This document shows, piece after piece, positions 1 through 64,000 of a DNA stretch of 64,000 nucleotides. The stretch spans positions 124,001-188,000 of the forward strand of contig NBIV01000022.1 in NCBI GenBank assembly GCA_003194525.1, given 5' to 3'. This DNA is from Gracilariopsis chorda. Lineage: Eukaryota > Rhodophyta > Florideophyceae > Gracilariales > Gracilariaceae. Position 1 is the first letter of the stretch. Every line of letters begins with the position of its first letter. The notes beneath the pieces are model-generated. The model ran no database searches. It was not told the DNA's origin and saw only the letters and a list, made by a program, of their open reading frames with translations. The translations under genes were made by a program, and so were the position numbers.

Positions 1-3000
1 CCTTGGTGAAAGAAGGACCCGGTTGCAGGGGAAAAAGTGAGTGCACCAACGAGCACGTAGTTGACCCATCGATGCGAATTGTTGCAACCCGGGGAAAAGG
101 ACTCTGCCTAGTGTTTGCTGTTGTAAACGCCGTAGCGCGTTTGGTAGATTTTGAGACAGCTTGAATCGTGGAGAAAAAACTGGCAAAATGTTCGTACAGT
201 CGCTGGTCCATATCATCTTGCCAACCAGTGCTGCACAGTTTGAACACCAACATTAATTTTCGAAAATTAAAAAAAAAAACCAGAAACAATCAAGCATGTT
301 TGAATGGCTTGTTGACAGGAAGAGAGGATTGTGGCTGATACGGTTGCGCCGTGGCAGCATTTTCAACCATTGCATTCTGATCGATGGCAACCGACAGGAA
401 ATTCTTGACGTCGAAGACAGAAAATCATTGCGACTAAGTGTCCTGGCGATTGAAGCTTGCCGCGGTGACGAGGAAGGTAGATTATACGTTGCGCAAGTCA
501 GAGAGGTATATCAGTCGAAGCCGCGGAAGTAAAATAGAATGCCCAGATTGTTGCACGTCACATGATGAGCGTTGCGCATTCCATTGTTCTGGAACAATAA
601 AAATTCTGCCTTCCTATATCACCTTGCGTATTGCTGCCTGCTGCATGTGTTTTGTTAACCCATCTGAAATGTTCTGGGAACTTCGCACAAAACCGATGTC
701 AGATATAAGTCCATCCTTAAAACCTTCTCGAGCCGCCGCGATGTCCAGCATCACTCTTTTTTCAGAGGTGCGAGAGCCCTTTGGGATCACATCAAATAAG
801 CACTTGCTGTCTGTGAGCAGTTGCACGGGAACCTTCTTCTTTGTCAAATGTTGTAACTCTTCGGACAGGGTAGTGGCGACATCGAACAGATCGCTGAAAG
901 CGATGACTTCTCCAGCCATCGCAGAGCGAGTAACTCGGCCAGACTTGTATGATTTGAAATGTACTGGCACCACGGCACCAGTATTATCTCCAATGAAGCA
1001 AATATGCCCTAAATGTGACGATTGATCAGCATTGTTTGCAAATGAGGAGTCTGAGAACCAGATGATCCGTAACGACTCCAAATCTAGGCTTTGAAATTGC
1101 AAAGACACCTGATTGGACTTTGTGTAGCGAATGGTACCGTTGAGTTGCCTGATGAACTTCTTCGGTTCTTTAGCGAACATTTGGTCGGTAACTTGAGCCA
1201 GTCGGGATATATCAAAAATGCATTCAGGGCGAGTGTTCTAAAGCCACGCGAGTTTCATGCGCATAGAACGAAATTTCTTATAGTTTGCATTTGTCTCTAG
1301 CTCCTCAAGTTTTCGAAGATAGGCATGTTGATCTTGGAGGATGGTTTTGTCTGTATTTTTTGACAAAAGGAACCCAGTAAATGCGCATGGGAGGTATTGG
1401 TCTTTAGCCATATCAAACTTCCTCTTTGATTGCTTACAAATAATCACAAACTCGCGGTCACCTGCACGGAGTAAATCGTCTACATAAACTCCTGAGAGAC
1501 CCTTTATTAGACCTTCCTTGACGAGTACGTACAGCGCACGATCCAATCGCAAAGGCTTCATTCCTAGATCATCGATTTGATTCTTGTCAAGGGTAGGATG
1601 CCAAAGGTCACCTGATTCACAAAGCACATATAATGGCTTCAATAGCTGAAGGCATTGCGCCGGGTCCAGTTCGCACACCGGGACGGGCTTATCGATGAAC
1701 ACTTCCCGCGCGAGGGGTTCTGCAGACTGCAGATACGCTTGAAGAACATCACAAAACGTTGAAACCATAGACCATAGCCAGGGCTAGTAACAGTCGGATT
1801 GACTGCGGTTGGAGAGTAGTAGCTGAGTGAACCATCATGTTTTTAAGCCTGTCACGTTGACCAACGATGAAATATCTTGCCTTATACTTAATCTGTCCGT
1901 CTTCTCTCGATTTGATAGCCAATACAAATCTGCCTGGTAAGATGTTATCATCGATCGGAACGTCCTCCCGTAATATGACCTTGAACGTTAATCGGTCCAG
2001 TAGATTCCTGATCTCCTTGCGCTTTGCCTCCGTCATCTGTTTAGAGTTAGAGCGTGGATCGTTCTTATCAAGTATCTCGGTGAGAGAAAATTTTTCTTCC
2101 ACAAACGAGGCAAAAGGCTTAGAACTTTTCTTCAAATCTGCAAAGAATGAGTTTGCAAGCAGTTCTGGCTCATAGTAACGTTTGACTTGTGCCAAACCGA
2201 AAGGCTTTGCTGCACTGATACGTTCATTCTGAATATATACGATTTTATTAGCTTTGTCGACGGCACTAACCGTAAACGGACCCATCCACTCACCGATTCG
2301 GCTATCGAAGACCTTCTCCTTCCATACCAAGACTTTGTCCCCGACTTGGTACGTTCGATCTGCAGTGGCCTGAGTCTTGTGTTTTAAAGCTCGGTCAAGT
2401 CGAAGCATGGCCATGTGCTTTTGCATTTCGGCCCGAGCAGAACTGGCAACCTTTGCTCTGCTTGCAACTGCTGCTTGCTGGTCTGGGGGCTCCGATCGGT
2501 TGTGAATCTGTGGAAAGTCACCGAATACAAGCGCAGATGTAACAAGTTTTTCTGGTCCTAGTGTGTCATTCATTGCTTTCAGCGAAGCCGCAAGAGCGTA
2601 CTCCGGTTCGACGTTGTTGTACTGCGCCATGATTTCTGATACATTTTGGGAAGTGGTTGATGATATCGTTCTCCTATACCAAGACTTGAATGCACTTCAA
2701 CACCAGTCCGATCAACATCAACGGCGACGTTCGATATGGCAGCTATATTGATAAAGAGCTGACCGAAAGCACTGCCTTGATCAACGAGCATTCGGTTTGG
2801 AAGCCCAATATAGATCGAGGCCCAGCAGAGAAGTATCTTGCGCCAGATTGTCATCGTAGACACATCTGGCAAAAACGGAGCAACAGGAAAATGGCTTCCC
2901 TCATCCACAATATTTAACACTGGCCTTCCGTCAATATACATGATGTCAATGAAGACTCTTTCATTGAAACGGACATTTTCTGCACCAAAAGACACCTCAA

Positions 3001-5042
3001 ACCGCGTTGGAGCATTTTGTATCGGTTGACAGGGATCACAGCGCCTGCCAAGATCTTTCAGCACGGCTAATGTTTTTGGAGTAGCTTGGGAAGGCTTAGC
3101 CCGTTTCAATACGTTAAAGAGCATATTTGCAGCAGGGTGGAAGAACTTTTGGTGAAGCTTGTGGAGTTGTGTTTTTGTATAAAACATCTTGGAGGATAGC
3201 TCCATTTCTACAAACACATGGCCACTCCTTGCACGATACATGGGAATAAACCATTCGTCGACTAAAAATTTGGAACCAGTATCACTTGCGACTGGAACAC
3301 GCTTTGTAAGACCGTTTGCCACTGTTTCAGCAGTAAAGACTCTCAATCTAGGACATCCATACCAAGAAGAGCAGAGATTTCAGCGTGAACAACGTCCAGA
3401 TCTACCAATATACTTGGAGTTCCTATTGGTGTTGCAAGTGGTGTAATGACCCTTCCCAAAGATCCGAAGCTTTTGTCAGCAAACCTGAAGCGTCTATGAG
3501 ATGGTGAGTTTCGAAGGTCAGGGACTCGAAGCCTGTTGTAATTGAATATCCTTCGGAGTTCTTTAATACCAATCACTGATCTGGGTGCTCCAATGTTGAC
3601 GCAGAAACCATTCCTTCGAGATGTATTATAGCTTTTGGAGAGTTTCGCTGAGTGTGCGTGCGTAAGGTTGATATAAACAACGTTAAATGCTAATTTGCGC
3701 CTCGGTAAGGCAGTTTAATGCAAAACTACCACACGAGCTGGGCGACGATGTTGAGGCAGATTTCTTCGTCGCCCTAACAAAAATCCCTTTGTTCCGTTCT
3801 CATATGAGTATCTTCACTCCTTCCTATGCTGGCTGATAGGTGATTTTTGTACCACTCTTGATCCAACTTTTCTACGTCATGCACTGGATTTTGATTGTTA
3901 GCGGTTATCTCATTGAAGAGGCGTACATCTTCTTCATTGTTCTCTGACGATGTTCCGTCACCTGCACAATCAGGTTGATGTGCATGGTCGCTTGTTTCTC
4001 CCTCCATCGCCAAAACAAGGTCGGATACTATGTGAACCGCTGACTCACCATTTTTCATGCGTTGGCGGATGCTGTTTAGTATTGCGCCTGGCCTACATTT
4101 GTGTCCAGGTTTCCAAGCTGAGCGGCATTTGGGACATTCATTTCGTCTACGACAGTCCTCAAATGTCCGGCGCTGATTCCCATACTAGCTGAATTCCGCA
4201 GAACCTCGAGAGCCAAACCTTTCGTTGATCCGTGAGGTTCTCCCACGAACGAATTTTGGGTCGCGGCCATATCGCTGGTAGAGTGTACCCTCGTCCACCA
4301 AGTGAGTTTCTGTGCTTTGACTGACATGTTGGATCTCCTGCTTGAGCTGAAGACCTTCTCTCAGAGCCGTTATAAATCTATTGAATGTGTACTTAGAGGT
4401 GACAATGTTTCCTATCGGCAACTTGGCCCAAGAAAGGCCAAGGACACTATTACGGAGATACCCAATCTTGTGAGCCTCGGACTAAAAGTGCGGAGGACAT
4501 TTCTGCGAGAGCTCTTCTACAATGCTCACCAACTTCGTCAGAACTTCAGAAGAGGTCGTGATCTCATTCTCTGACATGACTTTCTCGATCCGTAGTGTCT
4601 TCAATATGCTGTAAACCTGCAGCTGACGTGCGTTGCTGTTGTAATCTGTGACCATCAGTTCTGCCATATCCTTAAACAAAATGTCATCAGAGGCATTATT
4701 AAAAAAATGTCCGAGCTGGGCCCTCAAGTACATTCACAAAGTAGTATGCCTTCTGCTGGGCAGTCAAAATGTGTTGACGAGCACAAAAATTGTAATCACG
4801 GAGAGTGAGCTCGATAGGCTGACTCAAATCTCCATTGAAACGGTTGTCCTTAAAGTGTTGTAGAACGTAATTGGCTTTTCTGGTATCGTCACCATATCCG
4901 CCGTGCATGGCTTATGAATCATTTACATTCGTGTTCCCGTGTCGGAAGGTAGCATCATTGTTACCGTCATTGCCAACAGAACCAGTAGTTGCCTGAATGG
5001 TAGGCTCGACCCCAGTATTTCGCGTCACCGGCGGCCGTAGAG
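1..5042 (-). mobile_element. Ty1/Copia-type LTR retrotransposon fossil (3' part)
   Basis: Reading the minus strand from right to left, recognisable Copia parts occur in the usual order. A gag-like region lies at about 3,770-4,910 and a protease segment at about 3,340-3,580. A GAG-pre-integrase/integrase core at about 2,580-3,350 has a His/Cys finger and the acidic core residues in contexts such as FIDIMYIDGRP and LVDQGSAFG. Reverse transcriptase follows at about 1,240-2,200 and Copia RNase H at about 610-1,180 (SDGLTKHM at its end). The 3' LTR should lie at the left edge (1-600), but its partner was not identified. The copy is old and broken in many places. At 5043 it is interrupted by the Gypsy element, and material of the same copy appears to continue at 16,695-16,841. 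Confidence 0.85.
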
Positions 5043-5047
5043 AACTT
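5043..5047. repeat. Target site duplication, left copy (AACTT)
   Basis: The five bases AACTT directly precede the TG start of the left LTR and recur directly after the CA end of the right LTR at 16690-16694. A perfect 5-bp duplication shows that the Gypsy element arrived as one insertion and has kept its ends. Confidence 0.93.
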
Positions 5048-5942
5048 TGAAGTGCAATCCTCAAGGAGGAAGACTCAGCGATGTCCTGTGGACTTGGTGT
5101 TTTTGCCGCTTTCGCGTGTTTATGATTACTACCGCTATAAGCGGGTGTCTCAGCCCTCAGCGGATCCGCGTTGTGCGCCAGGTGCACACCTGTGCATGCG
5201 CCGTGTGCCGCCCAAGGCGTGAGTGGACCACGTGTGACACGGATAGTCAAGAGGAGGTTGGCACCACGGTGTGGACATTTAGTTAACTTATATTTATTAT
5301 TTATCTACGCTACAGTAGGGAGATTACTACACTATATAGTGGCTCGGCGACCTCGCCCTGACACTGAGTAAACTTCCCCAACCAAGGTTCTTGGCTCTAA
5401 GTCTTTTCCGCTTTCGCGAGTCTTCTACACTCCTCGGAGGTAAAGCCGCGTTACTAACGGTAGACCTATCCACCCTGCGTCACTAGGAGTATCACCGCCT
5501 TGGGCACTTGTCACTTAATTCACCACCGCCGTGTTCTCGCCCCTGTATAGGGTTCCTTTGTACCTTTTTCCGTGGTCCCGTTGGCCCACACCCCTGTCGC
5601 CCCCAATCGGGCATCCCCGTTATTTCCCTTACCCCACTCTCGTGGTTCCTACCCCTTTGTGTGGTTGCTCGTCACCGCTGACGCGTGTCTCTCGTGCCGG
5701 TCTCCCGTGACGTCTTCCCCCACTTACGTGGACTCGTACTCCTTGGAAGGGCTGTTTTCCCATTCGTGGTGATCCTAATCCTACCGTTTCAACTCTCCCC
5801 GCTTGGCGTGAGGGTGAGCCTCGGCTTTACAACCCGACTTCATCCTGCTCATCCGGAGAGGCTCCGTTCGCTGTATTACCCTCGTGAGAGGAAGATTCCG
5901 AACGTCTTCGTGTGTTGTCCCGCTTGCGGGTATTGCACTACA
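5048..5942 (+). repeat. 5' LTR of the Gypsy chromovirus
   Basis: This 895-bp repeat begins TGAAGTGC and ends CACTACA, and it recurs at 15795-16689 at a constant offset of 10,747. By eye the two copies differ at about five single bases (roughly 0.6%), so the insertion is recent. A TATA-like stretch (ACTATATAGTGG, near 5330) could serve as the element's promoter. The sequence following the LTR, starting TGGTCTCCC at about 5945, sits where a tRNA primer-binding site is expected; I did not assign the tRNA. Confidence 0.93.
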
Positions 5943-6057
5943 AAGTGGTCTCCCGACCTAGAATAGGAAACGGTTAGGTTTTGTATTACCTCTCCTCGGA
6001 GATTCACTGTCCAAACTTTTGGTTTCTTACCACTTCGTGGGAGTTTTTGGTGTACAC

Positions 6058-8172
6058 ATGTCTCGGCGACCATCCTCCGCCGAGCCCGTTGTCACGCGGA
6101 GTGGTTCCGTCAGTGACGTGGAACAGGCAGAGATCTCGAAGGTCCCCGCTGGCCACCCTCGACGTGCCACTTTGAAAGGCAAGTCGAAGGGCCAAGACTC
6201 GTCGAGAGCCCAGAAACCCCCGCCTAAGGCGTTGAAGGACGCTCCCAACTCTGGTGTCGACCCGGCTTCTGCCGATGTAGCTGCACCCCGGAGGGGAGAA
6301 CCCGATACCGACGCCCCCACTAGTGTCCAAGCGCAGTTTGAGGAGATGCGTGAAGCACACAATGCCCTCGTGGAGGAGTTTGAAGTCCTGCGTGTCAGGT
6401 TTGATACCTCTCCTATGAAGGATTTGGCTGAGGACATTCGCCTTTTAAGGGCGGATGTCAACACTGTGTTGGAATGTTTTGGTGGTCCTGCCAACTATGT
6501 TGAGAATGTGGAAACCCGATTTGATCGTGTCAGTGCCCGTCTGAGGACGTTGGAGCAAACTATCTTGATGGATGACAACGTCCCGAGTGAGGCCGCTGCT
6601 GTCTCGCAAAAAGCGAAGCGCAAGAAGAAAGATTCTACCCGCCGCACTCGTAAGAAGCAGCCCAAGCACGATCCCGACTCGTCGGATTCCTCCCTGTCTT
6701 CACATGATTCTCGCCATTCTGATGGTTCGGTGTCGTCGGATTCTTCATCGGACGATGATCGTCGCCAACGCCCGTCCCATTCTAAACGGTCTTCTTCCAC
6801 CCAAGGTGTGATTCGCCCCCGGAGGAAGGGAAGGAAACACTTAGGATTGAGGGAACTCAAATGTACTAATCCCCTCTACAAGAGGTTGGTATCGTACCGA
6901 TATTATCGGCTTGAGGACTCCTCATTGGATCGTACACCCCGTGGTACGGGTAAGGTGAAGGACTGCGTAAAGCGTATGCAGCTTTCCCTTCGTAACCAGT
7001 CTTTTTCTGGAGAGGATCCCATATTGGTGTTGGACTTCCTCGGAAGGTTCGTTTCCGAAGCGGACATACTTGGTATGAACGAAGGACAGGCGTTCATTGC
7101 CCTACCGTATTTTCTACGTGGCCTCGCCGAGTATCAATACAACTCTGTAAGAGGTTCTTCCCGAGCCTCCGAAGGAGGTGTAACGTGCCGGCCGGAAGCG
7201 GTTCAGTACCTCTTGCGATCCTACGCGACGAACAACGCTATTCAGGCGGCTATTCTCGCTCTACGCGATACCCGCCAGAAATCTGGAGAGACGGAAACCG
7301 AATTCTCGGTACGCCTTAATAAGGCTTTCCACAGGTGTGGCAATGTTTACTCGTCTGGAGAGCGCTGCACCATGTACATAGATGGATTGGATCCGGCAAT
7401 GCGTACGCTGGTGGCCCGATATCGGGAGGATCGTCGTAACACCACCTACCTGGAGTTGATTCAACACGCGCAAGCGGAAGGTGATGCACTTCGAGCTCGT
7501 ATCCCTGCATCGAAGTCTCGTCCCGCCAAGGCGTTGATGATGGAAGCCAGTTCACCATCTTTATCGCTAGCAGCGATTGGACGCCCTTCAAGGGACTACG
7601 ATAACGTGTACCTCACTCAGGCCGGTGCTCAGTCTATTCCGACCACGGAACTGCCGTCCACGACGGATGCGTCCTACGACACAGCTCAGGAGAATTCCCT
7701 GCTGTATGTTGACGGACCCCGTGTTCACGGACCTCGCATCCCCTATTCGAATGGTGCCCTCCGGCAGAGTCGTCCCGGATGGAAGGATTCCCGCCCAGCG
7801 GTGAGACACACGGATGCTCGTTCCGGTCAGCCGCCCCCACGCCCTGGAGTCGTATGCCACATATGTTACGAACACGGTCACATTTCACCGGACTGCATCC
7901 TCACTTTGAGAGAAGTAACCCGAGTGATCGGTAACTATGAAGCCCTTACTCCAGCGGAGAAGCAGACCGTTCCGATTTCCTCGTACTTACGAGCGAAGAC
8001 GGACTTCCCCCGGAATATCCCGGGTACGAACCCGCGACATGCGTTGCTTTCCCCTGCTGAGCAGGTCACTAACCCCCGTCTTGTTCGACAAGACACCCCC
8101 GCTAGCGCTCCACTGCTAGTGGTTCAGGATTCTGAGACCCCGCCTCAGGCGGAACGGGCTCAGGAAAACTGA
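6058..8172 (+). CDS. gag: Gag polyprotein of the Gypsy element
   Basis: This open frame of about 704 residues starts at the first ATG after the 5' LTR (6058) and is the largest open gag in the window. The N-terminal third is rich in Ser, Lys and Asp and includes a poly-basic/Ser tract at about residues 180-250. The middle is a capsid-like region with the retrotrans_gag type pattern. Near the C-terminus there is a single zinc knuckle, CHICYEHGHISPDC (C-X2-C-X4-H-X4-C), for RNA packaging. Gag forms the particle in which the element's RNA is copied. It precedes pol by about 40 nt in a different frame. Confidence 0.9.
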   Translation: MSRRPSSAEPVVTRSGSVSDVEQAEISKVPAGHPRRATLKGKSKGQDSSRAQKPPPKALKDAPNSGVDPASADVAAPRRGEPDTDAPTSVQAQFEEMREAHNALVEEFEVLRVRFDTSPMKDLAEDIRLLRADVNTVLECFGGPANYVENVETRFDRVSARLRTLEQTILMDDNVPSEAAAVSQKAKRKKKDSTRRTRKKQPKHDPDSSDSSLSSHDSRHSDGSVSSDSSSDDDRRQRPSHSKRSSSTQGVIRPRRKGRKHLGLRELKCTNPLYKRLVSYRYYRLEDSSLDRTPRGTGKVKDCVKRMQLSLRNQSFSGEDPILVLDFLGRFVSEADILGMNEGQAFIALPYFLRGLAEYQYNSVRGSSRASEGGVTCRPEAVQYLLRSYATNNAIQAAILALRDTRQKSGETETEFSVRLNKAFHRCGNVYSSGERCTMYIDGLDPAMRTLVARYREDRRNTTYLELIQHAQAEGDALRARIPASKSRPAKALMMEASSPSLSLAAIGRPSRDYDNVYLTQAGAQSIPTTELPSTTDASYDTAQENSLLYVDGPRVHGPRIPYSNGALRQSRPGWKDSRPAVRHTDARSGQPPPRPGVVCHICYEHGHISPDCILTLREVTRVIGNYEALTPAEKQTVPISSYLRAKTDFPRNIPGTNPRHALLSPAEQVTNPRLVRQDTPASAPLLVVQDSETPPQAERAQEN

Positions 8173-8210
8173 TTTCGGGAGTCTCCCCTACGGGAGAGGC
8201 GCCCTCAGAG

Positions 8211-11200
8211 TTGAGGTTGAAGGCGCCCGAGGCGTCACTGCCTCGCTCCCCGGTCAAAATCCTTACTAGGAAACAGGCCGTCTCAGACGTGAACTCTGAA
8301 CACTTTAGTGTTCTGCGTCGACCGTGGAAACGTGTTCGAAACAACCGGTTCCCGGAAAGAGTTTTGGTAATGGCCAAGAGAAACTACAAGGTATATGCTG
8401 ACCTTGGCCTTTCCACCCAGTTTATGGTGCGAGTTCTCACTGTTTTGGAAACAGGTGCAGGCCCGAACTTCATCGTTGAGTCGCTCCTGCCACCGTCGTT
8501 GCAGTCTCAGATCCGCCATGGCGTGATACCGGATGTCGCGGATGCGAATGATAACCCGTTATCAACGGTTGGGACAATCGACCTGGTCGTGCGCCTTGGC
8601 TCCTTTCTTGTGAAACTCAACTTTATTGTTTGTCGGAAACTTGCCGCCCCTTTGATCTTGGGATGCGACTTCTGCGACAGATTCGTCGATGCCATCAGGC
8701 CCCGTCTAAGACGTGTGGAAATGGAAGACGGCTCCTCCGTTTCGATCGTACGTCGTCCTCTACGACGTGCCTCGAAGAAGCACGTTCCACTACCTGCTGC
8801 GCAGGAACCCCCACCGGCTTCCCGGGACTCTACAAAGCTCCGCGTTGCCACGTCTGTACAACTTCCCCCGGAATCTCAAGTTTGGGTACGAATCACCTCC
8901 CGTCAACACGGTTTACGAGTACTTCAACCCCTTTCATCCTTATATGATAGGTAGCAACTCGCCGTGGCGAATGGAGTAGCTCAAATTGAGCCCGATAAAC
9001 CGTTCAACGTGCTGTTCGCCAATCTAGGCTCTACGCCCCAGTCACTGGTGAAAAACCAAGTCATTGGTTCGGTAATGCCCCACCCCACCGCGATGGTTCC
9101 CACGAGAATGACCGCCGCCGACGTCCTCGGTCTCGTTCACTCTAAGGAGGGGGAGGACACTGCCGTCCAAATACCGAAATGCTCGGATGCTAAGCCGGTT
9201 CCAACGAGTTACGACCGGATTGATCCCGTGAAAGAACTCGAGGAACTTGACCTCGGTCATGTGCCGGAATCGCACCGTGAACGTCTCCGTGAGATGCTAC
9301 GGAATTTCACCACGATGTGGGATGGCTCCCTAGGGGAGATTACTACAACGGAGCACGGGATAGACTTGCTACCTGATACCAGGCCGATCGCTCAGCACCC
9401 CTATAGGGCAGGCCCTAAAGCTCGAGAAGAGGAAGAATTCCAAGTGGAAAAGATGCTCCGAGCTGGAGTAATAGAACCGGCTCAGTCGCCGTGGGCATCC
9501 CCAGTGGTACTGGCTCCGAAACCGGATGGATCCTGGCGCTTTTGCATCGACTACCGTCGACTGAACGCCGTAACCATCAAGGATGTGTACCCGATCCCAC
9601 GAATGGATGAGTACATCGATTCACTCGGAAATGCTACCGTTTTCACGGCTCTAGACGCCAATTGGGGATACTGGCAGGTGCCCGTCAGGGAACAGGACCG
9701 CGACAAGACTGCTTTTGTCTGTCACTCCGGACTCTACCGTTTCAAACGGATGCCTTTTGGTTTGACCAATGCTCCCGCTACTTTCCAGCGTGCTATCGAC
9801 ATACTACTGGCTCGCTTCAAATGGCGTACATGCGTCGTCTACCTGGACGATATCATAGTATTCTCAGATAATCTGGATGACCACCTCACACACGTGAGAG
9901 ATATCATGACCACGCTACGTGAAGCTGGAGTTACTCTCAAGTTGAGGAAATGTGAGTTCTTTACAGATACAGTGAAGTATCTGGGCCACATAATCTGCCC
10001 TGGGCGTGTGATGATCGAGGAAGCTCGAGTTAAGTCGCTCCGTCAAGCGAAGGAACCCGCCACTCAAACGGAACTACGCTCCTTTCTAAGATTAGTGAAC
10101 GTCTATCGACGGTTTATCCTGAATTGTGCGGATATCTCAGCACCCTTGAACGCGCTCTTGCGGAAAGGCCAACCACCGAAATTGGAACCCTTTACGTCTG
10201 TCGAGACGAAGGCGTTTAACTCCCTCAAAGAGGCTGTAACATCAGCACCGATCTTATCGTTACCGAAACCCGGACTACCGTTTACCGTAGACACGGATGC
10301 TAGTGACTACCAAGTAGGTTGCGCTCTCTTTCAGACAACTCCCGAAGGAGAACGAACCCCTATTGGGTACTGGTCACGCTCACTGAATGTTCACGAGCGG
10401 AATTACTCCGTCTCGGAGAAAGAGTGTCTTGCAGTTGTGTGGGCACTCTCCACTCTCCGCCACTATCTTATGGGTGTGCACTTCACCGTTTACACGGATC
10501 ACTCTTCATTACGATGGCTCATGACAGTCTCTGAACCGTCAGACCGCTTAATGCGTTGGAGGCTCCGCCTTGCGGAATTCGACTTCGAGGTGATCTACAA
10601 GAAGGGCACAAAGAACGCTCAGGCGGACGCGCTGTCGCGTTTACCCATGGATGGTGAAACTCTACCCGCTGGGGACGAGGACATTCCTTGCTTCGTCGTC
10701 GACGGTCGAGAACCGGAGAACCCGGACCGTGAACCCGATAACTCGGATGAAGAACCGGAATCGGATGATGAACTGGACGCACTACTCGTCTCGGACGATG
10801 CTCAGAAACCCCCACCGGGTAATTTCGTGCCAATACCCCAGGAGGAGATGGTCAGAGAACAACAAGGTGATCCCTTCTGTACTCAGATTCGCGCCCGACT
10901 TAATGGCGGTGCGCAACTCCCTTTCGAGGTGAATGATGTTGGATACCTCGTCAGGACGGTTCAAACAACCCCACAGGTAGTGGTACCGCATACTCTACAA
11001 TCTAGAGTGTTGCACTTGTCGCACTATGCGAAACTTGGTGGACACGCCGGTGGACGGAAACTTTACCTCACGTTGCGACGGAGTTACTATTGGCCAGCCA
11101 TGGCTGTGGAATGCTACGCGACTGTGCGGTCATGCACGGAGTGTGCCAAAAACCGGGTCAAACTCCGGAAGCACTTAACGAAGTTGAAGTTATTCCCAGC

Positions 11201-13722
11201 ACGGGCCCCTCTCGAGTTTGTCGCAATTGACCTCTTGGGACCGCTGCTCACCACAAAGCGTGGACATAAGTTTTTACTCGTTATCACGGATCGTTTCTCC
11301 AAGTTGGTTCGCACCGTACCTTTATGGAAGATATCCGCTTTCGCGGTGGCGCAAGCCTTCGTCACCCATTGGGTATTTGTCTACGGGCCACCGGTTAACA
11401 TTCTATCCGATAACGGAGAGTAATTCGCATCGCAATTCTTTGAGGACGTGTTTCGGATTCTCGATATCAAGAATCTGTTCACAACGACCTACCACCCCCA
11501 GTGTAATGGGCAGGTCGAGCGGTTTAACCGAACGCTGTTAGCCTCTCTCCGTTCTTACGTTGCTGATCACCCCAAAACATGGGACCTGTACACTGACGCC
11601 TTGACGTTTGCGTATAACACACAGGTACACCGTACAACGGGTTTGACTCCATTTGAATTGGTACTTTCGCGTCATCCGCCCGCCGTAGCGTTGGAACCCC
11701 AGCCTACGCTGGCAAACTTCCCTTCCGTGAAGGATTATCGCCAACGATGGAAAGCGTGGCTTACGAAGTTAATCCCGGTCGCCCGGAGCTCCATGGCATG
11801 AGCACAGGCCGCGTACAAGCGTGATTTTGACTCTCGTGTACGAGGTACAGCACCGCCATTTAAGGAGGGTGACTACGTCTTCGTCCGTAAAGAGCACTGG
11901 AACCCTGATAGGGAGAAACGGCATAAGCTCTCACCCGTCGCGGACGGTCCCTACAAGGTCATATCAGTGGATAACGACACCTTAGTGGTGGAAATGAACG
12001 ACGCTCATGAGCTGATTTCCCGCGATCGCGTTTTTATGGCACCGCCACCCTCTGTAGAGGTTTCTTACCAAGATGAGAACCAACACACCCCAGTAAAACA
12101 ACCCACATCTGTGGTTAACAGGCCTTCTGTGTTGCCACACCCTTCAAGGGGACTCTCAGATATACCGTCCTTATCGGACGCAGGCCCGAATGGCCTTTGT
12201 TCTCTAACGCCACCACGCGGTGTCTATCCCTGCAGCTTGGGCGCTTCTACCACTCCCCATGCCGCTCCATCTAAGGAGGGGAGGAAACCCTAACTCTCGT
12301 CGAGAGACTGAAACCGCTTCGTCGCGTCATGACAACCGTGGTGCACGGACCTCCGGACACATCGAAAAGGACAATAGTGGACCGAGAATTCCGTCTACTG
12401 ACGTGCCATCTTCGCATTTGCGCGCTACAGCTACCGCTGAACCCTCTCGAGGAAGTTCTACCGCATCTGCGCCAGATCGCACTCCCCACCGGGATTCTAG
12501 TCGTCAAAATGCACCACGCAGTGGGAAGTCTCTCGCCAAAGTGAAATGGTTGCAGGAAACTATTCGCGTTCGCGATACTGAACCGGCTGTGCCGTCGAGC
12601 GTTGATCCGCATTCCGTGGGTCACGGTTCGTCAACAACAGCTACGCTGGATAATGCAGAGCAGGCCCTCGCGGGATCCTCTGAGCCGACTACACCGGACG
12701 TGGTAACTCCTACTGCACGGCAGAACACACCGGCCAGGCCGGGCAAGCACACCGTACAGGACGGAAGGAAAACGACCAGCAAGCTGGATTCTGGTTTAGG
12801 ACCATCGCGCAGTCGCGAACTCACTCCGAGTGTCTCGGTTGATCCCGACAGTGTCTCCGGAGTCGCACCGGTGACTCCGGAAGGAAATCACGTCAAAGAC
12901 GGAAATACTTCGTCGCCGAAGCGAGAAAGCATACCGGCAGCACCGTTGCAACCGCCCTCACGTGAGGAGGCGGAACGCAACACGGTGCGGACAACCCTCG
13001 ACCATCCGTTGCAAACGGCACGTGACCCCGACACCGTACGGACGGCAAAGGCACCAATTACCGCCCGAGGCGAGTCGACGCGTACTGTACGACGCACCGT
13101 GGTGCAACCGACTTCGTCGTCTGAAGCACCCCCGTCAAGACGGATATCTACACACAAACCTGTGGTTCGCGACCCAGATGCTCATCTTTCAGATGCGTTA
13201 GAAGCGCCTCAAAGGGTATCGTCAATAGAAGCCCCCTCAAGGAGTGAAGAAACCGCGAAGCGGGATACTTTAACCCACAGCAAGGGTCCCGATACACACC
13301 ATCAATTGGTCGACGCAAACGGCCGTGCCGAGGACCTCCAGACCCGCGAAACCGATGAAACTACCCGGAAACCGGTTAATGACCCCTCAAAGGGCATGGA
13401 CAGGCAGTACCAGGCCATGCCCCTTCCGGGGAAGACTGTCCAACACCCACCAGTGGTGGTAGAGCCTGCCGTGCAGGACGCGATAATGCGAACACGGCGA
13501 GGCCGGGAAGTCTACAAACAGGAGTTTGTCGTTGACCACATTGTGGAACATTCTTACCATCCAGATGGTTACATCCAGTACCGCGTACGCTGGTACGGTT
13601 TCGGGCCCGAATATGATTCGGATGAGCCGATAGAGCACCTCCCACGTTCGAAAGTGGTTTCATATCATCGCAGAACGCGAACAGGAATCCCGGCATCGGT
13701 GATACACGCCCAAGTGGGATAA
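8211..13722 (+). pseudogene. pol: Pol region of the Gypsy element: protease, RT, RNase H, integrase, chromodomain
   Basis: Domains appear in family order. The aspartic protease is at about 8,400-8,700. Reverse transcriptase is at about 9,400-9,990, with FCIDYRRLN and the catalytic YLDDIIVFS. RNase H is at about 10,260-10,630 (VDTDASDYQVG and TDHSSLRWLM). The integrase zinc finger lies at about 11,010-11,150 and its core at about 11,210-11,650 (VAIDLLGPL and ILSDNGE). A chromodomain sits at about 13,520-13,680 (EFVVDHIVEHS and YRVRWYGFG). The roughly 1.2 kb before the chromodomain is Thr/Pro/Ser-rich and of low complexity. In this family the chromodomain steers integration toward particular chromatin. 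The region is mostly open with a few breaks. Confidence 0.88.
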
Positions 13723-13935
13723 GCAAGCCACTGCGGTGGAAGGAAGGAAATGAAGGATCGAGTTGTGGTATGGAAAGGAAGAAAAGAAAGGAAAGAAGAA
13801 GAAACACAAGTCAACTTGGATTTTATTCGATACGATCGATGGAACACCGACTAGTCGAAGGACTACACTACGTCACAAGGTTGCACCCCCATGGTGAGGG
13901 AACACGCCCCCTTACGGGTTGGAACTGCCCCCACC

Positions 13936-14847
13936 TTAGTGGTTATTTCCCTGGAGTCGGGCTATCAGAGCATCCCGCATCGCGGTGACATCGCCACTGG
14001 CCTCGTTACCTCCCAGCCCCACTTGGCGGAGGAACTGAGAGATCACGGCAGCCTGACCCGCAGGGGCCACATTCGCCTCACCTGGCGTAGAGGACCCACC
14101 AGTGGGAAGACCGACCGACGGATTGGACGGCTGACTCGCAGGGACGACTCCAGGAGCATCCATACCATATGGTTCTCCCTCCGCCTCGGCGTGACCGGCA
14201 CCTTCGTCGGGCTCGTTGACGAACATCAGATCCTCACCGTCGTAGACGTTGTAGTACTCATCGGCGTCAACAAACCCGGTCGGATGGCCCTCGGGGATAT
14301 ATCTCGGTGCAAACCGGAGCTCGTTCACTTCCTCCGCGGAGATCTCATGCCCCTCCCAAGGGTTGAAGTAGATGAAGTCACCCGCGAGCGGAGTTCGACG
14401 CCCTGGCGACAGGTCCTGTATCCGGCTACCGGCAGTACGCCCACTCTGCTCTAGAGGAACTGAAGCCCAGTCAACCTGGTCGATGAAATCGAGGAGCCCC
14501 ACTACTTCGTCAGCGTTTGCCTCACCACCTAGTGGGATTCGTAAGTCCAGAGCTCGGATGGCGGCACGGACCTGCAACGGGATGAACCACAGTCTGTACT
14601 GGTCATAAACCTCCCAGAGGATGAAAGCCGCTGTGCGGACCGCCCATTCGGTGACCACCACGGACCAGAGCCCGGACTGAGGATCCTCGATGAGGTATGA
14701 GCCGTAATACGTGATCACGGGAGGCAACTCGATGTAGCAACCTCGGCACGCTTCGAGATGCGACCACCACGGTGGAATCGGAACGTACCGACCCCGTCGG
14801 TTGACCACGCGGATGCGTTCGACTTCTACGTTCTGATACGGAATCAA
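13936..14847 (-). CDS. Antisense ORF of the Gypsy element, downstream part
   Basis: An open frame of about 300 residues lies antisense to pol, between the chromodomain and the 3' LTR. The first half is hydrophobic and Trp/Tyr-rich (for example IPPWWSHLEACRGCYIELPP). The second half is acidic, then Gly/Ser/Pro-rich. I recognise no domain. The length and balanced composition argue against a chance frame. It directly follows the other antisense frame (14857-15573) on the same strand, so both are probably read from one antisense transcript starting near the 3' LTR. Extra ORFs, sometimes antisense, are known between pol and the 3' LTR in some plant LTR elements. Confidence 0.6.
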   Translation of the reverse strand: MIPYQNVEVERIRVVNRRGRYVPIPPWWSHLEACRGCYIELPPVITYYGSYLIEDPQSGLWSVVVTEWAVRTAAFILWEVYDQYRLWFIPLQVRAAIRALDLRIPLGGEANADEVVGLLDFIDQVDWASVPLEQSGRTAGSRIQDLSPGRRTPLAGDFIYFNPWEGHEISAEEVNELRFAPRYIPEGHPTGFVDADEYYNVYDGEDLMFVNEPDEGAGHAEAEGEPYGMDAPGVVPASQPSNPSVGLPTGGSSTPGEANVAPAGQAAVISQFLRQVGLGGNEASGDVTAMRDALIARLQGNNH

Positions 14848-14856
14848 ATACCCGAA

Positions 14857-15573
14857 TCAGGACCGTGCTCGCCGCTCAAAGCGTATCATCGACAAGAAGT
14901 TGGCCCTCGCTAAGCGACGCATATAGCGGAATTCAGCCCGAATGATCGGTCTTGTCCAGCACACCGCGTCTTGGCGCGCCGCGGGAATGCTTCTCCACAA
15001 GAGTGGTTCCAAACCCGCGAGGCGGTCGAGGTACCCCATTTCACCTTGGGTGCGATACAATCCGATGTCGGAGCCCATACCATCGGGGATGGGATACTCA
15101 AAGGGAGCCCGGCGAAGCCATTGATGAGCGAGTAAGACCAACGCCGCGTGCGCGGAAGCTGCTGATTCCCGACCCCGTCGGATTACCGTGTGCACGGGTA
15201 TCGCTATGCGATTGCGCCAATCCCACGAAGTGGTCACGATTGCCGGAACGTCCCCCGGGAGCATTCCGTTTCCATCGGTATACATCGCCAGAAGCGCATC
15301 ATTGAACACCGCAGTCGGGTGGAACCACGGCGCCAGCCGGAGAGTCATCGCATGTTGCGAAGGCTGCAGCCCGACCAGCATGTCGTACGACGGCCACGCT
15401 GCCATTAGATACCCTCCCGTGGGAGCCGCACTCGCATTTGCGCCTGTTTGTTGCGAAGGAGTCGAGAGACCGCTCTGCGGTAGAGGCACGGAATGAAATC
15501 CGGAGAAGTACTGTGACGGTGTGTTGCTGTTGTCGTTGCCGTTGTTGTTGCCGTTGTTGTTGTTGTTGTTCAT
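14857..15573 (-). CDS. Antisense ORF of the Gypsy element, upstream part
   Basis: This 238-residue open frame starts at an ATG followed by an Asn/Gly tract encoded by AAC-type repeats. It continues with a Ser/Gln-rich linker and a folded-looking C-terminal half rich in Trp, Leu and Arg (for example TTSWDWRNRIAIPVHTV). No known domain is recognised. It begins about 220 nt from the right LTR and runs away from it, so the LTR or the adjoining sequence could supply an antisense promoter. A gag-like or Env-like role cannot be judged from sequence alone. Confidence 0.6.
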   Translation of the reverse strand: MNNNNNNGNNNGNDNSNTPSQYFSGFHSVPLPQSGLSTPSQQTGANASAAPTGGYLMAAWPSYDMLVGLQPSQHAMTLRLAPWFHPTAVFNDALLAMYTDGNGMLPGDVPAIVTTSWDWRNRIAIPVHTVIRRGRESAASAHAALVLLAHQWLRRAPFEYPIPDGMGSDIGLYRTQGEMGYLDRLAGLEPLLWRSIPAARQDAVCWTRPIIRAEFRYMRRLARANFLSMIRFERRARS

Positions 15574-15794
15574 CGTAGATGAAGGAAGCCGAGTAATCGG
15601 AGAAGAAGGCCGCGAAAGCGTACGTGTTGTTGGAAGAACCTCGGAAGAGTTGGTCGCCGATTCGCTAATCGCAGCTAGGTGCTCGTTACCCAGAGTGGGA
15701 TGGAGAACCGGCGAGCCGGACTTACATTTAAGGACCTTTTCCGGTGCTTCCGTCGCAATCGTGGATGTCGTATTCGCACCTCAGGAGGGGGATA

Positions 15795-16689
15795 TGAAGT
15801 GCAATCCTCAAGGAGGAAGACTCAGCGATGTCCTGTGGACTTGGTGTTTTTGCCGCTTTCGCGTGTTTATGATTACTACCGCTATTAGCGGGTGTCTCAG
15901 CCCTCACCGGATCCGCGCTGTGCGCCAGGTGCACACCTGTGCATGCGCCGTGTGCCGCCCAAGGCGTGAGTGGACCACGTGTGACACGGATAGTCAAGAG
16001 GAGGTTGGCACCACGGTGTGGACATTTAGTTAACTTATATTTATTATTTATCTACGCTACAGTAGGGAGATTACTACACTATATAGTGGCTCGGCGACCT
16101 CGCCCTGACACTGAGTAAACTTCCCCAACCAAGGTTCTTGGCTCTAAGTCTTTTCCGCTTTCGCGAGTCTTCTACACTCCTCGGAGGTAAAGCCGCGTTA
16201 CTAACGGTAGACCTATCCACCCTGCGTCACTAGGAGTATCACCGCCTTGGGCACTTGTCACTTAATTCACCACCGCCGTGTTCTCGCCCCTGTATAGGGT
16301 TCCTTTGTACCTTTTTCCGTGGTCCCGTTGGCCCACACCCCTGTCGCCCCCAATCGGGCATCCCCCTTATTTCCCTTACCCCACTCTCGTGGTTCCTACC
16401 CCTTTGTGTGGTTGCTCGTCACCGCTGACGCGTGTCTCTCGTGCCGGTCTCCCGTGACGTCTTCCCCCACTTACGTGGACTCGTACTCCTTGGAAGGGCT
16501 GTTTTCCCATTCGTGGTGATCCTAATCCTACCGTTTCAACTCTCCCCGCTTGGCGTGAGGGTGAGCCTCGGCTTTACAACCCGACTTCGTCCTGCTCATC
16601 CGGAGAGGCTCCGTTCGCTGTATTACCCTCGTGAGAGGAAGATTCCGAACGTCTTCGTGTGTTGTCCCGCTTGCGGGTATTGCACTACA
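15795..16689 (+). repeat. 3' LTR of the Gypsy chromovirus
   Basis: This 895-bp copy is nearly identical to 5048-5942, ends CACTACA and is followed by the AACTT target duplication at 16690-16694. Confidence 0.93.
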
Positions 16690-16694
16690 AACTT
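16690..16694. repeat. Target site duplication, right copy (AACTT)
   Basis: This perfect match to 5043-5047 marks the right boundary of the Gypsy insertion. Confidence 0.92.
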
Positions 16695-16841
16695 GGAGGA
16701 GACACTTGCTCATTTCTGTTATGTCTTTGCGCGATAGAGAGTGGAAGAGGTCTTATCGGGTCAGTGAGACCAATATCTGACCGTCTAGAAGCAGCAAGAC
16801 TACTTCGGCAGAGTTCAACGTCAGCTTTCATCGTCTCCATT
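16695..16841 (-). mobile_element. Continuation of the Copia fossil, probable start of gag
   Basis: Sequence between the Gypsy right target duplication and the solo LTR is open on the minus strand, with an ATG near its right end. It abuts the same interrupted site as the Copia gag-like region left of the Gypsy element, so it most simply represents the beginning of that gag. Identity rests on position, not on a recognised domain. Confidence 0.5.
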
Positions 16842-17669
16842 TGTGGTGCAATGCCCCAAAGGGGAAAAACACCGAAAAGACGTTCGGGATCTTCCTCTCA
16901 CGAGGTGAACCCAGTTGGGTAGAGCCCTCCCAGAGGTGTCACGGCGAAGCCGGTTTGTAAGACCAGGGACACCTGTCGCGACTCGCACAGGGAGGTGAAG
17001 GCGAAGAATCGTTATCCGCGTGAGCGGGGTGTGATCCTCAGTAGAGGTATGTTTCCACGTAAGTGGGGGTGTGTGAGCGGATGCGCACACGAGGGCCGCG
17101 GATAGCGGGAGGTGCTACCCTAAAAAGGGGGAAAAGGAAGGGCGAAGAGGAGGAAGAGAGGACGATGTGAGTCGCGAGAGCGACGAGCAGATACGGCAAT
17201 GCCGGTGGACAGGACTCCCTATACAGGGCGAAACACCAATATGATTGGAACAATTATACTCCCAGGGATGGGCTTCTTTAGATGTGCAAGGGGGTTAGAT
17301 GTCCCGTGGTTTACGGCGTTTCCCTCCAAGGAGGAGTAGAGTACGCGCGCAAGCGGCAACAACTAGAGCCAATTCCCCAGGTTGGGGTCCCTTGTTGGGG
17401 AAGGTTTACTGGTGCGACGGCAGTGCGCCGTCGCACTAAGTACTAGCTTCCCAGAAATGGGTGTGAAAATAATAAATAATATTAACTAAAATACTCCACA
17501 TTTCGTGGCAACATCCACTACTGTGGCCAACCGCCAATTGACCCAAAACCGTGTCCCACGTGTCCATACCCACCATTGTGGGGCGTAGTTCATAGACACA
17601 CTACACAACCGATAATATCGGGAAAACGATCAAGTACCAAGAATCCCTCCCTGAGGGCGTTGCACTACA
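16842..17669 (-). repeat. Solo LTR of a relative of the Gypsy chromovirus, with CCATT duplication
   Basis: On the minus strand this 828-bp segment is a diverged relative of the 895-bp LTR. Its edges match the LTR ends in reverse (TGTGGTGCAAT on the left, TTGCACTACA on the right), and the stretch near 16,880-16,910 closely matches the LTR's reverse complement. Perfect 5-bp copies of CCATT flank it at 16837-16841 and 17670-17674. No internal region remains, so it is a solo LTR left by recombination between two LTRs. It is clearly older than the neighbouring full element. Confidence 0.88.
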
Positions 17670-17674
17670 CCATT

Positions 17675-18811
17675 GACGCATCAATGAAATGCATAAACCA
17701 GATGTGCGTTAACATCGATCGGTTGTTATTTTCAAGGGACTCCAGGTGAAGAGAGGTAACCAATCCTTCCGGTATGGCGTGCAATTCGTTTACTTCGGCA
17801 GTATCTCGGAAAAGCTGCACCCAGAGCAAAGGCGCATTGAAAAACTACTTGCTTAGTACTTCATCACGAGAACGTAGAAAACTTTTGAGCATGGATTATA
17901 CTTAAGCTCTTCTGGATGGTGTAGGTGAGATGATGTTGCTTGATTCATCAACGAACGCGTAAATCGCAATTATATAGCTTGTGCAGTCACAAAGTTATTC
18001 ACCGACTTCCGTCACCGCCTCTACAACTGTTGTGGAACGATTTAGGCGATCATAGCGCGAAAAAGTCTGAGCAAGAGTGAATGCCATAGTGTTTAGACAT
18101 ATTCGTGTCGATTGAGGATTTGAACGTTGAAAAATGCCTACTGTTTACGAACCCGGATTTTCGTACAAACGGCAGTCGTTTCTTCTCGGTATTGCGTTTT
18201 TGTACAATCAGGAATAAATGCAAACCGAGAGAATAGAGGGTGTGTGCAGTGGAGATATGATGAAATTGTAGCTACACTATGCGTGTTTCAACGTCTGTTC
18301 GTTGGAAAAAGCTGTTCTCTGTACGAGGACCATCAATACCTAAAATGTGTTTAGTATCTTGTCCCGATTTGGGGGACAAGATACTGCACAGCTCACTGTA
18401 TTTATCTGCGGGGATGCACGCAGCAGTAGCGTCCAGCGCCGCGCTAAGTTGTACAAACCAGCTGTACACTACAAAGAGCTATCAGTAAATAAAACAAAGA
18501 AAAAACAATCTTCCCACATTTTGTTTACGTTCACTTAATTGCATAGAGCCAAGATGTATGGCTGGTGCGCTCTTACAGCAAACAAACAGTTTTGAGCGTT
18601 TGTGTTTTCAGAAGACGCGCTTTAAATTTTGGATTGCGAATTTTGCGTTCCGTAAGAGCAAGTCTGGATAGCAGAGAGCTATGTTTAAAAGAAACCTAAA
18701 ATATCACGCCCCTATCACGTTCGCCATCCCTACCAGCGCTTTTATTGCCTTTTCTGGTTGCCATATCGGCCACGCGATTGCTTTTCTGATTTCAATACGC
18801 GGCGGCGAATA
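17675..18811. other. No gene seen; probable 5' flank or LTR of the Copia fossil plus a hairpin
   Basis: No supported coding frame was found. The left part is where the 5' LTR and leader of the Copia fossil should lie, but I could not match it to the left edge of the window. A strong hairpin lies at 18353-18385. The right end abuts the pogo element. Confidence 0.4.
18353..18385. repeat. Perfect 13-bp inverted repeat (hairpin)
   Basis: Arms AGTATCTTGTCCC and GGGACAAGATACT are separated by 7 bases. It is not a terminal repeat of the pogo element, whose ends are defined separately. No U-run follows that would make it a polymerase III terminator. Confidence 0.85.
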
Positions 18812-18839
18812 CAGTGGGTACTACTATATAGTGCTACCC
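18812..18839 (+). repeat. Left terminal inverted repeat of the pogo-type transposon
   Basis: It begins CAGTGGGTACTACTATATAG directly after a TA at 18810-18811. The right end reads CAGGGGGGGTCGCGATATAG in reverse complement, so about 20-28 bp are related with several mismatches. CAGTG termini and a TA target are typical of the Tc1/mariner/pogo superfamily. Confidence 0.8.
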
Positions 18840-18915
18840 TCGTACAATACCGAGATGGTGGCACTATACCGAATTGGGAAATATATAGTTCAGAGCAAAA
18901 CTACTTACAATATAG

Positions 18916-20655
18916 CTACTCCAGCATCTCGGTAATCAACAACTGTCGCGTACTACCAGAAACCTCACGTCTTTTTGCTCGCAAGAACCCTTGCCTTGCC
19001 TTTCGCAACGAGTAGGAGACGTCGGAAAGGTTACTGTCAAACGCCCATTTCTCTAATTCGCGCAGTTTGACGATTATCTCAGCTTCAGGGGGCAACGCTT
19101 CCGCCATAATAGTGTCCCCATCATCATCAGACTCCACTTCAGGCGATGATGCGCTCTCTACCGCTCTCAGTTCGTCAAAATACAGAGCATCTTCGACCAC
19201 AGCCTCACTCACTAGTGAGTTCTCTTCAATCGTCAACCAGCGCTCGACCTGTTCTTGATTCACAGGTTCAAACACTTGTTCATAAAAGGGATCACGGCGA
19301 TCCAGTGAAATGCTAAGCTGCTCCACCATCTTAGTCATAGCCTTCACGTCCTCACTGTTTTGCGTGTTAGACATCTTTCCTTCACTGGACGTGATATCGC
19401 AGGCATGTGGTAATGGTAACACATTAGCTTTCACCAAACACCGTGCAATGGTTGATTGCGAAACATTACTCCAAGACTCCTCCACCATTTTGGAAACATC
19501 AAGAAGGTGAGGATCATGTCCTTCGTCGATTCCCTTCATTCCTGCAATCAGAGCCCGATTGCTCTCTCGCCTTTGCTGCCGCGTCTCGATGTCCAGCACT
19601 ATCTTGCGCAGTAGCAGCCCGCGATACCGCACTTTCCAAGCAGCGATTATGCCCAAATCCATGGGCTGATGAATAGCGGTACAATTCGGAGGAAGCGTCA
19701 TGATAGTGACTTGGTTACGGCTATCCTTCAAGTCAGTACCGTGTGGCCCACAGTTATCCATAAGAAGAACGCAAGGACGGGATGTTGCTTTGCGAATAAA
19801 TGGTAGAAATACTTCATAGAACCACCGTTTAAACGTTAGCGTATCAGACCAAGAGTTCTTTTGACTGAAGTAAGGCACCGGGGGTTGGCCAAGACGGAAA
19901 CAGCGAGGATTTTTTGCTTTGCCTATAATCGCCATTGGCAGCTTCCGCGAACCGTCTCCGTTGGTACAGACATAAGCTGTGATTCTATCCTTCGACTTCA
20001 TGGCCTTAGTTCCGCGAATTGTTTTCCTGTTCTCCTCTTCTGTTATATACGTACGGCGAGGCAAAAGTTTGTAGAATAACCCTGTCTCGTCAACATTATA
20101 AATGCAATCCACATCGTAACTGCGCAGCTTTGCTTTCAGCTCTGACATTTTGTCCGCAACTTGTGCAGCAGATGCACTCCCGCCTTCGCCGTGAAGACCA
20201 ACGGAGCGCAACGCATGTCTGCGTATGAAGTTCTGAACCCAACCAATCGATGCCGTAAACTTGGACAGTTTGTGATGTTCTAAGATTTGATTGCTCGCTA
20301 TGTTCTTTTCCAGATTGTCGCGTATCATAAGCGCCTTGTGCTGTAACACAGCTTGCGTGATTGGCAACTTGCAGCATCGTGCAAATTTAACGAATATTAA
20401 AAGTTCATCTTCGATTTTGGGAAACGCAGGGAGCCGCAATGATTTTCTTTGCAGCGATAGGGAAGTGGTTTCAGCAAGTTCAATGATTCGCGATGCATTT
20501 TTCTTAAGATTGGTTGCCGTTCGACGGGAAATAGAGAATTTCTTCATCATGGTGGCTGCGGAGATGCCAGAGCTCAGCGACCGAGCGGCTTCAATCTTCT
20601 GAGAAAGATCTAGACGTGTTCGTCTCGTCTTAGGATTAGTGCGTGATGGTGCCAT
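18916..20655 (-). CDS. pogo/Tigger transposase (DDE_1 family, CENP-B-like)
   Basis: The 579-residue start used here is the first true ATG (MAPSRTNPKT). The frame is open for 40 residues upstream, but without an ATG. The N-terminus holds a Psq/CENP-B-type helix-turn-helix (about residues 10-60: DLSQKIEAARSLSSG, then SISRRTATNLKK). A second HTH_Tnp_Tc5-like region covers about 70-155, including GWVQNFIRRHALR. The DDE_1 nuclease follows with three acidic residues in clear context: D189 (YNVDETGLFYKLLP), D300 (LLMDNCGPHG) and D333 (QPMDLGIIAAWK), a DD32D spacing. The C-terminal tail is acidic. The protein cuts and inserts the element at TA. No break is visible, unlike most transposons in this window. 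Confidence 0.92.
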   Translation of the reverse strand: MAPSRTNPKTRRTRLDLSQKIEAARSLSSGISAATMMKKFSISRRTATNLKKNASRIIELAETTSLSLQRKSLRLPAFPKIEDELLIFVKFARCCKLPITQAVLQHKALMIRDNLEKNIASNQILEHHKLSKFTASIGWVQNFIRRHALRSVGLHGEGGSASAAQVADKMSELKAKLRSYDVDCIYNVDETGLFYKLLPRRTYITEEENRKTIRGTKAMKSKDRITAYVCTNGDGSRKLPMAIIGKAKNPRCFRLGQPPVPYFSQKNSWSDTLTFKRWFYEVFLPFIRKATSRPCVLLMDNCGPHGTDLKDSRNQVTIMTLPPNCTAIHQPMDLGIIAAWKVRYRGLLLRKIVLDIETRQQRRESNRALIAGMKGIDEGHDPHLLDVSKMVEESWSNVSQSTIARCLVKANVLPLPHACDITSSEGKMSNTQNSEDVKAMTKMVEQLSISLDRRDPFYEQVFEPVNQEQVERWLTIEENSLVSEAVVEDALYFDELRAVESASSPEVESDDDGDTIMAEALPPEAEIIVKLRELEKWAFDSNLSDVSYSLRKARQGFLRAKRREVSGSTRQLLITEMLE

Positions 20656-20867
20656 CTTTCGAGCTTGGTCAGATGGAGAAGCGTTCGTCTCATCGGGGGA
20701 ACGTTTGGAAGCCCTGGTGTGGGTGCTAGGAAGGAATCTGTAATGGGTTTGCTTGTTCTGGCGGGGGTTTGTCACGTTTATGGCCGAGTGTTACGTTTGT
20801 TTCAAATACGCGCCATTTTTGTGCCACCGGGTTGATGGTGGCACAATATAAAGGTTAGCACTATTCA

Positions 20868-20895
20868 TCTAGGCACTATATCGCGACCCCCCCTG
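20868..20895 (-). repeat. Right terminal inverted repeat of the pogo-type transposon
   Basis: The reverse complement begins CAGGGGGGGTCGCGATATAG, matching the left terminus imperfectly, and is followed by TA (20896-20897). Confidence 0.8.
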
Positions 20896-20897
20896 TA

Positions 20898-22079
20898 TAG
20901 ACATACGAATGGCAACAGAGTTTTGAGATTTCTGCGCCTCAATTCGCATCACGTTTTGCAGACTGCGCGGTCACCACTCACGCGCCCGCATGAAACCGTG
21001 TCGCAGTTGGCATGCGTAGCCACGTTTAAGCTGTAAGTTCGGCCACCAGCAGTTGGCGTCGTGCATTAGCCAAGTCATCGTGGCCCCAACTCTTACAGTG
21101 CGTCCATGAACTGAAAGCGGCAGCGGGTGAGCCGCAAGCCGTAGAAAGTTTCTACATATGGACGTGGACATGCGTTTTTGGCACTGCACCAGCAAAAGAA
21201 TTAGATACAAGTCATGTTCACTAAGCGAAAAATTAAAACACAAATCTGATAGAACGATTCCAAAGTGTCTCTTCAGTGGGGTCGCTCAAAAACGACCCCA
21301 AAATCGTGCACAATGGACAAGACAGACTTTTGTCCATGTCCACATGTACAAAGGGCCTAAGGTTACCGTTGGTACCGACGGTACCAACGGTACCAAATTG
21401 TGCACGCAGCCACAAAGCGAACGTGGCCAGCGATACCTTTAGTGTGAAGCTTGTGCACTTTGGAAGGATTTTGGATAACATTTCCACAGAAGATTGACGC
21501 TTCCTTGCCAGCTATTCTGCTACTCTTCAACATGATGCAGCTCGTATGATTTTGAAGGCTGTGTGTGAAAAGGAGTTCATGCGTTACTCGGCCTTTGCGC
21601 ATTTCTTGAACAAGCACATACGAAGGGTAAAGGGTTAACCTCAAAGCGTTTTTTTCTCGTAAAGTCCCGTTGCTGTCGAGAGAGTTGTTCTTGTATAGCC
21701 TTCTAACCATTTACTCCTGTACAAGCTTCTAGTACGTCTTTCTTTCTTTGCAGACCTAATAGAATGACGCTTTTGTAGGCAGGGCGCTGGAGCCGGCGTA
21801 CCGTAATGGTCCAAGAAAAAGGGGCGGGAGAAAACAGAAGGGGATAAATCCAGCCTCGTGGGCGTTAAATGCAGAACCCCGTTTGTGAGCAACAGTGCCA
21901 CTGTGCAATGAGTTTCTGCCCCTTTTGCCATTTGACTCCTGCTTCCTGTTCATATCAATTTCTGGTTCAAATAGCGGTATCCCCTAGTGAAAGCCTGCGC
22001 AATCGATGCGAAGGCACAACTTGCCAGGCTTTCTCTTCGCCCCATAAAGCCAATATCTCCTAGGCATCATAACAGCGAC
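20898..22079. other. Intergenic stretch with a multi-hairpin foldback; no gene supported
   Basis: Short frames here overlap one another on both strands and have no recognisable domains. The clear content is the structured inverted-repeat block at 21277-21406. The right part contains the upstream region of the ClpS gene. Confidence 0.5.
21277..21406. repeat. Nested hairpin block (outer stem enclosing inner stems)
   Basis: A hairpin TGGGGTCG...CGACCCCA (21277-21300) is followed by an outer stem CGTGCACAAT (21305-21314) pairing with ATTGTGCACG (21397-21406). That stem encloses TGGACAA/TTGTCCA (21314-21320/21330-21336) and a 14-bp palindrome TACCGTTGGTACCG / CGGTACCAACGGTA with a one-base centre (21364-21392). 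No protein is apparent. It could be a foldback repeat or a structured RNA. Confidence 0.75.
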
Positions 22080-22606
22080 ATGGCCCCTTCCTCGAGGCCC
22101 GTCTTCATACCCACCATGTCAACAATCAATAGTCTTCTCAACGCCAGTTCATCTCGCAGCGTGTGTGCTTCCCGCATAGCCCAGCAAGCCGCGCGCAACA
22201 CAATCGTTATGGTAAGCGCACCGCCGGCCCAGGAAACTGTGCTTGACAAACAAGTCAATACCGAGAAGAAGAAAGAGTTCAAGAAACCCGACATGTACAG
22301 GTTGTTCATCTACAATGACCCTGTTAACAAGAGGGAGCGCGTAGTAGACGTTTTGCTGAAAACTTGTCAGGGTTTGACGTTTTCAAGAGCTTATGCGGCT
22401 ATGCAAGAAGCTCATGAGAATGGAAGGGGTCTGGTTTTGATCATTGCCCAAGAGATTGCCGAGCATTACTGCGCAACCATAAATTCAGGTAGGATATGAT
22501 CGCGACACTGCTTCAGTCATCGAATCCTCAACACGCTTACTGACGGGTATTACGAATTGTTTCATGCACAGACGGAATCTTGAGCACCGTTGAGCCAGAC
22601 AAATGA
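22080..22606 (+). CDS. clpS: ClpS adaptor, probably organelle-targeted (2 exons)
   Basis: Exon 1 is 22080-22488 and exon 2 is 22572-22606; the 83-nt intron starts GTAGGATATG and ends TGCACAG. The spliced product is 147 residues. Residues 1-65 form a Ser/Ala/Arg-rich leader like a plastid or mitochondrial transit peptide. The ClpS core follows: DMYRLFIYNDPVNKRERVVD (71-90), the helix AYAAMQEAHENGRGLVL (104-120), then QEIAEHY (124-130). Exon 2 supplies DGILSTVEPDK, which matches the usual ClpS C-terminus and confirms the splice. ClpS delivers N-degron substrates to the ClpC/ClpA chaperone of the Clp protease. A plastid location is inferred from the leader and from known plant and algal ClpS. 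The gene converges on the membrane protein gene at 22808. Confidence 0.9.
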
Positions 22607-22807
22607 AGTGCGGTCACGAAGCAAAGCAGTCTTGAGTGTGTGTGTTCATTTTCAGTATATATCAAAACGCTCTCTACAAGTTACCATTAGTATAATCTTT
22701 CAGGCAGCCGCTTGGTAATACTCATATGTACAAAGTAGGCCTCTCAAAGCACGCTCAGCTGAAGTGCCAATGTTAAAAGGGTGTCAATATATGGTGTCAG
22801 TACTGAT

Positions 22808-23477
22808 TCAGTAGGTGGGATCCGTACCCCTGCGTTTCAAAATGGGCACCAATGTAAGAACAATGCAGCAGATAGCGCTCGTTACTAGTACCACATCCGC
22901 AAACAATGTAAAGTAGAACCACCCTGCCACCTCGCATTGACATACATGACCACTCTCCAGAATTTCTGGCGGAACTTCCGCGCGACATTGTTGAGCGGCG
23001 CATTCTTTTGCGGTGGTTATGATGGACGCTAGATCACATCCCGTGGCAACTAGTGCGATAATGACAGTGCATAACAGAATTGTACCAAATGTTAATCGTG
23101 CCACTCGCTGAGATGCCACAGCAGCTATGAAGGCAAATGAAAAGGAGCAGAGCACGGCTAAGGACGAAGCGAGTAAGCGAACTATTGAGTTTCGCGTGGG
23201 CCATCCACCAGCAAGAGAGTAAGCAAAAACTGGGGAGCTTGAGTAATCTGAAGCCTCACGGACCAAGGGTGGCACAGCTGACAAAGACTGATAAAACGGG
23301 CGACGGGCAGGAACTGAAGGTCCTACAATCCACAACCACCAACAAGTCCATGTTAAAAGCAGCGTGCCTGCGGTCTATTGCTGAGTTAGCGAGTTTTCAT
23401 CGGACATGGGAGAGGAGCGATATACTTACAGCCAGTATAAAGAAGCTTGCGCCGAAGCAGAAATGGGCTTTGCCCAT
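22808..23477 (-). CDS. Four-span membrane protein of unknown function (2 exons)
   Basis: I place exon 1 at 23430-23477 (16 codons, ending before GTAAGT) and exon 2 at 22808-23374, joined across a 55-nt intron ending CAATAG, giving 204 residues. Joining in phase 0 creates a full first hydrophobic segment that the uninterrupted frame lacks, which supports the model. Four membrane spans fall at about residues 5-33, 80-103, 109-135 and 168-194. The loop between spans 3 and 4 carries five cysteines (129, 141, 146, 161, 163), suggesting disulphides on a non-cytosolic face. The topology resembles claudin/SUR7-like tetraspan proteins, but no family signature is visible. Confidence 0.72.
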
Positions 23478-23940
23478 AGTGAATCGCAGGGTTCTTCGAC
23501 AACCTACTAGCAGCAGGATTCTTCGGAATGCGTTGAGATTGTTATGGAGTCAATTCTGGTTGCAGGCTTGACCACTATACGAAGGCAGATAAGCAATTCG
23601 CTGGGGTAGCTGGAGCTCTGATGAAAGGTTATAAGGGTAGCCGGGCAAACATGTAACGGGAATCATAAAGCTCGGGCAGGAGAATGGTGAAGTAGTGTAA
23701 AGAAGCTAACAACATGTTGCCCCTTTGCGATTTTTTGTGTGCAACGGTGTATTTGCAATTCAATCGCTGTTATAATCGCATTTTAAAAAAGAGTTTCTGC
23801 CCAGTTTTTACGCCAATTACCAAAAAGACCAATTCTTGGTGGTGACGGCAGCTTCCCGGAAGGCAGAAACCAAATTCCTGAACGAAATTTGGGCAATCGA
23901 TATGCGATCTATTATTGCTATTGGTACACTCGTATTTCCC

Positions 23941-23950
23941 CTATATATAT
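23941..23950 (+). promoter_or_regulatory. TATA-like element upstream of the seryl-tRNA synthetase gene
   Basis: The run CTATATATAT lies about 150 nt before the ATG at 24098, in the 620-nt space between two divergent genes. This is a sequence-only suggestion. Confidence 0.35.
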
Positions 23951-24097
23951 GACAGACCCACGAGTATTCCCGACAGGGACGTGTATTTCTCTGCTTCTGG
24001 CCCTTCGTGCTAGCAGTTGATCTCGCAATGATCTGACCCCGCTCACCGCATGCTCCCTTCGCGTCTTCTCCCTTTCATCGTCTTCCGCTGGTAACTC

Positions 24098-25630
24098 ATG
24101 CCTTTTCTACGCCGCCCCCTTTCGATGGTGTTGCGGAAACACGCTTTTATCAATCCTGTGTTGCCATCCTGTCTGCGAGCAAGTAGAGCATTCCCATCGT
24201 CAACAAAGGCTAATGCATTCCTCCGCAATGCCCGCTTTTGCTCAACGCGCCATCGTCTCGGTCGTCCAGGCTCTGGCAGGGTCGTCGCATCAGCAGCAGT
24301 CGATCTCAAATTTGTGAAAGAAAACCTCCCAGCGGTTCGGCAAAATATTGCTGATCGCGCTGTGGCCGCTGATGCAGACCTCGTTGTCAAGCTCTACGAT
24401 CAGTTTGTCCAGCTCTCTATCAGCGTTGACAACCTTCGTCAAAAGCGTAATGAAAACGCCAAGCTCATGAAATCCGCAGGCAAAATGGCCCCAGAGCAAC
24501 GTCAGAAGTGCATTGCGGAGGGTAAGGAACTGAAATCGGCACTCGCAGACCTTGAAGTCAAACTTGCGGAAGCTGAACAACTCCTCGATGTTGAAGCGTC
24601 AAAAATTCCGAACATGACACATCCAAGTGTTCCAAGAGGCTCTGAAGAAAACTCTGCCTTGCTGAGTGAGTACGGCACGAAGCAAACTTCAGAAACAGCA
24701 GGGATGGAGCTTAAGCCTCACCTGGAATTAGCTACTGCTCTTGACATGGTCGACTTTGAAAATGCGGCGCGAGTAAGCGGACACAAGTTTTACTATATGC
24801 GAAATGCTGGTGCTCTGTTGGAGCTAGCGCTTGTGAACTGGGCGATGACTATTATGGCGAAGAACGGCTTCACATTGATGACTACACCAGACGTTGCTCG
24901 AGAGGAAGTGGTTGCTGGATGTGGCTTCCAGCCTCGAGGGGAATCTAGCCAGGTATACCGCATAGAGGATTCTGATCTTTGCCTCGTTGGTACAGCGGAA
25001 ATCCCATTGGGAGGGTACCATTCTGGTCAGATTCTGGACAAACAACAGTTGCCAATCAAGATGGCCGCGTTTTCTCATTGCTTCCGACGTGAAGTTGGTG
25101 CGGCAGGAAGCACAACAAAAGGGCTATACCGCGTACATCAGTTTTCAAAGGTTGAAATGTTTGTGATTTGTCATCCTGAAGATTCTGACCGGCTGCACGA
25201 GGAACTCCGACTGTTGGAAGAAGAAATGTATAGCTCGTTGGGGTTACATTTCCAAGTGCTGGACATGCCAACGCAAGACCTGGGCAATCCCGCGTACAGA
25301 AAGTACGACATTGAAGCGTGGATGCCGGGTCGTGGATCCTACGGAGAGATTTCTTCGGCGTCCAACTGCACGGATTACCAGGCGCGACGGTTGAATATTC
25401 GTTATCGCGAAAGTCAAGGTGACAACCGTTTTGTACATACATTGAATGCTACTGCGTGCGCTGTACCTAGAATGGTGATTTCTATTCTTGAAACGCATCA
25501 GCAGGAGGACGGATCCATTCGGATTCCTGAAGTTCTGAGACCGTTTATGGGCGGAATGGAGGAAATCAAAGCTGACCATGTTTCACACAAAACACGTGAA
25601 GCAGTATCAGCGACACAAAGGGCAGTTTGA
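24098..25630 (+). CDS. SARS2: Seryl-tRNA synthetase, organellar type
   Basis: This intronless 510-residue protein charges tRNA-Ser with serine (class II). Residues 1-65 are Arg/Ser/Ala-rich without acidic residues, a transit-peptide composition, so it probably acts in plastid, mitochondrion or both. The tRNA-binding coiled-coil arm spans about 70-170. The catalytic core shows TAEIPL (299-304), motif 2 beginning FRREVGAAG at 329 with GLYRVHQFSKVE (342-353), and motif 3 around TACAVPRMVISILE (452-465). The sequence resembles bacterial SerRS rather than the eukaryotic cytosolic enzyme, and all key motifs are present. It starts at the first in-frame ATG after a TATA-like run. Confidence 0.96.
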   Translation: MPFLRRPLSMVLRKHAFINPVLPSCLRASRAFPSSTKANAFLRNARFCSTRHRLGRPGSGRVVASAAVDLKFVKENLPAVRQNIADRAVAADADLVVKLYDQFVQLSISVDNLRQKRNENAKLMKSAGKMAPEQRQKCIAEGKELKSALADLEVKLAEAEQLLDVEASKIPNMTHPSVPRGSEENSALLSEYGTKQTSETAGMELKPHLELATALDMVDFENAARVSGHKFYYMRNAGALLELALVNWAMTIMAKNGFTLMTTPDVAREEVVAGCGFQPRGESSQVYRIEDSDLCLVGTAEIPLGGYHSGQILDKQQLPIKMAAFSHCFRREVGAAGSTTKGLYRVHQFSKVEMFVICHPEDSDRLHEELRLLEEEMYSSLGLHFQVLDMPTQDLGNPAYRKYDIEAWMPGRGSYGEISSASNCTDYQARRLNIRYRESQGDNRFVHTLNATACAVPRMVISILETHQQEDGSIRIPEVLRPFMGGMEEIKADHVSHKTREAVSATQRAV

Positions 25631-25633
25631 CAA

Positions 25634-26974
25634 TACAGACGCACAATTGAACTACGGAAGAAACACGGGTGACTCACGAGTAGATATTCGTGTTGTATCC
25701 ACGGTACCACAAGGGCAGCGTTTCGAATGAGAATGGGTGTCCAACTTGATGGCTCTTCCATTTTCTTACTTCATATCAAATGTATGTGCACATGAAGAGG
25801 GACGAAAGGAGTAGCAACGCTGACCGACAGCCATCTCACAAAATCACACACGAGTAAATCAGAGGGAAGAGCAGGACGAACCCCTTTTGAAACACCCATT
25901 TCGCGAATATCACCACGAACTTCAAAACGAAACATATCACCACCTTATGTTTCATACCAGGCTACTCTTCGATTCTTCAGGAAAAATGCATGCGCGCCCT
26001 GGATAATCGACAGAAAAGAGACGGATATACGGAATGAGAAACACGCTTCTACTGCAAGGGTAATCGAATGAGACTGTCCACTGAATTGGTATAGCCGTTT
26101 ACCCTTGTACAGATGTGCTATCGGTAGAAGGGTGACTGTATCTGTATCTTACTCCCTGTATCATGCTTCCAGAAGTGCTTCAGTAATGCCTCAGCCAAGT
26201 TGAGGAGTTCTGATAGTAGAGTTATTAATGTCACGTGCCAGACTGTGGCTTAAAGACACAAAAGGCACGCAAGCAAGATCCGTGTGAGGCGCATGGAAAG
26301 CATTTGTACGTGTAGTTGCGACATATGAGAGCCGCACGCAAACCACTTCACCAACGGCACTGAACGTCGCGGAAGCAAGGGCATCTTCTGTCGTACCACA
26401 AAAGATTCATCACCCTCCACGTTCATCACCCTCCATGCCAGGGTGCACAGGCCACATCAACCAGGCCAATCATACTGCGCGGCGGCGGAGAAGGTGGATG
26501 AACATGCTTACCGAAAGGCGACACATTCGGTGCGACTGCTCCCCGCGTCTGGCCCGGTCAAAATGCGTGCTCCGTCGCAGGATTTTGAGGTTATGGTTTT
26601 ACGCTTATCCGTTTCGTCCCTAATCACGCTTGGGACGAGCGATTGTAAGCTAAGTGGTGCACAATAAACTCTAAAATGTTTGTTGCGTGATGTTGGGTTC
26701 TATTCGATCGCCGACGTTTAAGCAGGAAAAAAAAAAAGGGCATGAGCATATGCCTTGTGTACGAGGATACTAACGCGGGTACAGCAGCTCCTGTATCTCG
26801 TTTGTTGACGCTTGCATACTTTCTAACAGCAGAAGCGCTTGAAACGGTTTGAAACCAATAGAATCGTAGTTACAAACCAAACGCGGCGACGGGTGGAAGA
26901 GGGGTTGTTAATGAACAGTAAAAGAGCTATTCAGCGAACCCAGAAGAGAGGGTGAAAGGAAGGAAAAAAAGGGT
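25634..26974. other. Intergenic region, no gene seen
   Basis: About 1.3 kb lie between the seryl-tRNA synthetase stop and the 3' end of MEMO1. Only short frames without domains occur, and I found no tRNA cloverleaf and no repeat match elsewhere in the window. Confidence 0.5.
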
Positions 26975-27012
26975 CGCGTGCGTGCGTGTGTGCGTGCGTG
27001 TGTGTGTGTGTG
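26975..27012. repeat. (GT/GC)n simple repeat at the 3' end of MEMO1
   Basis: An alternating purine-pyrimidine tract (GTGCGTGC... then GTGTGTGTGT) sits just past the MEMO1 stop codon and has Z-DNA-forming potential. Confidence 0.85.
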
Positions 27013-27019
27013 CAGAAAG

Positions 27020-27958
27020 TTAATTACCCGTTTCATCGTCGTTAGAAGTGGTTTGAATAACAGCGCTAGCATAACTAACACTGGAGTCAGACATGGACAT
27101 ACAACGCGAGCTCTGCTTGTACCTAACAAATCGGGTTTCAAAGACGCGGTTGGAATGGTGGGAGCAGTGTGCCAACGCGCTCATGAGAACTCCGATCGGA
27201 TGACGCCCACAAACGGTGTTTTCAGTGTGTCTTTGATAGGCCCAAAATGAAGCATGATCGCCCGATTCTATACAGCGCATACCCTGACGATCAAGTTTTT
27301 CAATGCTTTGCCAAATGTGCTCCGATTGGTGATCAACACGGGTGTACCCGAAGCGAGAGCCCCAGTGACAAAAGTCCGAGGACACTATGAAAAAGGTCTC
27401 ACCGTCTCCAATCCAAGAGGACAAGACGCTGCCAAAGGCGCGTTCTTTTTCCTCGGACAAAGAGCCGACGACAATGGGAACCACGTTGACGTCGCGAGCG
27501 GCAAAGACGAGGCGAATAAACGGCAGGTGCATTTCTATGGAATGCTCGGCCTCGTCGTTGTATGTGTTCATGGTGATGAAGCGGGTGTGGCGGTGTTCGG
27601 AGGACAGAAGGCCTTCCACGACGTCCCGATCGACAGGCAGGTCGCCCAGCGGAGTTTCGAGCAGATGAGCGTCGGACAGGGCGCAGGTGTCCTTCATGTA
27701 GACGTGGTGGCTGGGGCCGAGCACGATGACGCGGGAGAATTTGCGCGGGTCGATTGCGGCGTAGGCGTGGGCGGCGGTGGAGGCGGAGTAGGAAAAGCCG
27801 GCATGCGGCGCTATGACGGCGTGGGTGACGGATCGATTCGAAGAGGAGGGGGTGCAGGAGGGTTGTTGCAACCAGGCGGTGAGCGATTTGCGTAGCTTTT
27901 CGGGCGACGCGTCGTACCACGAGCCTGCGTGGGTGGCCCTTCTACGTCTGACGGGCAT
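27020..27958 (-). CDS. MEMO1: MEMO1 family protein
   Basis: The start at 27958 (MPVRRRRATHAGSWYD) is chosen because it matches the family's usual N-terminus. The frame stays open upstream through a C-rich tract, but that part is low-complexity. This gives 312 residues, against about 300 for the family. Conserved blocks are RATHAGSWYDASPEKL, VIAPHAGFSYSAS, RVIVLGPSHHVYM, EHSIEMHLPFIR, VVGSLSEEKE, FFIVSSDFCHWGSRFGYT and HPIGVL. The metal-site histidines of the family (HAG, GPSHH, IEMH) are retained. MEMO proteins have a dioxygenase-like fold; human MEMO1 acts in cell motility and copper/iron handling. Its role here is unknown. Confidence 0.95.
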   Translation of the reverse strand: MPVRRRRATHAGSWYDASPEKLRKSLTAWLQQPSCTPSSSNRSVTHAVIAPHAGFSYSASTAAHAYAAIDPRKFSRVIVLGPSHHVYMKDTCALSDAHLLETPLGDLPVDRDVVEGLLSSEHRHTRFITMNTYNDEAEHSIEMHLPFIRLVFAARDVNVVPIVVGSLSEEKERAFGSVLSSWIGDGETFFIVSSDFCHWGSRFGYTRVDHQSEHIWQSIEKLDRQGMRCIESGDHASFWAYQRHTENTVCGRHPIGVLMSALAHCSHHSNRVFETRFVRYKQSSRCMSMSDSSVSYASAVIQTTSNDDETGN

Positions 27959-27969
27959 GATGCAGTGGT

Positions 27970-28031
27970 AGAAGAGGGGGGTGGAAGGGTAGGGGAGGGG
28001 GGGGGGGGAGGAGGAGGGGGGAAGGGAGGGG
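27970..28031 (-). promoter_or_regulatory. C-rich tract just upstream of the MEMO1 start
   Basis: The coding strand is almost purely C/T immediately 5' of the chosen ATG; the opposite strand has a 12-14-base G run plus other G runs. A similar tract precedes the GATA gene (30252-30291). It may be a 5' UTR pyrimidine tract or a core promoter element, and it could form a G-quadruplex. Confidence 0.45.
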
Positions 28032-28383
28032 AACAGTGGGGTTACTTGAAGAAGGTGGCGAGAGTGGCGGGGACGTTTGTTTAAGTGCAGTGGGGTGGTG
28101 GCGGAGGTGGGCGATGGGGGCGGCGGGGTGGGTGGGCGCGCCAAGGCGCCGCACGCGAGGGCGGATGCGGTGGGTGGCGGCGCTGACACAGCGGCGAGCG
28201 GCGCAAACGCACAACATGAAGCGGCACGCGCATGGCGATTGCGTCGCGCGCGCGCTCATTGGCCGCGGCGGTATCTACGGCGCGCTGCATATCTGATGAG
28301 CGCGCGTTGCTGCGCGTTTGCACAGATGGGCGCGGCGTGCACAGCTGTGGCGCCTGTGCAGCTGTGCTGCTGTGGCGGGCGCA

Positions 28384-29014
28384 CTAGCTCCACTGCTTCT
28401 CCTTGATGATCTTCATCTTCTCCTGTACGCGCGCAGGCGCGGGTGCGGGTGCGGGCGGTTAGTACACGCTGTGCGGACGGTGCTGCGCACGGTGGTCGCG
28501 CTTCGCGGAGGGTTGGACGCGACTTACCACGAGGAACTTGTTCTCCTTGTACTTTTGCTCTTCGTCGCGCGCTTCCAGCTGCGGGCGCACAACAACACAC
28601 TCGGTTAGAAAGGACGGAAAACGGCAAACAAACAAACAAGCAGAGTGCAGCCGCGCTTGCGACGCGCGTCACGTACATATTTCCATCCCAGCACGCTGTT
28701 GCACACGTTACAATAGATGTCTGCAACTGTGTGCATGCCCGTCATGAGAGAGCGCTCCTCCGTTTCTCCCAGCGACACATTGATTCTGCACGCACGGCAG
28801 CCAAAGACACACACGCCTCCCGCATCAGTACTTGCAAAGGTGGCGAACGCAAAACAGAAAAGGGCGCTTACACATTGCTCACCAGAAAAGCACGCCCGTG
28901 CTTGCCGGTAAAGTTCCTCGACATGACGTCGTCCTGGTACGCCAGGTGCGCCGCACAAGACTGGCAGCACCAAACCTTGTCGCCCGGTAAGTACGCTTTG
29001 AACAGTCTACCCAT
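28384..29014 (-). CDS. YPEL: Yippee-like zinc protein (4 exons)
   Basis: Exons are 28872-29014, 28677-28785, 28528-28578 and 28384-28422, with introns of 86, 98 and 105 nt, all GT...AG. The spliced protein has 113 residues. It carries the exact Yippee signature C17-X2-C20-X52-C73-X2-C76, with [13 protein letters not shown] and GWKY. The last two exons add [17 protein letters not shown] and [10 protein letters not shown], as in YPEL C-termini. The correct zinc spacing across the first junction and the family C-terminus across the last two confirm the splice model. Yippee proteins adopt a Cereblon/MIS18-like beta fold; animal YPELs act in the cell cycle and with the CTLH ubiquitin ligase. This is the most intron-dense gene in the window. 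Confidence 0.94.
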
Positions 29015-29124
29015 AGTGAAGAGAGAGTGACAAACGCACTCAAAACATCGCAAGCAGCGCAGTTGAGTTGAGTTGAGTTGAAATGGGGCATGCAGCGGCA
29101 GGGAGCAGCGCAAGCGGCACGGGG

Positions 29125-29210
29125 TGGCCATGTATGACGCGTGGCCACTTGTACAAACGTGGCCACGCGTCATACATGGCCAGGCATCACGCGTGGCCAC
29201 TTGTACAAAC
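29125..29210. repeat. Perfect 24-bp inverted repeat plus a 20-bp direct repeat
   Basis: Arms 29125-29148 (starting TGGCCATGTATGACGCG) and 29159-29182 are exact reverse complements around a 10-base loop, TTGTACAAAC. The stretch GCGTGGCCACTTGTACAAAC at 29139-29158 recurs exactly at 29191-29210. The block lies between the starts of the Yippee gene and the end of the GATA gene. Confidence 0.92.
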
Positions 29211-29318
29211 AAAACATACTACTGTAGCGCGCCGTGATTCATCAAAAGATGTGAGAGATATACATCACATATCTAATAACGTACCGTTTACATAGCTGTG
29301 TTTATTATTATCTATCGT

Positions 29319-29871
29319 TCAGAAGATGCCGTGGCGACTCCACTTGAGTCCGCACGCGTTACACAGTGAGCGACACCCGTCGGGGCCCTTCCTCATCATG
29401 GGCGTAAGCTTGGAAGACATGAAACATCTCGCACACGAATCCTTCACAATCGCGCTTCGATCCTCCTCTGAACAGCTGCTCGAAGCGCCCTGACTCCGCG
29501 CACAACTTCGTTTCGAGTCCGCGCCGCTGTTCCGTCGACGCGCGCGCTTCGTGGAGCACGCTTCCTTGGCGCTCACTTTGTCGCATGCCGCTTCCAGTTG
29601 CTTCCATGCTACGCTCGACACGTCGGTCGGAGACGCACATACCACGCTGCGCTCCCTCTTGACGCAAGCTTCACTTGGTGACAGCGCGCTTGCAGAAGAC
29701 GGCGAGCGACACTTGCTTATGCGTCGAGCGGCAGATCCGGCGTGCACGCCCTTCTTGCTCGGCGAGCGCCGTACACTAGCTCGTTTTGCACCGTCTGCAG
29801 CACACAGTTGCAGCTTGCGCTCCAATTGCGTGGCGGCCAAGTGCTCCGCGGGAGAGACTGCTGCACTTGCT

Positions 29872-29919
<48 letters not shown>

Positions 29920-30209
29920 GCTTGTTGGCGTGGCGCTTGGTGCTCTTCTTCCGAGTCGATGCGAAACGCCATGCTGCGGCTGTCCACGTCCATGAACTCG
30001 GTGAGCGCAATCAGCGCGTCGTAGTCATCGCCCGCGTGCGGAGGTGGTGTGGCCGGCAACGATTGCAACGCCCACTCTGTCTGCGCCTCCAAGTTGGGCA
30101 ACGACGCGCACAACGGCACGCACATCATGTGAGTGTGCAACTCAGTGAGCACCACACTGTCCACGTCGCCGCCGACAGCCGTGAGGCCTTCCAGAGAACA
30201 GCAAGACAT
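29319..30209 (-). CDS. GATA-type zinc finger transcription factor
   Basis: The start at 30209 ([14 protein letters not shown]) gives 296 residues. An upstream ATG at 30332 is also in frame, but the added part is Pro/Arg-rich and crosses a C-rich tract. The single zinc finger is at the extreme C-terminus: CARC, then [20 protein letters not shown], that is C-X2-C-X20-C-X2-C, with the usual Trp of the TPxWR motif replaced by Met. X20 spacing is seen in some plant and fungal GATA factors, versus X17/X18 in the commoner forms. Upstream are a Gln tract of about 18-20 residues, a Ser/Arg-rich middle and no other domain. It probably binds WGATAR sites in the nucleus. Confidence 0.88.
29871..29923. 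repeat. (TTGCTG)n repeat encoding the Gln tract
   Basis: Nine or so near-perfect hexamer units encode alternating CAG/CAA glutamine codons in the GATA factor. Such tracts vary in length between individuals. Confidence 0.9.
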
Positions 30210-30251
30210 GGCGCTGCGGACGGCGCGCGGAAACAGCCGGCGCCTTGAGTT

Positions 30252-30291
30252 GGGGGGGTGGGGGGAGGGGGGGGGGGGGTGGGAGGGGCGG
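30252..30291 (-). promoter_or_regulatory. C-rich tract upstream of the GATA factor start
   Basis: The plus strand holds G runs of 7, 6 and 13 bases; the coding strand is C/T only. The position mirrors the tract before MEMO1. Confidence 0.4.
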
Positions 30292-30339
30292 AAAGTGCTC
30301 AAGGGGAAGGTGCGCCTTTGAAAGGCGCGCATTGTGCGT

Positions 30340-32845
30340 CGCCGAGCGCTTACGTGCTCGCGGGGGGGTGTCGACGGGGCATATGGACGCAGACAGACGG
30401 CGCGGCGGGGCGGCCGCGCGGCGGTGGCTCGCCGGCGCGGCGCACGCGACGCGCAGCGAGTGTGCTGCGCAGCTCGGCAGCTGACGTGCGTGTGCGTGCG
30501 ACGGCGGCCACTGTGTGGACGTGTGTGGCGCGCTGCGCGTGATGCGCTGGCGCGGGGCGCGAGTGTCGGTGTGGCTGAGTGGTCTGGCTGAGTGGCGCGG
30601 CTGCGGCGCGCTGGCTGTTGCGCACTCGGTCACAACGCTACTTGCGTTGCACCCGTCGCTTTGTTCTCAGCCACAGCCGCGCTCGCAGACAGCCGCTGTC
30701 TCGTCTCGCATCGTTCCTCCGTCGCCCCTTTCTTGCGCCCGTACCCTTGTCGCGCTTCACTTCACGCTCCCGAAGGCCACCGTCCACAAATCAGGCTCTT
30801 CTTCTTCGCAAATCTTACGTAGCACCAAAACCAGTCCGTTTCGGTTTCCTCATACCCAACGCCAATCAGTTGCGTCCATTCGAAACAACTTTACAAACTC
30901 CATACAATTCCCTCAGAACAACATCATTGAAGGAAATCCATGCCCGTATGACACCTGAGAAAAGAACCCAAAAACTCAAACACTGACACACACATTGTGC
31001 ATCAGGGTATCTAGCTAAAGCCATAAATGAAGCACATCGAAATGGAGACACTAGAAGATCGAAAATGAACCGTAAATTGAAATGAGGGAGAACACAGTTC
31101 AACCAAGCAGTAGATCAAGTGCGCGTCTCCTGAAAACACAAAAGCGCAAAACTGTTTCTTCGTTATCTCGCTTGCGACAGATTTATTCCACATTCTCTTT
31201 AGCAGAAACAAACCTCAGGGAAGAAGCATCAGAAGCCCTGCGCATTCGTGGAAATGCATCCAACCTCAAACTCATGTAGAGCCTTTTAAATCTGTGTATT
31301 TGCGGTTTCAGGAGACGCCCATTGGGCGTAGACACATGGAGAAACCTTATATCACAAAGCTTGCACATTCTTCAACAAAAGAAACCACCATCGAAATTCA
31401 AGAACAATTTGACATGACTGCCGCTCGCGGTGCTGTGCGCAGGGTATGACGAAGACAAATTCATGTTCACCGTTGCCGTTCTAAGTGTTTCAGAAGTATA
31501 TCCTTAAAATATATCAAAGAACTTTCAATGTTGTGCATGGTATATATTTTTGCCAACGAGTTGTAGTTCTAGCTGCTCAGCTAGCAAAGCGATTGTCTCT
31601 TGATGACTTCAGGTAGAAAGAAACAATACCGGCAGCAGCTCCTGCTAAATGTCTTACGTGAGTACAAGTTATCTACAAGGGTAGCGGTCCCTTACTCTGT
31701 AGCGAACCTTTTCCGGCAAACCCAAAACTCAAGTAAATCGCGAAGCCAATGATTTCTCTCAAAAGTGGCAAAAATATACCAGTCTGCACCATATCGCCTT
31801 GCTGCCAAGGTGACCATTTTCGATTCTTCGTCACTCTAGGCCGAAGTGATGTTTGGGTGATTTTGTCCATCTACTTCGCGATTTACGGGTGATCGCCCGT
31901 CGAATTTTGGGTTCTTATATCGAGTTCAGAATAGGTATTCACACAGCTTGATCGATCCTATATCACCTTGAAGTGGAGGAGCCCAGCGACCTGGTAAGAT
32001 AAGAACCGAAAAGACGCCAAACTTGTCACAGCTTAGAACTATGAATGCCAGGGGTCGGTGATTAGGGCAACTACCGCAATAGGGTCTCTAGAGAACAGCT
32101 TGCGTCCCCACCTAAAGTACAATGCAATACTCCGCCGGTGTAGTGTGCCGACCTTCCCAGCCGCTGCGAAGGCTATAAGGTTGCATCGGAGGGAAGCTAA
32201 ATGTATCCTGCGAGTGGGAATACTACGGAGACGGGCCCCTATTAAACCAGACGCGTTCACCAATTTCTGTTCAAAGTTCACATGCAAGCTAGAGGAAAGG
32301 TGTCACGGCCTACGGTGTACTTCAGCGCCAGTAGAACAAGAAGCTCGAGAGTTGTCTTCTGTGAGCCGGTGACGAAAGCGCTGCACTGAATGAGCAGTGC
32401 TACTACAGCAATTACGATGTGTGTCTGTGTCACTGTCTGTGTCTGTGTTCTAACGTGTCTCTAATTCCAACACTACAGTATGTAGGGGTTGCATTTAGAA
32501 GAACCCCTCTCTCTAACTTGGATAAACCAACAGCTTTTCTGGCCATGTCCTTACTATTGATTCGGCGTCAGAACCTTGCCTCTCTCGGAGAGGTGGGAGC
32601 TCTCGGCGCCGGGATGCCGCTCTTCGACGGCATCTAAGAACGAAATGATCTACACTATTAAGTACGTTGAGCCCACATCCGAGCGGGCAGAAACATTTCC
32701 TGTCGTGTAGAAACGTAAAGACTGGATGTTGCGTTGGAACGTGGCCGCTAAATATTTGCGACAGGATTGTATGCGCCCTCCTTAGAGTCACTACATTTGA
32801 CAGCGACTCTAAGACTTCGCTTACTGGCTCTGCGTCTCCTGCAAG
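30340..32845. other. Intergenic region; possible unresolved exon near 30,580-30,990
   Basis: The left 600 bases are GC-rich, with frames open on several strands and no domain. A plus-strand frame at 30,579-30,986 is Arg/Ser-rich and leader-like but lacks an early ATG, so I do not call it a gene. The rest to the end of the TraB gene shows nothing I can support. Confidence 0.4.
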
Positions 32846-33850
32846 TCACGACACCAAGTCGCGGAATCGCAAAGTGGGAGTTCGACCCTCCCTTCGAAGC
32901 TGATTATCCGCCTTCAGACACTCCAAAACGCCAGCGACGTGTGCCATTCCAATGACACCCACAACACAGCGCTTGCCTTTCACTGCCTGGCATCTCTTAA
33001 GGCTCCAAGCAAGGTATAGGTCGCGCTCAAAAATAAGTGGCCGGACTAAACTTGGGAACACCATTCTCAGAAGCCTTTTGTACTTCTTCAACACTTTTTC
33101 TTGCGGCACTCCGGTGACAATCGTTTGCTTGAGGTCTTCGTCTTGCACTCGTTCCACCCTTGGAGCTTTAAAAAAAGCGCGCAAGAATACTGCGAACAGG
33201 AGGTACCTTTCCTTCAGAGATAATGCCCGCCATGCGCGTCGTAATGTACAATGGAGCGGTCTGTCACCCAGGACAAGTTCCGCGTTACATTTTAATGCCG
33301 CGTCTCTCGCTGCTGCGAACTCTGCTCCAGGTTTTGAGGTCGGCGATGCCGTAGAAACGAATGCAACAAGAGGAGCGCGCATAAGGGCCGCCGTGAGATG
33401 GGTAAAAACAGGCGGAAGCTGAACGGCTGCCCGCCAGCCTGAAGGCGGACGTGGATCAGGCGGGTTCTGCTCGCTATATAAGAGTGCTGTGCGTGAGCGA
33501 CAAAGTTCTACAACCACGGCATCTGGTTGCAGTTCTTCGATTATCTTTGTGACCGCTTTTGCGGATGAGTTCTTCTCATCTGTAAGATGTGAAACTCCAA
33601 TAATGGCAATAGTTTCTGGCTCCAAATATCCACGCGGTTCGTTTCCTTTGGTATGATAATCTTCGCGGCGGTGTACGATGGTTAGAACTCCAGAATCTCC
33701 GAATTGCTGGAGGGATGGTGGAAGAGACATTCCACATCGAATTACAGATTTGCTCCTCCATTTCATGCCCTTCTGACACAGACTTGGCACCGATGTGGAT
33801 GTTAAAGTTGTGAAAAATGAGGGACTGAAACCTGGGTGCTTCCAACCCAT
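32846..33850 (-). CDS. TRABD: TraB-domain (TIKI-like) protein
   Basis: This is a 334-residue protein; starts at residues 29 and 41 are also possible because the domain only begins near residue 75. TraB-family marks are AIIGVSHLTDE (about 81-91) and EELQPDAVVVELCRSR (about 103-118). Further on are ELVLGDRPLHCTLRRAW in the middle and, near the end, ERDLYLAWSLK and CVVGVIGMAHVAGV. The conserved G-H and E residues of the GxxH/metalloprotease-like fold are present. Eukaryotic TRABD proteins sit at mitochondrial outer membranes or act in ER-mitochondria contact and mitophagy; the exact role here is unknown. No membrane span or clear leader is visible. Confidence 0.88.
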   Translation of the reverse strand: MGWKHPGFSPSFFTTLTSTSVPSLCQKGMKWRSKSVIRCGMSLPPSLQQFGDSGVLTIVHRREDYHTKGNEPRGYLEPETIAIIGVSHLTDEKNSSAKAVTKIIEELQPDAVVVELCRSRTALLYSEQNPPDPRPPSGWRAAVQLPPVFTHLTAALMRAPLVAFVSTASPTSKPGAEFAAARDAALKCNAELVLGDRPLHCTLRRAWRALSLKERYLLFAVFLRAFFKAPRVERVQDEDLKQTIVTGVPQEKVLKKYKRLLRMVFPSLVRPLIFERDLYLAWSLKRCQAVKGKRCVVGVIGMAHVAGVLECLKADNQLRREGRTPTLRFRDLVS

Positions 33851-33899
33851 AACGAAGTATCAGCAGTTCTCTAGTACGCTTTGGACGATTCAAGCAATA

Positions 33900-34931
33900 T
33901 GGCTCGTAATTGTGCTAGTCTCTCCCACTCTCGAGCTCCTGCGAGCTTTTGCGTAACAAGGGCACCGACGAATGCACCCAAACCACCCGGGGCAGTACGA
34001 TTCTTACACGATTTGCTCAAATCCAAATATGGCCCTGATCGTCTCTTATCCTTATTTCACTGCAGACAGATATAGTCAAGGACCTAAAATTCGAGGCCAG
34101 AAACGCCGACCTTCCAACGTGAGTGGAATCGAGCCATCCGACCTGTGAAGGTATGGGCTAACCCTTTATCCTTACAACCATTCGGCTGTTGTGGGAACAA
34201 CGAAGAAACAAAAGTAACGCCTAGCTCTTGGCGTACCAACGGTGCCGGGCTCTCGTACCCTTGCACCCTTGTGCACAAACCTCAATAGCTTTACTCGTTT
34301 TTTTATTTGTGTGGTTGCAAAGTAACCTTTTAATCCTTGTTCATGCCGATGCCAGCGATGTTAGCTATGTCTACCAACCATCCGTCGCCTCCATCAGATT
34401 TTCGGTTTTTGATAATTTAGGCTCGACAGCACTGTATCAACGTTGTAGACACGCCGCCCACCCTGCGACATGGATCAACTCCACGATGAAGCGCTGATGG
34501 ATCATCGTCCGCAAAGCAAGCCACCAGTTCTGGTTAAAGGGTTACATCAAAGGTTCCTTATAGAGTGGGTGGAACAGCTACCAAACGTATCCGGGGAACG
34601 AGCGGAATCTACGAATCGAACCATCGTTTCTTGGCCAAAGAGCGGCGCGTGAACGTAAAACGGTATGCGACAAGCCCTTACTGGTTTATCAGACACCGTG
34701 TAAGCGGTCCGTCCGTTTGCCTCTTTACCACGAATTGTGTTTTCTGTCCAACAAACTATACACAGACGTGAAGCTGGTCCGCTGAACAACAGGGAACCTT
34801 GAACAATTTGAACATATCTTTCGTTGCAAGCTCAAGCCTCAGGAATCCTGGGTCAAGATCATTAGTACCGTGAATATCACTGGGTGCAGTGCGGAAGCCA
34901 GTCCTCCTCAACTTCAATACTCTGCGTTGCA
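33900..34931. other. Intergenic region, no gene seen
   Basis: Short, domain-free frames only. I looked for tRNA A and B boxes around 34,100-34,270 and 34,580-34,640 and found no cloverleaf. The right end is the upstream region of the WDR18-like gene. Confidence 0.45.
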
Positions 34932-36233
34932 ATGACGTACACCATTCTCTCCGTATGCAGTCACTTGGGTACCTTGCATCATCACAGCCCTCCGCACACG
35001 ACGCCGTTCAAAACCCAGCAAAACTGTCGGCCAGCTACAACCAACTGTGCAGCCCTCCTTCCACATGCCCTCATAACCTCTTCGCAATCGCAAAACTCAA
35101 AGAACACAACCTTAACTCTGCACTCACTGACACGCTTGCCATCCAGGAACTTCACCCCGCCAGAACCAATATCTTGTGTGGCCACTTCGACCTCGTCAAA
35201 TCTTCTGTTTGCGGGCGGATTCTCAGGTCGTTGCTATATCTGGCATATTTTCACCGGACGCCTTCTAGCTGTATGGGATGCTCATGTTGGTGCTGTTAAT
35301 GCCGCGTCATTCTGTGATGACGATGAAGCAGTACTCACTGCAGGTGCAGATGCTGCCTCACGTCTGTTCCTAATCAAAGATGTTATAAGCACGAGCGAGT
35401 CACGCCCTGATTCATGCCTACGCCTTGTTGGCCATACGCTACCCATAACTTGCGTCGCTGTTGGATATGCCGGAGCATCCGCACGCGTCGTAACAGGGTC
35501 AATGGATAGAAACGCACGCATCTGGCACTTGGCAAGTGCAAAATGTGTTGCCACTCTTGCACTTTCCGCCCCAGCCGTAGATGTGGTGCTCACATCTGAT
35601 GAAGCAGCCGTATTTGTAGCGCTAGCCGATGGTTTCATAGTCTGTGCGCACTTGCATACACTGCCACTAGCTTCAATTACTGCCTCTCCGAATTTGAAGA
35701 GGATACACCCTCCGGTCCAAGACGTTTCCGCGAAGTGCATTGCACTTTCTCCAAATGATGAAAACCTGATCGTTGGATATACCGACGGAATTGTGCGCCT
35801 CTACGATGCTCAATCGCTGCAGATGGTGAGCGTTTACGCAAAACATAATACGACTGCGTCGATCACTGCAGTATTGGCTGCAGCTCCTGCGACGAGTCCG
35901 GAATACCCACTATTTGAACGTGTTCCAGAACGAGTGTTGGATCCCAGCATAGGTGAAACATTCAGGCCACTAGTCCCGAGGAACCACGGGACTCGTTCCT
36001 ATGATATGGCATTGTCGATTATTTCCGAGGCCTACGATGATGCATTCACGGATGAGTCTGATGATAATTCATCGGACCGTCTTGAAGGGTACCACAAAGA
36101 GTTGGAGGCGCGTATGCGGCGGGAAAATGAGCTGCTTGAGCGGGTACACCAACTGCAAGAACGCAACCGCCAACTTCGGGCGGCCTCAAGAAAGATGCTA
36201 AGATTGCTGGGGACCGAAACGTCTCAGATTTGA
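34932..36233 (+). CDS. WDR18: IPI3/WDR18-like WD40 protein (ribosome biogenesis)
   Basis: The first ATG at 34932 gives 433 residues, close to the family length. WD40 blades are visible from about residue 75. SGRCYIWHIFTGRLLAVWDAH is the repeat most typical of IPI3/WDR18 and is followed by AVNAASFCDDDEAVLTAGAD. Later blades include GHTLPITCVAVG with GSMDRNARIWHLASAKC, and ENLIVGYTDGIVRLYDAQS. The C-terminal ~45 residues form a charged coiled coil (ELEARMRRENELLERVHQLQ), as in IPI3. In yeast and animals the protein forms the Rix1/PELP1 complex needed for 60S pre-ribosome processing in the nucleolus. It is intronless and converges with the bZIP gene 250 nt away. Confidence 0.85.
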   Translation: MTYTILSVCSHLGTLHHHSPPHTTPFKTQQNCRPATTNCAALLPHALITSSQSQNSKNTTLTLHSLTRLPSRNFTPPEPISCVATSTSSNLLFAGGFSGRCYIWHIFTGRLLAVWDAHVGAVNAASFCDDDEAVLTAGADAASRLFLIKDVISTSESRPDSCLRLVGHTLPITCVAVGYAGASARVVTGSMDRNARIWHLASAKCVATLALSAPAVDVVLTSDEAAVFVALADGFIVCAHLHTLPLASITASPNLKRIHPPVQDVSAKCIALSPNDENLIVGYTDGIVRLYDAQSLQMVSVYAKHNTTASITAVLAAAPATSPEYPLFERVPERVLDPSIGETFRPLVPRNHGTRSYDMALSIISEAYDDAFTDESDDNSSDRLEGYHKELEARMRRENELLERVHQLQERNRQLRAASRKMLRLLGTETSQI

Positions 36234-36482
36234 CAACCTCCTTGAGCAAGCGTTAAGTCTGGCTTATGTGGATGATAAATTACTCATCTAGTGCGCGATG
36301 CCTTTCCCCTTTGTTACGGTCTCATGTCTAAATCGCTAATCACGCATGTTCTGCTCCAAGTCCGTTGTACCACAAGCCATCAAACATAATTAAATGGTTT
36401 ACTATACACAAAGAACTGGTATCGATGCCTACAACGTAAGAATATATCAAACAGGTGCGGCTGCATGCACACGAAAGAGCAT

Positions 36483-38447
36483 TCACGACTTTTGTACTTG
36501 TTTTCGCAAATTCATGTTCTCTTCCATCATCACTTGCTTCTTACTTGTAAGTTCCTCCACTCGCTTTCGAAGAGCAGCCAGCTCTTTCCGTTGAGCTTCC
36601 AGTTGAGCGCGTCGTTTCTGGTTACTCCTAGCTGCACTCATACGATTCTTAATACGTTTTACCTCGAGTTTTGCCTGACGAGCCGCCTCTTCCTCGGACT
36701 TCTTCACAGTCTCATCGTCAGGAGCCACCGCAACCGCTGCGGCCGCAATAGACACAGGCCTCGGAGCAAGCGGTGCAGGTGCGACTCTCTTCTGTATTGT
36801 CTTTTGTCTGACAGAACGTGGCGGTTGTGGTATTGGTGTGACAGCTTGTATCATAGGAGTGGGTGAGATAAGAGGTTGGAGAGGGAGCAAAAGATTATCT
36901 CTGGACATACTCATGACAGAAGAGTAGTACGATTGTGCGGCAACTTCGCGGAATAACTGGAGACTTCTTGAGTCAATGGTGTCCAGTTTTGCCATCAGCT
37001 GGCCAGTAGAGCGAGAGATGAGTTCGCCGGTTTGCGGGTGCATTATGTCTTTCCGGACCTTGGGGCTGAAAAAGTGACCTTTCAATGATCGTTCTATCGA
37101 TCGAAGGGAATCGAATAAAGAGGACATATCGAATGCGCCAGACGATGTATCGTTGCCTCCCGGACGACGCGGAACACCAACACCATCAGGTGTTCGACCA
37201 TTTTCATCGGTGAGTATCCAAGAATTGTTCACAGAGTCCATTTCAGGCACCAGCTGCATTGCCTTGCTTGCCAGCTCAGGCTGGGTGGAACCAGAAGAAG
37301 AGGTCAAAGAGGATTCAGCGGGGGAGGTTGAGTGTTGTAGATCGTCTGATAGGGGAAATGGACTGTTATCATCGCCGAAGGTTTCTGGCGAACTGAGAAG
37401 TTGGGCCATGTCATCCATGCTGGTATTAGGGAAGAAGTCTTGCATGATTTCTGGAATACCGTTTGCTTGTTCAGGTGAAATGATGGTGCCCAAAGTTTCC
37501 AAACCCTGCGCCCAAGAGTTATCTAGAGGGGCATCGAATTTGAGTAAAGGACTTGGAACTTGCTGGTCTTTTGGTTCGAGAAAGGGTTGGACGTTAGAAT
37601 CAACATGAATATCAAACAGTGATTCCTTTGGAAGCTGTTGTACTTGTTGTTCTTGTTGGTGTTGATGGACTTGGTGGGTGTTGAGCTGTTGTGACAACTG
37701 CGAGGTGGTGTCCTGGGGGGGTGGGGTTGGATCGGTACCGACAACATGATCAACATTGCATTGCACGGATAGAACGCGTCTCGGGAGGTTATTTGGACCG
37801 TATTCTGCCTTTGGAATGGCAAAGAAACAACGATCTCTAGTAGCGTGATCGCGCCATCGCATAGATACAATACCGGTCATGATAGGGGACATTCCGTTAA
37901 CAACCATGAGATAATCTCGACGTTCGTTATGAAAGGTAAAGCGCCCCGGAACAAACAACGGGCGATTGAAATCAAAGTCGGAAGGGTGCGGGGCTCCAAA
38001 GGCAGATCGAAATTTTTGCTCCACAGTATGTTCACGAATGCCTCTGATGAAGGTGTATCCCACGGTAACGCCGTCCATCCTGGCGACCGGAACAAGTAGC
38101 AAATCTATGTCCTTTGAGACGACGATTTTCTTGGGCTTTTCTGAGGAGGGTAGGATTCGCTGGTAGGGCTCAACCGGGGCGCAGTCTGGCGTGGATATAT
38201 CATGGTGTAAATGAATGGCAAGCGCCTTCTCAAAGGCTTCTGGCGGGACGGATATGTGTGGATGAAATGGACGGCCTGGGTCGGTGAAGAGCCATTCGGC
38301 GACCCAGGGATTTTCAGCAGCGGTTTGTAGAGCAATGGAAAGCTCCTTCTTGCCGACGTTCAACAAAGGGTCATCAGACTCGATGTTGAGCGGAATCTTG
38401 TCGTAGGCGTGTGGGGGGACTTGCAAAGTGGCGTCGTCGTCGCACAT
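36483..38447 (-). CDS. bZIP transcription factor with unusual basic region
   Basis: The ATG at 38447 (MCDDDATLQVPPHAYDK) gives 654 residues; the open frame upstream is low-complexity. The bZIP domain is the last ~60 residues. The basic region reads KRIKNRMSAARSNQKRRAQL, and the zipper has L, L, M, L in correct heptad register after it. The invariant Arg nine positions into the N-X7-R signature is Asn here, a change expected to alter DNA contacts. Residues 1-230 form a folded-looking region (for example NPWVAEWLFTDPGRPFHPH), followed by Gln- and Ser/Pro-rich linkers resembling activation domains. It is a nuclear factor; the target is unknown. Confidence 0.9.
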   Translation of the reverse strand: MCDDDATLQVPPHAYDKIPLNIESDDPLLNVGKKELSIALQTAAENPWVAEWLFTDPGRPFHPHISVPPEAFEKALAIHLHHDISTPDCAPVEPYQRILPSSEKPKKIVVSKDIDLLLVPVARMDGVTVGYTFIRGIREHTVEQKFRSAFGAPHPSDFDFNRPLFVPGRFTFHNERRDYLMVVNGMSPIMTGIVSMRWRDHATRDRCFFAIPKAEYGPNNLPRRVLSVQCNVDHVVGTDPTPPPQDTTSQLSQQLNTHQVHQHQQEQQVQQLPKESLFDIHVDSNVQPFLEPKDQQVPSPLLKFDAPLDNSWAQGLETLGTIISPEQANGIPEIMQDFFPNTSMDDMAQLLSSPETFGDDNSPFPLSDDLQHSTSPAESSLTSSSGSTQPELASKAMQLVPEMDSVNNSWILTDENGRTPDGVGVPRRPGGNDTSSGAFDMSSLFDSLRSIERSLKGHFFSPKVRKDIMHPQTGELISRSTGQLMAKLDTIDSRSLQLFREVAAQSYYSSVMSMSRDNLLLPLQPLISPTPMIQAVTPIPQPPRSVRQKTIQKRVAPAPLAPRPVSIAAAAVAVAPDDETVKKSEEEAARQAKLEVKRIKNRMSAARSNQKRRAQLEAQRKELAALRKRVEELTSKKQVMMEENMNLRKQVQKS

Positions 38448-38449
38448 GC

Positions 38450-39677
38450 TGCGAAACGCAAGAAGGGGCCGAAGCAGTGAGATGACGCGCAGAAGGGGGG
38501 ATGAGGCGTGGGGCGGGGCAAGCAAGACGGAATGGTGTGGCTGGAATGCAAACAAGCGGCTGGGGCTTGAACGCGAGGAGAGAAGGGCGGCGCGATGCGG
38601 CAATGCCGGAACGCGACCGTGCAGCGCTGGCGGTATGAAGGTACGGCGTTACATACAGGGGGCTTGGCTTGCAGAAACGGCAATCGCCGCGTGGACGACT
38701 TTGTGTTTTGCAGAGGGCTGGAGAAATGTGCACGGTGTGCAGCGGCCTGCAACGCATGCGCGCAGCGAACCAGCGAGCGCGCCATGGAGGCGTAGAGCTG
38801 TGCACGCGAAACGAAGCTGCGTGGTGCCACGCGTACACATATGCCATCCTGTACACGTGGAGAGAGCGGATTGGAGCTGATGGGCTGTGGAAGCTTCGAG
38901 TGGGGCGCTGTGGATCGTAGCTGTCATCGCTGTTCTGTCTTACTTTTGTTAAAAAATGGCGAAACCACAATGAAGAGATAAATGAAATGCAGTGTTTATT
39001 TTTAAGACCGTTGTCGGGCAGCCGCCACAAAAGCGTTCTATTCCAGGCTCGGCTGGCGGAAAGAGAAGAGTAATGAAGTGAAGGCAACAGCAACAGCAAC
39101 AGCAACAGCATATTCATACTAGAATGTATACAACTCTCCTTAAAAAATAAAAATCTGTGCAACTAAATGATCACAGATGCATTGTAAACTATAAACCCCA
39201 TTACCTAGTACGTAAAACTAGTACGTTTCAAACTAAGTGCTGCATATTCAAAATATTAATTTTTTTTCAACTTAATGCAAAATGTCGTCAGGAAATACCC
39301 ATATTATTAAATATTAAACTAAAATCAAAATTTAAAGTTCAAAGAATCAAAAAAGGCGTTCCTCATGTTCACCGATTCTTTAGATGAAATATGTAACGAA
39401 CTGTAGAAGAGTCCAATTGTAGTAAATATAAAGCAATGCGTGTTTGCTTGTCTCCTGAACAAACAAAATCGTATAAATGACGTACCGACGTGACATTGCC
39501 TCACCTCAGGTATAAGTGGACTTCTGAATTTTTGGGTGAAATTCACTATGCATTTTACTTGCTTCTTCAGTATCTTTGCAGATTAGATCTATTATATATG
39601 GAACAAACAATCTGTATCAAGCGTGCAAGATTTTACACAGACCTTTCTTCATCCGCACGTGTCAAATTGTTTCGTGC
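38450..39677. other. bZIP upstream region and AT-rich spacer with an (AACAGC)n repeat
   Basis: The first 150 bases are C/T-rich on the bZIP coding strand and open, probably leader. 39085-39116 is a short (AACAGC)n tract. From about 38,940 the sequence turns AT-rich, with no supported gene, up to the MITE-like repeat. Confidence 0.5.
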
Positions 39678-40061
39678 CTAGTGTCTATCGGACCGCTAAC
39701 CTCATATGAGGTCAAAACAATCAAGTTAACCTTTAATTTTAGTAATTTAGACCGGATTTTTTTCGCTTTCTGTAGTCTGTAGAAGTTATGCAACCTATTT
39801 TTGTATAGCAAAAATTCTAAGCCTCTTTGTTTATGCTCGATGATAAACACAAACATAAGACAACCTGATGGTTTTATAGAGATGTGCTTGAAGAATATGT
39901 CAAATTTACTACAGAGCTTCAGAAAACAGCCTTTTTTGATATCAAAATCGTAGTTTCGATTCAAAAACACCGTTTCTGACGCGTGTATGAAAGGGTCAAA
40001 ACCTTCAAAAAATAATCATTTGGCAACATTACATCCGGGCGGATAGACAAATGTCTACTAG
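39678..40061. repeat. MITE-like repeat, copy 1
   Basis: About 384 bp, starting CTAGTGTCTATCGGACCGC and ending near GGATAGACAAATGTCTACTAG, and highly similar over its length to 47223-47598 in the same orientation (about nine bases in ten by eye). The ends are inverted relatives (CTAGTGTCTATC versus GATAGACA...CTAG). No coding capacity is apparent; it fits a miniature inverted-repeat element whose autonomous partner is not in view. The right end carries a few extra bases forming TAGACAAATGTCTA. Confidence 0.75.
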
Positions 40062-41080
40062 GGGGCCCTACACTAAGAAAACGTTGCAAGAAATGGACGT
40101 AGTGCGATATTATAGGTATTTTTCACCTTTTCCTATGATCCAATGTAATGCAGTGCGCTCTGACCACGTAATAATTGCAATACGCTGTATAAAATTGTTT
40201 CATATGCTACATGGATTAGAATGTCTAATTTATTAGGTAACTAATTTTGTTAATGTTTTGATAAGTAGTGACACCATGCCACGGTAAAGTGGTTTCATGC
40301 CACTAGAAGCAGCTCAAACTTATGCTACGTATCATAAGGCACCGTAATTTGAGGCTCACTCATTCCTAGTGTGACTAAAGCTCTCCTTTTTTTATAATGG
40401 TAAGGATAAGCACCTAATGGCTATTTATGATACCATAAGATTATTACCGTCAAACGTTTTGGTTACGTTAGACTATTCAGGCTGTACTACCCCGCATGCC
40501 CCGTACAAAGAACAGTAAATTATGGTTACGGTTAGCCTGTCTGGCTATCACGCGTCCCTAGTGGTTTGGTGCTGCCAAACCACTCGATTACGCTACTTTT
40601 ACCCTTCAGGTTCAGCTTTTGACCCGTCCGAGCCCATTTTTATCCAAATAGAGTACCGAGCTAGAACTCGACACTCAATTGGGTTTGCTACACCCTATTG
40701 TACTTAACCTATGACGTCTCGGCCGTTTCACCATGAAGTAAAGGTAAGCTGTGACTCGGCTCTGAGTGTATCACCTGTTCGAAGTGACTAATCTTTGTTG
40801 CAGTCTCGCCGCGTTCGGTTTTCTTTTAATCAACTGAATAGTGTCTTTCACGACCTCTGATATGTTTTAGCGTTTGTGCTTGCTTATTGTTTACCTTTTA
40901 TCACCGTCTTGGTTTCTTTACTATTTTGGTAACAGGTAGTTGGTCGACTCAGTATTGAGTTTGCCGCTCTAGCTGAGTAAACATCACCGTCGCCGTCGGG
41001 TTTCTTTCGGCTTCCCGCAAAAGCCGCCAGATTGTTGCCTTTATCTTCGGAATTCCTTTTCTTTTCTCTTTGACTTCTTT
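40062..41080. other. AT-rich spacer with an intron-like segment
   Basis: No long frame is present. 40744-40803 has intron form on the plus strand (AAG/GTAAGC, GTGACTAATC branch-like sequence, TTGTTGCAG/T). It could belong to a transcript running into the antisense-ORF region of the second Gypsy fossil, or be chance. Confidence 0.3.
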
Positions 41081-44000
41081 TTGCGATGGAACACCACTTG
41101 CACATGTTTTCACATCACACTAACATTCTGGTTCACCGATTTCGTGTATCCTGTTTGTAGTTATGGCCAGGCGCCACCCCAGTTTATGGTGGCAAGAAGA
41201 CTGCGATGGTGCTTGCCCTTTACCCTTCAGACGTCTGCGGCACTCGAGCCAACCTATCCCAAAAGAATTAAATAAATTTACTACATAATAAAACATGGGG
41301 ACACAGTACCTTGGCACTCGGAATGTCCCCTGGTATCTCCTCCCTCCATCGGCACCCAACATGGCACCATGGAACGTTTTGGCCAGAAATGTTCCAACCT
41401 TTGTGAGCTCAGACCCATGGTTCCTTCACATTACCTCACCTGATCAATGTTGATTCATCTACATACCTCCCTCCTTAAGATCTGACGTCCCGTCGGCCGC
41501 TTCTTGTTCATCGGAAGTACCATTTCTTTCCAGTTGGCGGCCTTCCCCTCGATAGGGATGCTGTGCTTGTGTCCTCATTCCAGCGTTGGCCACCCGACCC
41601 CTGGTAAAAAAATGCCAGTTTAGCCCTCCCGTAAAAGCTACGGCCACACTACCGTTTTGCACCCATTTGGTTGCTTTTGCGGTAGGTGGCACGTGGTCGC
41701 TTCCATACCATTGGTCGCCTGCGTAAGTACCTCATCTTCCGGGGAACGTCAACCCCGGGGGCTCTCCACGCTTCTGAATTCTTCCCACTCCTTCCGCTGG
41801 TGGTTGGCTGCCGTACCGTTCCAATGCATCCATCATACCCGCCTCTTTGGTAGATTTAGGTGCATTTCCATGGCCTTTCAGGTTTCGGACAGTTGGTTTC
41901 CCCTGGCGCCGTGTCCGCTGTGCCTGCTCATCGATCGCGTTAACGCCATGTCCTCGGGAGCATAGAAGGGTTCCCATGGCTACCTGGTGGACTATGAAGG
42001 CTTCGAGCACATCCCTCGGGCGGCTATCACTGTGGATTAAGGCAACACTTTGGTCCCACGCAGCGTTATGCCCATCCTGGAGACAAGTACGACCATACTT
42101 TGGTTCGTGATCCCATGGCCATAAGGAGTACTGATCTGCCCAGTTTGGTCGCCGATTTCGTGCGATACGTGACCAATATCTGGACACCCGTCGGTTTTTG
42201 GCGACTCCCAAATATTCACGCTAGACGAACAATTCCCAGGAGAACTCCTGGTGCAACCGCTGGCTCCACCTTCTTGTTGATGCCCGTTCGGTCGCACGTT
42301 GCCGAGCTCTGGTCCCGCTGGACATGCTTTTCCTCCGCTGTGGTGAGGAGGCTCATTACCAATGGCCGTTGAACAGGCTCCTGGAGGCCTTGCATTCCAT
42401 GCATGGTGACCGTAAGGCCCCCTTTCCTCTTCCTGTTCCTTTCATTCCTGAGGCCCTTACTATGGCGTTTGATGACCTGAAGAAAATCTTCACGTCCATG
42501 GGTATCCTTGAACCCACTGGTATATTAAAGGCTCTCCGTGCTGCCCAGTCATGGATGCGTCGGGCCTCACGGTGCCAATCGCTAGTTCAACGCAACAAAG
42601 AGGTCCAGGACGCGTTAGTGACCATCTTGAAGGATAACTACAAGGTGTTATCCGAACGCGTTGCGACGGATCTGTACAACAGTTTTGGCCTAAATCTTTC
42701 ATATACGGAGTACTCGGATGGTGCGTGATCCAATTCGGCCCAAAGTCCGGCTCGTAAGCGCGCCCGCACAAGGTCCCCTCAACCGGCAGCGTCGTCCCAG
42801 TGGACGTCTATTCGGGTAAAGACCTCCAGTAAACTCCTCTAATGTTCACCTATGGCCTCTTCCGAGTCTACATGCGCCTGTGATCCCCCTCGTACCGACG
42901 GTCTTCCTCTCAGAATTTCCCTCTAACAACTCGATTTCGGGACATCTCCCTGGGTTTTTGGTGCCCTTTTTCTGCAGACTAGCCGTCCAGTCCTCATCCA
43001 GAGGTTCTCAACCTCAACTGCCTAGGGATTTCGGAGTTATATGCAATCCCAGTCACACATTGTCCCCACAACCCTCGGGAGGAACTGGGTCTTGGCCAAC
43101 AGGTGGGGGGGTAAGCGAAAGGCCGTTTCTTGAGCGCTGTGGCCAGTGGCCAGGCTCCCACTGGACGGTGACGGACTAGGCACGCGTGAGTACAGCTTTG
43201 TGGCCGGGGATACCCCTTCGTTGAGGCCATGCTCCGTGTGGTCTGTATTGCACCAATAGCCGGCCACAACGTTGCAGGGGATGTCTGACCGTAGGAGACA
43301 GGTATCATCCTCAGAATTGTAGCCAAACCACCGAACTTTGTACCGCACTTCGCCTCCGTCAGTCAGAGCAGTGTACAAGAGGCGTTCATTAACGTATTCC
43401 AGTTGGCCATCCAGTCTGGCGTCCTTGGGTATGTCCATTTGGCCCAGGGGCCCATATCCGTCCGTAGATGGAAACATAGCATCAGTGCTTTGCGAAGTGT
43501 CATCCATAGGGGCTGGTCGTTCCTCTGGTAGAAGCATGTCACCCAGGAGGCCGTACCAATACTGGAAAAACCCTTCCGAATCTGCAGAAGCCAATGGTTC
43601 CAGAGGGACAGTGAGGCTAGAAACCGGCGGTGCGGTTGGGATTGTGGGCTGGGTTCGGAATGCATGGCGGGTCCGGGAGTCCATCAGGGTACCTGTAGAT
43701 GGTTTTGGTAGCAGCGAAAACCGGTAGATAGTGATGGTGTTCTGAAGACCATCGCAGTTGATCGTAACCGTGTGCCCACGGGCCTCGAAAACCCTGAAGG
43801 GTCCAGTGGAGTGTGGTAACAGCTTCTTGGTGACATCTTCGTCTTCATGCTTTTGTTTTGGTGGTCAATCCAAATGGTTATAATCACTGGGCGGTACTTG
43901 TGATGGCTCTGTCGAATTCTGACTTGTATGGTGCTTGTGCCTTTGTCCAATGAGTTCTGCGCAGCTTTAAGGATGGAATTGACTCGCTTACGCGAATACC

Positions 44001-46814
44001 ATAAGGCCTGGGCACGAGTCATTTCTCCCGTTATATCCTGAGGTGCGCCTACTTCCTATAGGTCAACCATATACGACACCGGGGATCGTGTGAAAATGAG
44101 GTTGAAGGGGGTTGTACACTTGTAATTATGCAATTGAGTGCTATAGGCATAAACCAGCGGTTAGACATAGTCGTCCCAATCCAAATAGTGCTCGGGAACG
44201 TAATAGACTAACCTCATTGCCTAAGTTCGGTCGACCTTTTCGGCTTGTTTATTGGTTTGAGGGTGATATGCAGTGGTGAGGATATGTTTTAAGCTTAAAG
44301 CCGAGCATACGTGCTCAACAAACATCGAGATACACTGAGAGCCATTGTCCGTAAAAAGATAAAGCGTTATTCCATAAGGATATATCCGTCTAACCAAGAA
44401 AGCCATGGTGACGTTCCTAGCGGTTGTTGATGTAAGCAGAATTGCTCGGGTCAGCTTTGTAAACCGATCCGTAATCACTAGTAGAAACCGATTACCATGG
44501 GTTGATTTTGGGGATGTCCATAGGATTTCTATGGCAATGATTTCCAATGGCACCGGCCGATTTGAATAGCTTCAGTTTCTCCTGGTGCAATGCTTTTGTC
44601 CCTCGGGCTTTGGCGCATGCTGCACAAGTCCTTGCGGTCTCCATTATATCGTTGACCATGAGGGGCATGTAAAAATATCTCCTCAGGGTCTGCTACCTCT
44701 TTGTGCCTCCAGGATGGCCGGCTAATCTTGGGTATTGGGTGAGGTAAATCAGTCGTGCCTGCAAGGCCTTGGGAACCACTCTCTGTAGCGCCCCGTATAA
44801 TGGTGACCTACAGCATAATATGTCTCGACGGTGGTAGGCAAATAATGATCCAGGGGTCCCTACTTTCACTCCTATCCAGACGCAATACTCTTCCCTTGAG
44901 TGGGCCTGAAGGAGCTCCTGGAGGGTTCCTGCCGTGAGTTCAGGACTTTCCGAATAGGCCATATGGATATCGTATGGTGGGCCTTCCCATTCTACGGCAC
45001 ATATGATCGCGGCGCCATGTCCTTCTGCTCCTTCAGCCGACATCACCCCAAGAACCAATTGTCCCTCCTCCTGGTCGTCCTTATCTTGAGCTCGATCCCA
45101 GATGGTGGTAATATCGTCATCCAGCGGGCTTTGGTCTGTACCATCGGTCAAGATGCGTGACAGCGCATCTGCGGCTTGATGCTTCAGTCCCACCCTAAAG
45201 ACCACTTCGTAGTCCAACGCGGCAATGGCACAACCTGCATCCACCCAGAAGGGGAGACGCGTCCTTCATGTTCAGGAGCCATCGGAGGGAGTAGTAATCT
45301 GTCCTAATGGAAAATCGAGTTCCCTCCCAATACTGCCGAAGGTATAGTGCAGACCACACAATTGCCAGGCACTTCTCTCTAGTGCTGTAGTTTCTCTCGG
45401 CCTTGGCTACGGACCCACTCCGGGAGCCCACTGGTCGGTAGCCTTTGGGGTATTCTTGCTCTTGGACGAGCGCCCACCCCACTTGGGTTGCAGAGGCGTC
45501 CAAATCTAGTTGGTACGGTTTATTGGTGGTGGGTAACACCAAGACCGGCGGAATAGCCAAATGGTCCTTCAGGTTCTGGTAAGCCTCGTATTGCTCCTCC
45601 GTGAGGTCCAAACTCTGACGGGGTTCTTTTCTTCAGCATTTCATTCAGGGGAGCTGCAATCCTTGCAAACCCAGGGACAAACCGACGGTGAACATTACAT
45701 AAGCCCAGGAAGGAGCACAATTCCGTATGTGTCTTAGGAGGTCGCGCTTCTCATATAGCCTTGGTCGACGCTTTGGCCACTTGGAGTTATCCCGGCACGA
45801 TCACATGGCCAAGGTAGTCCGCGGAGGGGTGAAAGAAGAAAAACTTCTTCAACTTCAACGTGACGCCCTCATGTTGGAGTAACCTCAGGACTAACTTCAT
45901 ATATGTGAAGTGTACCCTAGTGGACCTGGAAAAGATGATGATATCATGTAAATAGACCAAGGCGAATTTCTATTTGACCTTAGACAGGATGATATCCATG
46001 GAATTTTGGAACGTAGCCGGTGCGTTCATTAGCCGAAAGAGCATCCGCATGAACCAGAAAAGTTCCTCGTGGGTCGTCCAGGTGGTCAACGACTTTGCCT
46101 TGTCGTCCATAGGTACTTGCCAATATCCACAAGTGGCATCCAACGTGGTGAAAACTGCGCGTCACGGAGGGAATCTAGGCAGTCGTCCATCCGAGGAATA
46201 GGTTACGTGTCCCTCTTTGTCACTTATTTCAGTTTACAGAAATCGATACAAAACCGTACGATTCCGTCCTTCTTATCCACAAGGACAAAAATACTCGCCC
46301 ATTCGGCCTCATTGGATCCGCGCGCTCAATGACCCCTTCGGCCTTCATCTTCTTCAATTCCTTGGCTACTACTTCGCGTCCTTTTAGGTCTGTTCGATAT
46401 TGGTGCTGATATTGGGGCGTAGCTCCGTCGTCAAGGTCAATTCGATGGTTTGTGGCGTCAATCTCTCCCGATTCCCACTCCACATTCCAACGAAGTCCTT
46501 GAGGAGGTCAATGACTTATGACCTATAGAGCTCAAGGTCCTCCCCGAGGTTAACGTCGTTCTCTCAACTGGCCCATGGTTCGCGTACGAGAGGCAGCTCC
46601 TCGGATCATATTTCATAATGGCCACAGGCGCAGGCATAGATATCCCCAACACCATGCCCTTAGGAAACCTCATCGGCTTGTAGCGAAAGTTGCTTATGGT
46701 GACCATGAATGGCCAATTGGGTACCACGTTGATGAATCCACTGGCCACTGGCTTGAAGGTGCTGCCTTCGGTCTCGCGGTACATTACGAGGAAAGAAATG
46801 AATGGTATGAGAAA
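41081..46814 (-). mobile_element. Second Ty3/Gypsy chromovirus fossil, 5'-truncated
   Basis: Minus-strand Gypsy parts run from right to left. The pre-RT linker is at about 46,480-46,800. Reverse transcriptase lies at about 45,600-46,480, RNase H at about 44,900-45,600, the integrase finger and core at about 44,220-44,760, and a chromodomain at about 43,250-43,450 (VRYKVRWFGYNSEDD). Gag, protease and the 5' LTR are missing; the right side ends in a minisatellite. No LTR pair was found. The left limit is uncertain. The copy is old, with many breaks, and is unrelated at close range to the young chromovirus at 5-17 kb. Confidence 0.8.
42324..42728 (+). other. Open frame antisense to the second Gypsy fossil
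   Basis: A 134-residue plus-strand frame lies on the 3' side of this element's chromodomain. The C-terminal two thirds look protein-like (LKKIFTSMGILEPTGILKAL then KEVQDALVTILKDNYKVLSE). Its place, between chromodomain and expected 3' LTR and antisense to pol, is the same as that of the two antisense frames in the young chromovirus. I see no sequence similarity to them by eye. Confidence 0.4.
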
Positions 46815-46973
46815 GAGGAGGGAGGGAAGAAACAGAACGAAGTTGTGGATTGAGGAAGAAAGGAGGAGGGAGGGAAGAGACAGATGAAAGTTATGGATTG
46901 AGGAAGGAGGGAGGAGGGAGGGAAGAGACAGGAGGAAGTGGTGGATGGAGGAAGGAAGGAGGAGGGAGGGAGT
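46815..46973. repeat. 48-bp minisatellite (3.3 units)
   Basis: The motif GAGGAGGGAGGGAAGA recurs at 46815, 46863, 46911 and 46959, a strict 48-bp period; the plus strand is nearly all purine. It truncates the second Gypsy fossil on its 5' side. Confidence 0.9.
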
Positions 46974-47070
46974 AGGAAGGGGGGAGTTGGATTGAGTATG
47001 TGTTTCGTTACATTTGGCGTGAACGTTTGATTCATTTGCCAAGTGACGTAACGCTACTCGCATCTCTATA

Positions 47071-47218
47071 TGAGTAAATGAGTAAATCTGTCGCCATCTT
47101 GTCTGCTGTTTGGAGATAGATTTACTCAAAATGCCAAATTTTTTGGAGATACCCACTCCAGTAGAGTTGATCGTGAGTAAATCTATCTCCAAAAATAAAA
47201 AATTTACTCATTTACTCA
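47071..47218. repeat. Nested foldback repeat
   Basis: The outer arms TGAGTAAATGAGTAAAT (47071-47087) and its exact reverse complement (47202-47218) enclose inner arms TTGGAGATAGATTTACTCA (47110-47128) and their exact reverse complement (47174-47192). A 148-bp non-coding foldback element is the simplest reading. It lies 4 bp from the second MITE copy. Confidence 0.88.
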
Positions 47219-47222
47219 ACCA

Positions 47223-47598
47223 CTAGTGTTTATCGGACCGCTGACCTGATATGAGGTCAAAACAATCACCTTTACGTTTAATTTTAGTTACTTTGATTGG
47301 ATTTTTTTGCCTTTTGTAGTCTGTATAAGTTACGCAACATGTTTTTGTATAGCAAAAATTCTAAGTTTCTGTTGTTTGTGCTCGGTGAGAAGCACAAACA
47401 TAAGACAACCAGATGGTTTGATAGAGATGTGCTTGTAAAATATGACTAATTTACTACAGAGCTTCAGAAAACCGGCTTTTTTGATATCAAAAACGTACTT
47501 TTGATTCAAAAACACCGTTCCTGACGCGTGTATGAAAGGTTCAAAACCTTCAAAAAATAATCATTTGGCAACATTACATCCGGGCGGATAGACACTAG
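47223..47598. repeat. MITE-like repeat, copy 2
   Basis: This 376-bp copy runs from CTAGTGTTTATCGGACCGC to GCGGATAGACACTAG and keeps the clearest terminal inverted repeats of the pair. It has the same orientation as copy 1, 7.2 kb away. A long target duplication was not found; a two- or three-base one cannot be excluded. Confidence 0.78.
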
Positions 47599-48081
47599 GG
47601 GTGCTCTAAAGACACACATTACATTTAACAGTAAGTTTGTCTTATAAAATGGCGCTGTTCACCCATAGTTTTGTTCACGGGATACGAAATGGCGTATTTA
47701 CAATGTCCAGTACAGGTTTTTTTGCGTATGCCAACTCCAATTTTGTCATAAAATAAGTATTTTGCAGGCTATGAAGAACAAATGGACGGATTTTGAAGGA
47801 GTTTAATGCGTTCTATCTTTAAATTCTTTTTAAATCTTTGAAAATGACCCACCTTTTGTTCAGGATGATCATGTTCAAGCGCATTTAGTTGTGTACATTC
47901 TGGGAGCGGAAGACTCTGGTCGTCCTGTTTACTTCTTGATCTGGCACTGCCGCTCGTTATAAGCCGCTAGCTACTGTATTGCTGATTGGCTTTGCTGAAG
48001 AATGTGAAGCAGCAGGGATTCAATGCTGATTGACAGTCCCCAGTTGCTGCTTCGCATTCGGAAGTGGGAGAGGGCTGACCT
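47599..48081. other. Spacer, no gene seen
   Basis: No supported frame; probably the 3' flank or LTR remnant of the Copia fossil to the right. Confidence 0.4.
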
Positions 48082-50180
48082 AAAAGAATTTTCTCAGTGT
48101 TCTGAACCTGTCGCGATGAAGATGTTTCGTAAGTACGTCGGCGAGCATGTCTTTTGTCGATATCCATATGGGGGTTATCTGATTACGTGCGGAGTGATGT
48201 TGAAGGTAGTGGTGTCTGATGTCTATGTACTTGCGCCGTTTCGTCCGCGCTTGGTTTTTGGCGATAAAAACCGCCGAATGGTTGTTTATATTTTGAAGTT
48301 TTGGTCAGGTGCACGGATGTCACGCTGAGGCTAGAAGGATTCGAAGCCAGTAGGTGTGTCTCGTTGCGCTTGTGGCTGAGACGCATTCAGCATCTGTGGT
48401 GGAGAGGCTACTACTTTTTGCCGGCTCGATTTCCATGAGATGAAGGTGTTAGACAGAAGATGCATGTTGCCAGTGACTGATTTTCTGTTCGTTGCATTGG
48501 ATAAGTCTGCGTCACTGTAGATCGTAAGCAGTGAGTATTCTGATGCTGGTTGTCGGTTGCAGTTTGTGGCAGTATAGTAGGCCGCGGGTTCGGATACCTT
48601 TGAGGTAGCGAAGCAAGGTCTTAAGGGCTTACAAATGATGAGCGTTGGGGGTATTCATGTGTTGTGCCAATCTTTTTGTACTATAGAAAATATCGGGGCG
48701 TGTGCTGTCTGTGACATAGCGTATGTGTCGAAGACTTTGGTGGCATCGTGTCGCTTGCTCGCTGCTTAGTGACTTGATGGGTTTCTCTTGATCAATGTGT
48801 TTAAATGTGGTGTAGGGTGTATGAAGTGCGTTGTATTCCATCACTTTCGTTTGTGTTAGGATGAATTCAATGGTTTCGGGTTGGGAGATATGGATGCCTT
48901 CGGTTGTTCGTCTTATTTTCCAGTTAGGTAATCGGGTGGGCTGTCCGAAGCCTTTGACCTTGTACTTCTTGAGTAGTTCATGATGCAGGTTGTTGATGTG
49001 GCTTTGGTGGCACGCTAGAATGAGGAAATCATCTATCGTGGTGCGTAGTAGGATGAATCCTGTGTCCAATACATTGGTGTAAAGGCACGGGTCGTCTTCG
49101 AATGGCGTGAAGTGAAGTTTGGTGATAAACTGCTTGAGGCTGTGGTTGTACTAATACGTGGCTGGTGGGCATCCATATATGTTACTTGTCAGCCAGCCAT
49201 AGGTGCTATTGTGTGTATATGTACCATCAAACTGTGGCATTTGTTTTAAATACCCTGGTTTGTCGTGGTTGTATGCTTCATGGAGGGATGTCGATTTGAT
49301 ATCGATATGTTGCATTGGATACTTGAATGCTGCGTGCAGTTCGATGAGAAGTCATTGTGTAGTTCGGTCCGCTGTGTATGTAGTGGTGTCGTTAGGATCG
49401 TAGTGGAGCTCTGTTTTCATGAGGTCGACACGTAAGTTTCATCGTGCTTTACGTTCCGTGAATTTCCCTTCTGCTGAAAATTTATACCTGTAAATCATCA
49501 TTACGCAGATTACGGTTTCTGATAGCGGGCGGAAGTGTGTTGGGAGCCATTGTATGCTACGATGTACATCGAGGTTGTGAATTTCTTGGTTGTGCGCGTC
49601 TTGCCAAATCGATGCATCTGGGTATCTAAGTGCTTGTATCAGGTTGCTGGGGGGCGGTGTGCCGACCTCTATTGATTTTGGTGGTTGTGTTTGGGGTTGA
49701 AGTTTTGTTTTGAAAGCTCGGGTGGTGATGATGTTGGGATCGGTTCGGTTGTGATAGGGATGCAAGTTTTTGGCTCTAATCTGTTGATAGGTGTTCGTCT
49801 GCAGATTTGAGTACGATGATTGTCGTCAGTGATGCATCGTACATATATCTTGCGGGTTGTGCTCTGTTCCCCATTTTTTTCTTCGGGGCGTATATGAGTA
49901 TGTTTCCCGTTCTCCAAAGTTGTATAACCGCTTTAAGGTTGGTTTTGTACCGTGCCACAAATGGTAGGGTGAGTTGTTTGATAATGGCGTGGTGGATAAG
50001 ATTATATTTTAAGATCGTGTCTCTGGTGTTATCTTCCCAGAATTCGGGCCGGAGCTTGGCTGTGGCAAGTGAGGCTCTGACCGATTCCATTATGGTTCGG
50101 TTGAATCATCTGCAACCAAGTTTTCCGATGGTTGATGAGGATTGCGTAGATGATCGTCTGTGTTCTCGGAATGCTAGATA
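48082..50180 (-). mobile_element. Second Ty1/Copia fossil (pol part only)
   Basis: Minus-strand Copia pol segments are recognisable: the integrase C-terminal part at about 49,700-50,180, reverse transcriptase at about 48,980-49,690 (catalytic-loop region with DDFLIL near 49,030), and RNase H at about 48,080-48,900. RNase H ends in the Copia-typical DMLADVLTKHLHRDRF near 48,100-48,150. Gag and LTRs are not seen. It is old, with many breaks. Confidence 0.8.
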
Positions 50181-50390
50181 GAGGTGCTAGATTGCAAATT
50201 TCTTAGGCAAAGGCTCAAAGATACTACGAAAATGATAGATTCTGCTAGTTTCTGGCGCCTGCCAAGTTAAAAAAAATTTTTTTGGAATTCACACTTCCAT
50301 ATCTTACAGAGCCTTGCCTCACCTGCACTGCGCATCGCTAGTTTCAAGTTTGGAGCAAGTTCATTCTCCACTAAAAGCTAGACACAGATC

Positions 50391-50431
50391 TCGAAATGGC
50401 GCTGGCCGCTGCGCGGCCAGCGCTATTTCGA
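50391..50431. repeat. 18-bp near-perfect hairpin
   Basis: Arms TCGAAATGGCGCTGGCCG and CGGCCAGCGCTATTTCGA differ at one base and flank five bases. It lies in an otherwise empty stretch (50,181-50,631) at the left edge of the unusual 50-64 kb region. Confidence 0.82.
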
Positions 50432-50631
50432 GCACCCAACCAAAACTAACATTTTTCTTTCCAACTTTTGAATTTCAAACTTCATACTGCCCTAGTTTGA
50501 CTTTCAAATCATCCTCAGGAACTCATCTGGGCAGCTCTCTCCGTTTTCACACACCCGACGCACCGTGCGTCAGATTCCAATACCACCCATTCCGTCGTCC
50601 TAACAGCCTCAAAGACACTCCTAAAACATCA

Positions 50632-51433
50632 CTAGCCTTCTTCTCCCTCTTCCCTCTTTCCATGCCTCCTCTTCAACTGACTCTTAACCTCCAATCCTTC
50701 TTCGTCCTTCTCCTCCAACCTCCTTTTCACGCTCCCTCTACCTCCAGGAGTAACCGGAGACCCACTCCCGACAGCACCTCCCACCCCACCTTCCCCTCCA
50801 CCTCCATACATCTTGTTCCGCATATCCTCGACTAGATGCACAGCCCTGTCCACCAGTACAAGCCGCTTCTCCAACTCCAAAATTCGTCCTCCCAACTCCT
50901 CATTCTCCTTCCACAGCCTCCCAAGCTCCTCTCCCACACACGCCACAACCCCATCGACGTGCTGCTCTGCCCACACACCAGCCTCCCTCACCCTCCGGCG
51001 CAACTCAGCCACAGCACCCATCGGCACTCCATCCTCTGACTCACTCAGAACCATCCCTCCCAACTCCACGATAACCTCCTCAATACACTCATCCAAACGC
51101 TCCTTAAGCACTCCCCCAGCGCTCCTCAATAGTTTCCTTCACATCGTGGTAGAACCCATCCATTCTTCTCCCTCCACCTCCCCCTACCCCTCCTCCTCGA
51201 CCACCCTCGCCCGCACCTCCCTCCCCACCATCCCCTCCCATCAATCGTCCCAACCCCAAGCTCACTGACCAAAAACTGCAAATAGTAGTCATGGTGAGTG
51301 TGGATGTTCTCAAATGACATGAATCTTCAAGAGTCGTGAATGAATGTTCAAGAGTCGTGAATGAATTTTCAAAAGTCGATAATGAATGTCCCACCTCTTC
51401 ACTTGAACCAACGTCGTCACTGCTTAAATGCAC
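50632..51433 (-). pseudogene. Coiled-coil protein of unknown function, frame not continuous
   Basis: Two overlapping minus-strand frames look like parts of one gene. The upstream part (51,126-51,433) has a seven-residue repeat (SFTTLEH/D) and a long Gly-rich stretch, ending DGFYHDVKETIEERW. The downstream part (50,632-51,129) is a charged coiled coil (ELGRLWKENEELGGRILELE) followed by Gly- and Lys/Glu-rich tails (VKRRLEEKDEEG). The frame changes near 51,127, by an indel in a G run or by an unrecognised small intron. I do not recognise the family. It could belong to the large transposon or be an independent gene. Confidence 0.45.
51324..51386. repeat. Three 21-bp tandem repeats
   Basis: Units are TCTTCAAGAGTCGTGAATGA-like, at 51324, 51345 and 51366. 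They encode the seven-residue SFTTLEH/D-type repeats on the minus strand. Confidence 0.85.
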
Positions 51434-51439
51434 CGCTTA

Positions 51440-52077
51440 TCATTTTCTCATGTGCTCACCACCTTGTCCCTCCCAACACACAAAACAATATTTTGAACCT
51501 CTACACGATAATGCCTTCACCCTCTTCACTCTTCTTCATACATCAAGCACGCCACAATGCATTCATGTATGAAAAGAAACCAGTACTTTCTATATCAACA
51601 GAATGGAAAATAGCGGTATTTGGCTATAACAACGGGATCCTTCACACTCGTACAATCTCCTTCAATTCTCATACATAATCCCATACTCAATTTTACATCC
51701 ATTCGTGTTTCATATGAGCTGCCCCTTCATTCTCCCCTCCAATACACCCATCCCAAGTTTTTTCTCATACTTTTAGACCTTTTTTTATGGAATATAACAA
51801 AGGGAAATCTTTGTAGACATCATCCCTTCATTATTACGCTTCATTCGAAATGAAGCCGCATAAAAAGTAAATCCTCATCGTAGTACACCTCTCCCATTAA
51901 CTATAAACATTAACTATAAAGATCAAAAAGCAATCATCAAATTTAACAAACGAATATCACTAGTTTAACTTATCATTATCAATCGCTTTCATCGTCCTCA
52001 ACTATCGGACCCTCTGCTTCTTTAGGAAACCATTTCACCCTCATCGTCATCCTCCTGTTCATAATCTCCATCAGTGT
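51440..52077. other. AT-rich spacer, no gene seen
   Basis: Only short domain-free frames occur. It separates the coiled-coil frame from the oxygenase remnant and may contain the left limit of the large transposon, which I could not define. Confidence 0.4.
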
Positions 52078-53215
52078 TCATTCCGCTGGTTTCAGTATAT
52101 CCTCATCGTCCTCCTCATCCGACGGGTTCTCACCTTCGGCTTCTTCCATAACTACATCTCTATCGTCAGCTTCATCTCCCCGCTCCTCTTCCCCTCCTCC
52201 CACCTCACATAAATCGCCACGGTCCTTTTCATCATTAAAAAAGGGAGGGCGGAAACCGCTTTGCCTATGCACCGCATCCGGGAGATTGTATCCCTCAGGT
52301 ACAAAGTACATATGGTATCGCATGCAATAGCCTTTCGCTATTGCATCATTTTACCCAGCCCCAGCATGAAATACATCCCCTCTTCCAATGAACACAGAAA
52401 ACGGTGGAACTCTGAACTTCGAACCATCATAGAAGCCGAAAGCTCTTTCAAGTACCCCGTGTCATTGTTAGAGTATGTGACCGTTCAAAAACCCAAATCA
52501 TGAACGCATCCGGTCCCGATGCCATTTCAAAATACCCCGGGTTCACATTTCTCATCCTGTCATTCTCCGTCAAACCCCTGAAATCCGTGTGTAGCACCTG
52601 CCTCGGACAATCCTCTCCAGTACAAAGGATACGGCCACCCATGTGAGGGGCATACATCGTTCCACCTTCAGACAACCCGAGAGCCGCTGCAATCTGACCG
52701 AGCCTTGCATCCAACATGGCTCTCTTTCGAGCAAGAACCGCACCGTTTTCAAGCTCCTAAAATTCTGTCCGCAATCCCTCGTTTGGTTGTGATGAAACGC
52801 CCCACGCCTTGATACCATTCTTAACATCCTTTACCCCTCCTTCATTGATGATCATATTCCAGAAAACACGATTCGCTTCGTTCGTGAGATCCGGTTGCGA
52901 AACAAAGTCGCGTTCGAAGAAGTCCATCAGTTCTCCTATCACATCTTCGTCCATTTGCAGTCCCCTCTTCGAAGCCTCACTCGCCATGCCTTCATCTGTC
53001 CCGAAATTCTCCAGCACACAAAACCCTCTCTCCGACAGCTCCACTCTCTTCTTCGCAAAGTAAACACGAGCCAAGTCCTCTCTCTCAAAAGCGGCCATCC
53101 ATAACGCTTCCTCTTCATTCGATGCCGTTCCTGATGACGGCATCTTCACGCCCAGCACTGCACGTGTCGTAGTACCCATCTTTTTGTGCATTTTGCGCGA
53201 CGCACGCCAGTACAA
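52078..53215 (-). pseudogene. 2-oxoglutarate/Fe(II)-dependent oxygenase remnant
   Basis: The double-stranded beta-helix core is readable. The iron-binding H-x-D lies in QVLHTDF (about 52,580-52,600), followed by ASGPDAFMIWVFERSH. The distal histidine is in PFSVFIGRGDVFHAGAG (about 52,355-52,390), and the co-substrate strand continues in RYHMYFVPEGYNLPDAVH (about 52,260-52,320). An N-terminal region of about 150 residues is helical and of unknown role. The tail is strongly acidic. Enzymes of this fold hydroxylate protein or nucleic-acid bases; TET/JBP act on methylated or plain thymine-type bases. Which class this belongs to cannot be told by eye. The copy is broken in about three places. Confidence 0.72.
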
Positions 53216-53437
53216 GCATGATGAACCATTCGGAAGTCATCAGGTGATAGGCACTCCGCCCGATGGTGCTTCCTCAGATTTATCCTCTGCATCCATGGAT
53301 GGGAATGCTTCACTGCATTTCCACTTGCAGGCCACTCACTGGCAACGAGTATACCAGGTCACCCAAGACATGTCCGCTCCCATAGCCAGCTCTCCTGGCG
53401 TACTTAAGCCAGCTGGAAGCTTGTCAGATTCTTATCG

Positions 53438-54045
53438 TCAAAGCTGCCTGCGGTTTGCTGCTCTCTGCCTCGTCTTCTCATCATCCACAAAGTCCTCCTG
53501 AGCTTCATCCTCGCTTGACTCGAGCACAATGATCTCCTGTGCTGTCAACCACCTCTTCAAATCTCTCCTTTCCATACTACGCAGCACCTCCACCACCTCC
53601 TGCGAGATACCAAAGCCAGGTCGCTTCACACCAGGTGCAGTCGGCTTACGATTCGATCGTCTCTGCCTCTTCACCGGTGGCTCAAAATCAACTGACTCTT
53701 CATCTTCATCTTCGTCCAGGACCTCCACTTTACGCTTCTTGAGATTCGCTTACTTCTTCGAGGCTCCTGGTCAGCGTTTGGAGGCTCCTGAGCAGCTTCT
53801 TCATTCAGACCAAGCAACTCGATCACGTCCACATCGGCCGCAGAGGGAGCAGCAGCAGTAGCATCCTGTCCCTGCATGCCCGACAAAGCGCTGGACAACG
53901 TCCTACGAACCTCTTTCACCTTATTACTCACTCTGGACTCCAGTGAACTGCGTTTCCCTTTCGTATACCACTTCCCCAGACGAGATATGATATACTTTGA
54001 CACAGTCTGGTCAGAATCGCCGATGGTAACCGTGGTATTCATCAC
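53438..54045 (-). pseudogene. Basic/acidic linker protein between ParB-like and oxygenase genes
   Basis: The upstream half has a short helical domain (VSKYIISRLGKWYTKGKR) followed by an Ala-rich acidic stretch. The downstream half is a bipolar low-complexity region (EVLDEDEDEESVDFEPPVK, RQRRSNRKPTAPG) with a helical end, EVLRSMERRDLKRWLTAQE. Basic runs suggest nuclear localisation or DNA contact. It may be the middle of one long protein joining the ParB-like domain to the oxygenase, since all three lie in order on one strand with small gaps. No known family was recognised. Confidence 0.45.
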
Positions 54046-54067
54046 TTCCTGTCATTTTTTTTTTTCT

Positions 54068-55035
54068 TCATGGAACTCCCCAGCTCACTGCAAATGTCAT
54101 ACTTTCTAGAAGCGCAGTCGAAGAAGTACTTTCGGAAATCCTCAAACGGTCCATCTTCACAGTGGCCGCCGACCTCACTCGAACATGCGCCTGTAGACAT
54201 TGGATAGTAAAACGAAACTTATCCCCTGACATTCCAAGCAGAATATCACTAGACACATGAGTGATTCCAATTTGAGGCGTCTCCTGCCACACCACATCGA
54301 AGAACTCTAACAGACCGGGATTACGCGCAAACTTCAGAGCAAGAGCAGAATGGCGATTGAAATGACGTATCTTCCCTTCTTTCCCTTCGTCTCACTGCTC
54401 CACAACACCCCCGTGATTTGGCTTGGTTTAAGCTTCGACAACTCATACCCATCCTGCTCTACGCCATTACGAATAAACGAAACAGCAGTGTGAATCTTAT
54501 CTGCGAAGGACATCACCAGAACATTGGAGCTCAAATCATTCAACGTCTTCCCCAGCCACAACACCTCATTCAATGTCATTCTCCGGCCGTCGTTCCGTTC
54601 CCAAAGCGTGACGTTCAAACCAGCAGTAATCCGTGCCCATCTCGCACCATCCTGCTCGAGGTCCAGTAGAACACTCACTCGATGGAAGCCGTCCACCAAA
54701 ACCACAGGAACAATCAAACGCCCACTCGCATCAATAGCGTCACGAACCGGCACATCCTCCAACAGGGCCACCGCAATCGACCCAAGAGAAGGGAGCCATC
54801 CGAATTTCCTCAGTTTGTTCGAAGTATCTCGAAGATGTTTGTCATTCTTCGAACGAACCATGTTCTTCGGAAATCGAATGTTGTGGATATCGATTACGCA
54901 ATTTTGCTGGTCATAATCATCTCGATTGATTTCTAAGACCCCCAAACTGTTATCCACCTCTTCCGAAGAAACAGCATCACTCATCATATAAAACCCTCTC
55001 CTCCGGATCAAGATCGTTCCTGGAGAGTACAGCAC
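54068..55035 (-). pseudogene. ParB-like (ParB/Srx fold) domain protein
   Basis: The order of motifs follows the ParB N-terminal domain. A strand with IDIHNIRFPKNMVR (the I-x-x-N-x-x-R pattern) comes first, then LRDTSNKLRKFGWLPSLGSI (the S...G...P region). The signature VDGFHRVSVLLDLEQDG matches ParB's DGxxR loop, and a tail with the pattern T-x-x-E-x-L follows. In bacteria ParB binds parS palindromes and uses CTP; related domains are nucleases or are linked to phage methyltransferases. In this gene the HR pair of the loop is intact (about 54,678-54,696). ParB-like domains are rare in eukaryotic nuclear DNA. The product probably binds or cuts DNA. It has at least one break in its C-terminal part. 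Confidence 0.62.
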
Positions 55036-55048
55036 CTCTATGACGTCA

Positions 55049-55810
55049 TCATCGGAGCTTGCTCCGACTTAAGGGCCTCCTCGGTTTCCAGAGCCGCCCG
55101 AGAGCACCTGATGTTCCTCCACCGCTCTGACGGGTTTTCACCGGAGCCTCTCCACCGCTCTCAAGGCTCTTCACCGGCGCTTTGGTCACCAAAATGCTTG
55201 ATGGTGTACCAGCAACAGCGGGAAGGCGCTTGACTTGTCTTGCAGTGGTCCTGGAAGCTGTACTTCTGTGGACAGTCTTCAAATTTGCTCCTGACTGCGG
55301 TGGAACCGACTCATTCCCCTCTCCGCCTTCATTTTTGACACTCATCATCGCAGTGTCCCATGCATATAAACCCGCTGAAACCATCTCCTTCAAAGTTGCG
55401 GGCGGTTCCTCGGGACCCCAAAAACATAAGGGTACTTCTCATCTTGGTGTGACGAAATATTTGTCTTAAAGATAACCACGAAGTCCTCTCCAGGTCTCTG
55501 CGTAGAGGGCAGGGGATGGTTGTGTAGAGAACGACAAAGTCTCGTCCCCGGCCCCCAGCAACCCCACACCGCGCAATTTCGCCTCTCCTACCTTCACCTT
55601 CGCATCACTACTCCCAACTCGTACGAACAGATTGACCTCCGCATCGCCCTTAAGCACCTGACCCGCTCCCCGGATTCCAAAAGCGCCGTCGCGACCGAAT
55701 GTGTTCCCCGGTGGAAATGTGCAGTACTTCAAAGGTCGCGCTTGCGTGTTCTTGGCACCGCTGACGTCGAATGCTCCCGTGATCACGTATGCTTGGTTCC
55801 AAAGAGATGA
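55049..55810 (-). pseudogene. Unrecognised frame between ParB-like gene and the palindrome
   Basis: The upstream part reads as a beta-rich domain (LWNQAYVITGAFDVSGAKN, then KYCTFPPGNTFGRDGAFGI). The downstream part is Lys/Pro/Gly-rich, with an imperfect repeat around EAPVKTRQSGG and KAPVKSLESGG. No family was recognised. It is the first reading unit on the left side of the divergent palindrome and might be the N-terminal part of the ParB-like protein, which follows on the same strand. Confidence 0.4.
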
Positions 55811-55921
55811 ACGTAAGCACTATATATCGTTTTCAAGACGTTTCATGACATCCATTGTCGTCAACGTAGCATCCCTGCAATTCCCCTCCCAATTACTTGC
55901 ATTGCAAAAAGAATTTGATAA

Positions 55922-56076
55922 TTTTGGTCGAGGTCCATGGTCCGAGGTGTCGTGGTGCTCCATCGCGAACACGATGGAGCGCCAGGACGCGAATTTTAAT
56001 TAAAATTCATGCCTGGCGCTCCATCGTTCGCGATGGAGCACCATGACACCTCGGACCACGTCCTCGACCCAAAACG
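55922..56076. repeat. Large palindrome between the divergent gene blocks
   Basis: Two arms of about 75 bp meet at the centre TTTTAATTAAAA near 56,000 and match with only a few mismatches and small gaps. Each arm itself contains the smaller inverted repeat CTCCATCG...CGATGGAG (55958-55965/55972-55979 and 56019-56026/56031-56038), so four copies of one 8-mer alternate in orientation. Reading frames run outward from it on both sides, and the right-hand ATG (56043) lies inside the arm. It could be a bidirectional promoter, a binding site for the ParB-like protein or transposase, or abutting ends of two elements. Confidence 0.88.
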
Positions 56077-57376
56077 AAGAGAAACATAATCCGAAGGAAA
56101 CGGGTTCATTCAAGATGCACGGAACCGGAGAAGAGCTTATTGATGCTTATCTTGCAGTTCGTGATGACTACGCAGCGACGAGGCAAAATGTGGATGAGCC
56201 GAGAAGTTTGAAGCACACCGACTTTGTGGAGTTCGCGGTACAAAGTCGCAACGTTCATGACTCTGCCAAGAAAATGTTTCTCACTCTCATCGGACCGGAT
56301 TACATCTCGTATTGGGACTCCGAGCTCCGTAACATGTCTCTCAGAGGCCCTCCACGTCAACTCTATCTTATGGCAAGAGTGGTGGACGTAAAGGACCGTG
56401 AAAAAGACAGGCGTGTAAGGGACTTTTGGAAGGTTTATTGTAAAAGGGAAGGGCTTAAAGGAATTCCCCGTAACGTGTTGCTATCTGTCTTTTGCAAGTC
56501 CCGTGTTCTGGGAGCAACCAATAAATCTTCCGCTTTCCACACGGATCCTTGCACCGACTTTGAAATGGTCATTGGGTTGTCTATGGTGCAACAGAATGCC
56601 GTGGATAAGAAAGGAAGTGGTAGGAAGAGGAAAAGGGGCATGGCAGCTAAGAAGTTCTCGAAAGTGAGTTTGTCGGACAAGACCCAGAGTCAGAGAGTCG
56701 GGTATGGTGTGCAGCTGGTGACCAGGGCTTGGGATTGTTTCGCCCAATTCCTCGGTTTTCCCAACGTTGAGGTTATGATCTTGCCTTACATTCGACTCGA
56801 CTATATCAGTGTAGTCTTCACCGATATCGCACAACGCTCCATGGGCTTCCAACACAAAGATTGTTCCAAACAGTTTGTGGAGGAGAAGAACGTCACCACA
56901 TAGAAGAAAACGTTACCAAATGGGCATGGAATCTGCCGGACCCAGTGGATACAGCGCTTCGCCTTTGTGCCAAAGAATACCTTGGTGACCTTTCTAATGT
57001 GGTGGTACAAGAGAAACTGTTCGACATCTCTGCTCCCAGCAAATGGGATGCCCTCAAAAGGTTCATCATCACGAGAACGAGACTTTTCCCTCTGCGGTTT
57101 GAGAACTTTAGTGAATCTCTTGTCACTACGGTTCAAGAGGCCATAAAGCCTCTGAAGCTCATTGCATTGCATGGAAGCAATGTCAAAGTACATCAAGCTG
57201 TGAAACCAGAGCCCGCAGAAGACGTTGACATCATTATGGAGCCGGTAGAAACTGGTACGGCTGGTGGTGGGAACGAACGTGCTGAGCGTGTGGAAGGTGG
57301 TGATCAGGGTGAGTTGGAAAGAAGTGGAAGAGATAGAGATGCTAGAGGATGCGGAACGTGGAACTGCGGAACGTGA
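56043..57376 (+). pseudogene. Unrecognised N-terminal region upstream of the DNA methyltransferase
   Basis: Reading begins at the ATG in the palindrome arm. About 285 residues of mixed alpha/beta look (KKMFLTLIGPDYISYWDSEL, VIGLSMVQQN, a basic insert KKGSGRKRKRG) are followed by a second part (ENVTKWAWNLPDPVDTALRL, KWDALKRFIITRTRLFPLRF). That part ends in an acidic linker with many Glu and Asp. No domain was recognised. Because it runs straight into the methyltransferase with little gap, it is probably that protein's N-terminal, perhaps target-recognition, region. It is broken in a few places. Confidence 0.45.
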
Positions 57377-57399
57377 TACTGCACCAAAGGCCACTGAAG

Positions 57400-58498
57400 G
57401 ACTGCAGACAACAGCTTTGTCGGAGAACTTATTGTATTATGTCGAAGGCACGGGGGTCCGTGCACCACCGTACCCTACGACTTTGGATGATGTGATAGCT
57501 TACAAGTATTGTGAGAAGGAGATGTCCCGCAACTTCCGTCTCCACAACTGCAAGTTCGAAAATCTCATCGAAGTTGACGACAACAAGTCTGGCGAAAGCG
57601 AGGTATCTATTGAAGGAAGGGTACAGTTCCTGCTTTCCGATCCGCCATATGGACTCATTCTGAGCTTCGTTTGGAGAACAGCGAACACGATATTCTGACA
57701 GAGAAGGGCATGAGCAGGTCAGCGAGGAGGTCGTCAAAGCTTCTTACGTCCTGGTGGACATATTATACAGTTCTGCTCATGGGATCAGGTACCGTTATGG
57801 CGGGATGGTGCTACGGAAAGTTACCTACATTGATGACTCTGATACGATGCGTTACTCCTTTGTCCTCGACGAACAGCCCCTCCATTTCGTACGGTCTTTA
57901 GATAATACGACGGGTAACGTTGGAGAAGAAGTTGCCGGTTGCACCAGACGACAGAATACGCTGTACATGCTGTTCGTTCTGGAGTTCCTGATGCACAACA
58001 GCACCGGATGGTCAACTATGAGAAACTTCAAATTATGTTGCTTCACGATACCCAGCGTATCATGGAATCGTGGATCAGGTGCCGCCGATGTCAAATAGTG
58101 AGATGATTCATGTGGTCTGTGAAAAAACCCGATGGGAAGTATATGAGGAAGAGGGTGCGACTGGAACAGAAGTGTAGGGCACTGTTGAAAGAGCTGATTT
58201 TGGCAGGTTCAGTCAGCCAGGAGACCTCGTGGTCGACATGTCTGCCGGAACGTTCTCGACAAGCGATGGCGGTGCATGGAACTGCCCAAGCATCGGAAGT
58301 TTGTGGGGTTTGAACCGGACAAAGGCTTGCTTTGAACACGCCAGGCATGCCGCTATTGTTCGCTTCGCTTCCATAATACGGAAAGGACACACGGATATTG
58401 AGAAGAGCCAAGAGCTTCGAAAGATGGCCCATTGTGTTTCCTCTGCATTCCCATTGGGAAGAAGCAGGCACACCATGTTATGGAGGGCTTTCGACTGA
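57400..58498 (+). pseudogene. DNA amino-methyltransferase (beta class), eukaryotic copy
   Basis: Motif IV, FLLSDPPYGL, is at about 57,627-57,656 (DPPY codons 57,639-57,650). A strand typical after it, LRPGGHIIQFCS, is near 57,740-57,775. The S-adenosylmethionine-binding part follows at 58,220-58,262: GDLVVDMSAGTFST, with FVGFEPDK-like sequence after it. Catalytic DPPY before the AdoMet loop is the beta-class order of bacterial and phage N6-adenine and N4-cytosine methylases. Base specificity cannot be read. The copy is interrupted in several places, so activity of this copy is unlikely. Confidence 0.7.
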
Positions 58499-58603
58499 TT
58501 TCCACCGTACCAAATTCTTCCCCCACACCTTGCCGACTTTCTTCTCCACTTTGTGGCAAAGTGAAATTCTAGGGAAGTTGGGAAGGAAGAAAGCTATGGA
58601 TGG

Positions 58604-59274
58604 ATGGCCGAGGGAGCTGCAGGGAAGAATGAATCTGGAGAACATGAAGTCTCTATCGGCAATGGAGGCTGTGCAATATGGTTTCGAGTGGGCAAGTCTA
58701 CTACTCGTCACGAAATGGCTGGTGTTGGAGTGTTTGCAACTCGTCGAATTGCTGCAGGCGAGGTAGTGTGCTATTTCTACGGGACGTTGGTTTATCATGG
58801 CCTTTTGAATCGGAAAGAAGTGCACAAGACCTACGGGGAGGGAGTCATGGGTGTGACGAAGGATCGCTTCCAGAAGTATGCGGTGGAGATAGAAGTCTAC
58901 GGTCAACAGTTCCAATCACTTCCGCATCGAAAACAGCTGACGAATGGGCATGGAAAACAAGCAAACCCCATTTTATGGGTGGTTCCTTCCTTTTTTGTAT
59001 TGCGAGGTATATCAACGATCCAAAGTACGTGGATGGGGATAAATAGTTAGATGCCATGGTGGATGGCCTCGTGAAGAAAAGGGAAGGTAATGTGCGAATG
59101 AAACGGATACCGGGAGTGGGACGAAAACCAGGGGGAATAACGGACTACAAACTTATTAAGATGGAGGCGACAGCCGACATAGAGCAAGGAGAGGAACTTT
59201 TCGCTAGATACGGTGATGTTTATGACTGGCAAACCCATTTCAATGTGGAGGATGGAACGATAGTCATTGATTAG
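58604..59274 (+). pseudogene. SET-domain protein
   Basis: SET motifs appear in order: AGVGVFATRRIAAGEVVCYF (the GxG strand and following, about 58,715-58,780), then ARYINDPKY near 59,000-59,025 (the RFINHS position). The closing part IEQGEELFARYGDVYDW near 59,180-59,235 corresponds to the GEEL..DY block that supplies the catalytic Tyr region. SET proteins transfer methyl groups to lysines, mostly of histones. It follows the methyltransferase by about 100 nt on the same strand and may be its C-terminal domain. It is broken in a few places. Confidence 0.7.
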
Positions 59275-59488
59275 TTTGTTGTTATAAACCTTTGTCCACA
59301 GCTTGGCTAAAGGGCGACGTTTTTTATTTGAACGGATGTGTAGTCCTAACTTAGGAGAACATCACTTTTCAGTAAGGATATAAGATACAAATTGATATAG
59401 ATGTGATACAGAAACGTCCATTTTCGGTACCACGGAGGATTGTATTCTCAAGTTTTCAACAAAAAACAAAGAGTTTTGTGGGCATTGG

Positions 59489-60175
59489 GTGGCGAGATTT
59501 TCCCGGACAACACAGGGCATGCACCATCCCAGAGCGTCACTAGCCACTTGCAAAAGAGGTTTGACCCCAAGAATGGTGCCGAAGGGAAAGAAGCGAGGCC
59601 CGGCAAGGGGTGGTGCGGCAAGTGCGCCTAAGACGCGGCGAAAGGCTATTGAGGAGCGAACCGCGAGTGGAACGAAAGCAAAATCATGTGTTCCCAGGAG
59701 CGGATTATCGGGGAGAAGATCAGGAGAAGGTGCTTCGAAGAGAGGGGGAAGAGGTGGGGCAAAGAACGTCGGATCCGAGCGCACGACGAGTGAGCGCACG
59801 ATGAGTGAGAATTTGAAGGCTGATGCCCATGCCCATGTAGCACGCAAGAGAGATTCCGTTCGGGGACAGCGATCTATGCCTGGGTCTGGTGGTGGGGTGG
59901 AGGTTAAGAAAGGGTCGGTTGCTAGGAGAAGGGAAGAGGTACCAGATCAGGGAGGGTTGAAAGCAAATGCGCGGGTCGAAGACCGAAATAAAGATGAAGA
60001 AACGCCGGAAAGGAAACATATGGAAGAGACATTTGCTTCAAAGAGAGGTGGGGCCCCAAGGGGAAATCAATATGGAGGAGAGGTAAATCTACCTTTGGTA
60101 GAGAGTGATGGGGACGAAGAGGATCACATTGTGAAGGGGAGATGGACGAGAGAGAGAATAAAGGAAGTAGTGTGA
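59489..60175 (+). CDS. Basic, disordered protein of the large transposon
   Basis: About 228 residues, strongly basic and low in hydrophobics, rich in Arg/Lys/Gly/Ser (PKGKKRGPARGGAASAPKTR), with an acidic end (VESDGDEEDHIVKG). The composition suggests a DNA- or RNA-binding disordered region. The next open frame (60,231) continues in similar style, so this may be the N-terminal part of one long protein reaching 61,918. No family was recognised. Confidence 0.4.
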   Translation: MARFSRTTQGMHHPRASLATCKRGLTPRMVPKGKKRGPARGGAASAPKTRRKAIEERTASGTKAKSCVPRSGLSGRRSGEGASKRGGRGGAKNVGSERTTSERTMSENLKADAHAHVARKRDSVRGQRSMPGSGGGVEVKKGSVARRREEVPDQGGLKANARVEDRNKDEETPERKHMEETFASKRGGAPRGNQYGGEVNLPLVESDGDEEDHIVKGRWTRERIKEVV

Positions 60176-60230
60176 CGCCGCTCTGATTTAAAGGAAACGC
60201 GAGAAGTGGAAGAAGTGGTCAGAGTGATGG

Positions 60231-60958
60231 ATGGAATACAGGAAGCATCAAAAAGCGGAGAACGTACGAGCACCCCGGTACGGGCACGAAAAAGTGCAAA
60301 TGGCTCAAGACTTAGAAAGTGATAAAGGAAGCATAACGCCGCGGACTCCGGAAGGAATGCGAGAGAGGAAACGAAGTGTTCATCGGTCGCCAAGTGAGCC
60401 TGCTGAGGAGCGACGGCTGCCTGTCAATATTTTGGAAGATGCAGGGAATGAAGACATCGGTGTGATATCTCGATCTTCGTTAGTTGAGAGGGTCAATATG
60501 TTGAAGGCAGAACTCGAGCAGATCAAAGGAGACCACCGCAGCCTAAAGATGTCGCTGAAGCTGACGCAAGAGGAACTGAAGAGGATGAGAGAACAGATGA
60601 GCGAGAAGAATTTGCTGATAGATAGCGTACGGGAAGGGATGAAGGTGAGACGAGGGAAAAAAAGGGATCTGAAGGTGAAAAGGAATTGCGATGGCGTAGG
60701 AAGTATGTGGTTGATGTGCAAGAGGGTTTTTATGGGTTTGCCAGGGTCATATATGGTAGGTTGTTGTACTATGCGAAGGTGGAGGTATCGGAGCTTTGTT
60801 TTACTTCGGAGGGTGTGGAAAGGAACTGGACGAATCGATGCGAAGTATTGGGGAAGGGAAAAGAGGGGAGTGTGTTTGTTATGGGAGGAAAGGAGATTGC
60901 ACCTCGATGTCCATTTGAGATTGCGTCTGAGATGAGGTCGTACACGCCTTTGCCGTGA
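60231..60958 (+). pseudogene. Coiled-coil segment, unknown family
   Basis: A charged region leads into a heptad-patterned coiled coil (SSLVERVNMLKAELEQIKGD, LKLTQEELKRMREQM) at about 60,470-60,640. Past it the protein-like reading lies in another frame (YVVDVQEGFYGFARVIYGRL), so a break or a small intron lies between. It sits between the basic region and the unknown C-terminal domain. Confidence 0.4.
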
Positions 60959-60976
60959 GGAGGAAGTAATGAACTA

Positions 60977-61918
60977 TTGAAGTACTTGGTTGGCGTTGAG
61001 ATTGAGGGGGAGAGATGGGAGTCGATTCATGAAGCGGGTAGGAAGGATCAATGCGTGCGGGAGGTTGTTGCAGACAGGTGTTTGAGGCAACGTATGAAGC
61101 AGAAGTTGAGTGATGTGATTGGGGTTTGGAAGCGTACGGCACGGGAAAAAATGTTTTCGTTGCTTCGATATGACTTGATAGCCAGACGTGTGAGACCGCG
61201 AGAGGGGACCGAGCTAGACATTGAGTTGAAGAAACAGTTAGGGAACGTAAAGACGAAGTTCATGGAAGATGGGGAGGCGAAGAGTGGTAGGTTATGTTCC
61301 TGGAAAATGAAAAAAATCGAAGATCTTACGTATTCTGGATTTCAGGTTGCTGGGCGGCTGAGAGAGTTTAGTGAAGGGGACATGTACTTCAAGAACGGGG
61401 CTGCGGTGGAATTGTTGGAAGAATTCATGGGATATGAGATGGGAACGGAAAGGGAGGGAAAGTTGGAGTACGTTGATGGGACAGTGATGCATTTGGCTCG
61501 TTTGGATGCGTGGACCGGATGTGTTTTGACGGCAATGGACACAGATGTGGGGCGTGGAGGAAGACGACCGTTGTTATTTTCTACGTTTTACGGTGAGTAT
61601 CTTCCGCTCGCGGTAGAGAATATACTTGGTGTGGCGTGGGAGAGGGTGAGAGAGCTACATCATGAAGAATTGGAGAATGAAGGTTGCGATGAGGGTGACC
61701 CACGTTGTATAGCTGGCAATGGGGATAGAGAAATGACGGTAGCGCTGTGGATACCTTCGAAGCGGAGGATATACTTGGCCGTGAAGGATGAATACTTTTT
61801 GGAACATATGACGAAACGGCTGGGAGGGGTGCTGGACTGTTATGTTGCTGCGTGTCGGCCAGAAGATGTGTGGATGAATAGGTTAGTGAAAGAGAGTCGA
61901 GATGTTAGGAGAGGTTAG
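60977..61918 (+). CDS. Unrecognised protein of about 310 residues
   Basis: This is an uninterrupted frame with a helical first half (MKQKLSDVIGVWKRTAREKM) and a mixed second half (LDAWTGCVLTAMDTD, TVALWIPSKRRIYLAVKDEY). Composition and length look like a true protein. Its neighbours suggest a structural or DNA-handling part of the transposon. I recognise no motif. It converges on the transposase gene about 95 nt away. Confidence 0.5.
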   Translation: MKYLVGVEIEGERWESIHEAGRKDQCVREVVADRCLRQRMKQKLSDVIGVWKRTAREKMFSLLRYDLIARRVRPREGTELDIELKKQLGNVKTKFMEDGEAKSGRLCSWKMKKIEDLTYSGFQVAGRLREFSEGDMYFKNGAAVELLEEFMGYEMGTEREGKLEYVDGTVMHLARLDAWTGCVLTAMDTDVGRGGRRPLLFSTFYGEYLPLAVENILGVAWERVRELHHEELENEGCDEGDPRCIAGNGDREMTVALWIPSKRRIYLAVKDEYFLEHMTKRLGGVLDCYVAACRPEDVWMNRLVKESRDVRRG

Positions 61919-62012
61919 GCGACGGATCATGTCGAGGCGCAGTGGGAGGAAGGTCTGGGAGGTTATGAAGAACAAGTTGAAGAAGAATAGTGTTACTGGT
62001 GGAACGGGTGGT

Positions 62013-64000
62013 TTACTGATGTGTTATAGATTGTGGGGCGTAAGGCTTTGAAGAGGTGTCACGATAGAATCGGTTGATGTAGAAACGATGGAAGCGCCAC
62101 TGAAGACGAGGAGTGAATGGCGGCGCGGGGTAGTTTTCTCGAATGACGTGGACTGCACCTAGAATGGAGGTGGAGGGAATGAGGCCGAACCAAGGAGATA
62201 CGTTGTCGTCGGTGGAAGGTTTGGAGATGGGAACTGGATCAGTGGTGTGGTCCCGCTGGTCATCGGTGGACCACTGAGGGCAGACGCAGTTGAGGATGAT
62301 ATCGACAATGTCGCGAGGTGGTACGAGTTCAAGGAATTGTACGAAAGCGAATTCCTTTGTAATGGGGGTGGAAGAGCATGAAGAGGGGGAAGGTAGTTTG
62401 AAGCAAACTAGGGCGATGAGCTTGGAGACCCATACAGTGGGTGTGGATGGAGAGGAGAAGTTGGTTCCTGCAACAAGGATATGGGAGAACTTTGGTGATC
62501 TGGGAGGTCCGAATGATGGAACGGCGAAGATGCACTGGAGGAGAGGGACGGAGGGTTTTTGCAGGACGATTTTGTTTCGTTCTTGGTTGTAATTGTGTAG
62601 TGTTGGGATGTAACCACCGACGACGTATGCGGATTTGACGAAGGTGAGACGAGTTGGACGGAGGTTGTTGGGTGAGGTATTTAGCTTGAGATATTCGATG
62701 GAAAGGGAGACGAAGGAATGAAGTGTGGTGTGACCTAGTTGTGAGATGATTGAGAGCGTGTCTGAGGAGAAGAGTTCTTGAAGAAATTTTGGACTTGCGT
62801 TGGGGGTGGATGCAAGGTACTTTGCGGCTGTGAAGATGTCGTAGAAGGAAAGATGTTTTCCGTCACGTACGAAGGAGGGTTTGCGTGGTTGCGGTTGAGT
62901 TTGAGGTCGAGCATGGGAGGATAAGGAAGGGTCTGCGGAAAGTGGATTCCAGTCCTTGAAGAGATTGGAGCGGTCTATAGCACGGATGTTTTCTGTATGG
63001 GCGGTGGCTCTTAGCTTGGAAGTTTTGGAGTAATGTGATTTGAAGAGGACGTGGGCGTGCTCGAAGATGCCTGTGTTGTTGAAGTGGAGACCCCCTTATC
63101 GGCGTATGTCTTCGACGATGTGGTCGAGGAGATGGAACTTGAGGGTTCCCAGGTGGGAGGAGTGGTAGGGTCCGAGAATGGATGCGGCTGTGACTTTGAA
63201 GGATCTGATGTGTTTTTCGAGAGATATGAGGGAGGTGTCTGTTCATTCGGGGGAGGAGTTGTATTGCATAGCGGAGAGAAGGAGGTCTGTGTACTTGGTG
63301 AAGACAGAAGTGATGGGGGAGGAGTCAGTTTCTTTGCAGCATCTGTCGAAGAAGGCGCCGATGAAGGGGAAGACCATGTCAAGGGTGCGGTAATCCTTTG
63401 CTTCCAGCATTCCTCGTAAGCCTTTTGTGGTGAAGAAGCCGTTGAGGGCTTGGGAGTTGTCGGTTGTGGAGAAGTCGATGTGGAGGCCGGGTGCGGGGGA
63501 GTCGTCTTCGATGGCGGTGAGGATGGAGTTGGAGTGTTTGAGGATGGAGGTGCGGATGGAATGGAAGGAACGTTTCGTGTTGTTGGGGCCGACTGTGGTG
63601 AAGAGTGATTCGGAGTGGAGTCGTTCGATGGCGGTGGCTTTGATGAGCTTTGAGACGCCGAGGTGGAAGTTGTGAAGGGGTTCGAAGGCGAAGATGTTGT
63701 AAGAGGAGAGAAGGGGAGTGATGTTGAAAATGGCGTAAGATTCGAAGAGAAAGGGATATTTGCGAGGGAGAGGGACTGCAGGGCTCTGGTTGCCTGTACC
63801 TTTTTGGTGCGAGCAACTTTTGGCTTGCAGGCGAACTGGGCTTCATCGGACTGGCGAAGGAGAGCGGCGTTTTCTCTGCTTTTGTGTCGAGTCTGGGATT
63901 GTGTGCGGAAGTGGATGGGGTTTGTGTTGAGGGAGAGGTGTTCGCGGGGGACGGTACATCTGGGGCAGGGGTGCTGTGGTCGTGTTCCGTGCGAGATGGC
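62013..64000 (-). pseudogene. Plavaka/CACTA-like transposase, C-terminal part (N-terminus beyond window)
   Basis: Read on the minus strand from the right edge: a CPRCTVPREHL zinc-binding block (about 63,950), then FAFEPLHNFHLGVSKLIKAT (about 63,620-63,680), the Tnp2/Plavaka-type D/E-P-x-H-N block. Next come KFHLLDHIVEDIRR and FEHAHVLFKSHYSKT (about 63,020-63,130), and the family-type C-terminus SILGAVHVIRENY ... FHRFYINRFYRD (about 62,060-62,160). The stop is at 62013. The reading moves between frames a few times, and one good stretch has no Met, so simple ORF lists miss it. Plus-strand frames at 63,051-63,675 are its shadows. It is not an LTR element. Confidence 0.72.

What the first reader, a model, noticed from the sequence alone, without database searches (positions are those of the whole stretch)
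52078..64000. A DNA transposon carrying its own DNA- and histone-modifying gene set
Within 12 kb sit a Plavaka/CACTA-like transposase, a DNA amino-methyltransferase, a SET domain, a 2OG-Fe(II) oxygenase and a ParB-like domain, decayed to a similar degree and arranged as two divergent blocks. One reading is that the element marks its own DNA and surrounding nucleosomes to escape or exploit host silencing. Transposase and motif calls are from sequence; unity of the element and function are inference.
Basis: partly seen in the sequence, partly recalled or inferred. Interest (0 to 1): 0.88.

Follow-up and report, generated by a model that had tools for sequence, protein, structure and literature searches.

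The report
Jumping gene carrying chromatin-marking enzymes
A family of large DNA transposons in a fungus-like genome carries, besides its transposase, a fused DNA-methylating and histone-methylating enzyme and a second protein joining a ParB-like DNA-binding fold to a predicted oxygenase, so it may write and edit chemical marks on its own DNA.

Summary
The finding holds, with corrections. It is a decayed copy of a multi-copy Plavaka (CACTA-clade) transposon, larger than reported: window 50155 to C22:189819 (15,665 bp), with matching terminal inverted repeats and AT target duplication. Ten of 16 copies with both ends read have matching 2-bp duplications; one insertion has exact empty sites elsewhere (180/180). 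The "separate" domains are two divergent fused proteins: a ~1060-aa beta-class DNA amino-methyltransferase (fold nearest CcrM) joined to SET, and a ~1400-aa ParB-fold protein with a conserved HxD...H...R (2OG-type) C-terminus. An 821-aa unknown and a small coiled-coil protein complete the set. Of 56 methyltransferase-SET loci found, 46 show transposase, right end or ParB gene in the expected place and orientation (mirror control 0). A sibling family has intact frames; dN/dS is about 0.2 for cargo and transposase alike. Both fused proteins have homologues elsewhere, one pair apparently on one contig. No function was measured; the 2OG fold was not confirmed. ParB-methyltransferase proteins are reported in algal transposons and TET-type oxygenases in fungal Plavaka, so this is a new variant of a known kind. 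Interest 0.72.

The parts
50153..50154 (.). left copy of the 2-bp target-site duplication (AT); partner AT directly follows the right end at C22:189819, outside the window
50155..50177 (+). left terminal inverted repeat CGTC(T/G)GTGTTCTCGGAATGCTAG; the right one (reverse complement CGTCGGTGTTCTCGTTATGCTAG) ends at C22:189819, outside the window
50155..50500 (.). subterminal region with CTAG-centred repeats (GCTAGTTT-like) at 50174, 50187, 50245, 50338, 50378, 50492; the right end has five in its last 400 bp
50653..51138 (-). remnant of small coiled-coil gene (276 codons open in C53)
51982..55672 (-). decayed ParB-2OG fusion gene (1417 codons open in C550)
54370..55056 (-). ParB-like domain, DGFHR motif
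52250..53080 (-). predicted 2OG-Fe(II) oxygenase-like C-terminal region (HTD near 52590); approximate limits; fold not confirmed
55673..56099 (.). divergent intergenic region between the two fusion genes; holds an inverted repeat 55938-55970/56026-56058
56100..59271 (+). decayed amino-methyltransferase-SET fusion gene (1065-codon open frame at C53, C332, C745, C241; only C53 was read in full)
57580..58420 (+). N6_N4_Mtase domain, permuted (DPPY near 57640, AdoMet motif near 58240); approximate limits
58690..59250 (+). SET domain; approximate limits
59528..61897 (+). decayed gene of an 821-aa protein of unknown fold (coiled coil)
62022..64000 (-). Plavaka transposase gene, 3' part; continues outside the window to position 65302

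Best explanation
The region is a decayed copy of a self-contained Plavaka DNA transposon of 15.7 kb (the sibling copy C53, without ParB-2OG, is 11.85 kb) whose cargo is a two-protein marking system encoded head to head. SHOWN: one element with defined ends; the fused proteins; their folds or motifs (2OG by motif only); co-conservation under purifying selection. INFERRED: the methyltransferase half writes an amino-methyl mark (6mA more likely than 4mC) on the element's DNA, the SET half methylates a lysine of nearby histones (or of the transposase), and the ParB-2OG protein, loading on element DNA through its ParB fold, oxidises a mark (its own 6mA, host 5mC, or a histone/protein residue). The net effect would be to keep element chromatin open for transcription and transposition, or to gate transposition at its CTAG-rich ends. 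Confidence: unity of the element 0.97; DNA amino-methyltransferase plus SET in one polypeptide 0.97; ParB fold 0.9; 2OG oxygenase 0.75; self-marking to counter silencing 0.5.
For: Ends: 26 of 74 rows of the left-end search, the window's own included, cover at least bases 7-3142 of 3146 (40 of 190 candidates scored); 40 of 40 rows of the right-end search reach base 416-420 of 420 (40 of 139 candidates scored). Matching 2-bp duplications in 10 of 16 copies with both ends read. Joined C53 flanks found uninterrupted, two at 180/180. Linkage: 46 of 56 methyltransferase loci have transposase/right end downstream or ParB upstream, mirror control 0 and 0. Domains. Selection: dN/dS 0.17-0.29 in 12 of 13 comparisons, 0.46 in one; wrong-frame control, methyltransferase only, 1.67. 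Probably recent activity: four stop-free 1065-codon methyltransferase-SET frames of nearly equal score, four 1160-codon transposase frames. Second source: P0003 (methyltransferase-SET) and P0056 (ParB-2OG) are both listed as '4 contigs, longest 20528', i.e. very likely one contig. Fungal precedent for 6mA erasure by a dioxygenase (CcTet): passages of PMC13297926 and section 23 of PMC12730594.
Against: No activity, methylation or expression data. The 2OG region has no significant family or PDB sequence match and the model is poor there. Some copies lack the ParB-2OG gene (C29, C51; C53), so it is not in every copy, although those may be deletion derivatives. No copy read here has all five frames open: C53 lacks ParB-2OG, C550 has a shortened methyltransferase-SET frame (701 codons; that part not read), C332 has a broken ParB-2OG. 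Five of 16 copies have non-matching duplications and one is ambiguous. Ten of 56 methyltransferase loci showed no linked part (the searches score only best candidates). Terminal bases differ from both published Plavaka lineages. One homologue, P0054, is labelled by its source as from a Bacteroidota MAG, though it matches only the methyltransferase half.
Confidence: 0.6

Rival explanations
1. Transposition regulator: the methyltransferase marks sites in the ends (for example the CTAG repeats) and methylation state gates transposase binding or couples excision to replication, as Dam does for bacterial IS10/Tn10 (recalled); SET and 2OG tune the transposase itself rather than chromatin.
For: CTAG is about 9- to 17-fold over-represented in the terminal 250-400 bp of window and C53 and ranks first (window) or second (C53) among the 4-mers occurring at least 4 times there. 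Of 11 other left ends given, 6 were matched by the end pattern and have 5-6 CTAG per 400 bp against 0.33-0.67 further in; 5 other right ends have 2-5 against 0-0.29.
Against: CACTA-clade elements commonly have subterminal repeats as transposase-binding sites without any methylase (recalled); the methyltransferase's target is unknown; AAAA outranks CTAG in C53; CTAG was singled out after looking at 12 palindromes.
Confidence: 0.25
2. Cargo without function for the element: captured genes carried as passengers or serving the host.
For: Copies without ParB-2OG exist; [quoted passage not shown]
Against: Purifying selection on cargo equal to that on the transposase; recurrent gene order; the two fusion genes appear linked on one contig in another source.
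Confidence: 0.15
3. Chance neighbours: several decayed repeats nested or abutted.
For: The window is repeat-rich.
Against: Shared ends, target duplications, empty sites and the same order in many copies.
Confidence: 0.02

Closest known systems
TET/JBP-carrying Plavaka transposons of Agaricales (Kojima 2025, PMC12730594; abstract, sections 4, 21, 23, 26 and passages read)
   Same: Plavaka-family transposase, short duplications, an oxygenase-type cargo gene, fungal host
   Different: PE-type oxygenases, the type it assigns to Plavaka, have HxE; here HxD, in a ParB fusion, with no Tet_JBP match in this genome (control silent). Published termini are TGT..ACA or CATCA..TGATG; here CGTCGG..CCGACG. 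[quoted passage not shown] here a methyltransferase-SET accompanies the oxygenase-like protein.
ParB-like plus DNA methyltransferase accessory protein of Sola1-1_Ec32 (Ectocarpus; PMC12477816, passages read), said there to resemble proteins of green and red algal transposons (its refs Iyer 2011 and Petroll 2025, neither held)
   Same: Transposon-encoded ParB fold and N4C/N6A methyltransferase, proposed there to mark the transposon's own DNA
   Different: There one 1104-aa protein in a Sola1 element, no SET or 2OG mentioned in the passage; here two proteins, methyltransferase-SET and ParB-2OG, in a Plavaka element
SET-carrying HarbingerS and MuDR transposons of Phytophthora (cited in PMC12730594, section 4)
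   Same: Transposon-encoded SET histone methyltransferase
   Different: No fused DNA methyltransferase mentioned in the passage read; other superfamilies
Bdelloid N4CMT (PMC8885841, passages read)
   Different: Host gene, not transposon cargo; chromodomain reader instead of SET writer
CcrM / MboIIA / M.BceJIV DNA N6-adenine methyltransferases
   Different: Bacterial, no SET (recalled), sequence identity 19-22% in those alignments

Membership tests
Plavaka DNA transposon | PF18759 transposase | tested here: met
   window 3.3e-18; C53 2.7e-21
Plavaka DNA transposon | defined ends with 2-3 bp target duplication | tested here: met
   10 of 16 copies match, 1 ambiguous, 5 do not
PlavakaA or PlavakaB sub-lineage (Kojima 2025) | termini TGT..ACA or CATCA..TGATG | tested here: not met
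   termini CGTCGG..CCGACG; transposase phylogeny not done
Beta-class DNA amino-methyltransferase | PF01555, DPP[YF] before the AdoMet motif, fold | tested here: met
   by a loose pattern 53 of 53 homologues have the permuted order and 50 of 53 DPP
SET-domain lysine methyltransferase | PF00856 above cut-off and conserved Asn and Tyr | tested here: met
   C53 8.8e-5, P0003 2.1e-6, P0022 5.2e-7; N973 and Y1038 invariant in the 21 aligned sequences; the loop reads IND.. instead of the canonical NHS (recalled)
ParB/sulfiredoxin fold | fold | tested here: met
ParB/sulfiredoxin fold | DGxHR-type motif | tested here: met
   8 of 9 homologues and C550 (DGRNR in P0059)
ParB clamp | CTP binding and DNA clamping | not testable with these tools
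   -
2OG-Fe(II) oxygenase | HxD...H...R | tested here: met
   8 of 8 complete homologues plus C550 (the ninth, P0055, is cut off); HxD to H 71-78 residues, H to R 16-20
2OG-Fe(II) oxygenase | double-stranded beta-helix fold or family profile match | tested here: inconclusive
   no significant Pfam/NCBIfam/PHROG/PDB-sequence match; pLDDT mostly under 50 there
PE-type TET/JBP of Plavaka | HxE motif | tested here: not met
   HxD in 9 of 9 homologues and C550
Algal ParB-methyltransferase accessory protein | ParB and methyltransferase in one polypeptide | tested here: not met
   separate genes here; metagenomic P0046 may have both: hhalign places the ParB core in register but weakly (E 0.006, probability 6%)

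The most novel reading that the evidence does not exclude
A transposon-borne writer-eraser system: one polypeptide writes a DNA amino-methyl mark and a histone lysine mark together, a second one, ParB-loaded onto CTAG-rich transposon ends, oxidatively removes a mark, and the balance decides whether the element is silent, transcribed or mobile; the ParB fold and the fused methyltransferase-SET form an ancient cassette shared by transposons of fungi, red algae and other eukaryotes.
Probability: 0.25. Interest if true: 0.92.

Novelty: new variant of a known kind. Interest (0 to 1): 0.72.

Why it matters
Mobile DNA is usually seen as the target of epigenetic marking by the host. Here a transposon family with intact frames at several loci carries its own candidate DNA methylase and histone methylase in one protein, and a ParB-type protein with an oxygenase signature. 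That makes the question whether transposons write their own chromatin state directly testable (long-read methylation calls, one recombinant protein), and gives a candidate enzyme for amino-methyl DNA marks on transposons of a fungal-type genome.

Tried and rejected
Rejected: chance association of separate repeats. Disfavoured: canonical Tet_JBP cargo (PF12851 gave no match in the genome, but its control was silent, so weak; HxD instead of PE-type HxE). Against this, P0054 is labelled as from a Bacteroidota MAG; it matches the methyltransferase half only.

Led nowhere: single-frame Pfam scans of the window copy; NCBIfam and PHROG scans of ParB, 2OG, the 821-aa and the coiled-coil protein (only weak PHROG matches, E 0.008 or worse, to families of unknown function); PDB sequence searches of ParB-2OG (best E 0.57); a strict SET motif pattern that missed known members (loosened: 42 of 53). 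A Foldseek pdb job was never accepted. Twelve palindromes were looked at before CTAG; CTAG was noticed after the fact and then ranked against the 4-6-mers occurring at least four times at the ends.

Literature: ten searches. In that library the only paper holding both 'Plavaka' and 'SET domain' is PMC12730594. Petroll 2025, Iyer 2014 and Iyer 2011 are not held, so the fusion may already be described there.

Full report
WHAT IS THERE. The window lies in an unnamed 91.3-Mb assembly (C22:124001-188000); that the host is a mushroom-type fungus is inference from its many Plavaka elements. A 10-kb piece of the finding matched seven other contigs, longest matches at 93-99% (only 7 of 231 candidates scored). 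Aligning these copies showed a common left end at window 50155 and a common right end at C22:189819. Searching with the left 3.1 kb gave 74 rows, of which 26, the window's own included, span nearly all of it; searching with the last 420 bp gave 40 rows, all ending within 4 bases of the same place. The terminal inverted repeat is CGTCGGTGTTCTCGGAATGCTAG with variations. C628 shares the window's left flank, so it is an allelic or duplicated copy, not an independent insertion.

TARGET SITES. I read both ends of 16 copies, 15 of the window's family and C53 of a sibling family. Ten have the same 2 bp outside each end: C22 AT, C29 TT, C53 AT, C263 TA, C150 CA, C39 AG, C274 TA, C1 TA, C3 TA, C151 AT (in C263 and C39 one end carries substitutions, placed by eye). 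C51 fits (TG) only if two bases were lost. C347, C10, C32, C382 and C6 do not match. Chance agreement would be about 1 in 16 per copy if bases were even. The C53 flanks joined with a single AT occur uninterrupted in 40 rows, two identical over 180 of 180 bases. For the window insertion, six of nine rows are diverged relatives (69-74%) continuous across the joined point; the other three are the window's and C628's own flanks.

GENES. The sibling copy C53, 11,851 bp between its ends, carries four intact frames: small coiled-coil protein (276 codons, minus), methyltransferase-SET (1065 codons, plus), unknown protein (821 codons, plus), Plavaka transposase (1160 codons, minus). Pfam: N6_N4_Mtase 3.6e-18, SET 8.8e-5 (cut-off passed), Plavaka 2.7e-21; nothing for the other two. 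C550 supplies the fifth gene, an open 1417-codon frame joining the ParB-like and 2OG-like regions. All five map, broken, in the window: coiled coil 51138-50653, ParB-2OG 55672-51982, methyltransferase-SET 56100-59271, 821-aa gene 59528-61897, transposase 65302-62022. ParB-2OG and methyltransferase-SET lie head to head. No copy read here has all five frames open.

LINKAGE. The 62 methyltransferase rows (56 of 349 candidates scored) merge into 56 loci. 37 have the transposase or the right end in the expected place and strand downstream, 31 the ParB gene upstream and divergent, 46 at least one; ten none. Flipping each locus gave 0 and 0. The searches score only best candidates, so these are lower bounds.

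SELECTION AND AGE. Between C53/C550 and copies of the window's family, dN/dS is 0.17-0.29 in 12 of 13 comparisons covering methyltransferase, SET, 821-aa protein, ParB, 2OG and transposase pieces, and 0.46 for one transposase piece (C51), against 1.67 in a wrong-frame control on the methyltransferase. These include decayed copies, so the true values are probably lower. Four stop-free 1065-codon frames with almost equal scores suggest recent movement of the sibling family; the window's copy is broken.

DISTRIBUTION. 53 homologues of methyltransferase-SET were found (region 480-1060 searched), one from Chondrus crispus by its source's name and one, P0054, matching the methyltransferase half only, labelled Bacteroidota MAG; all 53 carry PF01555 and 25 of 53 also PF00856 in the precomputed annotation; a loose motif test finds SET motifs in 42 of 53. 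Nine homologues of ParB-2OG were found (in one search only the 7999 candidates sharing most words were scored). P0003 and P0056 carry the same contig count and longest-contig length (4; 20,528), which I read as one contig; I could not fetch it. In the prokaryote genomes and viral contigs returned, only the methyltransferase domain matched; ParB-2OG was not found there.

ENDS. CTAG is concentrated at both ends: 11 of 27 (window) and 10 of 24 (C53) lie in the terminal 400 bp on each side. This may be transposase-binding subterminal repeats, a methylation target, or both.

COMPARISON. Fungal transposons with TET/JBP oxygenases, Plavaka included, are known (PMC12730594; abstract, sections 4, 21, 23, 26 and passages read); SET genes in oomycete transposons are cited there. 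[quoted passage not shown] So the kind is known; the combination of methyltransferase-SET and ParB-2OG in a Plavaka element was not seen in what I could search or read, and three likely papers are not held. Hence 'new variant of a known kind'.

VERDICT. Unity and architecture are established; catalytic competence is likely for the methyltransferase, probable for SET, open for 2OG; biological role is inference.

Noticed in passing
window 5048-16094: Young-looking Ty3/gypsy-type retrotransposon with chromodomain: 300-nt repeats 99% alike at 5048-5347 and 15795-16094, reverse transcriptase, RNase H and integrase zinc-binding matches at 8955-11420, Chromo at 12208-13719.
   Followed up: partly
window 18919-20790: Tc5-type DDE_1 transposase frame of 624 aa without stops.
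   Followed up: no
window 24095-25627: Seryl-tRNA synthetase gene, probably host.
   Followed up: no
window 39678-40049 and 47223-47594: Pair of repeats 85-92% alike, 7.5 kb apart, LTR-like.
   Followed up: no
C29 and C51 copies (L013, L015): Both lack window 50815-56002 and share a junction with a second copy of the 56003-56093 repeat, so they probably descend from one rearranged ancestor.
   Followed up: partly
C150 and C347 right flanks (L107, L111): Identical flanking sequence beyond the right end of two copies: segmental duplication or assembly duplicate.
   Followed up: no
L009:6696-7418: DDE_Tnp_4 (PF13359, E 2.9e-23) frame about 2.9 kb beyond the element's right end.
   Followed up: no
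P0046, residues 29-81: A metagenomic methyltransferase-SET homologue with a ParB-like N-terminus (DGTHR), hinting that ParB and methyltransferase-SET were once one protein (weak score).
   Followed up: partly
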